Shown one piece after another: positions 1 through 64,000 of a stretch of 64,000 nt of DNA. The position numbers and the translations under genes are program-made. This DNA is from Buxus sempervirens (taxonomy: Eukaryota; Streptophyta; Magnoliopsida; Buxales; Buxaceae), in NCBI GenBank assembly GCA_947561395.2, contig OX387186.1, positions 7,367,888-7,431,887 on the forward strand. Reading direction: 5' to 3'. Position 1 is the first letter of the stretch; each line of letters opens with the position of its first letter. The notes beneath the pieces were generated by a model. It was given only the letters and a program-made list of their open reading frames with translations. It was not told the DNA's origin and did not search any database.

Positions 1-3000
1 ACCCCAATTGCCCATCCAGAGAGATTCAAACCCAAGAGAGCTGCAGTTCTCATTTGCCTTTTCGAAAGCGATACTGGGGATCTGCGAGTCATCCTTACTA
101 AGCGTTCTACGAGACTTTCTACTCATTCCGGTCAGACAAGAAGAATTGATAGTTCTGATGGTACAGATTGAATCGCCTTCAATTTTGTAAAACGAAAGCT
201 TGATGTTGTGTTTTCAGGTGAGGTGTCGCTGCCGGGCGGGAAAGCGGAGGAGGGAGATGCAAACGATAGTGAGACGGCTTTGAGAGAAGCTAAAGAGGAA
301 ATTGGGTTGGATCCTTCTCTTGTCAATGTTGTGACTTCTCTCGAACCCTTCTTGTCTAAGGTATGGAAGGATTTGAAGTTTAGTTCTTGTGTTTCTTCTC
401 TGTGCATAGAGTTTTTAGGTGGTTTTCACTGCTTCCTAAATCTGTTTTCAGTTTTTATTAATTGTGTAGAATTTGAAATTCGAACTCAATTGTGTCTAGA
501 CTTATTGTTTTCTTGTTGAAATATTGAGAACTGGAATAGAAATTTCTCTTAGTTGAGCAATGAAATGTCGAATTTGTTTGTTTTTTTTTTTTTGCATCAA
601 TGATGTCGAATTTGTTATTATAAGTTAGGTTACTAATAAGATACATTGAAATTATTAAATAAGTGATAATATAAAGGAAAGAAGGTTAAGAGAGGGTACT
701 CATGAGGAGGTATGACAGGGTACTCATGGAAAAGATTTAAAAGGGCAAGGGAAAGACCAAAAAGAATATGGATGAAGTTAGTCATAAAAGATTTGAACTC
801 TTATGTTGTTTTCAACAAATTGAGATGGAAGAACAGGACTCGTGTTGCCAATCCCAACTCAATGGGTTATGAATTGATTGATCTAGTTATTAAGTTTGTA
901 TTGTTTGATTGATTATAAATCCTGTGGTTTGTTGTTCTGAACAATCTGTTTCAGGAACATAGATTCTTATTTTTAAGTAATGATGTACATTATTACAGTA
1001 GTTAATCTAATAAATATTGGAAACAAGGGTGGATTACCAAAATGGGTATGCAAGATGTGTTTGGGGCAGTAGATATGGAAGCTGACCTGAAGGATGTTGT
1101 GGGGAAAATGAGAATCATTCTAACATAATGCAGAGCTGAAATAGAAATCCTCACAGTGCTCTCCCAGCGCAGTTTCAAGAAATGATATAGGATTGCAGTT
1201 TGGACCCTGCCAAAACTGATAGATATTGAGCATTGTTATCTATCATCAAAACCCATAGGAAATAGGAACCTACATGTAAAGGATAAACGATACTTTTAAT
1301 CCTCGTATTGGTATCTGTCAGAATATTGGTATCTATTTACAACAAATATGTATTCTGTTTTGGCCCAAACTTAAGGTTTGTTTCCAAGTGTTCAGATTTG
1401 CAGTCCTCTCTTATTATCTGATATCTTGTTCAGAGCAATCAAGGCCTGGCAACACAGAAAGGCCCCTTCCGCTATCTAGGTCAGCATAAGATCCCTGTTC
1501 TCAGGTCACATTACATTTGGGTAAACCATTATCATTCCTTTTTCGGTTCCTTTCTACCCTGTGGAACAGCTGAATAGAAATAGGAGAACCTACTTGAATA
1601 AGAAACAGAAGAATGGGAAGGCAATTCCTGTAGGCTGTTGTAGACAGGAGTTGCCTGCTTGGAAGTGGTCTTGTTTCCATGTTGAAAGATTTCTCATTGA
1701 AGCTGTGCAGTTTCTTAGGAACCACTGGAAGAGCAAGCTGAAAACTCATAAACAGGCTAATTAAGACTTCAAAGGAAGCTAGGACTTGGATTCGTATAGC
1801 CTTGTTGCTTGGAATTTGTTCTCAAAATCATAACCAGAAGTGACATCTACAATGTTTGAAACTGTTTATAAACATCGGAGAGTTAAGATCTCTAAGCTTT
1901 TCCTCTTAACTTCTAAATTTTTACTCTCTTTTGTTGTGCATTAAAGGTGAAAAAATAATGAGATGATTTCTTATCTCCAAATGATTTCCATATTTTAGAC
2001 AGCTGATTGGAGAGAGGAGACAATTGATGTCTACTATTTTTATTCCCCATTTTTTTTTAAAGAAAACCTGCTGGGATGATAGTCCCAGGTCATTTTTCTT
2101 GCCTGTGAGTTGGTTCTGTAGTTTTGCGGGCCAATGGCCTTGTCACCAAAGGAAAGGATGCAGACTGAGGCCATCGAGGGTTTAAGCCCTTTGTTTCAAG
2201 CATTGGCCTTTCCATTTGTTTCTTCACCTGGATCTACAACCCATATATGAGTATATTTTACTGAACTGTGCCCTCATAACTACAAGATATTAGTCAGATG
2301 ACAATTTACATGTTTGTTTAGAGCAATGAAGTTCGCCACCAACTTTGTTTGTAACCAAAACTGAATAATTTATGTGCCAAATTCATTAACATTTTGTACT
2401 AGCAACAAATTCCACACACAAAGAAGTACCAAAAGGGAAAAAAAATATCTTATATAGAGTTAAAATTAAACAAACAGTAGAATATTATGATGCAAGCTCA
2501 TGCTATCAATAAAGTTGGTAGAACAGTCACGTGACTGCTTTATACCTAAAATTGATGTGTAATTCACATTCCTTAGGCTGTTTTTTGATCCCTAGATTTT
2601 GGTAGTTTTATTGGAACTAGGGATATGGATTTAGGGAGCAAATTTATTAAAACATGTTCACTTTGGGAGCAAAACCTCTCTCTCCCAAAAAGTAAAACCT
2701 CTCTCTCCCAAAAAGTAGAGATTTTGAAATAAATAAGAAAAGGAAAATATACTTCCTTTAATACTATAGATTTTGAAAGAAATAAGAGAGACAATATACT
2801 TCCTTTTACACTCTATGTTGATTCATTATCTCTCTTAGCTTCTATTGACATGAACCAACCTTGCCAGAATATAGGACAAATTATTAAAAAATTCATGTCG
2901 CCGACCCCCACTTTGGTGGGAACTGGCTTATGATAACGATGTATATGGATCAGCATAAGTCATTGAAATCTATGTTTGTTTTTTCTATCTCATCTTATCC

Positions 3001-3635
3001 AAGTGCTTGAAAGAAAATTTTAAAAAATCATTTTTTTTTCTTTTCTTTCTTTTGCTGTTTCATTTTTTTTTATTTTCTTCTCAAATCCAAGGTCTAAACA
3101 TAGCCTAAGACTTGAGAGAAATGACATCAAATTAGTTCCTGCGCTCCAGGGAGTTGCAAATTAAACTGACGGGGTTTTTTTTTCCAACAGCATCTTCTGC
3201 GAGTAATTCCCGTGATCGGCATACTTTCAGATAAGCAAGCATTCAAACCTGCTCCAAATGCTGCCGAGGTTGAAGCAGTATTCGATGCTCCATTGGAAAT
3301 GTTTATCAAGGTTTACTACCTAGAAATCCTGTATCTGAGTTATATTTTGCTTTCCCGAAGCATTTTTCTTGTCCAGAGATTTTAACTTCATTTAACGTCG
3401 GTTTATTCAGGACGAAAACCGGAGATCAGAGGAGAGAGAATGGATGGGAGGCAAGTATCTGATACATTTCTTTGACTATGAAGCAGATGATAAGAAGTAT
3501 GTGATATGGGGCTTAACTGCTGGTATCTTGATCAGAGCTGCGTCGGTTGTATACCAGCGGTCACCAGCCTTTCTGGAGCAGAATCCAAATTTCAAGGTTC
3601 CCAGATTTGTTACCAAAGATAATGTCATGCCATGA
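1..3635 (+). CDS. Nudix CoA diphosphatase, copy 1 (5' end outside window)
   Basis: Partial gene with exons 1..130, 218..360, 3191..3310 and 3411..3635, all with GT-AG junctions. Family knowledge: NUDT7/NUDT15-type enzymes hydrolyse CoA and acyl-CoAs to phosphopantetheine and 3',5'-ADP, in plants often in mitochondria. Seen: the CoA-pyrophosphatase signature (ILTKRS...SGEVSLPGG) runs across the exon 1/2 junction, followed by a Nudix helix with REAKEEIG. Exon 4 ends with HFFDYE, KYVIWGLTAGILIRAASVVYQR and the stop. Exons 2 and 3 match copy 2 in length (143 and 120 bp) and phase, so this is a tandem paralogue. Intron 2 is 2.83 kb against 0.92 kb in copy 2, and holds LINE debris. No break is visible in the part present; the transit peptide and start lie before base 1. 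Confidence 0.88.
690..890 (+). mobile_element. LINE reverse-transcriptase C-terminal remnant
   Basis: The + frame reads RERPKRIWMKLVIKDL, then about 20 residues on LRWKNRTRVANPN. This matches the conserved tail of plant LINE-like polyproteins (GRPKKTW..VIKDL..., W+.RIHVADP). It is a short, 5'-truncated fragment inside intron 2 of Nudix copy 1. A similar fragment lies at 8040-8210. Confidence 0.6.
2890..2950 (+). mobile_element. LINE 3'-tail-like fragment
   Basis: This stretch in intron 2 of Nudix copy 1 contains GCCGACCCCCACTTTGGTGGG followed by GGCTTATGAT-like sequence. It resembles the GCCGACCCCACTTAGTGGGA..AAGGCTT tail common at the 3' end of the same plant LINE family as the 690-890 fragment. 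The rest of intron 2 (about 900-2890 and 2950-3190) shows no coding sequence that I can support. Confidence 0.4.
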
Positions 3636-4220
3636 ACAACAATACCAATTTAATGGATTGTAAATTATGAAAAAGAATACCACTTTAATGGATTGTAAAT
3701 TATTTTATTTTATTTGTATTATTTTAATTTTGGATTGATTAAAACATAACTGATCAGACAGTAAATAATAACCAGTTAAATCAGCAGTTTAACGTGCCAG
3801 TCCGCCGTCCCTTCAATATTTGATTATTATTGCCTAATATCAAACTGATTTACTAGTTTCAATGTTCAAAACGAGTGCTTGTGTTTTAAATCCATCATGG
3901 TCGGCTAATTTGCATAGCAAGTACATTCAGAATCCGAGGAGTAAGACTTGACAAAGCATTTTATGATCACTCTGATGTGTTTAGGTGCTCTGTTGTCGAA
4001 CACAAATCCTGACGTGAGATTTAAGGTGTTTAAACCTGGAGATAATACAGCAAGAAGCTCTTACAATAAGCCTGGTCTTCTCACAGGTCATCTGGGGAAC
4101 ATCGATATATTTTCGATGAAGACTAAGGCCATCAAGGGTTCCAGCCCTTGGCTTTTCCATTTGTTTCTTTCCTGCCTTCCAAATTAATCCTAAAAAACGA
4201 ATACAAGGTCGTTACATTCC

Positions 4221-6186
4221 ATGATCAGAGCTCCTAGCAGGATATTAACGGCAGCTACCCCGTCCCCCCCTACTTCCAAAGCTCTCTCTAAGCTAATGGA
4301 TTCAAGGTGCTCCAGAGGATCCCAGAGACTTTCGATCTTAGCACAACAGCTTTGTCTTTACAAACTTCCACCATCATTGGACCACCACAAGATCGAAGAA
4401 AGTGTACAAAACATTGTGTCCCAAGCAGGTTTTCCAGAACCCTCAGCCCAGACTGGCTGCACAAAAGGATTCGGATCATTTAGACCCAAGAAAGCTGCCG
4501 TTCTCATCTGTCTCTTCGAAGGCGATGGTGGAGAACTGAGGGTCATCCTCACTAAGCGTTCTTCCGGTCTCTCAAGTCACTCAGGTCAGATGACTTGATC
4601 TGATCATTTTGTGATATAGATTATATACCCAACTGGGTTTCTTGAATTCAATGGAACAAGGTTGGTCTCTCATTGTTGCAGGAGAGGTGTCATTGCCTGG
4701 AGGAATGGTTGATGAGCGTGATGGAAACAACATTAATACCGCCATGAGAGAAGCTAAAGAAGAGATTGGTTTGGATCCTTCACTTGTCAATGTTGTGACT
4801 GTTCTTGAACCCTTCTTGTCAAAGGTATTGCCGTATATGAACTCATGATGTTACAGATAATTCAATCCATCCAAGCATTTAAGAACTATTCTTTAGTAAA
4901 TAAATCCTCGATTGGGTGTAGATATATATGTCAAGGTAGAAAAAAAAGTTTCTGCAAAACTAATAAAGGAAAATTTTCTGTCCTGTTTTCAACAACTGGA
5001 TCTTGAGCCATGCTCTAGATAGGGTCGTTGCCATGGCTATCCTGTACTTGGGAATACATAACAGAGTTCTAATATCCCCTGTGTTTTCCCTTCTTAACAT
5101 GCTTCAAGAACATATGACCAATACACCAGATCCCAACAGGAACAATGAACCATTAAATAAGGATCATTGCCCTACTTTATGTTAGTTTTGAGAACATCTC
5201 TACTTTCTCTGGAAATTCCATGAAATGATTTACCTCAACCGTTTACAAAATCTATCGTCTCCCAAACGCATTTGTGGCTCTTGTGGTCTGTCGATACGTT
5301 TCCAGGTATTCAAAGTCCTGCATCCAGATTCTGCCACTTGAGTTTCTAGATACCTTAAGCTGCAGGTGATTGTAAAAGATGTCTCTTTTCAGTTTCAAGC
5401 AACTGTTTCACACATTATCTCTCCATCTGCCAACTAGAACCTGTTCAGGACTACCATTAGAATGTTCTATGTATGATGAAGTTCTTTTCTTTCATCCATT
5501 CGTTTCAAAATAACACACAGGTATACCAGCAGTATGTCTCATTGAATAAGCTTCACACCTGCAAAATGAAGGTTTTCGCAGTTCACTATTTATGCATGCA
5601 ATTTTAACGAGTAATTAATCTTCTTGAGATGAAATATTTTGAGCAACTAATTTGCAGATTTTTTAGAAGTCCGCACAGAATTGCAAAGCAGAACTGTCGC
5701 TAGCTTTACTTCCTGGATTAAATCACCTGCTCCTTTCTGTGCAGCAACTTGAAATAGTAGTTCCTGTGATTGGCATACTTTCTGATAAGAAAGCATTTAA
5801 TCCTACTCCAAATGCGGCTGAGGTGGAAGCAGTGTTTGATGCACCTTTAGAAATGTTTCTCAAGGTTCTATTTCTAGCTCTTTCACTTTCTTTACAGAAT
5901 TAGGTTCTGTTTTTCCAAAGTTCCAGTTCCTGAAGATTTTGAACTCATGATGATGATTCAGGATGAAAACCGAAGAGTAGAGGAGAGAATCTGGAACGAA
6001 TACGAGTTTATAGTTCATTTCTTTGACTATGAAGTTGATACAAAGAAATATGTGATATGGGGAGTAACAGCTGCGATCTTGATTCGGTCTGCATCAGTTG
6101 TATACCAACGACCACCAGCCTTTCTGGAGCAGAAGACTAATTTCAAGGTTCCTGGATTTGCTAATAAAGGTGCTACCATGGCATGA
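4221..6186 (+). CDS. Nudix CoA diphosphatase, copy 2 (NUDT15-like, mitochondrial type)
   Basis: Exons 4221..4584, 4682..4824, 5745..5864 and 5962..6186 give 852 nt, 283 aa, close to the roughly 285 aa of Arabidopsis NUDT15. The first 60 or so residues are rich in Ser, Arg and Ala, start MIRAPSR, and suit a mitochondrial presequence. The CoA-pyrophosphatase signature ILTKRSSGLSSHSGEVSLPGG-like stretch spans exon 1/2, and the Nudix catalytic helix REAKEEIG lies at about residues 144-151. The C-terminal half (HFFDYE, KKYVIWGVTAAILIRSAS) matches plant CoA diphosphatases. The enzyme would cleave CoA, succinyl-CoA or malonyl-CoA. The start is the first ATG of the open frame. The gene lies head-to-tail 585 bp after copy 1. 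Residue differences from copy 1 are mostly conservative, so both may be functional. Confidence 0.9.
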
Positions 6187-8691
6187 AATTGAAGACAACT
6201 TTTCTGGGTTGTAAATTCTGTCATTTTCTTTCCATTCACTAAGCTTTAAGTTCATCCAAAATGAATGATGCGATTCATAAAAAAAAAAATTTCCATACCC
6301 ACTCTACAATTCTGCATACTGCCTAATCAAAACATCCTCCCAATACCTAAACTTAAACATGCTACTGACCTCCCACAATCATTGAGGGATCTCCAACACA
6401 CTACATTCGTTTAGAAACGTTTGGGTAGGCTGAAGTTCAATACCAAGCAGTTGAACAATCTCTAATAGCTTTGGCAACTGGCAATGGATTTCCTTCCTGA
6501 ATTTGTTTCCTAGACTGTTGGCATTTCAAAACCAACTTGGAAAATATCTCTTGATAGCACAATACCACCATCCCATAAAGAAACAATCAGCCAGCTGAAT
6601 ATTTCCAATGGACGCATTTGGTGGAAAATGAGAATGATTCTTGTAGTAGCTTTTCTGAAGTGAAGGAACCAGATTCAATGTAACCTATTTTTTCATCTTA
6701 AATTAGAGAGACGAAATGAGTGATGATTTAATCATTCGTAATTGAAATGAAACATGATTAAATCATTTGTAATTGCCCAGTAAATCACAGTTTTTGATTT
6801 TCAATCATACATCTATCCCCCAGTCAGTATTCTATCCTTTAATGCTGTAAATTAAGTCAGAATGCTATCCGTTAATAGCATAACTGACCTATTATAAAAT
6901 GTCTACGTATATGCTATCTTCACCCTGTTATTCAGAATTACTGATGATGTAAATAATCACAGCAGTACTTTTAGTTGAAACATTCATCATCCAAATTTCT
7001 CACTGAAAAATTATGAAGAAACAGTGGCTCTGAAAGATTTACTATCCCAAATCAAACTTCCAAACGAGATATCCCCTGTCAGAAAAACCCAAAATTTACA
7101 AAGAAATAGACTTCTAAAACAGCTATAATTACTGCATCCCACTTTTAGCATTAAGACAAGAACTTGTACAAATGCAGTAAGGCAACATCTTGGTTTCCTT
7201 TTGAACACTATTTTCTCAATTCTCAGCCAGCAACAATGTGTTTTCCGCTTCTTCCTAACATCACTTTACTTCTCAGCTGCAATAATATATCAACAATTCT
7301 GCCAGTCATCCTTCAGTATCTCTGACAATACTAAGAAATGCCATGGTATGTTCCACCTTCTAAGTACAGCCCAGATTTTCATAAAGTATCAAGATGCAGA
7401 ATGTCCAATCTTTCTTATGCTGTATATGATAAATTAAATAAAAACGAAAAACACAAAAATTCCCCTTAACTAATCAAAAGATCTCAATGAAAATATATTT
7501 ACAAGCATGCTATGGATAGACTTTCTCTAAGTTGGTTCCAGCCCTTCACATAAGATTAATCTCACTTCTGTGTTTATCCAGCTACTGATTAACATTAACA
7601 TGCATTGATTCAAAAAATTCCTAGCAACCCAACTCTTGGAGGTCAATTAAGTCAGTCGGGGCCCACAGTAAAGAAAATGGGATGTCAGCAATTCCGGTAA
7701 TATCTTCTAAAAGTTTTCAGCTTCCTTGACAGGAATTTACGAAAAGAAAAAGAGATGATCTGTGGTAGAATTAAGATCAAGGATACATCTCTCTACCTTA
7801 CTCTTTCATCATAAATACTAAACCAATTACAAAATACGTATTCCAGATATAGTACCCAAATAAAATCATCTGTCCTACAGTATAGTAAGTTCAAAATTCT
7901 TTGCATATCATAAGAATTTTTTAGAGGTGGATATAAAGATGGATGTATTGGAATATCAGTAAAGAAAAGGCAATGAATAAAAATATCCAAAAGTGTTTAG
8001 GTTCTTTTTTTTTTTTAATTAGAAGATAAGATAAAGGAAAATTGTTTAAGAAAGTTCGAGCACATAGAGCCAACACTTAAGGAGGCACCTATGGGCAGGT
8101 GCAACAGGGCACTCAAAACAAGACCAAAAAGAACATAGATGTCAGTTAGGAAAGATCTGGATGTTTGTAATCTAATTAAAGACACAGCTTTTGATAGTTT
8201 ACAATGGAGGAATATGTTGTGAACACCAACTCATTAGGATAAACTGTTTTATCATTTCTGTGGTCTGTCATCATAAACAAAAAGCTCGAGTGCTGGTTGA
8301 TAATAGAAGGCCATTCAGACCTCAAACATGTGATGGCACATGAATATTCAAATCAATGACGAGCAGGAATTTACCAATTAAAATTCAAAACTAAGAATAC
8401 TTGTAATAATCAAAACCATCAATTGTTGTTCAATGTCCAACATAAGCCTTCAAAGAAAATACAGTGGAATCCATATGCATAGAGTTATAGGTAATAGGGT
8501 TCTTTTCTTCAACTTGAATTTCATCTGTTCCTCAATGATAATGCAAACCTTCAAAATATACTTGGAAACTTTGAAATACAGATAATAAGAAAGACAAAAA
8601 CAAAATAGCGACCAGAAAGATATAAAAGGAAAACAAGCAAAAGCAAATCCCACAGAATATGCAGGTGAAAAGATTTAACTACTTACATACC
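6187..8691. other. Intergenic region between Nudix copy 2 and CHLI 3' ends
   Basis: The two flanking genes converge on this AT-rich 2.5-kb spacer. No open frame looks like a gene. A LINE remnant lies at 8040-8210 (on + RPKRT then RKDL and LQWRN, with stops). The rest is unclassified. Confidence 0.6.
8040..8210 (+). mobile_element. LINE C-terminal remnant, second copy
   Basis: Aligns by eye with 690-880: both share an AGGAGG...TGACAGGG or TGCAACAGGG stretch, then AAGACCAAAAAGAA, then GTTAG and AAAGAT. The frame is broken by stops, so this is an old dead fragment. Confidence 0.5.
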
Positions 8692-10554
8692 TCAGCTAAA
8701 CACCTCATAGAATTTTTCTATAACAAGTAAACCAGAATCAATAGACTCCAATGGGTCTTTTCGCAGCCGGTGTCTTAAGCAATTGGGAATGACAGTAGCA
8801 ATATCCTCAGCCATTACTTTATCTCTTCCCTTCAAAGATGCCAAAGCTTTTGCAGCTCTGTTTGTCACAATATCACCTCTCAAACCATCAACATTCAGCT
8901 CAGAACAGACTTTAGAGATCTTCACGCGGAGATCATGATCAATCTGAACAGAAGAAAGAGAGCTCATCGCAGAGGATATCTGCTGCTGGAGCTTCTCTTG
9001 CTCGGGTTTGTAAGAATCACGGAACTCTCTAGGGTTTTGGTCAAACCGTGCTCTCTCCTCTACAATTTTCACTCTAAGCTCAGCATCCCTAACTGTCCCA
9101 ACTTGGGCATGCATTCCAAATCGATCAAGAAGCTGTGGTCTCAGCTCACCTTCTTCAGGGTTTCCAGATCCAATCAGAATAAAACGAGCTGGATGCGAAA
9201 TTGATATCCCCTCTCGCTCCACGGTGTTCCACCCAGAGGCAGCAGAGTCCAGAAGCACGTCGACCAAATGGTCATCCAAAAGATTAACTTCATCCACATA
9301 CAGAATTCCTCTGTTAGCTTTAGCAAGAAGACCAGGCTCAAATGCCTTAACACCTTCTGTGAGGGCCTTCTCAATGTCAATTGTCCCACAAACTCTATCC
9401 TCAGTGGCACCCAGCGGCAAATCTACCATGTTGATTTTGGTATTCATAACAGCGAGTGTCTCACCTTTCAGAACCTTCTCTCTGACTTCCACCCCCATGG
9501 ATTCTGGGTCCTCTGGATCGGAATTAAATGGATCACCAGCAACAACCTGGATTTCAGGGAGTAAATCCACTAGGGACCTAACCGCAGTAGATTTACCTGT
9601 TCCTCGATCACCCATTATCATTACGCCTCCTATTTTTGGATCAATCACATTTAGCAAGAGGCACAGTTTCATCTCATCCTGTCCTACAATAGCAGAAAAA
9701 GGATACACCGGCCTCTGGCTTTCGGTAGAGGCAAGCCTTTGTGCCTGAAAAATTATATGGCTCAGAAGCCTAATCCGATAAATTCAAAGCACATTCTCCA
9801 GAACTTAACTAGAACATCCTCATCTAATTGACTAATTTTAAGAACAAAGGAAATTCATTTTAATTTTTCTCAAATAGCTAAATGTCGTCAAAGATTTCTT
9901 CCTACAATCTAAAAACCGTGAAAATTTCCCCCTTTCAGAAAACATTTCAATGGTTTTGATCTTAATGAAATTTTCATTAAAAAAAAGGAAAAAGAAAACA
10001 TTTCAATGGCCAGACAAACAGTAGCAGAAATACTGAAATTGCGTTCATTACAGATGTAGAGGATCATTCCTTAAGAGAAGGAGAAGAAAATAGAGATCTA
10101 TACCTGCTCAGTAGGGTTGATTTCAGTAGCAACATTAGCGACTGCGACATGGAATTTGGTTCTCTCCTTAACAGGAATAATCCCAGGCCCACCATAAAAC
10201 TTCCTCCGGTAAAACTGGCCTGTAAGGACAAGATTAGAAAATCAATCGTCCAAAAAACAGCAAAAACCCAACTCCTATATTCACCAATCCATTTGAAAAT
10301 AACAAACAGAAAATTTATACATGCAGAAACATTGGAGCCGCACTGGGTAGGTTTCACTCGGATAAGTACCTCAAAAAGCATGCCAAACCTTCAGTAAAAC
10401 CCGAGAGGAGGCAAAACAGAAAAAAGACGATGAGGGACTTCTCCGAAATACCTGGAATGGACGAGAGAGACGTAATCGAAGGCTTTGAGGATGGAGAAGA
10501 GGGCAGTGTAGATGCAAAAATGGCCGTACAGGAAGCTCCGAATAATCCCGCCAT
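8692..10554 (-). CDS. CHLI: Magnesium chelatase subunit I, chloroplastic
   Basis: Exons on the minus strand: 10452..10554, 10104..10219 and 8692..9744, total 423 aa plus stop, the normal family length. Family role: AAA+ ATPase ring of Mg-chelatase, which with CHLD and CHLH inserts Mg2+ into protoporphyrin IX, the first committed step of chlorophyll synthesis in the stroma. Seen: a Ser/Ala-rich N terminus ([20 protein letters not shown]) typical of a chloroplast transit peptide; [14 protein letters not shown]; Walker A GDRGTGKS at about 118-125; Walker [13 protein letters not shown] near 222-233; sensor-type [19 protein letters not shown]. An in-frame ATG lies 10 codons upstream (10584), but the downstream ATG gives the family-like start. 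All residues expected for ATPase activity are present. Confidence 0.96.
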
Positions 10555-11020
10555 GTCCCAATTGTTACAAGAACTAAAATTCACTCTGTCATCTGTAAAT
10601 CATAGCGTTCACATAGGTTTTGTTTGTGTGAGTGAGGACTGCAGGAGCGGATAAGAAGATAGAATCAGATACTCCGCTGTGTTTCCAAACTCTTGTTAAT
10701 TTCGCATTGGGTTTTCTTTTTGCAAATAGACCCTTCGTTTTTCACATATTCTCACATATACTCTTATTTTTTATCAATACCCCTCTCTCTCTCTCTCATC
10801 CCCTCTGCAACAATTTACAGATACTGTCTGCGAGGACAGCCACCATTTCTAGAATGTTATTGTGCTCTATCGCCAGCAGAGGCCATTTGATGGACAGTTG
10901 CAATGAATATAAAGAACTGCTAGTTACATAGTATAACCTCGCATTCAATTGAAAATGTAACCCATTTGGAGCAGCAAATCAATGAAAGCTATTTCAGAGT
11001 TATTCAAAATTAGTGGCGAT
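10555..11020 (-). promoter_or_regulatory. Upstream region of CHLI
   Basis: This carries the presumed 5'UTR and promoter of the minus-strand CHLI gene. On the + strand it holds a CT-rich run at about 10783-10798, which would be a GA-rich tract in the sense direction. No convincing TATA box was picked out. No gene seen. Confidence 0.4.
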
Positions 11021-11028
11021 ATTAGTGA

Positions 11029-11867
11029 CAAAGTTTTCTAGACCGGGATTGGGGATCGAACCAGTCTGGCCCAATCCTGATACAAATTGTACCAAACCGG
11101 CCGGTCCAAGACGATTTGGCAAAAAAATTAGAAAAAATTGGATTGGCCGGTACCAGTCCGGTCTAGTTGGTCCAAAACGGTACCATCCAGTCTGAAACGG
11201 TACCGACCCATCCATAGCCAGTCTAGTTTTAAAAAATTAAAAAAAATTAAAAAAATGTAAAAAAATCCAAAAAATAAAGGAAAAATCATTTATAAATGTT
11301 ATAAATTATAGATGACTGCTATAAAAATTAAAATATAATAAAGTTAAAAACCTATGTTAAAATGTCAAATTATAGCATATGATATGTTATAATTATAACA
11401 AATAGTATGTTATTTTTATAATTTGACAATTTAGCATATCATATTATATGTTATAACATATAATATAATTTGACGTATATCAAATTATATGTTATGATAA
11501 ATATAACATAGAATATCAAATTATGTGTTATATGTTACTTTTTGCAATAATATAATTTGACAAATAATGATATATTATAATATGAAAATATAATTTGATA
11601 TTATAACATATAATATCAACTTTCTTATATTTATATCAATCATCTATAACATTTAACAATTATAAATGAATTTTTCCTATATTTTTAGAATTTTCTGAAT
11701 TTTTCGGACTTGGCCAGTTGGTACCGTTCTGGACTGGTTGGTACAGCTCTGAACAGGATCGGTACTCGCTGGCCAATGTCATCCGTTTTAATCTGATGAT
11801 CCCGAACCGAAATACCAGATCGGGATCATCCGATCCTGGTACAGACCGGCCAGTCTGGTAAACCATG
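11029..11867. mobile_element. Non-autonomous hAT-type element with 8-bp target duplication
   Basis: The sequence ATTAGTGA occurs at 11021-11028 and again at 11868-11875, flanking 839 bp. The ends are imperfect inverted repeats: left CAAAGTTTTCTAGACCG, right read backwards CATGGTTTACCAGACTG (about 12 of 17 match). Both ends hold ACCGG- and GGTACC-rich subterminal sequence, and the centre is AT-rich with TTATAACATAT-like repeats. An 8-bp duplication is the hallmark of hAT elements. There is no transposase, so it is non-autonomous. Confidence 0.72.
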
Positions 11868-11875
11868 ATTAGTGA

Positions 11876-12540
11876 TGAACAGTTGTATTTTTGAAGCTTT
11901 TCACAGTTATGTTGCGGATATATTCATCACTCAAATGAGTATATTCACATAATTTGATTGATTTTGGAATATATATATATACACTTCAATCACAAGTCTA
12001 ATACTCATTGGTTAATGCAAGACAAATAACCATAGAATGAAAAGGATGTCGATTTTAAAGATGATTCACCCTTCAGATCTTACAGTAAGTTGTAATGGAT
12101 GGTGTAAGATTTGCACCAGTGTCAGTAAGTATAGGAAGTCTGAATATTTAAACAATCACACCATCCAAGACAATGGCAGAACTAGGGGTGCATGAGCAAG
12201 TTTCAAAAAGGAAAGGCAGAACGATTTCTACAAACTGATTTGCTTAATGGGGTCAAAAGTATACTGTAAGGACAAGCTTTCATGGTTAAATATCACAAGC
12301 ATAGTCAAAAGTAGGCACTGTGTGATCGGATTTCTTAAGTGGAACCAGCCATTGTTTCTCTGATACAACACAAGGAGAACTTCGTTTACTGATACAAAAC
12401 CGGATTATCACGCTTACATGTATACGAATACTAGAAACAAAAGGGAATAGATTCCCTTCCAACAAAAAAGAAGAAACAATGATGATCCAAGAAAAAAATT
12501 CTTATTCAATGGGGGGAAGGAAGGTATGTGAGCAGCAAAA
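11876..12540. other. Spacer downstream of BAHD gene
   Basis: AT-rich sequence between the hAT element and the stop of the BAHD gene. It should include the 3'UTR of the minus-strand BAHD gene. No other gene or repeat recognised. Confidence 0.5.
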
Positions 12541-14573
12541 TCAAAGTGAAGACAACTTGAACTCCTCCTTGCTGCTAAACTTATTCATGTCTGTCTTAAA
12601 AGTAGGCATAGCTTTATCAGGCAAAGACACAAGAACCTTGAATCCGTCCTTGTTCCCCTCATTCGCAGCAGAGTAAGGCAAGAAGAAGCAAAGCTCAATG
12701 CTACCAAGTAAATGCCGGGAAAGTGGCAGAACAGTGACTGGACCTCCCCAACCAAAATCAACAGTCGAATGTCCCAAGTGCCTCCAATCTGTGAATCCGC
12801 CAACTCCCTTCCCCGCAGTGATCCCTTCTGCATAATGTAGCTCTTGAAAGTCTAGAAATGACCTCACATACTCATCTGTGGTATTGCCTTTGCATTTCTT
12901 GATCAGCCCTGCTGTCTCCCAGATGGGTTGCTCCATTAGCTCTTTAGCACTAAGCTGAACATACATTGGCACACAACCATTGCCCCAGTACCCCATGGGA
13001 AGTGCCGGCTTTAGCGTTCTCCGGATGTTGACAGAATATACAAATTTCAACTTCTCATCACTTGGAATTTCAGAGGCCCTAACCCTGTTCCATTACTTAA
13101 AAAATTAATTCAAGGCAAACCAATCTGGTTCAATGACTTAACAACAAAACTCCTTTGTGTTTTTTTCCTTTTTTGGTAGGAATCGGTAAGGGGGACTGGC
13201 ACATAGCCGGGACTTACGCACACTTTTGATGAGGGTGGGAATTGATCCCAGCACGGTCTTTACCACCAGAGCAGGTGGCGCCCTCACGAAACTCTTCGTG
13301 TTTAGTCAGTTTTGAACTTTACTGTTTAGTTACCTTTTGAAAGACATATGACTTATTGGTACCTTTTCCGTAAATGACCAAATGAATTCGGAAATGATAA
13401 AATATAGATCATTTGGTTCCTGTTAATGAAAATTACAAGTCTGTTAATGAGAATTACAAGTTAGATAATTGAAATAATCTCATCAACAAACTTGTAACTT
13501 CCATTACCGGACTTATAATTCCGACCAACAGACTTGTAATTCCTATCATTAGACTTGTAATTCCCTATCAATGGACTTGTAATCCCACTCCCCTTTTAAT
13601 TCCTCATCAACCAACTTGTTCATCAACACGACTAAATGATCTTATATTTGTGAAAAAGTTATGTCCATTGGGTCTAAGTTTTCTAAAAAGTAACTGAAAA
13701 TAATTTTCCCTTTCTATGTCCAGTGCACGACCAACGACCCAAAAAAAAGCAAAGTGAGGCAGCTTACTTGGCCCGCCATATGTAAGCACCCAAAGCTTCG
13801 AACGTTGTAAAAGGCATCCCCGTCTTCTCTGTCAGGAAGGCCTTGAACAGGTCCAAACACTCATCTTTCACGGTAAAGCAGTCACGAACAATCCGGCCGG
13901 CCGGTCTATTATACGCCGAGAACTCCTTATCCAAACACAAAAACTCGTGTAAAGGCACTTCGACCCGCGGTGGGTTCCTCGGTCCGAGCAGATTCGACCT
14001 GTCCCACACGGGCTCTATCGAGTGCTGAGTCGCCCCACGAGCGAACTCGGCCATGGTGTTGAAGAACTGAGTCGCGCCCATCCCATCGCACATCGAGTGA
14101 TGAATCGAAGCGCCGAGGGTGTACCCGCCACAGGCGAAGACCGTGATTTGAATCACAAATGGGGTTTGCAACTCGTCGCCGGATTTGGGATCGGGCACCA
14201 GGTGTTCGAGGAATTCCGCAGCCGGGTCGTCCAGGTAGTTGACGGAGGCGAGCGTACAGTCAACGGTTGCACGGACGACCGGCGCACCTTTCCCGGAGCT
14301 GCAGAATAGCTCGAGGCGGGAATCTTCCGGTCGGCGTCGAAGAGTTCCGGTTAAGGGGTAGTATAAAACAAGAGCCTTACCTAAGGCTTGGGAGATCACA
14401 GTGACGGGATCGGCAGTATTGTTGTTGCTGCGGTTAACATACGCACGAACGTAACGGAAGTTGACCTGGACGTTACGGTCGTTGTCTAGATGGGAAAGAG
14501 GGAGGACATGATCGTGTTGGAAAGGAGGATCAGAGGGGAGGACGAAGTTGGTCCCAACGATCTTCACTTCCAT
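12541..14573 (-). CDS. BAHD-family acyltransferase
   Basis: Two exons on the minus strand: 13768..14573 and 12541..13084, joined in phase to give 449 aa, standard for BAHD enzymes. Family role: transfer of an acyl group from acyl-CoA to an alcohol or amine in specialised metabolism, in the cytosol. Seen: the catalytic HxxxD motif within IHHSMCDGMG (His159, Asp163), and the structural DFGWGG motif at about 378-383. The start MEVKIVGTNFVLPSDPPF is typical of the clade often labelled taxadienol acetyltransferase-like or spermidine hydroxycinnamoyltransferase-like; the substrate cannot be told from sequence. The single intron sits at the usual BAHD position after YIWRAK. Exon 1 is GC-rich compared with its flanks. 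No damage seen. Confidence 0.92.
13163..13288 (-). mobile_element. tRNA-derived SINE in the BAHD intron
   Basis: Read on the minus strand it starts near GAGGGCGCCACC, has a CTCTGGTGGTAAAG A-box-like segment and a GGGATCAATTCCC B-box-like segment, and ends in an A-rich tail. Near-identical flanks AAACTCCTTTGTGTTT (13147-13162) and AAACTCTTCGTGTTT (13289-13303) look like a target-site duplication. This matches short plant SINEs of the Au type in design. Confidence 0.6.
13425..13610. repeat. Degenerate TTGTAATTCC tandem repeat in BAHD intron
   Basis: A stretch of roughly 25-bp units built on GACTTGTAATTCC (for example near 13529, 13551 and 13577), with the inverse GGAATTACAAG form at its left edge. 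It lies in the intron, downstream of the SINE on the minus strand's 5' side. No function is evident. Confidence 0.5.
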
Positions 14574-14689
14574 TGCCGGACTCTGTTTTGGTTGATCCGG
14601 GTTTCTTCGGTGTTTGGTGGCTCTGTTCTGTTGATTTAAACGCCTTTGGCCCCTTGGAGTTTGGAATCTTTTATTTTTACTTTTGAATT

Positions 14690-14882
14690 TCACCCCACCA
14701 ACCAAACCCCCGTGGAAGAATGAAAGTCTTGGTACAGTGGCTGTTTAACCTAATTGGAACTTTTTATTTGTTCAATTTTTTTTTTAACCCACCAACCAAA
14801 CCCCACATCGAACTCTTGGTGCCTTTCTTGAATGGAAGACTTTGACAATGGAAAGAGAACTTGGAACAGTAGCTGCTTAACC
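14690..14882. repeat. Diverged tandem duplication upstream of the BAHD gene
   Basis: Two copies of CCCACCAACCAAACCCC ... GAATG(G)AAG ... TGG(T/A)ACAGT(G/A)GCTG(T/C)TTAACC occur at about 14693-14752 and 14789-14882. The BAHD promoter region is thus duplicated with small insertions. Confidence 0.55.
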
Positions 14883-15191
14883 TTTTTTTTTGGGTAAAAG
14901 ACCAAAGCCTACATCCATTCATTTCGTTCACAAAAAACATAATTACAGAAGAAACCACATATGCCAGAATACAGATAACGACCACAGAAACAACAAAAGA
15001 CAATGGAGCAAGAAGACCAAAACAGCAACCCACCCATCTATGATTCGGAAGAAATGTCAGATCTGTGGCAAAAACCACAGTTACTGGCTAGAAAACAGAA
15101 ATATCAACTGACGAAGGGTCCACATGGAAGCGGATTACACAATAAACTCCCAATAGAAGGGAGACGAGCATCACCTTTTGGCCGGTATCAA
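14883..15191 (-). mobile_element. Truncated non-LTR retroposon with poly-A tail and target duplication
   Basis: CTGCTTAACC(T) is present at 14873-14883 and again at 15192-15202. Between them is about 300 bp that, read on the minus strand, ends in a poly-A run (T-run at 14883-14891). These are the marks of target-primed reverse transcription by a LINE or LINE-mobilised SINE. No reverse transcriptase domain remains. Confidence 0.65.
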
Positions 15192-15202
15192 CTGCTTAAC
15201 CT

Positions 15203-15376
15203 ACCTGGGTTTGTGTAGTCTGCAAGTATTATTGACATTTTTTTTCTCTCTGCAACTCAATTGAAACCCCTTTTGGCCAGCCAACGAGAGATTTAACGAA
15301 TATGGGTACCAATAAAAGGAGGTCGAAGGTTGTCCATTTCTGGGGTATATTGGCTGGTTCCTAATTTCATGTGGGG
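15203..15376. other. Spacer before the Mutator-like element
   Basis: Short non-coding sequence between the LINE-type insertion and the MULE target duplication. Nothing recognised. Confidence 0.4.
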
Positions 15377-15385
15377 TTTAAAATA

Positions 15386-16542
15386 GGGAAAATTTCAAAA
15401 ACATGCCACTTTTGAGAATTATTACCAGAAAGGGATCATTGCACGTTTGGGGAAATTTCAATGCCCAAAATGCCCTTGGATATAAGGGCATGTTTGCACG
15501 TGCCCCGCTCTCTCCCTCCTCTCCTCTCCTCGCCTCTCGCCCTCGTCCTGTGCGAGCGAAAAAACCCACCTTCGAAACCCTAAACCCGACGACGAACGCC
15601 GGCTAATCTTCTCAAAATCCGGCGAGCTAGGGTTCTTCCCGCGTTCTCTCCTCGTTCTCTCCTCTCCTCTCCTCTCGTCCTGTGCGGAATTTCAAAAAGT
15701 GAGAACCCTGCGAATCCCAACCCTAAACCCGAAGCCGACGACGAACGACCGGCCAATCCCTTCTTCGCCGGCGAGCTAGGGTTGTTGCCGGAGCAAGTTT
15801 GCTTCGTCTCCAAGCCCGACGAACCCCCACGAACCCCGACCATTCTCATCTTCTTCTCCAGAAGGGCGAAACCCTCTCCTTCCCCCATTCCTCTCTTCGA
15901 CGAAACCCTCTCGTTTCGTGCATTGTTTTCCTCTCCTCTCTGTTTGCACACATTGAGGAATTCGTCGTTGGAGAGCCACCGCGGTTGAAGTTTGTTGCCG
16001 TCGACGACCTGCTGTTCGTCGCCGTAGGGAGTGCTGCCGTTGGCGACCAGGTAGCTGCCGAGTGCCTCCTTTGAATTTTATTTTGCGAAATTGAATTTAA
16101 ATTTGCGCATTTGCATATTTGCACATATTTAAATGGTAATCTTCTTGTAGAAATGTCTTAAATTTCAATGATTCTGTTGTTTGCCTTAGCGAAATGTGCC
16201 CTTTCGAATTTGAATATGAGTTATTTGCATGTTTTTCGAATATTGGCTGTAGTAAATGTTTACACCATCGTTGTCCAACTATAGAAGCGAGCAAGCAGCT
16301 CCATTACACTGAAAAAAGTCCATGAATGATGTAGTGCTCTGAGTTGCGAATGTGTTCTGAAGCCATTAAATTTTTTGCTTCCACTCTAGCAATGGCCTTG
16401 TATAACCATGCTTCTTTAGAAGTTCTTCCCAAATTCAATGAGTTTGTTGGCTCTACCGATGAGACTTCCAATACTTAACAGATTGTTATTGGAGGTTTTT
16501 GATCTCTTCTATTTTAAACTGAAAAGCAAACAGCACCAAACA
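15386..16542 (+). repeat. Left terminal inverted repeat of the MULE
   Basis: Matches 33356-34571 in reverse complement, apart from a 59-bp subterminal segment found only on the right and rare substitutions (for example near 16150). The GC-rich part (about 15500-16070) contains a roughly 160-bp unit present twice: CTCGTCCTGTGCG ... CCCTAAACCCG ... GACGACGAACG ... CCGGCGAGCTAGGGTT. It has telo-box-like AAACCCTAAACCC and CTAGGGTT motifs, so it may act as promoter and 5'UTR for the inward-facing transposase. Long frames in it occur on both strands and in both repeats, and reflect base composition rather than a gene. Confidence 0.92.
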
Positions 16543-18456
16543 GATGTAGAGAGCTAGCTAGTGAGTAGTGACATAAATTTCAAACATTCACAAGTATGTT
16601 TTAGCTTACACAATTTGCATAGTATAAAAAGCAAATTAAATTTATCATTGTATTCGAACTGTAGGCATAAATCTTTGATTTTTATATTATTTGTCATTGA
16701 GTTATCCCAAGAAATGCCTTTTAGTACCTTCATCAATTCTCATATGTTTCTTGCAATGTCTTTTATTTCTGAAGGATTGCAATTCTGAATCACATTTTCA
16801 GCTAAACATTACAATGTCAAGAGATTGGTATTTTGTTGCCGAGTTGAATTCCAGGGTTTCAATTAAGTATCCATCAATCCATCCTCTTAAGAATTCCCAA
16901 TTCCAAATCCTAAGGCACCTACTTTTATTACCCAAAAAAAAAAAGTTAAAATAAATTTGGGAAATTCGATTGAGGAACTTATATAATCAAAATATGTGAA
17001 AAAATAAATTTAGAATATGGGTTTCTGCTATTTGGTAGGACTTCTATAAAGCCACCAATACATATAACCTATGCTTCGTGTCATGAAAGGGAAAACACTA
17101 TCAAAGCAGTGCTATCAAATTTGTCTTCAACACTAATAAAACAAAATGAATATTAAGAAAGCAGAGATGTAGAATGTTAACTTACTGGGTCAAACTCAAA
17201 TGTATCCCTGGTGCACAGATTCATCTCAAGTACTAGCAACTTTTTAAAATCCTCAGAAACAGACAAGAAACAAGAAGGCCTAAAATTCAATTGTCTAAAC
17301 AATTAGAAATATCAAGAAGAGATTCAATTGCCAAATGAAATAATGAAAATAAAATGAAAAAGCATCCAAGATAGAGGCGGGATCATAAAAATTAAAATGC
17401 AGCATAATGCACCTATCACCCATTATCCATGATGCTACTGATATGATCCAGAGGAGTTCAGTTTTGATCATTGCATATGTCTTGTGTTATTCGTACGGTG
17501 TGGTCTCAAGTTTTTTGTTTTTAACACTTTTCCTAGTATTTTGCCAAAGAAAAAGAAATTTGGAAAAGAGGCTGCTTTGTCCGCTTAGTAGATGTGTTTG
17601 TGGCTGCAACTTTGGACGAGCACATGGACAAGACGAGTCTTGCCAACTCATTTAACATTTGTAGAAATTGTCACACCGGGATTTCCACTGTGATGTATCT
17701 GGTCAGCCAAGCATCCTTGTAAAGAGATTCTGTTAATGTAGGAAAATGGTGTTTCAATTATTTTGTATTTTGTCATTGTTTTAGACTGGTGCCTCTGAAG
17801 GGTTGGGTTTATTGGTTATAGGGTGCTAAAGGCAATGTGAGGCCCTCTGAAATTCTTTTCCCTCAAGGTCCAGTAGTTCTTTTATTGAAGCATGAAAATC
17901 CTTATTATTGGAAATTTAATCAACGTCATTAGTTTTGTTGAAACGCTACTTGCAGTCACCTAATATGCATTAAAAATAAGTTGTAACCCACTTTCTTGCA
18001 GTTATTTTATTGTTTGTGGATTAAGTTTTGTTTACCATTGATTTTTTGAGAGAAACATTCCGCATTTCATCTGCTTAAGCCATTAAAATGTAATAGGTGT
18101 TGGTGATCCAGTTTAAATGCAGTATGTTGCATTTAATTGGTCTCTTTTTCTCTTGTTTCTATTTCTGGTAGTTGTTTTGAAGTGAAAACCTCCTACTAGG
18201 GAAATAGAATTATAATTTAACTCTACAACCTCTATTTTTTATTTACAATTTTTTTAAGTCTAAAGTCTTCCCCAACATCTGTCTTCAATTAATTTGAGGG
18301 GATTTGAGGGAAATTGACTGACATACCTGATCTGCCTATGTATTCTTGTCTTGTGAGTCATATTTATTTTAGTATGTTGTAATATTTCAAAATATATTTT
18401 TTCCATTATATTTGAATATGAAGAATTTAATATTTCAATTCGCTGGACAGTGCACA
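16543..18456 (+). other. MULE interior upstream of transposase
   Basis: AT-rich 1.9 kb between the left terminal repeat and the transposase start. It probably includes a 5'UTR intron, since an acceptor-like CGCTGGACAG sits just before the start codon. I see no coding sequence that I can identify. Confidence 0.5.
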
Positions 18457-20746
18457 ATGTCAGATGAGATTCTATTCTGTTTTTGTCACATTGGAGGACA
18501 AGTAATCACCAAGGAAGATGGGTCAATGGGGTATAGTGGGGGAAGTAGTAAGGGTGTCGATCTAAATAGCAACATGAATTATACTGAGGTCGTTGAAGCT
18601 GTTTGTCGGTTATTGAATATATCCCCGGTGAGTGTAAGTATGAAGTACTCGGTGAAGTTTGACAAGAGCGTTCTACTGGCACTCTCTGATCAAGATGCGT
18701 TATCGTACCTATTTCGCTACAACGAGGGTTGGGCCAACATTTATGTCTATAATGATGAAGGATCATCACAAGAAAGAGACACTTGTCGGAGGTAATATTC
18801 ATTAACCGTACATGGGATTATGTTTCCTCCATATTACATGTAATGATAGTCATATATTGTGTAATTTCAGGACGAGTGTACCTTTAAGTGGTCACTCTGT
18901 ACTTCCGTGCAATGACGATGAAGTAGAGGATCGGGAGACTCCGCTTCTTGAAAGTTGCACTGAAGTCAGCAGAGGTCCCCTTGTATCTAGCCTGTGGCAG
19001 GATGCAATTACTGAGGTCGACCAGATATTTAAGAGCCCTAAGGAGTTTAGAGAAGCAGTGTACAAGCATGCTATTGCCAATAGGTTTGAATATGTGATGA
19101 AAAAAAATTCTCCAGCATACATTAGTGTCCGTTGTGCAGGCACGGATTGTCCTTGGAAGGTAACGGCAAGACGTGTGAGGGATACGAGTTTTATGAGGGT
19201 GATGAAGTTTGTGAAGGAGCATAGCCACTCAGCCCAAGAGCAATTGTCTATGAAACCGGTTGTGAGAACGAAGTTCCTTTCTGGTGTGATTGAGAGGACA
19301 ATTAGGAACACTCCAAGCTACTTGCCACGACAAATTGGCAAAGACTTTTATCATGATCATGCAATGCCATTGACATATCAGCAATGTTGGAGGAGCAAGG
19401 AAAAGGCGAAACAGAGGATAGATGGTAATGTGGAGGAGTCTTATAAGTTCATCCCATGGATGTGTGAACGGCTGCAAGAGAGTAATCCTGGCACAGTGGC
19501 AAGTTGGGCAGCAAGTGAAGATGGAAAATTTAAGCAATTGTTTATTGCTTATGGATGTTCCTTGAGGGGATTTGCGATCGGTTGCAGACCACTGTTGTTC
19601 ATTGATGGAAGTCATCTCAGTGGGCCATACCAGGGCACGTTGCTTTCTGCTACAGCCCTCGATGCTGATGACGGCATGTTTCCAGTTGCCTTTGCAATTG
19701 TTAGTGCTGAGAATAATGAGGATTGGATGTGGTTTCTACAACTTCTTAAGTCATCCATAGCCTTCAGAGAGGATTTAGTCATTGTAAGTGACAGGAATCA
19801 AAGCATTATAACTGCAGTAAGTGCTACCTTTGGCGCTAGGAGCCACTCTCATTGTCTTCGACATCTGAAGGAAAACTTTAGTAAATTCGTTGGATCCTTT
19901 CATTTGAGGGAGGGAAAGAAATTTGCCTTACGGTTACTTGATGATATTGCTTACGCAAGGCTCCCTCGGGACTACAATAAGGCATTGGCTGCCATGCATG
20001 AATATGCACCTGACTTAGCTGATTGGGTGAGGAGGAATGGGCCCGAACATTGGGCCAATTCATTGTTCCCTATGAAACGGTGGGATAAGCTGAATTCAAA
20101 TTTAGCGGAATCATTCAATGCTTGGATGGTAGAAGAAAGGAAATTGCCTGTAATGCGGTTTATTGATGCACATCGAGTGAAGCTTACAGAGCTATTGATG
20201 AGGAAGCGGAGGTGTATTGACACGTGGGTGTCCAATGTTGGTGGTCGAATTGATGCCAAGATTCAGGAGAATCTCACTAGGGCATTGGGGCTGAGTGTCA
20301 TTCAATGTGGGCAACATGAATATGAAGTTAGAGGTGATGAGATATATATCATGGTGCATTTAATCCGTCGTGAGTGTACGTGCAAACAGTGGCAGATGGT
20401 GGGCATTCCTTGTGCACACGCATGTGCCGTCTTGAACTTGGTAAGGCTCAATGTATATGACTTTGTCGACCTATGCTACCACAAGGCAACGCAAGGGTTG
20501 ATATACGACGAATTGATGCATGCTGTGCCAACACATGACTTCCCCATGGTTGAGGACATCGACGTGGTTTCCATAGAAGATTCAAGTGAAACCCCATCTA
20601 TCTCGTTCCCACCAAAGACAGCAAGACGTCCAGGGCGCCCTAAGCAGAAGCGCATTGAATCACAATTCCAAGACAAGCGACAGGTTCATTGTTCCAGATG
20701 CAAGGGTGTTGGACACAACCGAGCAAGTTGCAGAGCTTCAATATAG
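18457..20746 (+). CDS. MULE transposase (MuDR type) with PB1-like N terminus
   Basis: Exons 18457..18791 and 18871..20746 join in frame to 736 aa. Residues 5-100 resemble the PB1-like domain found at the start of many plant MULE transposases. About 158-232 is the MuDR DNA-binding region (FREAVYKHAIANRFEYVMKKN, C-x4-CPWKV, HSHS). The DDE core follows, with first Asp in LLFIDGSHLSG (about 357), second in VIVSDRNQS (about 419), CLRHL, and NSNLAESFNAW holding the likely Glu. A SWIM zinc finger (CTCKQW...GIPCAHACA), an AT-hook-like RRPGRPKQKR and a C-terminal CCHC knuckle (CSRCKGVGHNRASC) end the protein. An ATG 15 codons upstream falls inside a probable 5'UTR intron, so 18457 is preferred. All catalytic and zinc residues are present: likely autonomous. 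Confidence 0.93.
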
Positions 20747-21208
20747 AGACTGGCATGGTATAATGTGCAGGTTGTTGTAGTCCATCTTACATCTATTCAT
20801 GCATCTAAGTTCTTGCTGTAGCCTGTAATTATCTTTGACTTACCGACGTCTAATTTGCAGGTTGGCGTGATGTGTTTTGCTGGGTGTCGTGAAATGTGGC
20901 AACAATTGATCAACAACCCCACGAAACCTTATTTTTATTACTGTTTTATGAAGAACTGGTTTGCCACTTAGTCGTGGGTGCCGTAACATTGTGAAACATG
21001 TTGGTTGTGAAACATATTTTACTACCAACATTGGTGGTTTATTAGTTGCATTGTGAAACATGTTTTTGTGTTTATTATGACTTTGGGTAGTTGTAATGTT
21101 GCCTTACTTTGACTGTTTGTGTTTGTAATCTTACCTGGTATGTAATTACTACTAACCTTCCTTGGTTTTAGTATATGTGCGTTATATTATTTTAGTTGCA
21201 GCTCAATA

Positions 21209-22956
21209 ATGGGTAAGAAGAAGAAGGATGTCGCGTCGGGTAGTTCTTCTAGTGGCCCATCGCGTCCTGTGAATGCCTTCCTCATATTCAGGTGATGAAG
21301 TATAAACAATTAAAGCATTGTTGTTTTACTGTCCAAATCCGAAGTAAGTGGATTTCTAATGTTATACTTACTGCTTACAGAAATGAGTACCTTGAAACAA
21401 TTCGGAAGAGTAGGTCTTCCATAAATGTCACGACGGTGAGTTGGTTAAAGTGCTATATATTAGTTGATAATGTTTACAGTGTCAATTGTAATAAATACAG
21501 TTGCATTACTATTTTGTAGATCACGCAGGAGGCGCAAGGCCTATGGAAAGCGATGGATGCTGGTGCGAAGCAGAAGTATAAAGATTTATACAATCAACGA
21601 ATGACAGAGTGGTTGGAAGCGGCCCCGACTCCAACAGGAAAAATAAGAGGAAAGGTATAACTTCATTTCTTGAACATTATGAATGTTTTGTATGTAGTTG
21701 CGTTATACTAACACATGTTTATGTAAGTGTAGGCGTCTCTGGGAACAAGATGCTCCCCAAAGCGATTTGTGCATTTCATGACTTTGCTTGACGAGGACCA
21801 GCGACGTGTAGTTGTTGAGATAGGATTTGGTTCTCTTCTCCAGATGCGCTGCACATCCCTATGTGTGAAGCTTTGCGCCTGGTTAGTAGACCACATCGAT
21901 GTACATAGTCGTAGTTTGAGGATTGGATCCTCGGTTGTCCCCATTACCCCCGCCGCTGTAAGTACCATCTTGGGCCTTAGGAGCGAAGGGCCCAAGGTTG
22001 TCATAGATGGTCCCATTGAGCAGCTTGCCCAGCTTCTTGCAAGCTTTACTTTTGATAGGCATGGCATAGCACTAAACGATATAGAGTCCAGATTGGCCAC
22101 TCTAGGTTCCGGCCATGCCTTTCAACAGGCATTTGTACTATTTCTTGTGGGATGTTTGTTATGCCCGGGTTCGAACCCACACGTGAAGCTTCATTTTCTG
22201 CATGCCGTAGCTAATATTAGTAGGGTTGGGCAGTACAATTGGGCTGCTTTTGTACTTGATGTTCTGTTTGATGAAATTGTGAAATATCGGGAGAAAAAAA
22301 AACCAACATTGGTGGATGCCTCCTATTTTTACAGGTAATTTCGTCTCTGATTTGTTTTTGGTTGTATTAGTTCAAGATGACAAGTATATGCTGAATACAC
22401 CATGACTTCCCAAATTTTATTAATGTTTCAGCTTTTCTACTATGAAGTTGTACGTGTTGGTGATATTGAATCAAGTCGTCCAACGCCACGTCTGGGGTGG
22501 TGGGACGACGATCGTGTGAAGTCACGGGAGAAGGCTGAGAAATCAGCAGGCGGGTATGGCAATGGGGAGGTAAAACATCATTTTCTATGCCCCTTCATAT
22601 TCTACATGGTCTATTGTGGATGGACTATTAATATAGTGTAGTCGATGCAGGTGGTGGCACTGACGGTGCGTGCTGAGGAAGGAGTTGGAGATGTTGATGA
22701 AGGACCTATTCCAGGGATTGATCCGGTAAGACTTGTCACCCCCTACGTTGGTCGTCGGTGTTGTTGACATGTTTTAGAATGTTCTAAATTATGAATACTT
22801 TGTTGTTAGGCATCCCAACAAGCGTTGGATGGCATGCGTGCATCGTTGCGCATGATGCAGGACGAGTATAAGATGGCTATCGCTTATGCATCCCAAATGG
22901 GTAGGCAAGATGGTATGTTCCGCACTAGACCTGGTTCCGAGAACCAAGTCTTGTAG
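21209..22956 (+). CDS. HMG box - plant mobile domain fusion gene of the MULE, one frameshift
   Basis: Proposed exons: 21209..21291, 21381..21435, 21520..21654, 21733..22334, 22432..22569, 22651..22725, 22810..22956, all GT-AG. Exons 1-3 encode an HMG box (RPVNAFLIFRNEYLETIRKS, INVTTITQEAQGLWKAM, QKYKDLYNQR). Exons 4-5 encode a plant mobile domain (PMD, aminotransferase-like), with a CLCVKLCAWLVDHID-type start and GCLLFLQLFYYE near the end. Summed exons total 1235 nt, one short of a codon multiple: at the A9 run 22294-22302 the frame is off by one, and the frame giving GGCLLFLQ|LFYYE needs one more A (or two fewer). Either a real frameshift or a homopolymer sequencing error. An alternative last exon (acceptor before 23085, stop 23099-23101) is possible. 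Protein about 411 aa if in frame. Role unknown; PMD proteins often ride in MULEs. Confidence 0.75.
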
Positions 22957-23480
22957 ATACGAGATTGTAGTAGAATTGTATAAATACTTAACATGTGCTT
23001 ACTGTTCTTGTCATTCAAAATTGGTTTCGTTTCGTCTTTGTTCTTGATAGTTACTTAAGTTTGGGTTTGTGTCTGTGAATGCAGGTCCATCTGCAAACTG
23101 AGGAAGAAGACTGGCTTCGTGAAATCTCCATCAAGTTATCATTTGGGAGTAAAGGCTGCAGGTAGCATGGTGCTCCCAAGTGAATGTTTCGTATACTATT
23201 ATATTTTTGTTTTTTTCCCCCCTTCCTACGTCATAATACCAATGAGCAAGTTTTTTTTGACATTTGTAATTCTTTCTTTAAGTACTTGAGATGTCTTGCA
23301 CATTAAAACTGAGATTCCTTTTCATGAGATATTGTATATGTATTGTGATGGGCGCTCTTTTAATTTATGGGTTCACACTTCACAGAAGGAAACTAAGAAG
23401 GCCACAGCTGTTACATGGATGGAATTATCGATGATATTTAATATATTTATCCACCACCTTGAAATTGAATAAAGAGGTCC

Positions 23481-24576
23481 ATGATGCTTCCTTTTATCTT
23501 GTTGTCCTTTTCCAAAAAAGGTATTGAACACCAATTGGGGAAACCTAAATTCAGTGTGTGTTTGTTCCCTCTGCAAGGACTAATTACAGATAATGTTAGG
23601 TTCTTGTTCCCAGCCTTCGGAGGCTTATTATTTGGATATGATATTGGTGCTACCTCCGGGGCTACTATCTCTTTGCAGGTACTGGTACATGAGATCCTTC
23701 AATGGAGTCCTTTCATTCACCTTTTGTTGAATCACCCAATTATTTGTTTACAGGATGAAAGGGAGCTTAAGAGGCAAAGAAGAAAGCAGTCTAACAGGGA
23801 ATCAGCACGACGTTCGAGGCTTAGAAAGCAGGTTAGAGATGTTTTTGGATTTTTACTTACTCATAGACAAGAAGATTAATAACTTATATTAGTTGTTCTC
23901 TGGTAGCATCTATGCTGATTCCATGAATGCCCTCAATTGCAATATGCCAATTAGTCATGTGTTTTATGTAATATGAGGGCACTTATGTAAGTTGACACAC
24001 TTTCTCACCTACTTGATCTGTCCATATGCAATCTAGCAAATGCATGGAAAATTTATATAGTTACCTATGTAATCGATTTAATTACCTGCTACCACACCCC
24101 CCAACCCCCCCGCGCCCACGTGCAACATCCTCTTTCGGTCCTTCTATTAGTATTGATCACTCAAATGTCATTAGGCTGAGTGTGAGGAACTTGCTCGTCG
24201 AGTGGAAACACTAAAAGAGGAGAACACTTCCCTCAGAGATGAACTGGGGCGTATAAAAGAGGAATGTGAGAAATTGGCATCAGAGAACACCTCTTTAACT
24301 GTAAGTTTTGCATATGGTTCTGATATATTAGTTTTTTCCCCCAAGCATGATACTGATTCCATATAGGGCTACTGTCTTAATATTCCATATTTTTCTGATG
24401 TCTGATCTTTCATATTTTGCTACTCTTTTGGTGGATTTATTTGTAACTTGATGCTTTCTATCATACATATGTAGGAGAAGCTTCAGAAGTATCAAGGACA
24501 GAACTCAGTAGAAGATGAGAGTAATGGTCACCCAGATGCTGATCCCCAAACAACAGCTAACATAGATGCAATCTAA
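23481..24576 (+). CDS. Chimeric reading frame: sugar-transporter exon joined to GBF-type bZIP exons
   Basis: Segments 23481..23678, 23754..23831, 24175..24300 and 24475..24576 join in phase 0 through GT-AG sites, giving 167 aa. The first ends [20 protein letters not shown], the first membrane segment of vacuolar glucose / xylose-proton symporter-like proteins. The second to fourth encode the basic region ([13 protein letters not shown]), a leucine zipper ([25 protein letters not shown]) and the C terminus of a G-box binding factor (GBF1-like bZIP). Neither parent is complete. The parts sit inside the MULE, so they look like transduplicated host exons, as in Pack-MULEs. The 23481 start is simply the first ATG of the frame; expression is unproven. 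It could equally be annotated as two gene fragments. Confidence 0.6.
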
Positions 24577-26398
24577 TGAGATTTATGAATGCAGGTAGCT
24601 TATAGTTCAAATAACTCAATGGCCAAGCAGTTTGGTTTTTAGAAACTGACTTCTGGTGTTATTAGTGAAAGCTCTGTTCCCTTTCCCTTCTTAATTTTCC
24701 TCTTTCAAGAGAAAGGTGTCCCACTATGATCGGTATTTCTGGAGATGGATGTGTACTTTGTTTTTACGAAAAAAGAAAAAAACCCTATGCTAATTATGTT
24801 ACAGGAAACTCTTACTAACACTAGAAGAACTAATGCCAGAAGATACTAAGTATGCATACTTAACAGATGGAAAATGGTGCAAGCAAGTGTAGTGTGCCAA
24901 ACACCAAAATTTTTTTTTTTTTTTTTAATTTTATTTGAAAATTGAAATAGAAGGCCCAAATTTCTGAGCTGGCTAAGTAGCAGATGCATTTTCATATTTC
25001 CATGCTTACATTAAAAATGGTTTAGTAAGTCTATTAAATCTTCTTTATTTAATGCATGGTTACATGGGTATAAAAGATGCAGGCTTATCTGTATTAACAG
25101 CAGATTAATGCACATTATATTTTTCATGTAGTTCAAATAGTTTAGTCTCTTATAGACCTTAAACCAAAACCCCAAAAAATGTGCCTTTTAAGGCTCAAAT
25201 CTTGTATTATTTCTATGGAATTGTAGATTGTTTAAATATCAATAAATTCCATGTTTGAGAGGCATTAAATCTTTTTATGAAATGTGGGACCTTGAACTTG
25301 CAGGTTGATCGAGGTATCTAAAGGTGCCACATGGTGGGAACTGCAATTATAAATATTGGATTTCTTTAGTCATATGGAATCTGGGATGTCTCCCAAATTT
25401 AATGAGCCAGTGCTTTACAAGTCCACCTAACAGCTACGTTTCGTCAAGCTGCCACAACAAGATATTTAAAGCAACACCTTTATCACAATAAGTGTTTTGC
25501 AATTGGTCATCTGTTGCATTTATGGAGTAATTTTTGTTGGGTTTTGGTTTTTCTTCCCAAGGGTTTTTGTACTTTTTTGTTGTTTTGTTTTTTACTCTGT
25601 TTGCTCAACCCTTGTGGGTACCTTGTACTTTTTCCCCCTTTTAATATTTACGTTTCTGAAACATTCAATCAAATGTACACATTTGTCGTACGTGGAGTTC
25701 TCCAGTCAACATCTATGGATTTCTGCAATAAGAAAATGTACAGAGTTGTGTGCTTTAAATGTCTGTATCGCCCAAGTGTGCTTTAAATGCCTGTATCTAG
25801 CTATGAGATTTAAATGCATGTATCTTCCATTATCTAGATACAGGATTCAAATGCCTGTATCTAGCTGTGTGATTTAATAGGTTACTTCACAGTCTTTGGA
25901 ACCACCGTCCGGCCAATGAATTGATTAAAGATTTTATCCAGCTGTCTGAGTCATTAGATAAACCCAGAAATTTTGTTGGAGAAGATAAATCCTTTGTTTG
26001 TTGTTTGGAAAATTGTGTTATGTATTGAGATTGTGAGATCCTAAGATAGTAAAAGAAAGGGCGTTTCTTTGTTTTTCTTTTTGGGTGGTACCTGCTGCAT
26101 TTCTGAATGGGAGAGTTTCCTTTTAAGCATCCCTTTCCCGCATGGACATGGGACACGAGCGTGGGGATCGGTTGCCTTTGCCGAAACTTCCATTCTTCCT
26201 TCGCACAAAGGGTAGCGCATAAGTGACTCGCTTGACACACTTGTATTTATAAACGAGCCGGAAGGCAGGCCCACGTGAAACACGTTGGTTGTATTAGTAG
26301 ATGCGAGCACGCAAAATATGAGGGCACTTGACCTATTTACTAAGGACTCGACCGTACTTGACATACGACTCAAGGACACCAACATAGGACTTTTAGTA
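24577..26398. other. MULE interior, probable captured 3' flank of the bZIP gene
   Basis: Starts with what is probably the 3'UTR and trailing sequence of the captured bZIP gene. Around 25750-25870 a short motif (AAATGCCTGTATCTAGCT) recurs about four times. No intact gene recognised. Confidence 0.45.
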
Positions 26399-27447
26399 GG
26401 AGGGACTCGAGCAATTTTACATGGGACGCGAGCTAAGTATATGTGGGGCTCAAGCAATTTTACATGGGACTCGAGCTAAGTATACGTGGGACTCGAGCAA
26501 ATTTACATGGGACTCGAGCTAATTTTACATGGGACTCGAGGTAAGTATACGTGGGACTCGAGCAAATTGTACATGGGAGTCGAGTTATTTTACATGGGAC
26601 TCGAGGTAAGTATACGTGGGACTCGAGCAAATTTACATGGGACTCGAGCAAATTTACATGGGAATCGAGCTATTTTACACCGGACACGAGCTAAGTATAC
26701 ATGGGACTCGAGCAAATATACATCGGACTCGAGCTAAGTATACATGGGACTCGAGCAAGTATACATTGGACTCGAGCTAAGTATACATGGGACTCGAGCA
26801 AATTTACATGGGAATCGAGCTATTTTACACCGGACACGAGCTAAGTATACATGGGACTCGAGCAAATATACATCGGACTCGAGCTAAGTATACATGGGAC
26901 TCGAGCTATTTTACACCGGACACGAGCTAAGTATACATGGGACTCGAGCAAATATACATCGGACTCGAGCTAAGTATACATGGGACTCGAGCAAATTTAT
27001 ATTGGACTCGAGCTAAGTATACATGGGACTCGAGCAAAGTTACATGGGACTCGATCTATTTTACATCGAACACGAGCAGTTGGATACATGGGACTCGAGC
27101 AAATTTACATCGGACTCGAGCTATTTTACATGGGACTCGAGCAAATTTACATCGGACTCGAGCTATTTTACATGGGACTCGAGCAAATTTACATCGGACT
27201 CGAGCTAAGTATATGTAGGACTCGGGCAATTTTACATGGGACTCGAGCAAATTTACATCGGACTCGAGCTAAGTATATGTAGGACTCGAGCAGTTTTACA
27301 TGGGACTCGAGCTACGTATACGGGAGACGACTCGACGTGGTTTACATGGGACTCGAGTTATTTTACATGGGACTCGAGCTAAGTATATGTAGGACTCGAG
27401 CTAAGTATACATGGGACTCGAGCAAATTTACATGGGACTCGAGCTAA
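26399..27447. repeat. CTCGAG-centred minisatellite
   Basis: About 1.05 kb made almost wholly of 21-22-bp units of the form TACATGGGACTCGAGCAAAT or TACATGGGACTCGAGCTAAG, roughly 48 units. Variants read ATCGGACTCGAG and GTAGGACTCGAG. They alternate into a higher-order 43-44-bp pattern in places. Long frames on both strands (GLEQIYIGLEL, GTRANLHRTRA) are by-products of the repeat and not genes. It lies inside the MULE between captured host fragments. Confidence 0.95.
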
Positions 27448-28031
27448 CGATAGGCGGGACCACGGGACTGGATCATATCCCCTTCACATAAATCTAAACA
27501 AAGTAAAAGTTCAAATATCCTGAGCCCAAGAATTTTTATCAAACTTCAACTTTTCAAATAGCCTGAACCCAAGGTCTAAGAGCCTGAGCCGAGCTCGTTT
27601 ACAGCCTTACCAAACTCAAATTTTAACCACCTTCTGTTAATACCACCCACGTTTTTTTTTTCTCCAGCTGTTCACGAAGATAACAAGGAACGAATACTGA
27701 TCTGACCTCCGCGTAATTGGACAACCCATTCTCTTACTAATCAGCCATCACAGCAGCATGCCGACCTGTTTTTCAGTCCTCGGCTCTAAGCAGTTAAATT
27801 TTGAGGGATGTGAAGAGTATCCATTTTCTTTAGAATTTACATAATGATTACAATTTTGCTATGAAGAAACCTTTCAGAAAATATAAGACCATGCTCGTTG
27901 ACAATTCATCAAATTTGTTAATAGGATTATTTTTCTGCCATTGGAATCAGCACCATCGATAAGGTCATTATGCTGTCTCCAGAGCTGTGTATATCTTCCT
28001 GCTTTTTATAGGGTTTCGGTGTGTGCTCTTC
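27448..28031. other. MULE interior between minisatellite and ABC fragment
   Basis: No gene found. A segment near 27970-28010 (CTGTCTCCAGAGCTGTGTATATCTTCCTG) is a diverged direct copy of 28090-28115, so part of the captured ABC exon is duplicated here. Confidence 0.5.
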
Positions 28032-28754
28032 TCACACTCTTGCTTCAACTCTGACGTTTGAATCAACCCCGTCAATAGGATTATTTTGCTGTCCCCATAG
28101 CTGTGCATATCTTCCTGAATTTGATAATAAAACTTCATGTGGCCCCTGTTCATGCACCTTCCCATTCTCTAGAACAATAACCTGGAAAAAAATAAATAAA
28201 TAAAAAATGGAAAATAAAGTAAACAACGAACAAGATAAGCCAATTGAAAAGAAATCATATCTGTACACACCCACACACAAGAAGCCAACCCACAACCACT
28301 GCCGCTGCAGCACCACCAACACCGCCCTCCTCCCCCCCACCAAACACAAAACACCACCCCACCACCAAAAAAGCAAAAAATTCAACCACACACCCCCACC
28401 ACCAAACCCAACCACAGAAAAAAAAAATAAAAGGAACACCAATTCCCTGCAGAATCAGTAACAAGGAAGATAATATGCAGATGGTGGTTAGTCTAGTCTA
28501 GCTTTCTCTACACCCAGTTATCAATCTACTCAGATAAGTCAAAAGCGAGAACCATCAGAAAAGAAAAAAAAACACACAAATACATTTATAACCAGTTCCC
28601 CCAGCAAGAAATGCTCACGTCATCACACTGCATAGCAGTTGTAAGCCTATGAGCAATGAATATGGATGTCCTATTATTCGCTAGGGATTTCAGTGCACTT
28701 AATATCTCTGCTTCTGTTGTACTGTCTAGAGCACTCGTAGCTTCGTCACAAAGC
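28032..28754 (-). pseudogene. Captured 3' exons of an ABCB25/ATM3-like mitochondrial ABC transporter
   Basis: Two minus-strand exons, 28619..28754 and 28032..28181, keep canonical splice sites and phase. The first reads LCDEATSALDSTTEAEILSA then IFIAHRLTTAMQCDD: Walker B/D-loop and H-loop of an ABC ATPase. The second reads VIVLENGKVHEQGPHEVLL then GRYAQLWGQQN and ends after EARV. The pair matches the C terminus of ATM3-type half transporters of the mitochondrial inner membrane. The membrane domain, Walker A and signature motif are missing, so the fragment cannot be a transporter. It is host sequence carried by the MULE. The intron is rich in A and C on the + strand. Confidence 0.8.
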
Positions 28755-30086
28755 CTAATTGGAAACAGATCAACAGGCAATATTATAATCTGCTGAAAAC
28801 AATTGTTTTCCTCTTCCTTTTGCCATCCATAAGAACTAAAATAAACCAAACTTTCAGAAAAGCCTGAAGAATCATTACAGATTTGACATGAGTAGAGGCA
28901 CAATAAAACAACAGGAAAGAACAAAAACAGAGAAACGTAAATAATCATGTTATCATGAAGCTAGTGTGATGTTAACATATGAAATGGAGAAAACAATGAA
29001 GAAGTCGATTTAAATTTTACAAGTCGAAACAATATTTGACAAAATTGAACTGCCTCAACTCAAAAGATCTCTGAATATTTCACAATATACTTAAGAAGGG
29101 CTTCAGATATTTCGAACGTGAGGAAGAAAAATCCATTCCATACACATGATTTAAGTAATGGCAGGATCTTTCACGTGACTGAACCAAAAGTTGATAATGT
29201 ACAGCTAAAATCACTAATATTGAGGGAAAAAAGTACGCATCCACATTATCATGAACGTTTAAGCATCTCAATTACCCGTACTGGATAGATCCACGCTTGC
29301 TTGCATACACAAAACAAAGTTGTAAGAAGACGAAGAGACATCGTGATCGAACAATAATGATTTCATGTTTTTTCCCACTGTATTTTAAGCATGTAATATT
29401 ATTGCAACACCGAGGATACTTTTAATTTCATTTCAAGATTTATTCTTCAATAAATATCACCATTATTCAGATGATAATACCCAATGAATCTAGCTAAAAT
29501 AATTTTAATAATTGGAATTACAAATAAAATCAAAATAAATTAGACTCCACCAATACGTATCTTGCTAAAGAATTTTAATAATTGGAATTATTTATATCAT
29601 AATACCCAATGATATACCTATAATATTTGAGTTTCAATCTCAACGACTAAAAGAATGTGGCACCCCGGAACCAGGTCGACCCATATCAGGTTTATATTGG
29701 CTCCTGGGCGCTAGCTTAGGGCCCAAAGTAATGAAAACCAACTTCAGAACTAACCAAACACACAAAATAACCTCTTAAATTTTTTTCAGAAAAACGGCTA
29801 TATAACGCCTGTAAATACGAGTATGGGCTAAGCCCTCAAACACAAATGACCACCTGATAAATACAATTTATACATCCACGCAAAATAACTAAACCATCCT
29901 AATATACAACTGTATAATCTCACTAAGTTTACATCGTCTCTCCATCTTCCCATCTACACCATCTTTGAGCTCCACAGGTTGCTTATTTGGAAATAAGCAA
30001 ATAAGCAACCTAAGGGCATTATCCAATATCTCTATAATGGTCATGTAATTTAAGGTAACATATGAGTGATAAAATTGGGAACTTAC
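28755..30086. other. MULE interior between ABC fragment and Ulp1-like gene
   Basis: Mostly AT-rich and unclassified. At 29977-30012 a hairpin-forming palindrome (AGGTTGCTTATTTG ... CAAATAAGCAACCT) occurs. On the minus strand a coding-looking tail PVELKDGVDGKMERRCKLSE ending near 29889 might be the last exon of the Ulp1-like gene, but I could not fix its splice site. Confidence 0.4.
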
Positions 30087-31680
30087 GAAGTACTTTGACA
30101 GGGCACAGACACAGGCACCACTGACCACTCCTGCACTCTCTTGTCACAGCCACGTTTAAGCTCCTCAAAGACTTTTGAAAAAAAAGTTGTCTGCAATGAA
30201 AATTGAACCATTCAATATCAATTTATATAATACATTGAAACTATATAGCTTTTTACATACCAATTTCGTTGATACAGCACGGTAATCACCAGGCCGACTC
30301 TTCGGTACCGAATCTAACACTTCGATCCGTTGGTCCTTGATGTTCAAAACAACCAAGAACCAATGGTTCCTCCTCAAGATCGGTAGGAAAACCTATCAAA
30401 TGACAATACAAGGTGTACTAGGCGTTAATAATTATGTAAATGAGAGTAATAAAATATTCGAAATTTATCATACCATATGACATCGAAGCAAACTACATCC
30501 TACAACATCTCGTGAAAATTGACTTCGTACAGCATCTTCTACAGTCACTGTTCCTTTTAGGATTGCAGCCTGTAAACCACAAGTACAATATATTAGTCCG
30601 CTGTAGTACTCCATATGCATTGATAATTAATTATTCTAAGCGTCCTAACATACAATCCTATATACGTACAGATGTGTAGGGTGTAATGTAATGACGACGG
30701 ATAGTTGATGCATGTTCCCGCGTAGATTTGACACGAGCAAGCACATACATGTGCATAACCTATTCCACAATCACCTGAGTGAGAAAACTAATCCAAGTAC
30801 CATTGTAACCTAAAACAAATGATACACTTTTCGATACAAATAACTTACCAGGTCGCTAACCCTTCGTCGTGGAAAAAGACCAAGTAGATCGAATCGAGTC
30901 GCAAAGCAATCACCGAAATCAACAAGTTTTTCCCTGCATGCGTCAATTCCACTTATAAGGGAAAAAAAAAAAAACAACAACCAACTATAAACACAATATT
31001 GAATGGTGTAAATCTGTTAATTACTCTCAATTACAGAAGATATATACTTACATCGGCGACAACCCTGGTGTCATGGCATACATCCACGCTTTTGTCTCTC
31101 GTTCAGGTAATGGGGGGAATCTATGCGTCTCGACAAAGGGTGACCTCAATTTATGTACAAGGTGCTTTACTCGCTTCCCCCTACCTCTGGGACAAGATTG
31201 CATCGTACTTGGACCCTCAGATGTACTTGCGGGTTCATCAGTTGGCACACTTCCAGCAAAAGGAGGTGATGAAAACTCTGCGTGTGCATCAACAGTGCCA
31301 TCGCCATCTGGAGGTGGTGGAGGAGGCACATCATCATTACAAGGCCAGTCGGGCTCCGCATCTGGAGGTGGTGGAGGAGCCACATCATCAGTACAACGCC
31401 AGTCAGGCTCAGCATCTGGCGGTGGTGGATGTCGATGGGAGTGGCATAAAGAGCCAGCAAAGTCGGTACAATGCCGTGTGAAGTCACGGGCAAAGCCGAT
31501 CATACGAACAATGTGACTTCGTAATACCTACGACAATGAAAACATATTGATGAAAGGAGATGTATAGAAGAATGTGTAAAATAAAAGAAATAATGCAATG
31601 GCTTGCCTTACCGGATCTATATCTGTCGGCACGTGAGTCACATCATCTGCCGCCCGCTCCTGATCCCGTGCAAAATCCAT
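30087..31680 (-). CDS. Ulp1-like (C48) cysteine protease gene of the MULE, 3' end uncertain
   Basis: Exons on the minus strand: 31612..31680, 31052..31527, 30849..30933, 30670..30759, 30474..30569, 30261..30392, 30087..30190, phases compatible. Exon 2 holds a Pro-rich repeat (PPPPDAEPDW twice), then KHLVHKLRSPF, typical of N-terminal regions of MULE Ulp1 proteins. Exon 6 carries the protease core VFLPILRRNHWFLVVLNIKD and IEVLDS, with catalytic His and Asp. The cysteine box is not canonical: in one frame of exon 7 SGACVCALSKYF aligns with the usual D-C-G-x-x-V-C box, with Ser where Cys is expected. C48 enzymes remove SUMO or related tags; this copy may be inactive. It converges on the transposase gene. 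The start is an ATG in an exon whose donor splices cleanly. Confidence 0.7.
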
Positions 31681-33355
31681 GCCTAAGGCACATAACATTC
31701 ACACACAAAATATGATTTTAAACTTTAATACAAGATGCCACCTTGCCTCATTCCTGTTTAATAGGCCTTTAAGTTACATCCATTCCATATGGAAAATGCC
31801 TGAATTACAGATGGTGAAGGGTCTCTTCTGCCATGTTTTCTGGCCACAAAATGCCTGAACTAGGTATCAAATTTGGCAAGCTATGCCTTTTTCACTATGA
31901 TTCTCTGTATTTGTTTAATTCTTATCTGGTTGTTTGTTCCTTGTAAAAAACTTTTATTTCATTTCTTTGTTTGCTTTTATGCATTTTTCATTGCTTGATA
32001 GATTTATTTCTGCAACAACTTATTGGCTGGTTGTTCATTTTAAGTTGCCTGTATTGGTAATTGAAATTTTCAGGTGATTCAAAGGAAATTAATTGATGTA
32101 GCCACACCATTAACCCCCATAGATGGTAACATTGGACCTGATGCTGTTCATCTTCTTGCTTTAAAGGAGGGTTGTGCTGCTTTTTGTTGGTTGCTTTGTT
32201 ATATATATTTGTTGAAAGTCTTTAGTCATTGGGCAACTTGTCAATTCAGATTTCTTATGATCCATATTCTTGTTTTCATTGTTTTCAATGTTATCTTTTG
32301 GTTTATTACATCTATTAATTCGTTTTGGAGATTGAGATTGGATGATAGGAGAGGTGGGTTTTGATTCAGATTCAGCAGAAAATAATGATATGAGGAGGAG
32401 GAGGTGATGGGCATAACAGCATCTACTGCTGATAAACATTTGCAGTAAGGCTTGATGCTCTGTGCAATGCAGAAAATAACTGATTTTGGCATGGCAGTAG
32501 CAGTAAGGTTTAATTCCTCTCTCTATCTTTAATGGGTTTATTTATGTTTATTTAACCAAAAAATTAGACGGTAAAACAGAGGTAATAGATACACTTATTT
32601 GTGCTAAAAGTATTTACATTTACTTAATTATATTGTGGTCAATATCTACTACAAAAATTGAGGTGCAGTCTCCTATCAAGATGTCCTGAGTCTAAGCCTG
32701 AGAACACAAAGGTGGCAATGTTAAATTCAGGCCACTTTGTGAAACTACCCCTTTGGAAATAGGGATCTGTTATCAAAGGTATCATCACCATCAGATCTTT
32801 GATTTGGCACAAAGGTTATAAAGTCTTATCTACTGCAGCTGATAGGTTCCAGGTCATGGGTCATTACCTGACACGAGGCTAATATGATGGTTGTGATCTA
32901 TGACGACAGTGAAAGTATTTGTGGTGGTTGCATGGGGAGTGGAGCATTCACCCTTAAAAGAAGGCATGATTGAAGGCTTTGTTGGTATGGAGTAAGGACT
33001 AGGTAGGCGTCGGTCATGTTCCATATTTCTTAATGCCTCACAACACACTCCAAAAGCCTATTATCATGTTTCATATTTCTTATGCAACTGACCTGATTGG
33101 GGGAAGAGGAGGACTCAAAATGTTATGTGGCTGTTAAATATACCTTTTATTTACTAAATTGTAAAGACTATGGTTGCTCTCTCTTTGCCTCTCTTATAAG
33201 ATGAGAAATTTTCATTCCTTTTGATTTGAATTGTCACAGGATATGAAGAAGATACAGCAAAAGCAAAAGTTCAGTTTTTGGTCCAAATGAGGAGAAAAAA
33301 CCAGCATCTCAAGCAACCCTGAAAAGCCTGCACAAGAGATATCCGAAGATACTAT
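31681..33355. other. MULE interior upstream of the Ulp1-like gene
   Basis: Probably contains the 5'UTR and leader intron of the Ulp1-like gene on the minus strand. On + an exon-like piece occurs at 32074-32170 (see separate entry). Otherwise AT-rich with no recognised gene. Confidence 0.45.
32074..32170 (+). other. Isolated exon-like segment, unidentified
   Basis: After an acceptor TTTTCAG the + frame reads VIQRKLIDVATPLTPIDGN then IGPDAVHLLALKE, followed by a GT. The composition and framing look like a host exon, but I do not recognise the protein. Given the other captured exons, it may be a further transduplicated fragment. Confidence 0.3.
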
Positions 33356-34571
33356 TGTTTGGTGCTGTTTGCTTTTCAGTTTAAAATAGAAGAGATCAAA
33401 AACCTCCAATAACAATCTGTTAAGTATTGGAAGTCTCATCGGTAGAGCCAACAAACTCATTGAATTTGGGAAGAACTTCTAAAGAAGCATGGTTATACAA
33501 GGCCATTGCTAGAGTGGAAGCAAAAAATTTAATGGCTTCAGAACACATTCGCAACTCAGAGCACTACATCATTCATGGACTTTTTTCAGTGTAATGGAGC
33601 TGCTTGCTCGCTTCTATAGTTGGACAACGATGGTGTAAACATTTACTACAGCCAATATTCGAAAAACATGCAAATAACTCATATTCAAATTCGAAAGGGC
33701 ACATTTCGCTAAGGCAAACAACAGAATCATTGAAATTTAAGACATTGCTACAAGAAGATTACCATTTAAATATGTGCAAATATGCAAATGCGCAAATTTA
33801 AATTCAATTTCGCAAAATAAAATTCAAAGGAGGCACTCGGCAGCTACCTGGTCGCCAACGGCAGCACTCCCTACGGCGACGAACAGCAGGTCGTCGACGG
33901 CAACAAACTTCAACCGCGGTGGCTCTCCAACGACGAATTCCTCAATGTGTGCAAACAGAGAGGAGAGGAAAACAATGCACGAAACGAGAGGGTTTCGTCG
34001 AAGAGAGGAATGGGGGAAGGAGAGGGTTTCGCCCTTCTGGAGAAGAAGATGAGAATGGTCGGGGTTCGTGGGGGTTCGTCGGGCTTGGAGACGAAGCAAA
34101 CTTGCTCCGGCAACAACCCTAGCTCGCCGGCGAAGAAGGGATTGGCCGGTCGTTCGTCGTCGGCTTCGGGTTTAGGGTTGGGATTCGCAGGGTTCTCACT
34201 TTTTGAAATTCCGCACAGGACGAGAGGAGAGGAGAGGAGAGAACGAGGAGAGAACGCGGGAAGAACCCTAGCTCGCCGGATTTTGAGAAGATTAGCCGGC
34301 GTTCGTCGTCGGGTTTAGGGTTTCGAAGGTGGGTTTTTTCGCTCGCACAGGACGAGGGCGAGAGGCGAGGAGAGGAGAGGAGGGAGAGAGCGGGGCACGT
34401 GCAAACATGCCCTTATATCCAAGGGCATTTTGGGCATTGAAATTTCCCCAAACGTGCAATGATCCCTTTCTGGTAATAATTCTCAAAAGTGGCATGTTTT
34501 TGAAATTTTGCATCTTTATGGCATGTTTTTGTAATAATCGCTGTAAAGTGGCATGTTTTTGAAATTTTCCC
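33356..34571 (-). repeat. Right terminal inverted repeat of the MULE
   Basis: Inverted copy of 15386-16542. It has 59 extra bp near the tip, so the AAAATTTCAAAAACATGCC subterminal motif occurs more than once (about 34481-34571), where the left end has one copy. It faces the Ulp1-like gene and probably supplies its promoter. Confidence 0.92.
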
Positions 34572-34580
34572 TTTAAAATA

Positions 34581-35106
34581 AGACTTCGCTGAAATAAGCA
34601 AAACAAAATCTTAAGACCAAGGTCTTCTAAAATGAAGTTTTGTTATTATGAATTACAGCACATAGATTTACTTTTGAGTTTTGATCAATGAAACTCATAC
34701 GACTCATATAAGTCACTTCCGGTACCCAGATCAAATTTCTCCGAACCGCTTAAAAGACCCCATTAGTCGGAGGTTCGACCTAAGCCGAGAAATGTTATCA
34801 ACATTCGACAGCCTATCAAACGGGTTAAGTTGGTCTAGGGTTTAAAACAATGAAATGTAGCCTAACATATTAAATCAGAGAGACGAGGGAAGAGGGAAGC
34901 CTATGGAAATTCAAATTTTCGCAGCTGCTTTCGATTTTGAAGATTTGAGTTTCAAAAGGAGAGCAAGAAACTGAAGTTAAATCACATGGACAAAGGAATG
35001 ATGAAATCTGAATCTCCCCTCCAAAACCATTTTCTCACCATTACAAATACCCCTTTTGGCTCCTCTCCATTTCACTATCACCTCTCTCTTCTCTCTCTGA
35101 GGAGGA
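34581..35106. other. Spacer and upstream region of the small KEN-motif gene
   Basis: Unclassified sequence, then a CT-rich leader (CACCTCTCTCTTCTCTCTCTGA) directly before the ATG at 35107, typical of plant 5'UTR pyrimidine patches. Confidence 0.45.
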
Positions 35107-35409
35107 ATGGAGAAGGTTCTCTCTCACTGTGAATTCAACAAGGAGAACATCCCTCCTTTCTTGCTGGATCAAAAAGCTCCACTTCCAGCAACAATCTTGT
35201 CACGTTCCACCAGTATTAGAAGGCCTCTTCAGGACATTACCCACCTCTTTTTCCCCGCTATCCAGTTAAGTTTGGGTCCGGACGTTGATCTCCGTCTTCC
35301 TTCGCGCGATTTTGTCTGCACAGGCAATCTCCAAAAGAGAAGATCAGTTGATACCCATGATTCCATGGGGATCACCCGGTGGAGATCACTAAGGAGGGAT
35401 TTCCGATAG
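35107..35409 (+). CDS. Small protein with KEN motif, function unknown
   Basis: A single-exon frame of 100 aa preceded by a pyrimidine-rich leader. Near the N terminus is CEFNKENIPPF and, about 20 residues on, SIRRPLQDITHLF. KEN and RxxL(xxI) are the two classic recognition motifs of the anaphase-promoting complex, so a cell-cycle-regulated, unstable protein is a fair inference. The pattern KENxPP followed by RxPLxDIT also occurs in small plant cell-cycle proteins. I do not recognise a named family. There are no membrane segments and no signal peptide. The C terminus is Arg-rich (RWRSLRRDFR). The coding call rests on composition, leader and motifs and could be checked by conservation. Confidence 0.55.
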   Translation: MEKVLSHCEFNKENIPPFLLDQKAPLPATILSRSTSIRRPLQDITHLFFPAIQLSLGPDVDLRLPSRDFVCTGNLQKRRSVDTHDSMGITRWRSLRRDFR

Positions 35410-36520
35410 TTCGGCTCTGCGGTGATTGACTGATCTTTCGATCCCAATCTTATATGAAGTAGATCTCTGCGTTCCGTTTACTCATTCAATCGATCTATAT
35501 GACGTTTCAATAATGCACTTCAATCAGCATTTCTTTATTTGTTTGACATTTTTCTTCTATAGTTGGGTGACCAAATTCTGTATTTCCAAATTATTCTGCA
35601 TCTCTACAAATTCTGTATCTCCAAATTACCTAACTTTATACGCATTGCTATAAATGTCATTTATTGCTCAATAATCTATATTTATCTATCTATATTTAAC
35701 ACGATAAGGCCTTTTGGGAAGCGTGTCCTAAAAAGCCCGTACCGTATGTTGTTAAGATTTCATTGATATAAGGTTTCAACAGACGTAATTTTGTCTCTTC
35801 ATTCAAAACCCAGGTAGTAACAAAACTGTTCTTTCTTTACGTGCAGTATTGCATATACATTTTGTCAGTTTGTTGGTATATTTAACTAACGTAGTAAGGT
35901 GCACGTGCAATATTGCACATAGAGGGAGGGAATGGTTTTGAAATTATCTAAATTTTAAATGAATGAGCAAAGTTTTGAATATTTTAATCCTATATTTTGG
36001 GAAAATCATGCATAGTTACGGTATGCTTCTCAATGAACTTATTCTCATTATATATAATATAGATTTGGGAGACTTAAAAGGGTTGGGGTTGTCAACTTAA
36101 GACCATTGGGCAGGCTTAAGCGAGCCTAGAGGTCATGTATGTTAGTTGTGGTCAAGGTACAAGTCGGCTTGGCTGAAAAATCAAGCTTATATAATGACGA
36201 CCAAGCCCACCCATTAAAAAAATACAAAGTTGGATCCTGCCTAGCTTTTCTAGATATTGTATTTACTTAAAATAAAAATATACATATTTTTCCAATAATA
36301 AAATACATCATCTATTTATATTATTAATAAAGAAAAGAGGGGAGAATATTTTTGAATTCAGGCTTCTTCTTCTTCTTTTTTTGTAACCAAACTTTGCTCT
36401 TTACAAACAAAACAATCCCTTGCTATAATAACCTATCTTTTTTTTATTAGTTATGTAACACCAACATAACCAAAATGCATGGGATTCGAACTCGAAATTG
36501 TTTCCAAGTAGGCCTTTTTG
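35410..36520. other. AT-rich spacer
   Basis: Intergenic sequence holding the presumed 3'UTR of the small gene. GTGCAATATTGCAC-type palindromes occur at about 35845-35920. No gene seen. Confidence 0.5.
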
Positions 36521-36525
36521 CTAGG

Positions 36526-39452
36526 TGTGCGCACCCGATTTCGGTCGCACGACGAGGCGCACGCAAAACGATGCGTGCTTCGGGGTTTGTTTGGAGTCGC
36601 CATTGCCTGATGGGGTGCAGGCAGACACCTGGGTGCCTAAGTTTGTCTATTAAGGCTTGGTCTGCGTCTTGAGATTCTAAGTAGGTTCTCGGTTGCGGTC
36701 TGGGGAAGTCCGTAGACACCCCAGTCCACCCCGTCAAACGACGGGTCCCATAAGTTTCCCTGGTTTGAGTCAACTCAGTTGGTCTCTCACTCACCCGGTG
36801 CCTAATCCAGCATTCAATTTTGGTTAAGTCTGGCGGGACCGCCAAAGTGGTGTGGGTCCCTTTATTTGATTTTATCTTCTTATTATTGAATGAAGTGAGT
36901 CTGATTGGGTGGGCCCCGTTGAAAGGCCCACAGATCCCTTGGTGGGCTTGGTCTAGCCTGAGAGGCCCTTTGGGATTGGTTCAAATGGATTGATTTTACT
37001 TTAAAGTTTAAGTTGAATTTAAAGTGATTTTCATGCAAAGGTGGGCCGGGTTGGTTTGTGGGCCCTTGAGTGGGCCACACAGCTGGTTGCCAAATGATTT
37101 AATTTATCTTTGATTTATCTTCACCAAAATGGGCCAGGCTTTGGGCTTAGGGCCCTTTACCTGGGCTTGGGCTTGAAAGTCCAAGGCTTCCTGAATTAGG
37201 GTTTGGAAACCCTAAGTTAACTTGGTTCAATGGGCTTTAGTGGGCCCGATAGGCCCTGCCCATGGTCTCGGCCAAACCATGCATAAATATGATCAACATG
37301 CTTCAAAATGGGCTTGGGTGGGCCTCCAATGGGTCTGGCCCACTCAACTCTTTTAATTATCTTGTTTAAGCACAAGTAAGTTTGTCGGGCTTGGTGGGCC
37401 CCGTTGGAAGGCCCACCGGAACTCAATTTGGACCGGAAACCCTTCCAGTTCATCTGGAATGATCAAACAAACCAAAGAAATCAGCACAATATCACAACAT
37501 GGCTCAAAATGGTATTCTGGCAGTGTAGCCGGCCTGAGATGCCGGTTACACACAGGTCTCAATGTATCCGGCATCTGTTGCCGGCTACACACATGACTCT
37601 GTTGATCCGGCCTGAGTTGCCGGATCACCATACAGAGTTTACTTTTTTGGATATTTCCAATGGGGTTGGTTTCTTGGGTCTCCTAGGATGTTCTGGGGGT
37701 CGTGTGGGCTCCTGTGTGAACCCATAGTGGTTTAGACCAAAACCACTTGGCTTCTCTCAAAGGGGATTTCGAACCCAAAGGCAAACAAGGGGACCAAGGG
37801 TGTATCTCCCCCTTCCCAAGCAAGACAGAAAAAGGAGTAGGGATCTACGTATCCCTACTTTAGTCCATGCTCTCAAAAGAAACAGGGCTTCACATGTATG
37901 AGATGGTAACAAGCCAAAAGCACACTTTAAATCTAAGATTGAGCTAATATGAACAAGATGGGCACTTAGCACATCAAATCTGATTTTCATGCATGTAAAT
38001 TCATGCTGGATAATGATATATACAACTACCTAGACATGTTTCTAGCAAACAAAGAAACTAGCATGCAAGTGAAAACTAAAGCCTAAACACACAGGCATCC
38101 CATACTATTTATAGCATCCTATCAATATATACTATCTCATTATCCTAATAAAGACATTTAAAGAAGGGAAAAAAGGGGGTTTACATAAGGGGTACAACGG
38201 ATGAATAATCAAATGGAGGAACATGCTCCCTCATGCAAATAAGATAACAAAGGCAAGCTATGGAAAACATGCTTAGACAGAAAATATCACATCATGCTTA
38301 AAAAATGCTCATTTCAATATATGTTAAACATAATACATGGGAAGGGTTTACCTTGGGGTCTAAACCCTTATGGGAGATGTGTTGAGCCTCCTTCGAGTGG
38401 TGAAAGCAGCTGGAGCTCCTCCTCTTGGACACCAAAACAGCAGGCCTTCTTCTTGCTTGTGAGGAAATGGAGAAGAAGAAGGGAAGAGAGAGTGGGAGAT
38501 CCTTGAAGTAAGGCTTGGACGGCTTTGGGGAGCCGAAGGAGGCCAAAAGGAAGGGGTTTCAGAGCAGGTGGTCTGAGGGAGAAGGAGTGGAAACCAGCAA
38601 AATGAAGCCAACCCCGAAACTGAGCTGCTGTTTGCTATTTATAGACAAACATAATGTACTCGGCAACTCAGGCCGGATACACTAAGGTATCCCCTTATCC
38701 AGCCTTCATAGCCGGATACCCAGGCACTCCTTTGTATTCGGTCTTCAATGCCGGATACAAAACATAATCATTTGAAAATTAAATGCCGTCGCGAATTTGT
38801 CGGGCGATCGGCGCGAATCTCACGCAAAAATCTTTTTGTATCTGGTATTTGAGTCCAGATATACACAAACCTATGTGTATCCGGTATATGTGACCGGATA
38901 CAAATAAAAAAATTACGGATTTGCCCTTCGACTTGACCGATTCGACTGATTTGATACTTTTGGATATCTACGGATTGATCCCTGCGAATTTTGGATATTT
39001 AAGATTTAGTCCTTGAGATATTTTGCTGCGTTGGCTGCCATGTGTGCAGCTCTTGCGCCACGAGTGCAGTTTCTGGTTTTCTGCTCGGAAACTTCAACAG
39101 CTCATATTTCCTTCATCCGAACTCCGATTTGAGCAAACTCAATTGCGTTAGACTCGTATCGGAGCCCTCTATCCAATGGCATAGGGGTAGGCACCTGGAT
39201 CGGGGTTCGAGGAAAAGTCAACTTTCGGCTTACCCTCAAGTTTGACTGGTCCACAGAACCTTCATCCGGACTCCGATTCCTGCAAACTCAGTTGCGTTGG
39301 ACTCGTGTCGGGATTCTTTATTTATTGAGATAAAGAAAGGTGGCCAATTATCACTTGATCAAAAGGTCAAATTTTGACCTATCAGAGTTTGAATTTTTAG
39401 ATGGGTTTTGCATTTTCAGCACTTCCAGGGGTGCAAAAATAAGGTGCTTACA
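36526..39452. mobile_element. Solo LTR with CTAGG target duplication
   Basis: The block begins TGTGCGCACCCGATT and ends GGTGCTTACA, the TG...CA termini of LTRs. It is flanked by CTAGG at 36521-36525 and 39453-39457, a 5-bp duplication. There are no gag-pol frames, and no second LTR is in view, so a 2.93-kb solo LTR left by recombination is the simplest reading. The left part has the GGAGTCGCCA segment known from plant LTR-retrotransposon leaders. The interior carries repeated GTATCCGGC...GCCGGATAC modules. Confidence 0.72.
37524..38901. repeat. Array of palindromic CCGG modules within the LTR
   Basis: At least eight copies of a 25-bp dyad, consensus GTATCCGGC N7-8 GCCGGATAC. Examples: 37524-37548, then two more by 37630, and 38656-38680, 38695-38719, 38734-38758, 38838-38864 and 38877-38901. 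Each can form a short hairpin. Confidence 0.7.
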
Positions 39453-39457
39453 CTAGG

Positions 39458-39824
39458 CACATAGTGCGTGCAGTCCCTTAGTATTAAATTAAGAAAGCAA
39501 TATATAACTAAAAGATCTCTCATAAGTCATAAGATAAAATATACAACAAGCTTGTTAGGGTTCAAAATATAAATTTAAGCATTTTAGAGCTAGCATATTT
39601 TATTAAAAATTATATTTATAATATTATTTATTTGTAATACATTGTAAGAACATTACGTTGGGTTGGGTTGGGTTCGTTGACAAATCCTCGAGTATGGAAA
39701 GGCCAAGCCCGATTCGCATGTTGGAAGGACCTTTTTATGTTTAGCTTGTACGCGACTAGATGACGCGTAAAAATCTTCTTATTTATTTCTCGAGTAACAG
39801 TAACGAAGAGTTCCGAAGAAAACA
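39458..39824 (+). promoter_or_regulatory. Upstream region of the PPR gene
   Basis: Carries the presumed promoter and 5'UTR of the PPR gene. A GTTGGGTTGGGTTGGGTT run sits at about 39657-39675. No TATA box is clear. Confidence 0.4.
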
Positions 39825-41699
39825 ATGAACTCACTCGCTCTTCTACAAGCTTCACCACCCACACCAGGCGCGCCCAAGGTAGAACGTCCGACCTTCGATG
39901 GCCTGGAATCCTGCTCAACGATGGTCGAGCTTAAGCAATTTCAATCCAAAATTATCCGACTCGGCCTCTCCGCTGACAATGATGCCATGGGCAGACTCGT
40001 CAAGTTCTGCGCGTTGTCTGAATCCGGTGATTTAGACTACGCATTGCGACTGTTCGATAAAATTCCTCGACCAGATGCCTTCATTTATAATACCATTATT
40101 AGAGGCTACTTGCAAACCCGCTTTACAGGAGACTGCATTCTCTTCTACTCCCGAATGTTGCATAACTCCGTTGCACCTAACAAATTCACCTTCCCTTCTG
40201 TCGTTAGAGCTTGTTGCGTTGAGCATGCAATTGAAGAGGGAAAGCAAGTCCATGCCCACGTTCTTAAATTTGGGTTTGGGAATGATGGGTTTTCTCAGAA
40301 CAATTTGATTCATATGTATGTACACTTTCAGTGTTTGGAGGAAGCGAGGAGGGTCTTTGATAAGATGCCTCAGCGAGATGTAGTCTCTTGGACCACTTTG
40401 ATTACTGGTTACTCTCAATGGGGATATGTTGATGATGCATATGAAGTTTTTGAGTTAATGCCTGAGCGGAATTCTGTGTCCTGGAACGCCATGGTAGCTG
40501 CATATGTTCAAAGCGACTGCTTCCACGAGGCACTTATTCTGTTCGATAAAATGCGCGCAGAGGGAGTGCAGATGGATAAGTTTGTTGCGGCAAGTATTCT
40601 AACAGCGTGTACCGGCTTGGGAGCTCTGGAACAAGGGGAGTGGATACATGAATATATAGAGAATAGTAAGATTGAGATGGACTCAAAACTTGCAACAACT
40701 ATTATTGACATGTATTGCAAATGTGGTTGTTTAGAGAAGGCATTTGGAATATTCAAGAAGTTGCCTAATAAGGGGATTTCTTCATGGAATTGCATGATTG
40801 GGGGCCTAGCAATACATGGGAGAGGAGAGGATGCCATTGAGCTTCTGAAGGAGATGGAGAGAGAGATGATAACCCCAGATAACATCACTTTTGTGAATGT
40901 TCTTAGTGCATGCGCCCATGCAGGCTTGGTCGAAGAGGGGCGCCATTACTTCCACTACATGACTGAAGCTTATGGTATTGAGCCTAAGATGGAACATTTT
41001 GGATGCATGGTTGATTTGCTTGGTAGAGCTGGCTTGCTGGAAGAAGCAAGAATCCTTATAGATGAGATGCCCATGAGTCCAGATGCAGGTGTCTTGGGTG
41101 CACTTCTTGGAGCTTGTAAGATCCATGGGGAAATAAATTTGGGAGCAGAAATAGGAAAGCAAGTTATTGAGTTAGAACCTCATAATAGTGGGCGCTATGT
41201 GTTATTGGCCAATTTATATGCCAATGTTGGTAGATGGGATGATGTTGCCAATGTGAGGAAATTGATGAATGATAGGGGAGTAAAGAAGGTTCCTGGACGT
41301 TCGTTTATTGAGTTGGATGGTGTAACAAATGAATTCATTGCAGGGGGTAGAGCTCATCCAAAGGCTAAAGAAATTTATGTCAAAGTTGATCAGATGTTGG
41401 AAAGAATAAGAGCTGTAGGTTATGTTCCTGACACTGATGAAGTATTGCATGATCTTGGGGAGGAGGAAAAGGAAAATCCCTTATATTACCATAGTGAAAA
41501 GCTTGCCATTGCCTTTGGCTTGTTGAAAACCAAACCTGGGGAAACAATTCGTATCTCAAAGAACTTACGGGTGTGTAGGGACTGTCATCATGCAAGCAAG
41601 CTCATTTCCAAGGTTTTTGATTGTGAAATAATTGTGAGGGATAGGAATCGTTTCCACCACTTTAGAGAGGGGGAGTGTTCTTGCAAGGATTATTGGTGA
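39825..41699 (+). CDS. PLS-class pentatricopeptide repeat protein with DYW domain
   Basis: Intronless frame of 624 aa, usual for this family. The N terminus is followed by P, L and S type PPR repeats (for example DAFIYNTIIRGYLQ, DVVSWTTLITGYSQ, NSVSWNAMVAAYVQ, GISSWNCMIGGLAIHG). E/E+ motifs and a complete DYW deaminase domain end the protein: YHSEKLAIAFGL with the HSE zinc/catalytic motif, CRDCH, HHF...G.CSC and a terminal DYW. Family knowledge: such proteins bind single-stranded organellar RNA and the DYW domain carries out C-to-U editing. Which organelle and site cannot be told. It most resembles the At5g66520-like subgroup. The ATG is the first in the frame. No defects are seen. Confidence 0.95.
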   Translation: MNSLALLQASPPTPGAPKVERPTFDGLESCSTMVELKQFQSKIIRLGLSADNDAMGRLVKFCALSESGDLDYALRLFDKIPRPDAFIYNTIIRGYLQTRFTGDCILFYSRMLHNSVAPNKFTFPSVVRACCVEHAIEEGKQVHAHVLKFGFGNDGFSQNNLIHMYVHFQCLEEARRVFDKMPQRDVVSWTTLITGYSQWGYVDDAYEVFELMPERNSVSWNAMVAAYVQSDCFHEALILFDKMRAEGVQMDKFVAASILTACTGLGALEQGEWIHEYIENSKIEMDSKLATTIIDMYCKCGCLEKAFGIFKKLPNKGISSWNCMIGGLAIHGRGEDAIELLKEMEREMITPDNITFVNVLSACAHAGLVEEGRHYFHYMTEAYGIEPKMEHFGCMVDLLGRAGLLEEARILIDEMPMSPDAGVLGALLGACKIHGEINLGAEIGKQVIELEPHNSGRYVLLANLYANVGRWDDVANVRKLMNDRGVKKVPGRSFIELDGVTNEFIAGGRAHPKAKEIYVKVDQMLERIRAVGYVPDTDEVLHDLGEEEKENPLYYHSEKLAIAFGLLKTKPGETIRISKNLRVCRDCHHASKLISKVFDCEIIVRDRNRFHHFREGECSCKDYW

Positions 41700-44600
41700 G
41701 AATCGGTCGTGATATACTATGGAGAGTTCATCTTCTCAGGTATCTACTTATTGTTGGCTTTACACCTGCATACCTGCAAAAGGAAACTAATAACAAAGAA
41801 AAAGGCCCTATATTTGGGAAAAGAAAGCAGAGGACCTTACATAATGAAGGCCAACGCATATACCTGATACTGGAAGAACTCCAGACTTCATGATTTCACA
41901 GGTTCCTTTTGGTCCAGTTCTTTCAGCATTTATGGGTCTGAATGGAGATGGAAAATCGAGTCTTGTGGGGGATCCTTCTTGGAGGCAATGGTTCGACTAC
42001 CGAAGGACAGAAAAAAGAATTGGTTAGTATTTTTTTTACTACCAAAGAACTGTGAGACCAATATACATTTGCTACAATTTATAGTGGAAGAATTTGTGCT
42101 ATAATCCCTTTGGATGCATTCAAATGCTAGATTTCTTCGATATTATATCTTTGTAAATAGAACTAAAAAGAAGCATAATCCTATATGAAAATGGTGTGGT
42201 GTCCTTATGGAAATTTATAAATGTAGTCCTTGAAATTATCTTGCTTGATGGATCATGTAACTAGAAATGCTTTAGCAGGCATGGCCTGATGTTAGTGGTC
42301 AATGACCAATCAACGTTATTGTAATTGTTCACAATATCAGTTGTGCTTGACCTTGTTTTCAGCCCACTATTTTCCCTCATGGATCAATGTTTTGGATGTA
42401 AAGGCTGCTGTAATTCTCATGTGGGCAGTGAAAAGTTTGCCTGATTCATGAAGATTTCCTCCATTCTCCAATAAATTACAATTATTGAGGTGTTTTATGA
42501 AATATAAGAGCAATTTGTGTACCATTTCCATGTTGTATGTGCAGATGAAACCTAGATTTGGAAGTGTGTTTGAACTGTAGTTTTGTAACTTGAGAGTGAA
42601 AGAAACCAGGAACTACAATACAATGATTGTGGTTCTTCAAGTTATGCATGTCACTTTATCATATCTGCAGATACTGGTAGTTTTGTTAGACGATAAAATG
42701 TCCATATCTTAAACAAATAATTTTTGGTAGGTACAAATTTTTTGAAAGAAAACACTAATTGTGATGCATGATTATTTATAGTAAAGATCTGTTTTAGCGT
42801 CTTAACATATGTGTTTTCCTGAGTGAAAATGGCAGATGTTGGCCTAAAAAAATTAAACAAGTGTAAACATATGTATTTTAGCCATTATGCATAAAATTAT
42901 TTTTGGATCCCTCTAAGGTATTTAGTCATGAATCTTATCTCTAAAGATGTGTTTTGTACTAGCAATTTTAATTCCAGAGAACTGTAAATTTTTATCATAT
43001 TTATATTCACTTTATTCTGATTCCTATTTGAGAAAAAAAAAAAATAAGGCATGTTTATTGTAATAGGATATTTACTTTTCATGACGATGATAAATTTCAA
43101 TATTAATTTTCTATGTTTTATGATTAATGTGTATTATAGTTAGATCGCAAAAAAGATAAAAAAAGATGTCTAAAATTTAGATATAGATGATGTACTTTCC
43201 CTGAAACTGGTTGTTGCTATTGGAATATTGTTTTTTGTTTTTTTTATTACTTTGTCCAGGAATAATATTTTGTTGCCACTACTAGATCCATGCAAAACTC
43301 TACAGGATTGTAGAGATTTGTATCAGACTTATATTTCTTAGATGATCCTAATTGATGAAATTGTTGCAGCACATCTTGAAGCAATGGCTGCAAACATTAC
43401 TGCACTATAAGTAAAACAACTAATCTTCACCATCATGGAATAACAATGGAGAATAATCCTTGATTGCAAGTGGTTGGTTGGTAGAGGTAAGGCATGTTCA
43501 TTTTGATATATCTGTTAGTCTGTTAGTAGCACTTAGAGGGAATCTTATCATCTAAAAGGCATTAATATCATTTGCTTGTAAATGATGTTGCTGATATCAA
43601 ATTATATCAGTACGGTGTTTAGTTTGTTGGTTCCTGTCAGCTGCTAGAACTTTCTGTTCTTTAGCAAACAAGAAGGTAATGATATGAAGAATTCAAAAGT
43701 TTATAGACCTGGCATGACAGATTATTTGGACCAAATTTGCATTGTCAAAGATTCAAAACCCTAAATTTGAGGATAATTAACCTGTCAAGTCCTCAAAGCA
43801 TGCATGGATGTGAAATATCTGTAATTTTCAAACCAAGTTGGTCATAAAAAAACTATAAAATTGTGTACAAATTTGTGAATTGTGTGAGCATTTGTGTGTT
43901 GCTGTTGGATGCACCAACTTCTGCACCTTCAGATGTGGAGAATAGATACCTTTGTCTATAGGAGGGATATTTTATTGACATAAATAAAATAAGTTGTTTT
44001 TTTCATATTATGTTGAGGATTTATAATAGGCTATGCATTGGCCGACAAGGGAACAAAAAAAGGTCGAAAGTTTCTTTTGACGCTCATGATCAATATGTTA
44101 AAACCTACATAAAAGTGATAGACCGATCTTATTGCATGATTCTGATACAATCATCATATGTAACAGCTCCTAAAGGCCAAAAAACAAATTACAGTCCACA
44201 TAGATATGCAAAAAAAAAAAATTCTGATTCTATTGCAGTCACAATAAAGTTTAATTAGTTTATGGATGAAAATAATTTCATTTGTTACTTGTTAAATGGG
44301 TATGTATTAATAATTTATCTCTTCTTCTTTGTTCTTAGTTTAATTTTTTCACTGATCATTTTTTTTACTTATTGATTTCCTAGATTGCAATAAAATTCTC
44401 TGACATGCATTCCATTATATTCCTCATTTAACAGGAGGCCATATTAGCCATTGAACAAAATATTAATCTGAAAATAGGAATTGTATCATAATCCTCGAGT
44501 GGGCCTCATCCAGGAGTATCAGCTACATCAGAAAAATTTAGAAAAGAGCCAGATTCATTTTCTTCCATTTCAAACGTCAACACGTGGTAGCAAGATTGAT

Positions 44601-45674
44601 AGTGAAAGAAACAGCAAAGATTGCAGGTTTGGTGATTTTATCTTCTCCAATGATTACATAAATGGCTAGCCCCTACAATGTTCACCACTCAACATGCCAG
44701 CTAGTTGTTAGTTTTGTAATTGTACAAATATTGTAATTGTAAATATTACAACACATTATAATTGTAAATATTAACAGAACTGATATTGTAAATATTGGTT
44801 TGTAATTGTAGAATATTGTAATTGTACAATGTGCACCGATTGTTACAACACATTATAATTGGAATTTTTGGATCAGGCATGCAAGCTCCTGCTAATAGGT
44901 TTTCCTTCAGGCACATCATTGTTGTTGCATTTCTTGCTTGGTATATGCAAATGTTGTCTGTTGGTTTTTGCACATCGCAGGCATGACTCTGAAGTGCACA
45001 GCATTTTAAGTACTACATTGTCACAATCCAGTGAGTCAGTGTTGCTTCAAGCCTATAGTTCAGCAGAATAAAGCTAATGTACCTCTTTTCTTCTGCAAAA
45101 TTTTGTTCCAGTTTTATTCATATTATTTTTTGTATATGGAATCAACAAAACGGTATTCATTTTGACAAAGGAAATTAATTTAGATATTCGCAGCCTTATA
45201 GTCTCGAAGTTCATCTTTTGACCTCTTCTTTGGAACTTGAGAGATTGTGAAGTATAAATAAAATTCAGTGACCAACCATTTGTTGTTAATTCCTGTATCT
45301 ATGTCCCAAGGCATTTTTACAGACTCTCATGTCTTCAGTCACCGGGTGCCATTACAAAATCCTTCATTGTTACAGGGTCCTAGATTGGCTACTACTTACA
45401 ATATTGTAAACTTACGGTAGAGAGAGGGGGGAGGTGGTTCTATGTTTGTCTTTTTTTTCTGCTGCACTAACTATATATTAGTATTTCATATGGAGGACAG
45501 GAGACATGAGGCAATGGATCTGAATTCCAGATGAATGTAAGATGAAGTTCAGAATGAATACTGTATTATCTGTCTTTTTACAGGTATTATACCACTCCAT
45601 ATCTAGTCTTCTCTCCTATTTTTCACTTGCTTATTCAATTTGTTGAGTAATCATTCGACAACGTTCATGCTTGG

Positions 45675-45893
45675 CTAATGCAGGTACGATATCAGTATCT
45701 TATGTAATATCCACACTGTGCATGATTCATTATATAATTTTTTCAACAAAGCCTTCTCCGAGTTAGCTTGGGTCAGAAGCAAGGATTCTGTAAATGGCCA
45801 TTCTAGCTTATCAAAAGTCATTTCTTCAAAGAATTCGTAATTTTGACTTCCAGGTTCTTCCTCACCAACTTCATCCACCATAACCATGCCCAC
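45675..45893 (-). pseudogene. Possible coding remnant
   Basis: The frame reads DEVGEEEPGSQNYEFFEEM then FDKLEWPFTESLLL, with a composition more like protein than the surrounding AT-rich DNA. No family recognised. No start context or neighbouring exons are evident, so it may be chance or a gene fragment. Confidence 0.2.
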
Positions 45894-46501
45894 TTAAGTT
45901 GCATTAAAAAAAATTGTGTGCAGAGTTTTTTTTTTCTTTTGAAGAAAATGACTCACCAGCCATGAACTTCAATGAAAGTAAAAAACATTCTTGCATTATG
46001 CTTTTCAGTGCTCAAGATGGGTTGGTGTTTATTTTGTTATATATAATGAAATGAAGTTCTGCCCTCATGATCAAGTAGGTGCTAGCTCCAAATACCTCTC
46101 TCTTCTTCCATGTCTCTTTAGCATTTTGGTCCCTCACTTGTGCTTTCTCCCTCTAAAAGCAAACCTTATCTCTTTGCTTGCATTATCCTAAGAAAGCCAC
46201 AAAGAATGTACGGATCCACTAAGAACAACTGATAAGTCAAAACTGATGGCATTTGATTATCGTTTTGGTCATCACTGGATAGGCTTTGCAACAGCTGCCG
46301 CCTGTGTTTGTGAATGCCGATCCTAATGGGGTGCAATGAATCATCGAAACGGTCAGTTATAGTGATAATTATATTGTTAATGGGTTGGTAGATGGATTCT
46401 GATGAAGTGGCTGAACGCCTGTACTTGCAAATTGTGTGCCGACATGGTGCAGGTCGATCCACCTGGTTGACACAGCTACCTAAACATTCTTCCGTCTGAT
46501 T

Positions 46502-46795
46502 AGGGATGGCACCTCAAGGGGTTTAGCTAATACCTAATCCACCCCTATCGGGTCGTTAACGGGACTGGTCGGAATTGACCCGGTTGTATTAAACCATGGA
46601 AAAAGGTTTTTTGAATATAATATACCATTATATATATATAAATGATGTATATTAAAATGGTATTTAAAATTATAAAAAAGATATTTTAATATGGTAAGTT
46701 TGGGTTCAGGCGAGTTGCTCTAAACTTGAACTTGCCTCTAACCCGAAAATGGCATTATCGAACTCTAACCATTAACCCGTCCCATTGCCATCCCT
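46502..46795. mobile_element. Short inverted-repeat element (hAT-like MITE remnant)
   Basis: Ends are AGGGATGGCA on the left and TGCCATCCCT on the right, a perfect 10-bp inverted repeat with GGGT/ACCC-rich subterminal parts. A target duplication is not clear. A second right-end-like sequence (ACCCGTCCCATTGCCATTCC) follows at about 46979-46998, suggesting a nested or related copy. Confidence 0.5.
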
Positions 46796-47541
46796 TTGAC
46801 GAGTGCCCAAATAAATCATTTTCTAGCCCTTACTGGTTGTTGTAAAGGCATCATTAATATAGGATTAAAATAGTCAGAACTATGCCTATTTTAGGCGGGT
46901 GTGGAGTGGATTGAGTTAATCCTTACCTTAGGCAATACCAAACCCTTAGGGGCAGCGTTGGGCGGATTACCCATTCAACCCGTCCCATTGCCATTCCAAG
47001 TTGCATTGTAATTACGCGGCGCCAAGGAGACATAAAATTAAATTTTTGCTGCCCACAAGCACTACAATCTGCACTAATCCTTCTATCCACCTAACGGAGA
47101 AATTATAATAATCTTAGATGGAGTAGATGGGATCCAGCGTTATGCCTCGTCAGAAGTATGATTAGCAAATGGACTTTCTCATTCTCAACTACTGCAACAT
47201 CAGCAAATAGAGTCCATACATACGCATCGTTGTGAGTAGGCCATAAATTTAATTTTCCTTTGCCAAATCCTTTCTTTCCATCGTTCAAACCCCACGTGTT
47301 GATTTCTCCTTTTGCCGACTTCATCATCCTCTATAGACATTTCAGTTTCAATTTAGTTCTATTGTTGAATGAGATTACCAGTCATCATCATCAATGGCAT
47401 CGTTGTAAAGGTGCTTTGCATTGTCCTCCTCTGACCTTCAGAGAAATCTTTTTAACTTACCATGAAGATGACCCTGTAAAATTCAATCAGATTTTTGGGT
47501 TTTGTTAAAATATCATATTTGGGTCCTCTTGTATATATAGT

Positions 47542-47984
47542 TAGGACTGGTAATGGATCAGATTTGTGGTTCGAATACAGATATTGGATTTCCCGAATTC
47601 GAATTTGTCCATATCTGAACCGAAATCAACATATACTTTTTTATTAAACCATTGGTAAACTTTGTATAAACCATGATTGAACCATCTTTACTCATGTTTT
47701 GCTTTAATATTTATATGGCTCATTAGTTTTGATAGTTAAAATTTGCTTTAATAGTTAAACTTGACTTTTGAGTTTTAAGTTCAAATCAGATCGAATTCGG
47801 ATTTCAGTTATTTATTCGGTCGGATTTCGAATTCGGATACCGTATATAAATGTGGTTTTGAATTTGGATTCACATATAAAAAATTCATCAGATTTCGGAT
47901 CGAATTCAGATATCAGATTTTTATTTTTAGTTCAGATTCGGATCATAGTAGATCCATACCGTATTCGACCCATTGCCAACCCTA
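47542..47984. mobile_element. hAT-type MITE, family member 1
   Basis: Ends TAGGACTGGTAATGG and (reverse) TAGGGTTGGCAATGG, flanked by TATATAGT (47534-47541) and TATATATT (47985-47992), a 7-of-8 target duplication. The interior is rich in GGATTCGAATTCGGAT, like the copies at 52675 and 54688. Confidence 0.65.
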
Positions 47985-49708
47985 TATATATTTGCGTCAC
48001 GACCATTTGATGGTAGCAGTGAATTAGATTGAGTTTGACGTTTGTTGTTGGCCTCAATTACACTGTTAGTGGATCATATCATATCTTCCGATAGCGAGTT
48101 CGTGCTTATCTCACAGACAAACAAGTGAACTGATAATGTAAAAAGCCTTCTTTTTCGCCATTTATGGCACTCATCAAGATCTTCCTTGACTTGGTCTTGG
48201 TTTATCCGTAGGTAATGGATGAGAGTTGGTCGCTATCTGATATAAACCATTCTGAACTCACTTTTTGCTTCAGTTACGTGTTTGTCATTGTAATTAATTC
48301 TTTGTTTCCTCCGTGTTATCAACTAGTAATGTGCCGTAGTTATCCTTCTCTATGGTCACTTCATGATGACTGATGACACACTCATAAAAGGTAACTTCTT
48401 ACCTGGACTTTCTATCTACTATCTTCTCCTTTCTCTTTTAGTCATGGTGATCAAGTTCCTTCATATATAGTATATTTCAGCCAATGTGATCCATACTTCA
48501 TATCAAATTATTTTAAAAATTAAAATTCTGGGTTTCTTCCAATTAGTTTGCTAGATAAGTTTTCACATCACTAGAGTGCTTGTGAAACGGGTAACTAAGT
48601 TCTTCACTATATATGCATGTGTTGAGGCCATCTAGCTTAGTGGTGAGCTGGTTGCTCTTTACAGGTAGGGTAACACATCCCCTTAATAAGGGGGTTCTTC
48701 ATAACTTTGCTTTCGGTAGTGCCCCATTTATTAAGGGTGTGTTTTTGTAATTTTATCTTTGCTGATGTGTTAATAGCCCTAAAAGCAATTTTCATGCTTT
48801 CTTGCTTTATTCTAGTAGATTTATGCTGCTCTGTGGATGTGGGGTTTTTATTATTTATTTTTTAGGTTAATATGATAAATTTTTTTATGTGCTTGTTTAT
48901 TGTGTTGCTTTAATTCCTAACTTTTATTTAGGTATCCTATATCCAATAGGAATTCTATTTTAGACATGAAGGGTCATTCTTACAAATACCTTAATAGATG
49001 TTCATAAATTATCTAATGTGGGCTAAATTAAGAATCTCAATCTAATTAGAAGGCATTAGAAGACAAAGACTAGAAGAGACAAATGTCAAAGGATTTATAA
49101 AACCTAAGAATGACATAAATCCAATTAAGACCATCTTCCACTCTCCCCTTTATGATCCTAGGTGGGTTAAGTACAATCTCCTGGGATCATAATAGAGGAC
49201 AAACAAAGAAATTTAGAAGTTATAGCACGAAGGGGTTGGATTTGTTTTGGAACCCATTAAGAAAAGCTAATAGCTAGAGACAAGAACTAGACATAACATA
49301 ATGGAATAGAGATAGAAATGAGAAAAATGCTCAATAAGAAGCCAAAGGAGTTCATGGCCTAAAGATCCTTGGCCTTTCGGAGTCTCATGGGGAGAACTTT
49401 TGAAGTAAAAAACCTCCACTGCTAAGCCCCAGCTGATGGTATCAGCCAAAACAGTGACTAGATTCGCACTTATGGGATTAATTTGAAGGGTACTAGGAAT
49501 CCCTTTAACCTTACTGACAACTAATGTCATGGACACCTCTTATATGAAATTACATTGGTCAGTCTTCATTCTCAAGATTGCTAGTAAGGTAGTCACCCAT
49601 GAACCGCACGGGGAATAACTGCCCAGTTGCAGGACAAGACAAATGATAATGACCTCATTCGACTCTCCACTTTGTTTGAGTAGAGCGAAAAAGACACCAT
49701 GAAACCTC

Positions 49709-49716
49709 TATAAATA
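49709..49716 (+). promoter_or_regulatory. TATA box of the first CLE gene
   Basis: TATAAATA within CCTCTATAAATACC, 60 bp before the CLE start codon at 49776. Spacing and flanks are right for a plant core promoter. Confidence 0.6.
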
Positions 49717-49775
49717 CCAAGGCCTTACTAGCTTCCATACTCTACACAAATAGCTTTGAGACCCCCTAAAGAAGA

Positions 49776-50054
49776 ATGGCTCCTCTGAGATTCTGGGTAT
49801 TTCTCACCTTGGTCTTGCTTCCATTTTTGAGTTCTGAAGCTCGCCCTCTCGATCCATTTTTACAGGGAAGGAGTCTAACTGGATCATCTCGAACACCGGT
49901 CAAGGATTCCAAAGAGATGTTCAAGGTAGTGATGGGAAGGGAATTCACATTTCCAAGCCATTACAAGCCTCAGCGACTGAGTCCCGGTGGACCCGACCCT
50001 CAACATCACTACTCCAACAATATGTCTCCTCCAGCTTCTGATCCCAAGGACTAA
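49776..50054 (+). CDS. CLE (CLAVATA3/ESR-related) peptide precursor A
   Basis: Single-exon 92-aa precursor. Residues 1-22 are a clear signal peptide (RFWVFLTLVLLPFLSSEA). A variable spacer follows, then the CLE dodecapeptide RLSPGGPDPQHH at 67-78 and a short tail. Family knowledge: precursors are secreted, and the proline-hydroxylated 12-13-mer is sensed by CLV1/BAM-type leucine-rich-repeat receptor kinases. The dodecapeptide is identical to that of Arabidopsis CLE2, and of the A-type class that acts in meristem, vascular or nutrient signalling. A second precursor with the same peptide lies 3.8 kb downstream; the precursors otherwise share little, so this is an old duplication or strong selection on the peptide only. 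Confidence 0.92.
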   Translation: MAPLRFWVFLTLVLLPFLSSEARPLDPFLQGRSLTGSSRTPVKDSKEMFKVVMGREFTFPSHYKPQRLSPGGPDPQHHYSNNMSPPASDPKD

Positions 50055-51502
50055 TACTGGAACCAGTTACAGTGTACTTTTATCATTTTAGTACTGGTCA
50101 TGCAGATGTATGTAGTAATGAAATATATGAGCTGTTTTTGCAGAAGTAATGGTATGTTTCAAAAGCTGCTCTTATGGGATTAGAGAGTTATGGTTCATGA
50201 AAAAATAAAGAGCAGATAAGATAAACTTCTACTGAAAAAGATAACTTTACTTGCATACATTTCCATGAAAGAAACAATTGATTAATTATCTTATAACAGT
50301 ATCTGTAATGCAATACCTACCAACTATGTAGTGGTGCTCCATGAAGTCCAAAAAGAGATGACATGGATAATAATAAGAATGCTGGATGGAGGGAAAGCTT
50401 GCATTTGAGTTATAAAATCAGTTAAGAATTAGATGTTACTAAGTTAATTGTAATTCCTCTTCTTGAGTTCACATTCTTTATGGTGTCTCCTGTCGAATTG
50501 GAGATCCCGATTTTTTCACCATTGATTCGCCACCTGCAAATACATCAGTTCTATCTGGTGAGCAGAGAAGCAGGTTACCAGTTTTGTGTTGTTTCACATC
50601 ATAGGAAACATCGCAGGCTCAAATCATAGAGGATTTTTCAGCTATATATTTAAGCTCTGCCTCTGGGGAAGGAAGATGGCACCAACATATAAAAATAAAA
50701 TTAAATTAAAAAAAAAAGTCGCTCATATTTAGAAGTTGTACTTTGTTTCTATGGTCAACGAATAAGAAAATAAGTTTAATTATTGTAAGTACTTTCAAAT
50801 TGGACATTAGTGTAAGTCATGTAATCGAACTTATGTTTGTGATGTAATTTAATCCTTATTAATCTATTGAGTTATCCATTAAACCAACCACTATAAAAGA
50901 CACTTTTTCCCTGGTGGCATCTACTTTAAGGGAAGAGAGCCTAGCCTTGCCCTAATATATAATTGGGTCAGCAGTGTGGCCTGCTGGGCCTGGTTTTGTC
51001 ATCATGAGTGGTCTGGTATCTGTTATGCAATCGAACCTGTTGGACTAGTACCAGAATTGAAGATTCAAAGCTTTGTAATGAGATTCACAGCTAAAAAGTT
51101 CAAGAAGGATGGAAAACCCTGTTCTAAATGAAAATTTACAGAGTTTATAATTAGGCCTCTTGGGTCTAAGCAATCCGATTTAATTTTCCTGATATCTACT
51201 GCAAGAACTGATTTATTTGGATTGTTTCCCCAATGAATTGGTGTTGTCATCTGCTGTTTTTCCTGTATAAGATTGGCATGTATGGTGAATTTGAGAGCTG
51301 TGTTAGTTCTGTGCAAATCTTCAATGAAAAGACAGACAGAAATCTGCCTTGGAACAGCTCTAGTCTCTGTTCATGGATTACATTGGAAGGCAAATAAGGC
51401 ATTCAAAAGGCTTTGCAGAAATCAGATTGCTTGGGGTTTAAAGCTAAATGAGGTTCATTCATTGCTTTCAGTATGCAGATTTCTGATATTGAGGTTTCAT
51501 GG

Positions 51503-51741
51503 AGAAAATATTGCAGAAGATACTGATCTATCACCTAATTTAGGGGATTTGAGTGAATTCAAAAGAATTCAAATATACAAGTGAGGATACTAAAGTATAT
51601 ACAGTTCGCATATATGGCTAAGTCAATTCCCCCAAATCAGGTGACTAATGGATATCTTTTGCAATATTTAAGGCTTCTATATGTGTTGTCAAATCCCCCA
51701 AATTAGGTAATACATCAGTGTCTTCTACAATATTTTCTCTA
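51503..51741. repeat. Imperfect 53-bp inverted repeat
   Basis: GAGAAAATATTGCAGAAGAT... at 51503-51555 is matched in reverse complement at 51688-51741, with about 6 differences (both contain CACCTAATTT or TACCTAATTT and GGGGATTTG). A further partial copy of the same module lies near 51615-51690. Confidence 0.6.
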
Positions 51742-52674
51742 ATACATAAGGCTCCCATATTTGAAAAGCTAATAAATTCTCTAACGGAGTCTGCATGTGA
51801 TTCATTCAATACTTATCTTGTGTTTTCTTGTTGATAATACATGATAAATCACCTGGTTTGATTGATACACATTGATAATAAAATAATGAACTTCTTTACT
51901 GCTGGGGTTCACTTTTCAACCATGAAGTTTGATGGCGAAGTTTATCTTCTTTTCTAGTTTTTTTATTGTATTGCTCCATTGATGGTCTGGTGTTTGCCAA
52001 CCTCAACTTATTGCTTTGGTGACAGAGTATTAAGCTCTGAAGAATGGTTAAGAGTTTAACTATCCAAATTAGACTCAGAAGTGAGTATGATAAACGATCC
52101 ACACTCCAATAGATGTTTTTCCTTGTTTTTAATCAGATTACGTGCAACCCTACTTATAAAGGGCCACTACTAATGGTCAAACCAATAGCATTATAACCAT
52201 TATCTTGTATAGGTTAAAAATTGTACATATAAGCAACCATTATCAGATATTACATTTTTTTTAAGCTATAAAAGCTGCAGAATGACAATATATTGATAAT
52301 AGAACTCTATGGATCTACAATATGAAATAAACATCTCACAGAATATAGGAAAAATATTGTGAAGCACATGAACAAACCATTCATATATTATTTCTTCTTT
52401 GTTTTGTTCTTAATCTTTCCACGTCGTCGATAAGACAGCATCAAATACTTTATTTGCTGGATTACCAACAACTTGTAAAAAGGAACCTTTTGATGCATCG
52501 GATGTTAAATATTCCCAACTTTTTAGAAGACAAATGATCATTTGACCTCTTCATGTGCCCACTTTTATTTATATTTGTTTTCGTCGTGTTGTTACTGTAG
52601 TTAAACTGTCTTATGTATAGATTTGTTAAAATGCTCTTCTATAAACAAATCTTCAAAAGTTGGATAAGCATAAC

Positions 52675-53167
52675 TAGGGCTGTCAATGGGTCGGATAAAG
52701 ATCCGAATTTTATCCGAATATGGATCTTAGCTTTAGATCCGATTATCCAAATAAGATCCGATTATTCGAATCCGATTATATTCGGATTCGAATATGGTAT
52801 TGCACATATTCGACTCCATAAAGATCCGACCGTTTATTTTGTATATATGTTATGTTTTTTAGGCCTTTTTAAGTCTTTTTATATATTAGTATAGAAGGAA
52901 TGAAGATTTCATATAATATTTATTGATTTAAGGTCATAATATAAGACCAATTTGAATTAATACATCCTTATTTGATCCACTAACTTAAAATATCTTAATT
53001 TTTTTCCATATATAATGTAATCGGATTCGGATATCGGATAATCGGTCGGATTCGAATTCGGTATTATATGTGAAAAATCCGTCGGATAATCAGTTTGAAT
53101 TCGGATATCAGATTTTCTTATCGGATCTTAGTAGATCCGTGCCGTATTCGACCAGTTTACAGCCCTA
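52675..53167 (+). mobile_element. hAT-type MITE, family member 2
   Basis: Terminal TAGGGCTG...CAGCCCTA with flanks AGCATAAC (52667-52674) and AGCATAGC (53168-53175), a 7-of-8 match. The interior is rich in GGATCCGAAT-type words. No coding capacity. Confidence 0.75.
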
Positions 53168-53764
53168 AGCATAGCATGATCCGAATAACAAACAGCAGAT
53201 TCAGGAAACCTTTTTATTTCTTCTAAACTCAAAACCACATGGAGATCCCCCAACAGTCCATTTGAGCAGGGACTTAATTTGTGCGAGGCAATTCAGTAGC
53301 AAAGACACTCAATCAAGCAGTGCATAACCAAGGAAAATTTTGAAGTACATGATGATAGCTGTTAGCATTTTTGTTTTTACTGCGACCTTCTTTTAAGTTT
53401 AAGCACTGTTTATGTATGAGAATAAAGAGTATAAGCAATCTAAACTTGAACAAACTCATTTCATGGGAAACGAGAAGGGAGATCATAACTAAAGAGAAGA
53501 CATTAGAAGGGCCACCAAGAAGCTTGGTATTCCATATCCATTGGGCATACCAGAAAATTTTATGTAAGTAGTGGTTTGAGATGATTAATTGGGGGTTGCA
53601 TAAAAAGGCAAACAAACTCCATTTTTGATAGAAGACAAGATCTGTGAGTCTGCTTAGACGACCTTCCATTATGACATGTTTTAAAATGCTTGAGGACAAC
53701 AGGAACACATTCTCATGTTTTCCCCACTAACATTTGTTTGTCTTAATTCCCTACCTTTTGGTAC

Positions 53765-53772
53765 TATAAATA
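53765..53772 (+). promoter_or_regulatory. TATA box of the second CLE gene
   Basis: TATAAATA within GGTACTATAAATAGGG, 97 bp before the start codon at 53869. An acceptor-like TCTTTGCAG just before the start may mark a leader intron. Confidence 0.6.
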
Positions 53773-53868
53773 GGGTCTCTCATTACCATGTAAGCTACTT
53801 CACTGGCCTTGTTATCTCAAACTACTAACTTCTTTTGTCTTTGCAGCTTGGATACTGCTTGAGCATAG

Positions 53869-54129
53869 ATGGCTAATTCGACTTTGCAACGAGTGTTGAT
53901 ATTTCTTTTAGTTATCTGTTTGGCATTCATAATGAATTCGCAGGCGCGAGTTTATAACGAGTTTCCAACCATGCAGAAGAAGGTAGATAGCTGCCTTCTC
54001 TTGCATCGGTTAGGCTACAATCTTTCAAAAATGGAGTGTGAACAAAGGAAGTTGATGGAGGAGACTAAGCGACTTTCACCAGGAGGACCAGATCCTCAGC
54101 ATCATGGTGAACCATCACCATTGCACTAG
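53869..54129 (+). CDS. CLE (CLAVATA3/ESR-related) peptide precursor B
   Basis: Single-exon 86-aa precursor. Residues 1-26 form a signal peptide (LIFLLVICLAFIMNSQA). The dodecapeptide RLSPGGPDPQHH is at 68-79, followed by a seven-residue tail. The preceding residues (LMEETK) give the usual basic processing context. The mature peptide would be identical to that of precursor A, so both genes could signal through the same receptors while differing in where they are expressed. Signal peptide and variable regions differ from A. It has its own TATA box. Confidence 0.92.
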   Translation: MANSTLQRVLIFLLVICLAFIMNSQARVYNEFPTMQKKVDSCLLLHRLGYNLSKMECEQRKLMEETKRLSPGGPDPQHHGEPSPLH

Positions 54130-54687
54130 ATATACCACTCTAGAAGGGTGTCTGGCTGCAGCAACATATTTCAAGACATGCCTCAGCCTTTTGCATTGTA
54201 ATCTCATCATTCATGAGGATGTTAAGACTGCAGCTAATCCTCCTTGAGTGTGAGCCTCATTTAGGTATAACTAAAGAGCCAACGAGAAATCTGTAATGGC
54301 ATGAACTTTGCTTCTCTGCAATAAAGTTTGGCTAATGAGACATCTTCATCTTCTTCTTCTCCTATTTCTCTCTCTCTATACAATTTTAGTTGGTCTGAAT
54401 TTGCTTGTCTCTGGTTTTGGTTTTAGTGCAAAAGGAGGTGGTGGCTTCACAGACAAAAGACAAAAGATGGGGCCACTGCCAGGACGACCCACCGACCTCC
54501 CCAATTATAGTACATGCGTGGCACTAGCTAGTTTATTATATGTGGCGATAAATTAAGATTCTTATCCATCCTAAACCAAGGATATGACTTGATATGGTGG
54601 TACCACATTGAAGCGCATGCAAAGGATAATACTAAGTTTCCAACCTAGAGGAAGGAAATACTATATTAATTATTTGCTAGGTTGCAT
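54130..54687. other. 3' region of CLE gene B
   Basis: Presumed 3'UTR and flank, including a CT-rich stretch at about 54343-54380. No further gene seen. Confidence 0.4.
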
Positions 54688-55217
54688 TAGGGCTGTAAAC
54701 GGGTTGAATATGGTACAGATCTGCTAATATATCCGAATTCGATCCGATAAGAAAATCCGATATCCGAATTCGAATTGATTATCCGACGGATCTTTCACAT
54801 CTAATGCTGAATTTGATCCGAATTCTAATCCGACCGATTATCCAATGTCCGAATCCGATTACATTATATATGGAAACAAATTAAGATATTATAAACCTTA
54901 AGTTAGTGGATCAAATACGGATGTATTAATTCAAATTTGTCTTATATTATGACGTTAAATCAATAAATATTATATGAAATCTTCATTCCTTTTATACTAA
55001 TATATAAAAAGACTTAAAAAGACCTAAAAAAACATAACATATATACAAAATAAATGATTGGATCTTTATCGGGTCAAATATGTGCAATACCATATTCGAA
55101 TCTGAATATAATCAAATCTTATTCAAATAATCGGATCTAAAACTAAGATCCATATTCGGATAATTTGGTCGAATTTGGATCGGATTCAGATCTTTATCCG
55201 ACCCATTGACAACCTTA
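54688..55217 (-). mobile_element. hAT-type MITE, family member 3 with perfect target duplication
   Basis: 530 bp flanked by GGTTGCAT at 54680-54687 and 55218-55225. Termini TAGGGCTG and CAACCTTA. The body is a reverse-oriented relative of the 52675-53167 copy (shared TTTATCCGACCCATTGACA at opposite ends). Confidence 0.82.
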
Positions 55218-58053
55218 GGTTGCATCAAGGAATCCCTGTGACAATAGATTGATTTTGTTACTACGAAAATTTTTTTGTGAAGGAAAACTGTTTGGTTTTC
55301 ATCTGATTAGCTAATAAGGATAATTGGTATAACAGATAGCTGAAATGCAAAGTCAATATAAATCTTTTGATGGCAGCAGAATACTTATGTCAACAACAGT
55401 AAATTCAAACTAATTCAAGCAATGCCCTTTGGGAATGCAACATTAACAAGTCTTTTATTGTTTGCTAAAATTATTTCTAGTTTTCTTTCGCAGAGATCTT
55501 GAGCTGTCTTATTTGGTTAAAACGTTAAGAAGAACCAAAGCAGTTACTTGAAGAGCTGCAAAATAGAACTCTCAAGTGCAGATTAATTAATAAGGAACTT
55601 AAGAACAGCCTTTTCAGCTTGCATTTAGGTCATTATCCATACTTGTGTATTATATAAAACAATGAAAAGTTAAAGACAGCAGATTGCACAACAACAGGAT
55701 ATATCATATAGATACTCCAATGTTTGAGATCGTGACAGTTACAAGCAAGAAATTCTAACATGCTAAAGGTTTTGGCCGTAGTCGTAGATTAAAGGAAAGT
55801 GTTATGAAAAATCCATCAATACAATTAATTTGGACCCCGTTTTGCTTTGACTAATTAAGAGGCTGCTTCTTTTTGGTATAACTTTTCAAAGTTACTTTTT
55901 CAACTTTTCAAAATTAAAAAGTTAAGAAATTCAAAAGTACGTTATACCAAATAGTCTCAATTGACTTCTTTTTAAAGAGGACTAGAGAAGACACGTGCAC
56001 GTATATATATAAAAGATAGTGAAACCTTTTTTAGGGCCCCACCGTTCATTTGTGGGGCCCCACATCATTCATATGAGTGTTTGTCTACAGCGTGCGCTGT
56101 AGACGATGCCCATTGCTTTTATAGGATGAACGCGTGTAGTTATTATATAAGATAGGATTAGCAAACAGACCTATTATCATTGGAGTTGGGAACGTGTTTA
56201 CAGTATATCACTTTTAAAAGGGAAAAAATAATATATTATCTTAAACTATTAAACGTATTTACCCGTCTTAACTATTTTCAAATTAATATTATTGGTATAT
56301 TAAAATGTCTTAATTAAAATATTAATAACCTACATGCCCGCGTAACCTATTATAATATATTATAATAATCAGCATTCTAAAGTCAAATTGAAATGGATGA
56401 ACATGAACTTTTAATAATATTACAATAAGTAAAAATGTTATTACAATATGTTATTATTAATTATATTAATAAATGACAATTATTATTAATTATATATAAT
56501 AATTAAAATAGTATTGTAATTATCGGGCCATGAATTGGAAATGGAGTTCAAATGATTAAAACACATAAAAAATGGAAAAATCAATCAACCTTGGCTTGCG
56601 AATAGCTGTACCAAGGGTCAGTAAACTCTAATATATGTTGTAACATCCCTATCTCTACGGTATGTGTTTGTGCATCCGAATGTATAGAAGAATCTATTAC
56701 CTTTTTAAGATGGAGGAAAATTTCTTTAATTTCAACAAGCCCAAACCCTACGTTCGCTTAATCGACTGGTCACGTGGCAAAGCTGTAGCCACCAGTTAAG
56801 AATATTGATCACCACATGGTTATCATGTGGCTTTTTGGATCCAATGAATCTTAAGAGATGGTCTAATTATTTGAAAACACATGCATTAGGACAAAGGAAA
56901 GAAAAAAACGCTCTTAACAAAACCGATCCAAGTTGACACTTGACGTCCTATCAAAAAAAAAATTTGACACTTGAAGGGTATTGTCGTTATTGGGAGAGAA
57001 GTTACTTTTCAAGATATATATGAATCTTGATCTATGCAAGGGAAATGACATATTGGAGCTTTGACAGCTCAACGTGAAAATTAATTGCAGGTAAAGCATG
57101 TTTTAGGTTGCAACTCGGTGCGGTTTGGTTCGGGTTGAGACCAAACCAAGGTTACTGATGGTCAGCTCAAAACCAAACCGAACTAATCATTTTCACATAC
57201 TTAAAACCTGTTATTAAGAGAGAGATTCTCACTTTTTCTCAAAAAAAATTTAAATAATACACACAACTACTTTTTTCTTCTTGCACAATAACTAATTGAC
57301 AATTCGACTTTATCTTAAAACAAAATTAATGAAATATAATCAGATCTGAAATGTCTTCCTCAAGATCATTTGCTTCATCACCATGATTCTAAAACTTAGT
57401 GTACTGATCATCACCAACCAAATTTAAAGAGCTAAAAACCAAGTACAGAGAACTACTTTATCTATTATATATTTTATATATATCATTAGATTTCTGTTTG
57501 GTTCGGTTCGGTTTGGTTTTACACTTAGAAAATTCAGTTCAGTTTGGTTCGATTAACTCGAGCCTTCAACCCAAAACCGAACCAAACAAATTCGGTTCTC
57601 TATTTTTAGAACCAAAACCTACCCAAAGACTATATAACCCAAACAAAACCGACCCAAAGTCGGGTTGGACCAGTTCGGTTTTGGTTTTAACCAAGCGCAT
57701 CAACCAATTTAACACTGACGAAAAATCAGTCCTCTTAACCACCCAAGCATGCTCACAAACCTTAAAATGTAGAGAAAGAAATGCTAATACCATTAAAACA
57801 GTAAATAAAGGAAATAATCAAATCCAAATTCCATCACCAATCACCCAAGCAAAGAAGTGAATTGAAAACACTTGAGAAGAAAACATGAAACAAAGCTCAC
57901 CAGCCTGCGCTGGAGGAAGTGGCTTTGAAGGCAAATTAGCTGGCTTCGTTTGTTGTGGAGTAGCTGTTGGGAGACCTTCTGACTCTTTATCTATATATGA
58001 AAGATTGGATTATGCACATCCTAGTTAAAGTTCAGCTTGGTGATAACTATTAT
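55218..58053. other. Non-coding region with small inverted repeats
   Basis: Contains a short MITE-like hairpin at 55870-55952 (TTTGGTATAAC...GTTATACCAAA), a perfect 22-bp palindrome at about 56090-56111 (GTCTACAGCG tg CGCTGTAGAC), an AT-rich block 56200-56520, and a GGTTCGGTTTGG/CCAAACCGAACC-rich repeat at about 57107-57710 that may be another hAT-like element. A minus-strand exon-like segment lies at 57901-57992. Confidence 0.5.
57901..57992 (-). other. Exon-like segment, unidentified
   Basis: On the minus strand, an acceptor (CATATATAG) is followed by KESEGLPTATPQQTKPANLP then SKPLPPAQAG and a GTGAGC donor. A second possible minus-strand exon at about 58624-58685 reads SNCGTGYLVVAEDVELALA, after a TTAG acceptor. 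They may belong to one interrupted gene split by the TRIM and foldback insertions. I do not recognise the protein. Confidence 0.3.
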
Positions 58054-58349
58054 CAACAACAATTCAAATTCAAAGTTTAAACTCACGGAACACATGAATG
58101 GGACGTAGCTGGATTCATAGAATAACAACTTCTGTTTAAGTTGCTATCCTCTTATCCATAAAGTAACATCTGTACATGATACTCAGTCAAAATAATTTAA
58201 ACAGAGATAAGAGGATAACAACTTAAACAGAAGTTGTTACTCTATGGATAAGAGGATAGCAACTTAAACAGAAGTTGTTATTCTATGAATCCAGCTACGT
58301 CCCATTCATGTGTTCCGTGAGTTTAAACTTTGAATTTGAATTGTTGTTG
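58054..58349. repeat. Perfect 107-bp inverted repeat (foldback)
   Basis: 58054-58160 is the exact reverse complement of 58243-58349; by eye all 107 bases match. The 82-bp loop includes a 41-bp unit (GATAAGAGGATAACAACTTA...) that repeats in tandem into the right arm with two differences. A transcript would fold into a long hairpin. Confidence 0.93.
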
Positions 58350-58353
58350 CTAA

Positions 58354-58419
58354 TACCATGTAGAACACCGTTCCTACTAAAAGCTTAAGCTTTTAGTAAG
58401 AATGGTGTTCTACATGGTA
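58354..58419. repeat. 66-bp near-perfect palindrome
   Basis: TACCATGTAGAACACC ... AAAAGCTT meets AAGCTTTT ... GGTGTTCTACATGGTA with two mismatched pairs and no loop. The right half is the 3' end of a TRIM LTR, the left half an inverted copy of it. Confidence 0.85.
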
Positions 58420-58621
58420 TCAGAGCCTTAGGCAAACGCCAGGTCCTGGGTTCAAACCTCCACTCCACCCGTTGAGAAAAAAAATATTCCACGTGTTGAG
58501 CCTCCCTAAAATGGGTTTGAGTTCGGCCCACACGTGAGGGGGAGTGTTAAGGAATATATTAAATATATAAAGTTCACCCCTTACTATCAGCTTAAGCTTT
58601 TAGTAGGAATGGTGTTCAACA
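58380..58621 (+). mobile_element. TRIM (terminal-repeat retrotransposon in miniature), 5' LTR truncated
   Basis: The 3' end of an LTR (to 58414) is followed at once by TGGTATCAGAGCC (58415-58427), a primer-binding site for initiator methionine tRNA. About 100 bp of non-coding interior follows, then a purine-rich GTGAGGGGGAG tract at 58534-58544, then a second LTR 58545-58621 beginning TGTTAAGG and ending TTCAACA. Both LTRs share CTTAAGCTTTTAGTA(A/G)GAATGGTGTTC. No protein is encoded. Confidence 0.75.
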
Positions 58622-60250
58622 ATAACTGCAAGTGCCAGTTCGACGTCTTCTGCTACGACCAAATATCCTGTACCGCAGTTAGATCTAACAATATCAGAAA
58701 GATGCATGGGGAGAAAAATTAAAAACACATGAAGGAAGAATAGCACAAAAAGAAAAGAATACATCAATAGTCTTGCATAGCATAAATGACATAAATCAAA
58801 TCTAAAATGAAAACCCTAAACAAATCAAAGGGGTTTTGTGGTTGTTTCAAGAGTCTTCTTCGTTGGCGTTAATTAGATCAGCAACCAAGGGGGTTTGTCG
58901 CCCGTGATTTCGGCCGACAGCCCCAAAGATGTCTCTATTGATAGGGTGAAGAAGATGAGAAAAAAAAATGAGGTTGATTGCCCCAAAGATGTCTTTGTTG
59001 CTAGGGTGAAGAAGATGAGAAAAAAAAAATTGAGTCAGGCGCGAGGTACGCCTGTTTATGGTTTTGCCAACGGTTGATCTTACTGCGGAGAAGAGGATTG
59101 AGGGACTGAGTGATAGAGAGAGAACGGAGAGAGGGAGGGTTTAGGAGCCTTCTCGAACCCTCTTGATAGTAGCTCCTTCGGGAAAGAACGAAGCCTTTTT
59201 TTTTTTGTGCAGAAAAGAGAGGCTAGGGCACCCCAAACCATGCGAGCTTGCCACCTTAGCCTTGAACCTCTCGAGTGTGACACGTCAACCACCACCCCCT
59301 TCTGCTTAATATAATAGATAAGAGCTTTTCTAGGATAATGGAGTCTTTAAGGAGTAGTTTTGAAGGACTATTAATGACAAGGAAAGAAGCTGGCCAAAAT
59401 CCTGAGGAATATTCCCCATGGCTTGCTTAAATAATATTATAAATTTAGATAATATATAAAATAAGGTGAAGAATCATATAGATTCTGCTTAATTTTCCTT
59501 CAACCATTGGCTAATACCTCATTACCTAGAAGGTGTAGAGCAAACAAAGAATTAGTGGAGTTATTGAGATATTGCATTTATACCCTCTTATATGCATAGT
59601 TACACCTTCACTTATCAATGGTACATATCAAAGTGTAAGATCTTGTGTTTGATTCTTGGGACGAATTGGCTTGGAATTTATTTGTAACCAAGGTGTGAAT
59701 GCCCTGTGTTTGTGCTCCCATTTGTGTTGTCGGGCGAAGTCGATCGCATGTACAAGTTAATTAAGCGAACCTAGGTTAATTGAATTTTGAAGTCTTGAAT
59801 AGTTTGTTACATGATGATACTAGAAAAGAGGATGAGAAACTTGGTGGTCTGCCTTGATACAGTGCATCCCAGTCCTTTGTTTAATGTAAAGTCAAATATT
59901 TCGACAGAGACCCCTTACCACTTTAGACTAATTTTAAGTGTCTGTAGTTTGTACACAAGATACCTCAAATTATGGTGCAGTACCATGCTGGCCCGTGTGT
60001 TTAATTTTTGACTCGGACCCATTTCTACTGGACTTATGTGTTATGCCCAAGCCTGACCCAAGTAAAGCTGAGCCTGAGACCAGCTTGGGTTGGCTGACCC
60101 GATCGGGCATCCGGGTTATAATGTTTCGAGTCTCTCGACGCAACGCTGATCGTATTCCTCTCGGGAGTCTCTTCGTTTGCTTTAGACAACCCTCGGAGGC
60201 CAAAAGTGCACCGTTCATCGAGAAGGATAAGAGAGAGACTGAAGATATCA
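58622..60250. other. Non-coding region upstream of GTE gene
   Basis: Near 58915-59030 a roughly 60-bp unit (CCCCAAAGATGTCT...GGGTGAAGAAGATGAGAAAAAAA) occurs twice in tandem. No gene supported. From about 60000 on it leads into the GTE 5'UTR. Confidence 0.4.
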
Positions 60251-60481
60251 GATCGTAAAGGTAAGCAACCGCTATTTCTCTTCTGCAACTTTTAGGGTTT
60301 CTCCGTGAAACTCTGTTCGTCTCCCAAGTTAGGGTTTCTAATATTCATTTTTTTTGTTCGGTAAATTACGACCTCCGGTGGTTATTTTATGATTCTGACT
60401 CGAAAACCCTAATTATTGTTCTCGAAACGGTATAGCGATTTTGAACAGATCGAGTTAGGGTTTTTATTTTATTTTATATGT
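60251..60481 (+). promoter_or_regulatory. 5'UTR and probable leader intron of GTE gene
   Basis: GATCGTAAAG|GTAAGCAACC offers a good donor at about 60262, and TTTTGAACAG|ATCG an acceptor near 60449, with several AGGGTTT motifs (telo-box-like in reverse) between. This places the ATG at 60482 soon after the junction. Confidence 0.5.
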
Positions 60482-62652
60482 ATGGCTTCGGGGCCTTTAG
60501 TTGGGGATGGAGGAGGAGGAGGAGGTGGCGGTGACGGTTCTCGAGATAAGCAGAGATGGGCAGAGAGCAAGGTTTACACTCGGAAGGTTCACAATAAGGG
60601 CTCTAAAAGCGTTTCTCAACAACCTTCCCAGACTTTGGCGTCTGAGGATGGGAACTCTTCTCAGCAGCAGCAACAGCAGCAGCTGTTAACTCGTTTCGAT
60701 GCGGCTTCCGATGATTCGTCGAGTCTCAACCGTCGGGAGGTCGCTGTTCCGAATAACCGTGAACAACCCTCGGGGAATGGTTTGGTAAGACCTAATTTTC
60801 CTAGGGTAGACAGTCGCGTTACGATAAATCTGTCGTCGAGATCGAAGCAAGAAATGCGAGAGCTTCGACGGAGGCTTGTGAGCGAGCTCGATCAGGTTCG
60901 GAATCTGGTTAAGAAGCTTGAAGCGAAGGAAGTGCAATTTATAGGATATTCTGGTGGCGGTTATAGTCATTCGCAGCTGTCAGCGAATGATGCGATAGAT
61001 AATGGAGGTGCTAAGAGAGTGAACTCGGAGGTTGCCTCTGTGGGGCATCATGAATCAAGACCGTTGCACCCGCTGAGTCTGTCGGTTATGGAGAACAACC
61101 GTGGTGGGAATGATTTTGTGGAGAAGGAGAAGAGGACGCCTAAGGCAAATCAGTACTATCGAAATTCTGACTTTGTGCTTGGGAAGGAGAAATTCCCGCC
61201 TACTGATAGCAACAAGAAATCGAAATCAAGTGGTAGTAAGAAACATGGAGGTGTAGATTCTGAACCTGGTTTCAGAGTCGACAAGTATTCCAGTCAGATA
61301 TTCAAGAGTTGTAGCACTTTGCTTGCAAAAGTTATGAAGCACAAGCACGGCTGGGTGTTTAACACCCCTGTGGATGTAAAAGGGCTTGGTCTGCATGATT
61401 ATTACACTATTATCAAGCACCCAATGGACCTAGGAACTGTGAAGTCCAGGTTGAACAAGAACTGGTACAAGTCTCCTAGGGAATTTGCAGAGGATGTGAG
61501 ACTGACCTTTCGCAATGCTATGACATATAACCCAAAAGGGCAGGATGTTCACATCATGGCAGAGCAGCTGTTAAAGATGTTTGAAGATAGATGGGCAGTT
61601 ATAGAGGCTGAATATAAACTTGACTCCAGGTTTGAAGTAGATAATGAAGCCAGCCTCCCTACCCCTACATCAAGGAAGGCTCCTCCTTTTGAAATGAGGA
61701 GGATTCTGGACAGATCTGAATCCACAACACGTCCTATTGATGCCAAGATAAAACCCTTGAATATTGCTCCTTCAGGTAGGGTCCCTGCTCTAAAGAAACC
61801 TAAGGCTAAGGATCCCCACAAAAGGGACATGACATATGAAGAGAAGCAGAGGCTCAGCACAAATCTTCAGAGTTTACCATCTGAAAAGTTGGACAACATT
61901 GTCCAGATCATTAAGAAGAGAAACTCATCACTTTGCCAACATGATGATGAAATTGAAGTGGACATCGATAGTGTTGATACAGAGACTCTTTGGGAACTTG
62001 ATAGGTTTGTCACCAATTACAAGAAGAGTCTGAGCAAGAACAAGAGAAAAGCTGAACTTGCTATTCAAGCAAGAGCAGAAGCTGAGAATAATGCAAAGGA
62101 AATGGTAAACCCTTGAATCCCTTCTACTCCATTTGTGATTTTCATTTTTTATATATGGACTTGTTGGTTGGCCGACGCGTGTTGATTTTCTCCTAATTAT
62201 TAACAGAATGCAGCTCCAGTCGTTGTAGGGGAGCCAAAAGAAACTAAAACAGGTAAAGATTTTGGCAATGAGGTTTTTAGTATTTTATTATTGCTTATTG
62301 AATCCAATTGGCATCTTGGTCATTTCTTGTAACTAATCTATTGAATACCCTTTATTGTTGGGGGCAGATGAAAAGAATGTTCCCTCTTCCTCTCCTGTTC
62401 AAGCAGAAAAGCAAGGTGATAATACAAGTAGATCAAGTAGTTCAAGCAGCTCCAGTAGTGATTCTGGATCCTCTTCAAGTGGTACCATGATAACTTTTTA
62501 TTTTGTTGGTATCTATTAATTTCGTGGTTGTCTAATGTGTCACTTGTTGAATGCCAAATTAAATTGCTTTCTCTTGTTGTATCATTACAGATTCGGACAG
62601 TGAAAGTTCCTCTGCGTTTGGATCTGATGCTGCTCATTCACCTAAGACTTGA
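60482..62652 (+). CDS. GTE-type BET bromodomain transcription factor (GTE4-like)
   Basis: Exons 60482..62104, 62207..62252, 62368..62481 and 62591..62652 join in frame to 614 aa. Order: Gly-rich and Gln-rich N terminus; a short basic/helical segment (QEMRELRRRLVSELDQVRNLVKKLEAKE, residues about 120-150); a bromodomain at about 280-385 with WVFNTPVD, HDYYTIIKHPMDLGTV and MTYNP (acetyl-lysine-binding Asn); an NET/extraterminal domain (MTYEEKQRLSTNLQSLPSEKL through DIDSVDTETLWELDRFV); a Ser-rich tail with SSSSDSDSE. Family role: binds acetylated histones in the nucleus and promotes transcription. The upstream frame to 60416 is rejected because a leader intron is likely (donor after 60261, acceptor near 60449). 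Three short terminal exons encode the Ser-rich end. Confidence 0.95.
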
Positions 62653-64000
62653 GTTGATCTAATTAAGGTAGGATCAAATCATCTCAGTGAATAAATTATA
62701 CATGATAGTTACACTAGGGTACAACCTTTGCTAATCTTACTCTTAGACTGTTGGATATGCTGTTTTATACCCTAGCAATATCCTTGATGATGTGCTTCTA
62801 TTCATGTTTTTGAGATCTTAGTAATCGCCACATATTGTGGTATGATATCAACCTACTTGGGGTCTAATATCACATTTCTAGTCTATCTAAGGTAATATTT
62901 ATGCCACTTTTATGTACAAATTTTTTTACGGAATGGGGCAAACATTTGTAAATTGGATCTTTATTATTATTATTATTATTTTTGAATAGTAATGAATAGA
63001 TGAGATAAATGAAGAGAGAAGAATATACACTGTCAACTCAACAGAGATGACCCTACAGGGATAAGTAACGATATCTTCTTAGGCCCCATCGATTGATGAT
63101 GATAAGGTTTTGGTGTCTTTTGCATCAAGTATGATTAAGCACCAATTTATATTATGGCCATGGGGTTCTTATATTTTTGTTTGAAGAAAGAAAAACTCAA
63201 ACCATTGAGCAAATACTGCATATATTGAAACCTGTTTGTCAAAGGGGGCATTGAGAGTTTATTAGTTTAATTCCATCGTTAGAAAAGGGCATTAGTCACT
63301 CATGTGGGGGGCTAGGCCTCTTAAACCCACAGCTAAAAGTTAACTTAATGGTCTTGTCTTAGCATGAGACCTTAAAGCATGCATCTTGTGTATGGTTCTT
63401 TATTTGATAAGACACTACCTGCGTATTGGAGATGCCTTGGAAAAGTTGAGAGAAGCTTTGTGTGCGTGTGCTTTTGTTGTTCTATAACCTCCCATAAAAA
63501 TAAAGAATTAAGGATGGTGGATATTTTAGACAAGGTAATTTAACCCTCGGATCTACAAAATGGCTTAATATAAAGCATCTTTGTAACAGCTATTTTTGCT
63601 TTATATTTCTGATGGTTTTCTTAGTTCTTCCATTCCGCGCTGTAGAAGTGAGTGACATTATTTAATGAGTTAGAAGTAGGGGTAGAGTGATGTACATTAA
63701 CAGAAGTTTGGCCATGTTAAGCCAGTATTTGGTATTTAAAGATCTACAAAAGTGAATAAAGTAGGCATTTTTAAAGAAATATTTTGAAGGAGAGGAATTC
63801 TTCACCTTGGAACTTGGGGTAGAATGATGTACATTAACGTAGAAGTGAGTCATGTTTCCATTAAATATGAAGCATTTAGTTATTCATCTTATTCTAGTTA
63901 TCCCTTGTGTGAACTTTATAAGGGAAAGTATTAGAACTCAAGTAGGCCAGTTTTAATGGAATAGGAGAGTTCTTTATGAACAATAATCATTGAAATAAGA
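62653..64000. other. 3' flank of GTE gene
   Basis: 3'UTR and intergenic DNA. A (TTA)n microsatellite lies at about 62960-62981. A GGGGTAGA(G/A)TGATGTACATTAAC motif occurs twice, at about 63680 and 63818. No gene seen to the end of the window. Confidence 0.5.

Follow-up and report, generated by a model that had tools for sequence, protein, structure and literature searches.

Structure of the element

The window, a stretch of 64,000 nt from Buxus sempervirens contig OX387186.1, carries a Mutator-like element (MULE) of 19,186 bp at 15386-34571. The 9-bp target site duplication (TSD) is exact, with TTTAAAATA read at 15377-15385 on the left and at 34572-34580 on the right, as the first-pass annotation of this DNA had claimed. 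An inverted-repeat search placed the left terminal inverted repeat (TIR) at 15386-16542 (plus strand) and the right TIR, with 59 extra terminal bases, at 33356-34571 (minus strand). In this search, 15381-16542 matched 33356-34517 at an identity that rounds to 100%, and the TIRs aligned end to end differed at 1 of 1154 positions, which bears out the near-identity described earlier. The right end is 59 bp longer because a terminal unit of ~30 bp stands there in three repeats (34482-34568, by tandem-repeat finding). The window copy is referred to as E1 and the other family copies read as E2 to E9; the left end of E1 lacks the extra outer terminal repeat, which E2, E3, E5, and E6 have at each end.

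The transposase gene (18457-20746, plus strand) was predicted to consist of two exons, 18457-18791 and 18871-20746, whose 736 codons are open, in line with the complete transposase noted earlier. Exon 2 contains the MULE domain (PF10551, E 1.1e-16) and the DBD_Tnp_Mut domain (PF03108, E 1.5e-16), and a SWIM finger was also detected (PF04434, E 6.5e-7), all three above the Pfam cut-offs. Members of the Mutator superfamily have a TSD of 9 to 11 bp, and most, though not all, have long TIRs. The window copy has a TSD of this length, the transposase domains, and long TIRs, and its assignment to the superfamily stands.

Accessory genes and deletions of the window copy

Here and throughout, gene models and splicing are predictions from sequence. 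The family carries three accessory genes besides the transposase, not two as first counted, and sister copies of ~22 kb have this fuller set. The first encodes an HMG box and a plant mobile domain (HMG-PMD; 21209-22956, plus strand, seven predicted exons); its frame is open over 411 aa in E2 to E6 and is broken in the window copy at an A-run near 22293. Of the second, a GRF-zinc-finger gene, only a remnant of exon 1 is left in the window copy (26108-26193, minus strand), the rest having been removed by a deletion. The third is an Ulp1-like (Peptidase C48) gene, approximately at 30085-31680 on the minus strand and thus opposite to the transposase gene. The presence of this gene had been recognized correctly, but the window copy keeps seven of its eight predicted exons, including the one with the His and Asp residues, and has lost the catalytic-cysteine exon. 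The corresponding protein of E3 matched PF02902 at E 1.4e-14. The GRF and Ulp1 frames were translated in E3 and in one older copy, C6:16.09.

Three deletions absent from E2 to E7 were found in the window copy: ~450 bp (junction 24838-24841), ~1,025 bp, which took most of the GRF-zinc-finger gene (junction 26108-26113), and ~920 bp, which took the Ulp1-like cysteine exon (junction 29341-29346). The junctions share 3 to 6 bp of homology. Together with the out-of-frame HMG-PMD gene, these deletions mean that the copy cannot be called intact, and the transposase is the only family gene in it whose frame is still open.

The window copy could be a passenger that depends on complete sisters for movement in trans, its own transposase being open only through youth. 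The three deletions, the broken accessory frame, and the existence of fuller sister copies fit this possibility, which we hold to be somewhat doubtful. The transposase is nevertheless open over its whole length and is identical (rounded to 100%) to that of at least 13 other copies; among the seven young copies translated, window copy included, the frame is open in five. The deletions, moreover, may be later than the insertion.

A minisatellite with units of 21/43 bp, which had also been reported in the element, lies at 26402-27444 (plus strand, by tandem-repeat finding). It contains 37 CTCGAG motifs, and the remainder of the window element contains none. The array lies a short way upstream of the GRF gene.

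Family size and insertion sites

When the TIR was used to search the 676-Mb genome, at least 50 matches were obtained (best 40 of 240 candidates), so the structure did not arise by chance and the expected copies sharing the terminal repeat do exist. At least 17 left-right TIR pairs lie 4.4 to 25 kb apart, 13 of these 17 at 19 to 25 kb. Matches were present in all of the best 40 candidates for the transposase (of 315), HMG-PMD (of 113), GRF (of 112), and the Ulp1 region (of 1480).

The TSD is exact (9/9) in E1, E2, E5, E6, and E7, and also, as judged by eye, in E9; it is 8/9 in E8 and 7/9 in E3, and none was seen in E4. An assembly artefact was ruled out because near-identical long copies stand at many places on different contigs, and the duplicated 9-mers differ among the copies read. 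The search for an empty site in this assembly gave a divided result. For the window insertion none was found, as the joined flanks (200 + 200 bp) matched only themselves (2 of 2 candidates) and the flank occurs just once in the assembly; for E5, related uninterrupted sites were found at 83% and 75 to 80% identity, on the basis of an unbroken alignment.

Captured host exons and the order of capture

Three host-derived pieces were recognized. The oldest capture is a sugar-transporter-like exon region with approximate outer limits of 23460-23752 (plus strand); the label is weak, with Pfam E-values of 0.086 and 0.021 that are both under the cut-off, and the name is in part our presumption. The genome search for its donor found none, the nearest matches being short stretches of 76 to 84% identity. 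The second capture, at 23753-25176 (plus strand), comprises bZIP exons, introns, and 3' sequence, which we take to be of the G-box-factor type, and replaced 848 bp of the element. Its likely donor is a locus at C10:26.67 Mb (98.8% identity). The third capture (27479-29230, minus strand) holds two exons with introns of an ABCB25-like mitochondrial ABC transporter and replaced 250 bp. The locus at C1:71.87 Mb is considered its likely donor, since no other non-element locus among 95 scored candidates has these ABCB exons above 53% identity. The bZIP and ABCB pieces thus match high-identity loci elsewhere in the genome, in agreement with the host origin first proposed. No other element sequence was seen at the donors in the stretches inspected (7.0 kb for bZIP and 5.6 kb for ABCB). 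No further ABCB exons were seen by eye upstream of the ABCB donor (~5.6 kb, open stretches of at least 30 codons), so this donor might itself be a partial copy. A further piece at 32074-32175, suspected from an open frame, had no Pfam match and was dropped.

A chimeric frame of 167 aa was predicted at 23481-24577 (plus strand), in which splicing would join the sugar-transporter-like exon and three bZIP exons in one frame; the two pieces form a single open frame in 8 of the 10 copies checked.

The cargo is nested. ABCB was found in nine elements, bZIP in the same nine and four more (13), and the sugar-transporter-like piece in these 13 and at nine more places (22), with all 26 candidates scored in the sugar/bZIP search. 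States preceding capture also persist, L048 and L049 before bZIP and E7 before ABCB. The order of capture was therefore the sugar-transporter-like exon, then the bZIP exons, and then the ABCB exons. Among the PMD matches listed, six of the seven at 97% come from elements that carry the sugar piece but no bZIP. The exception, C4:55.11, had no partner in the sugar search, so that the sugar layer either varies among elements or has been lost from this one. None of the 18 matches listed at 93 to 95% had a partner in the sugar/bZIP search. As copies of every cargo state stand at many places, the lineage multiplied after each step. Autonomous machinery and capture are indeed combined in the window copy, as had been suggested, but this is a feature of the family, in which captures were added serially and then coamplified, rather than of a single element.

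The junctions of the bZIP and ABCB captures share 1 to 8 bp of homology. Each capture may have arisen during repair of a break inside an element, with template switching leading to the copying of a host gene, and similar error-prone repair could have produced the three deletions of the window copy. Counting against this is that filler-DNA repair outside transposition would give identical junctions. A rival view is that ordinary MULE copies first ceased to move, then received host DNA through break repair of an unrelated kind, and were later multiplied by segmental duplication. Microhomology filler DNA does arise in transposition-independent repair, and, in the portion of PMC8277862 available, most single-copy animal Pack-TIRs are argued to stem from such repair. 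However, the cargo-bearing copies are spread over many contigs, and those read sit between different duplicated 9-mers, which indicates that they moved after capture; E5, in addition, has related uninterrupted sites. We regard this scenario as very improbable. Instead, the window element is best read, with a probability of roughly 0.84, as a somewhat damaged member of a large Mutator family that has TIRs, encodes a transposase, and has serially gathered host pieces while multiplying. The transposase would move cargo-bearing and damaged copies alike by cut-and-paste.

Selection and silencing

For a single pair, E3 and the older copy C6:16.09, which carries stops, dN/dS was 0.31 for the transposase (p 5.5e-7), 0.37 for HMG-PMD (p 7e-4), and 0.18 for GRF (p 1e-4); the value of 0.63 for the Ulp1-like gene was not significantly below 1 (p 0.07). 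Judged from sequence, three of the four genes, namely, the transposase, HMG-PMD, and GRF, show purifying selection in this one comparison. As two of the three accessory genes are among these, the likeliest role for the predicted set is to aid the element's transposition or its escape from silencing.

Mutations were counted in E1, E2, E3, E4, E6, and E7, outside the TIRs and the array. Indels were disregarded, as was any site at which two or more copies differed, and E5, with an internal deletion, and E8, with a large one, were not included. Pooled over these six young copies, the changes bear a CG/CHG deamination (methylation) signature, and the family is thus probably silenced. The window copy has eight private changes, three of them of the deamination type, which are too few to judge alone. 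The element had been described as recent and perhaps active. The family burst does look recent, but the deamination signature speaks against activity, and methylation may now keep the family quiet.

A role of the accessory genes and the minisatellite in anti-silencing is a guess. Jointly, they could form a putative anti-silencing kit of new composition, in which the HMG-PMD and/or GRF protein would bind the CTCGAG array upstream of the GRF gene while the Ulp1-like protease would strip SUMO off silencing factors. Such an open state might let very large copies keep moving and gathering host exons, one product being a new in-frame sugar-transporter/bZIP protein. We consider this joint reading unlikely as a whole. 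For the array itself, the chances appear even that it is merely an unstable repeat with no role: tandem arrays can arise by slippage, and the motif count varies from 43 to 62 matches among E1 to E8, with 37 in C6:16.09. Against this, the array keeps the same position in the young copies and in C6:16.09, and CTCGAG is confined to it within the window element.

Relation to known systems

Transposon exon capture is usually viewed as the end point for elements unable to move themselves. The Buxus family resembles Pack-MULE/Pack-TYPE elements in that Mutator TIRs enclose host exons and introns; however, as the available portions of PMC8903248 and PMC6431247 define them, Pack-TYPE elements lack a transposase, which this family keeps. 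Host fragments were found between the TIRs of the window copy, together with the transposase. According to the part of PMC6431247 consulted, every Pack-MULE of Jiang et al. 2004 was at most as long as the 7-kb full-length element.

An Ulp1-like gene that runs opposite to the transposase is shared with Kaonashi (KI), and an Ulp1-like protease gene is shared with Ulp1-bearing MULEs of grapevine, melon, and rice, as described in excerpts of PMC2528002 and PMC13317346. From the same excerpts, Kaonashi is a non-TIR MULE, whereas the Buxus family has 1.2-kb TIRs, GRF and HMG-PMD genes, and host cargo. The nearest element in plan and size in these excerpts is grapevine Mutavine-18 (16.2 kb, TIR 230-263 bp, ULP-1 region). 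Grapevine class II families likewise carry host exons and introns, some common to several copies, but the accessible text of PMC2528002 does not describe an ordered capture series such as that in Buxus.

MULEs encoding a plant mobile domain are described in the accessible part of PMC5418596, whose authors speculate on anti-silencing by this domain. There the domain is fused to the transposase, whereas in Buxus a separate gene joins it to an HMG box. Arabidopsis VANDAL elements with VANC also combine accessory genes with fast-varying noncoding tandem repeats, but in the passages seen of PMC5735166 and PMC10398659 they are non-TIR elements and VANC has DUF1985/DUF287, in place of which the Buxus family has the PMD and HMG box. 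No VANC-type protein was found, DUF1985 reaching E 0.19 on the window PMD exon and being absent from the matches of the E3 protein up to E 1. A literature search, mostly without subscription papers, gave no paper that brings together even three of the following: an HMG box, a GRF zinc finger, a Mutator-like element, and a transposase.

In this genome, states before and after capture coexist, with no cargo, one, two, or three pieces, along with likely donors for two of them, and the order, junctions, and sizes of the captures can thus be read directly. Internal DNA was replaced by the captures while the lineage retained its transposase and continued to multiply. As the Pack-TYPE pipeline in the part of PMC8903248 available classes every transposase-matching element as autonomous, cargo within autonomous elements would go uncounted there. 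The accessory gene set and the array may, in addition, offer a possible second system, besides the Arabidopsis VANDALs, for transposon anti-silencing.

A damaged window copy in a large MULE family

The element in the window (15386-34571; the window is C8:7,367,888-7,431,887 of a 676.5-Mb genome assembly in 247 contigs, a flowering plant's judging by its genes) was flanked on both sides by an exact TTTAAAATA. Its inverted ends differed at 1 of 1154 aligned bases, and the right end was 59 bp longer than the left because the terminal ~30-bp unit is repeated there. The transposase, two exons encoding 736 aa, was open and carried the Mutator catalytic, DNA-binding, and SWIM domains, all above the Pfam cutoffs. 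The exact duplication, near-identical inverted ends, and transposase named in the first-pass annotation were therefore all confirmed. No empty site for this insertion was found in this assembly, where its flanks are single copy.

An acyltransferase gene (PF02458; 12544-14573, minus strand), presumably of the BAHD type, starts ~0.8 kb from the left end of the element, so the insertion lies in the acyltransferase upstream region. The window also contains a magnesium-chelatase subunit ChlI-like gene (PF01078; 8695-9783, minus strand) and long open frames of a DYW-type PPR gene (39804-41696, plus strand) and a bromodomain-BET gene (60413-62113, plus strand).

When the genome was queried with the terminal inverted repeat (TIR), at least 50 matches were obtained (best 40 of 240 candidates); among the matches listed, 17 left-right pairs were spaced 4.4 to 25 kb apart, 13 of them 19 to 25 kb. 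The search for further copies proposed in the first pass thus uncovered a large family. Nine copies were read end to end (contig and Mb position): the window copy (E1), E2 (C4:20.78), E3 (C12:18.37), E4 (C10:24.0), E5 (C3:43.9), E6 (C1:49.3), E7 (C15:16.47), E8 (C14:15.80), and E9 (C15:5.95). The target-site duplication matched at 9/9 positions in E1, E2, E5, E6, E7, and E9 (E9 by eye) and at 7/9 in E3, and none was visible in E4, the left end of which is altered. Among 17 candidates for the joined flanks of E5, all scored, one at C6:54.105 Mb matched unbroken across the junction at 83%, as did 12 more at 75 to 80%. These related sites support insertion of the sister copy E5 with a 9-bp duplication.

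The earlier description of the window element as intact-looking was contradicted by three deletions relative to E3 and by an out-of-frame HMG-PMD gene (HMG box plus plant mobile domain). With sizes taken from alignment coordinates and junction letters read by eye, ~450 bp was missing at 24838-24841 (4 bp shared), ~1,025 bp at 26108-26113 (6 bp), and ~920 bp at 29341-29346 (3 bp). All three segments are retained in E2 to E7, and the second and third in E8, whose own large deletion spans the first. The second deletion left only the first codons of a gene on the minus strand that encodes two GRF zinc fingers, and the third took out the Ulp1 exon bearing the catalytic motif DDCG. Eight of the nine elements bearing the ABCB25-like exons (ABCB) were among 40 scored GRF matches, the sole exception being the window's. 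The frame of the HMG-PMD gene is broken by an A-run whose length differs from that in E2 to E6; the difference is shared by E7 and an older copy at C6:16.09, both with additional stops further upstream. The transposase was open in E1, E2, E3, E4, and E6, stopped at codon 704 in E5, and was frameshifted in E7.

Two copies were shorter derivatives. E8 (L024-L025), 13.1 kb with an 8/9 target duplication, lacked the HMG-PMD gene, the three host pieces, and the transposase beyond exon one, with a 4-bp overlap at the deletion joint. In E9 (L047, C15:5,950,647-5,955,092; 4,446 bp), two copies of the right-hand end (window 32337-34571) make up a near-perfect palindrome, flanked by a 9-bp duplication of its own. 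In maize, Mu killer provides hairpin RNA against TIRs; by analogy, the L047 fold-back could be a source of such RNA.

Accessory genes, selection, and the minisatellite

E3 carried the complete set of transposase, HMG-PMD, GRF, and Ulp1 protease genes, in models predicted from splice signals alone. Its HMG-PMD protein (411 aa) contained an HMG box (E 7e-12) and a plant mobile domain (E 1.6e-12), and its minus-strand GRF gene (164 aa) contained GRF zinc fingers in two stretches (E 9e-25). The Ulp1 protease, also on the minus strand (PF02902, E 1.4e-14), retained the His, Asp, and Cys exons, with sentrin-specific protease 2 as the best solved match (E 3.3e-9). In the single pair compared, E3 and the C6:16.09 copy (95% over the transposase and PMD region), dN/dS was 0.31 for the transposase (Fisher p 5.5e-7), 0.37 for HMG-PMD (p 7e-4), and 0.18 for GRF (p 1e-4) and was not significantly reduced for the Ulp1-like gene (0.63, p 0.07); owing to stops in the older copy, these figures blend a constrained and a free period.

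A minisatellite (26402-27444) lies ~0.2 kb upstream of the GRF start codon. With one mismatch allowed, its motif GGGACTCGAG gave 43 hits in the window copy, including one at 26150 that lies outside the array, 45 to 62 in each of E2 to E8, 37 in the older copy, and 0 in E9 and the donors. CTCGAG was found 37 times in the array and 0 times across the rest of the window element.

Excerpts of PMC5735166 and PMC10398659 describe Arabidopsis VANDAL VANC proteins that bind tandem-repeat motifs in noncoding DNA; the array and accessory genes resemble that system in arrangement only. An anti-silencing role of MULE-borne PMDs is the authors' speculation in a passage of PMC5418596. Published excerpts also record MULEs with Ulp1 genes in reverse orientation to the transposase (PMC2528002, PMC13317346), grapevine MULEs 16 to 18 kb long, and the MULE PMD as a transposase fusion (PMC5418596). 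HMG-PMD, GRF, and Ulp1 genes together in one TIR-MULE were not found in the literature searched.

Order and mode of host-gene capture

Host fragments inside MULEs are well known. Here, the sugar-transporter-like and bZIP piece (query, window 23460-24640; 26 candidates, every one scored) was whole in 10 elements and partial, including bZIP DNA, in 3 more; its bZIP part occurred in one non-element locus, and its first 293 bases by themselves in 9 other places. Three weak short matches were classed as homologues. All 10 candidates for the ABCB piece were scored; 9 were elements, and the remaining one was a non-element locus. Since bZIP DNA was present in 9/9 ABCB elements and sugar-piece DNA in 13/13 bZIP elements, the cargo sets are nested. 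Six of the seven PMD matches listed at 97% lay in elements that have the sugar piece but lack bZIP; the seventh (C4:55.11) had no partner in the sugar/bZIP search, nor did any of the 18 listed at 93 to 95%.

At the likely bZIP donor locus (C10:26.67 Mb, 98.8%), the captured exons lie downstream of an open stretch of 97 codons, which we take to resemble the preceding exon of such a bZIP gene. Cargo and donor differed at 0 of 307 coding and 7 of 587 noncoding bases (p 0.10). The ABCB exon peptide was nearest to ABC transporter B family member 25, mitochondrial (E 1e-38), and among 95 scored candidates it matched at 92% or above only the elements and C1:71.87 Mb, all others being at or below 53%; no further ABCB exons were seen over ~5.6 kb upstream of that locus. 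Alignment between element and donor stretches was confined to the cargo.

Pre-capture states survive. The elements L048 (C4:54.35) and L049 (C15:9.98) represent the pre-bZIP state, and L048 has 848 bp of element DNA at the site where 1,875 bp in E3 derive from the bZIP locus. This E3 insert consists of two donor pieces that meet at CCAAGCCC, ~740 bp of the donor having been skipped. E7 represents the pre-ABCB state, with 250 bp compared with ~1.74 kb after capture. Both captures thus replaced internal DNA rather than adding to it, a pattern that would be expected from repair with template switching. Read by eye, three joints shared 1 to 2 bp of homology, and two others shared 6 bp and 8 bp, respectively. 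Portions of PMC8277862 report animal cases with a median of 2 bp of microhomology and argue for a gap-filling process that would mostly occur outside transposition. In the literature searched, we found no ordered captures in transposase-bearing copies for which the pre-capture states also survive.

Cargo was also lost, with parts of the bZIP piece missing from E5 and from the elements at C22:14.6 and C3:45.99. The latter two (C22:14.616 and C3:45.997 Mb) share an identical internal gap (query 645 to 879) and therefore probably descend from one deleted copy that moved again.

The sugar-transporter-like exon (ATG at 23481) and three bZIP exons can be spliced into a single 167-aa frame that terminates at the bZIP stop codon, a predicted sugar-bZIP chimeric protein. 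The frame was open in 8 of the 10 full-piece copies, including the window's, with a splice site altered in one of the 8; by chance, in-frame joining is expected about one time in three.

Recent expansion and probable silencing

Six young copies differed pairwise by 0.16 to 0.37% over 12.3 kb, which, at plant substitution rates of ~7e-9 to 1.3e-8 per site per year, would place their age at roughly 0.06 to 0.3 million years. Among 92 changes each confined to one copy, 51 were C>T or G>A; the window copy accounts for 8 of the 92, including just 3 C>T or G>A, and by itself does not show the methylation signature. By context, the 51 changes numbered 17 in CG, 23 in CHG, and 11 in CHH, compared with 5.3, 7.4, and 38.3 expected from sequence makeup (chi-square p 1e-17). 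We read this bias as a signature of methylation at CG and CHG sites, in a family that would be recent and then silenced.
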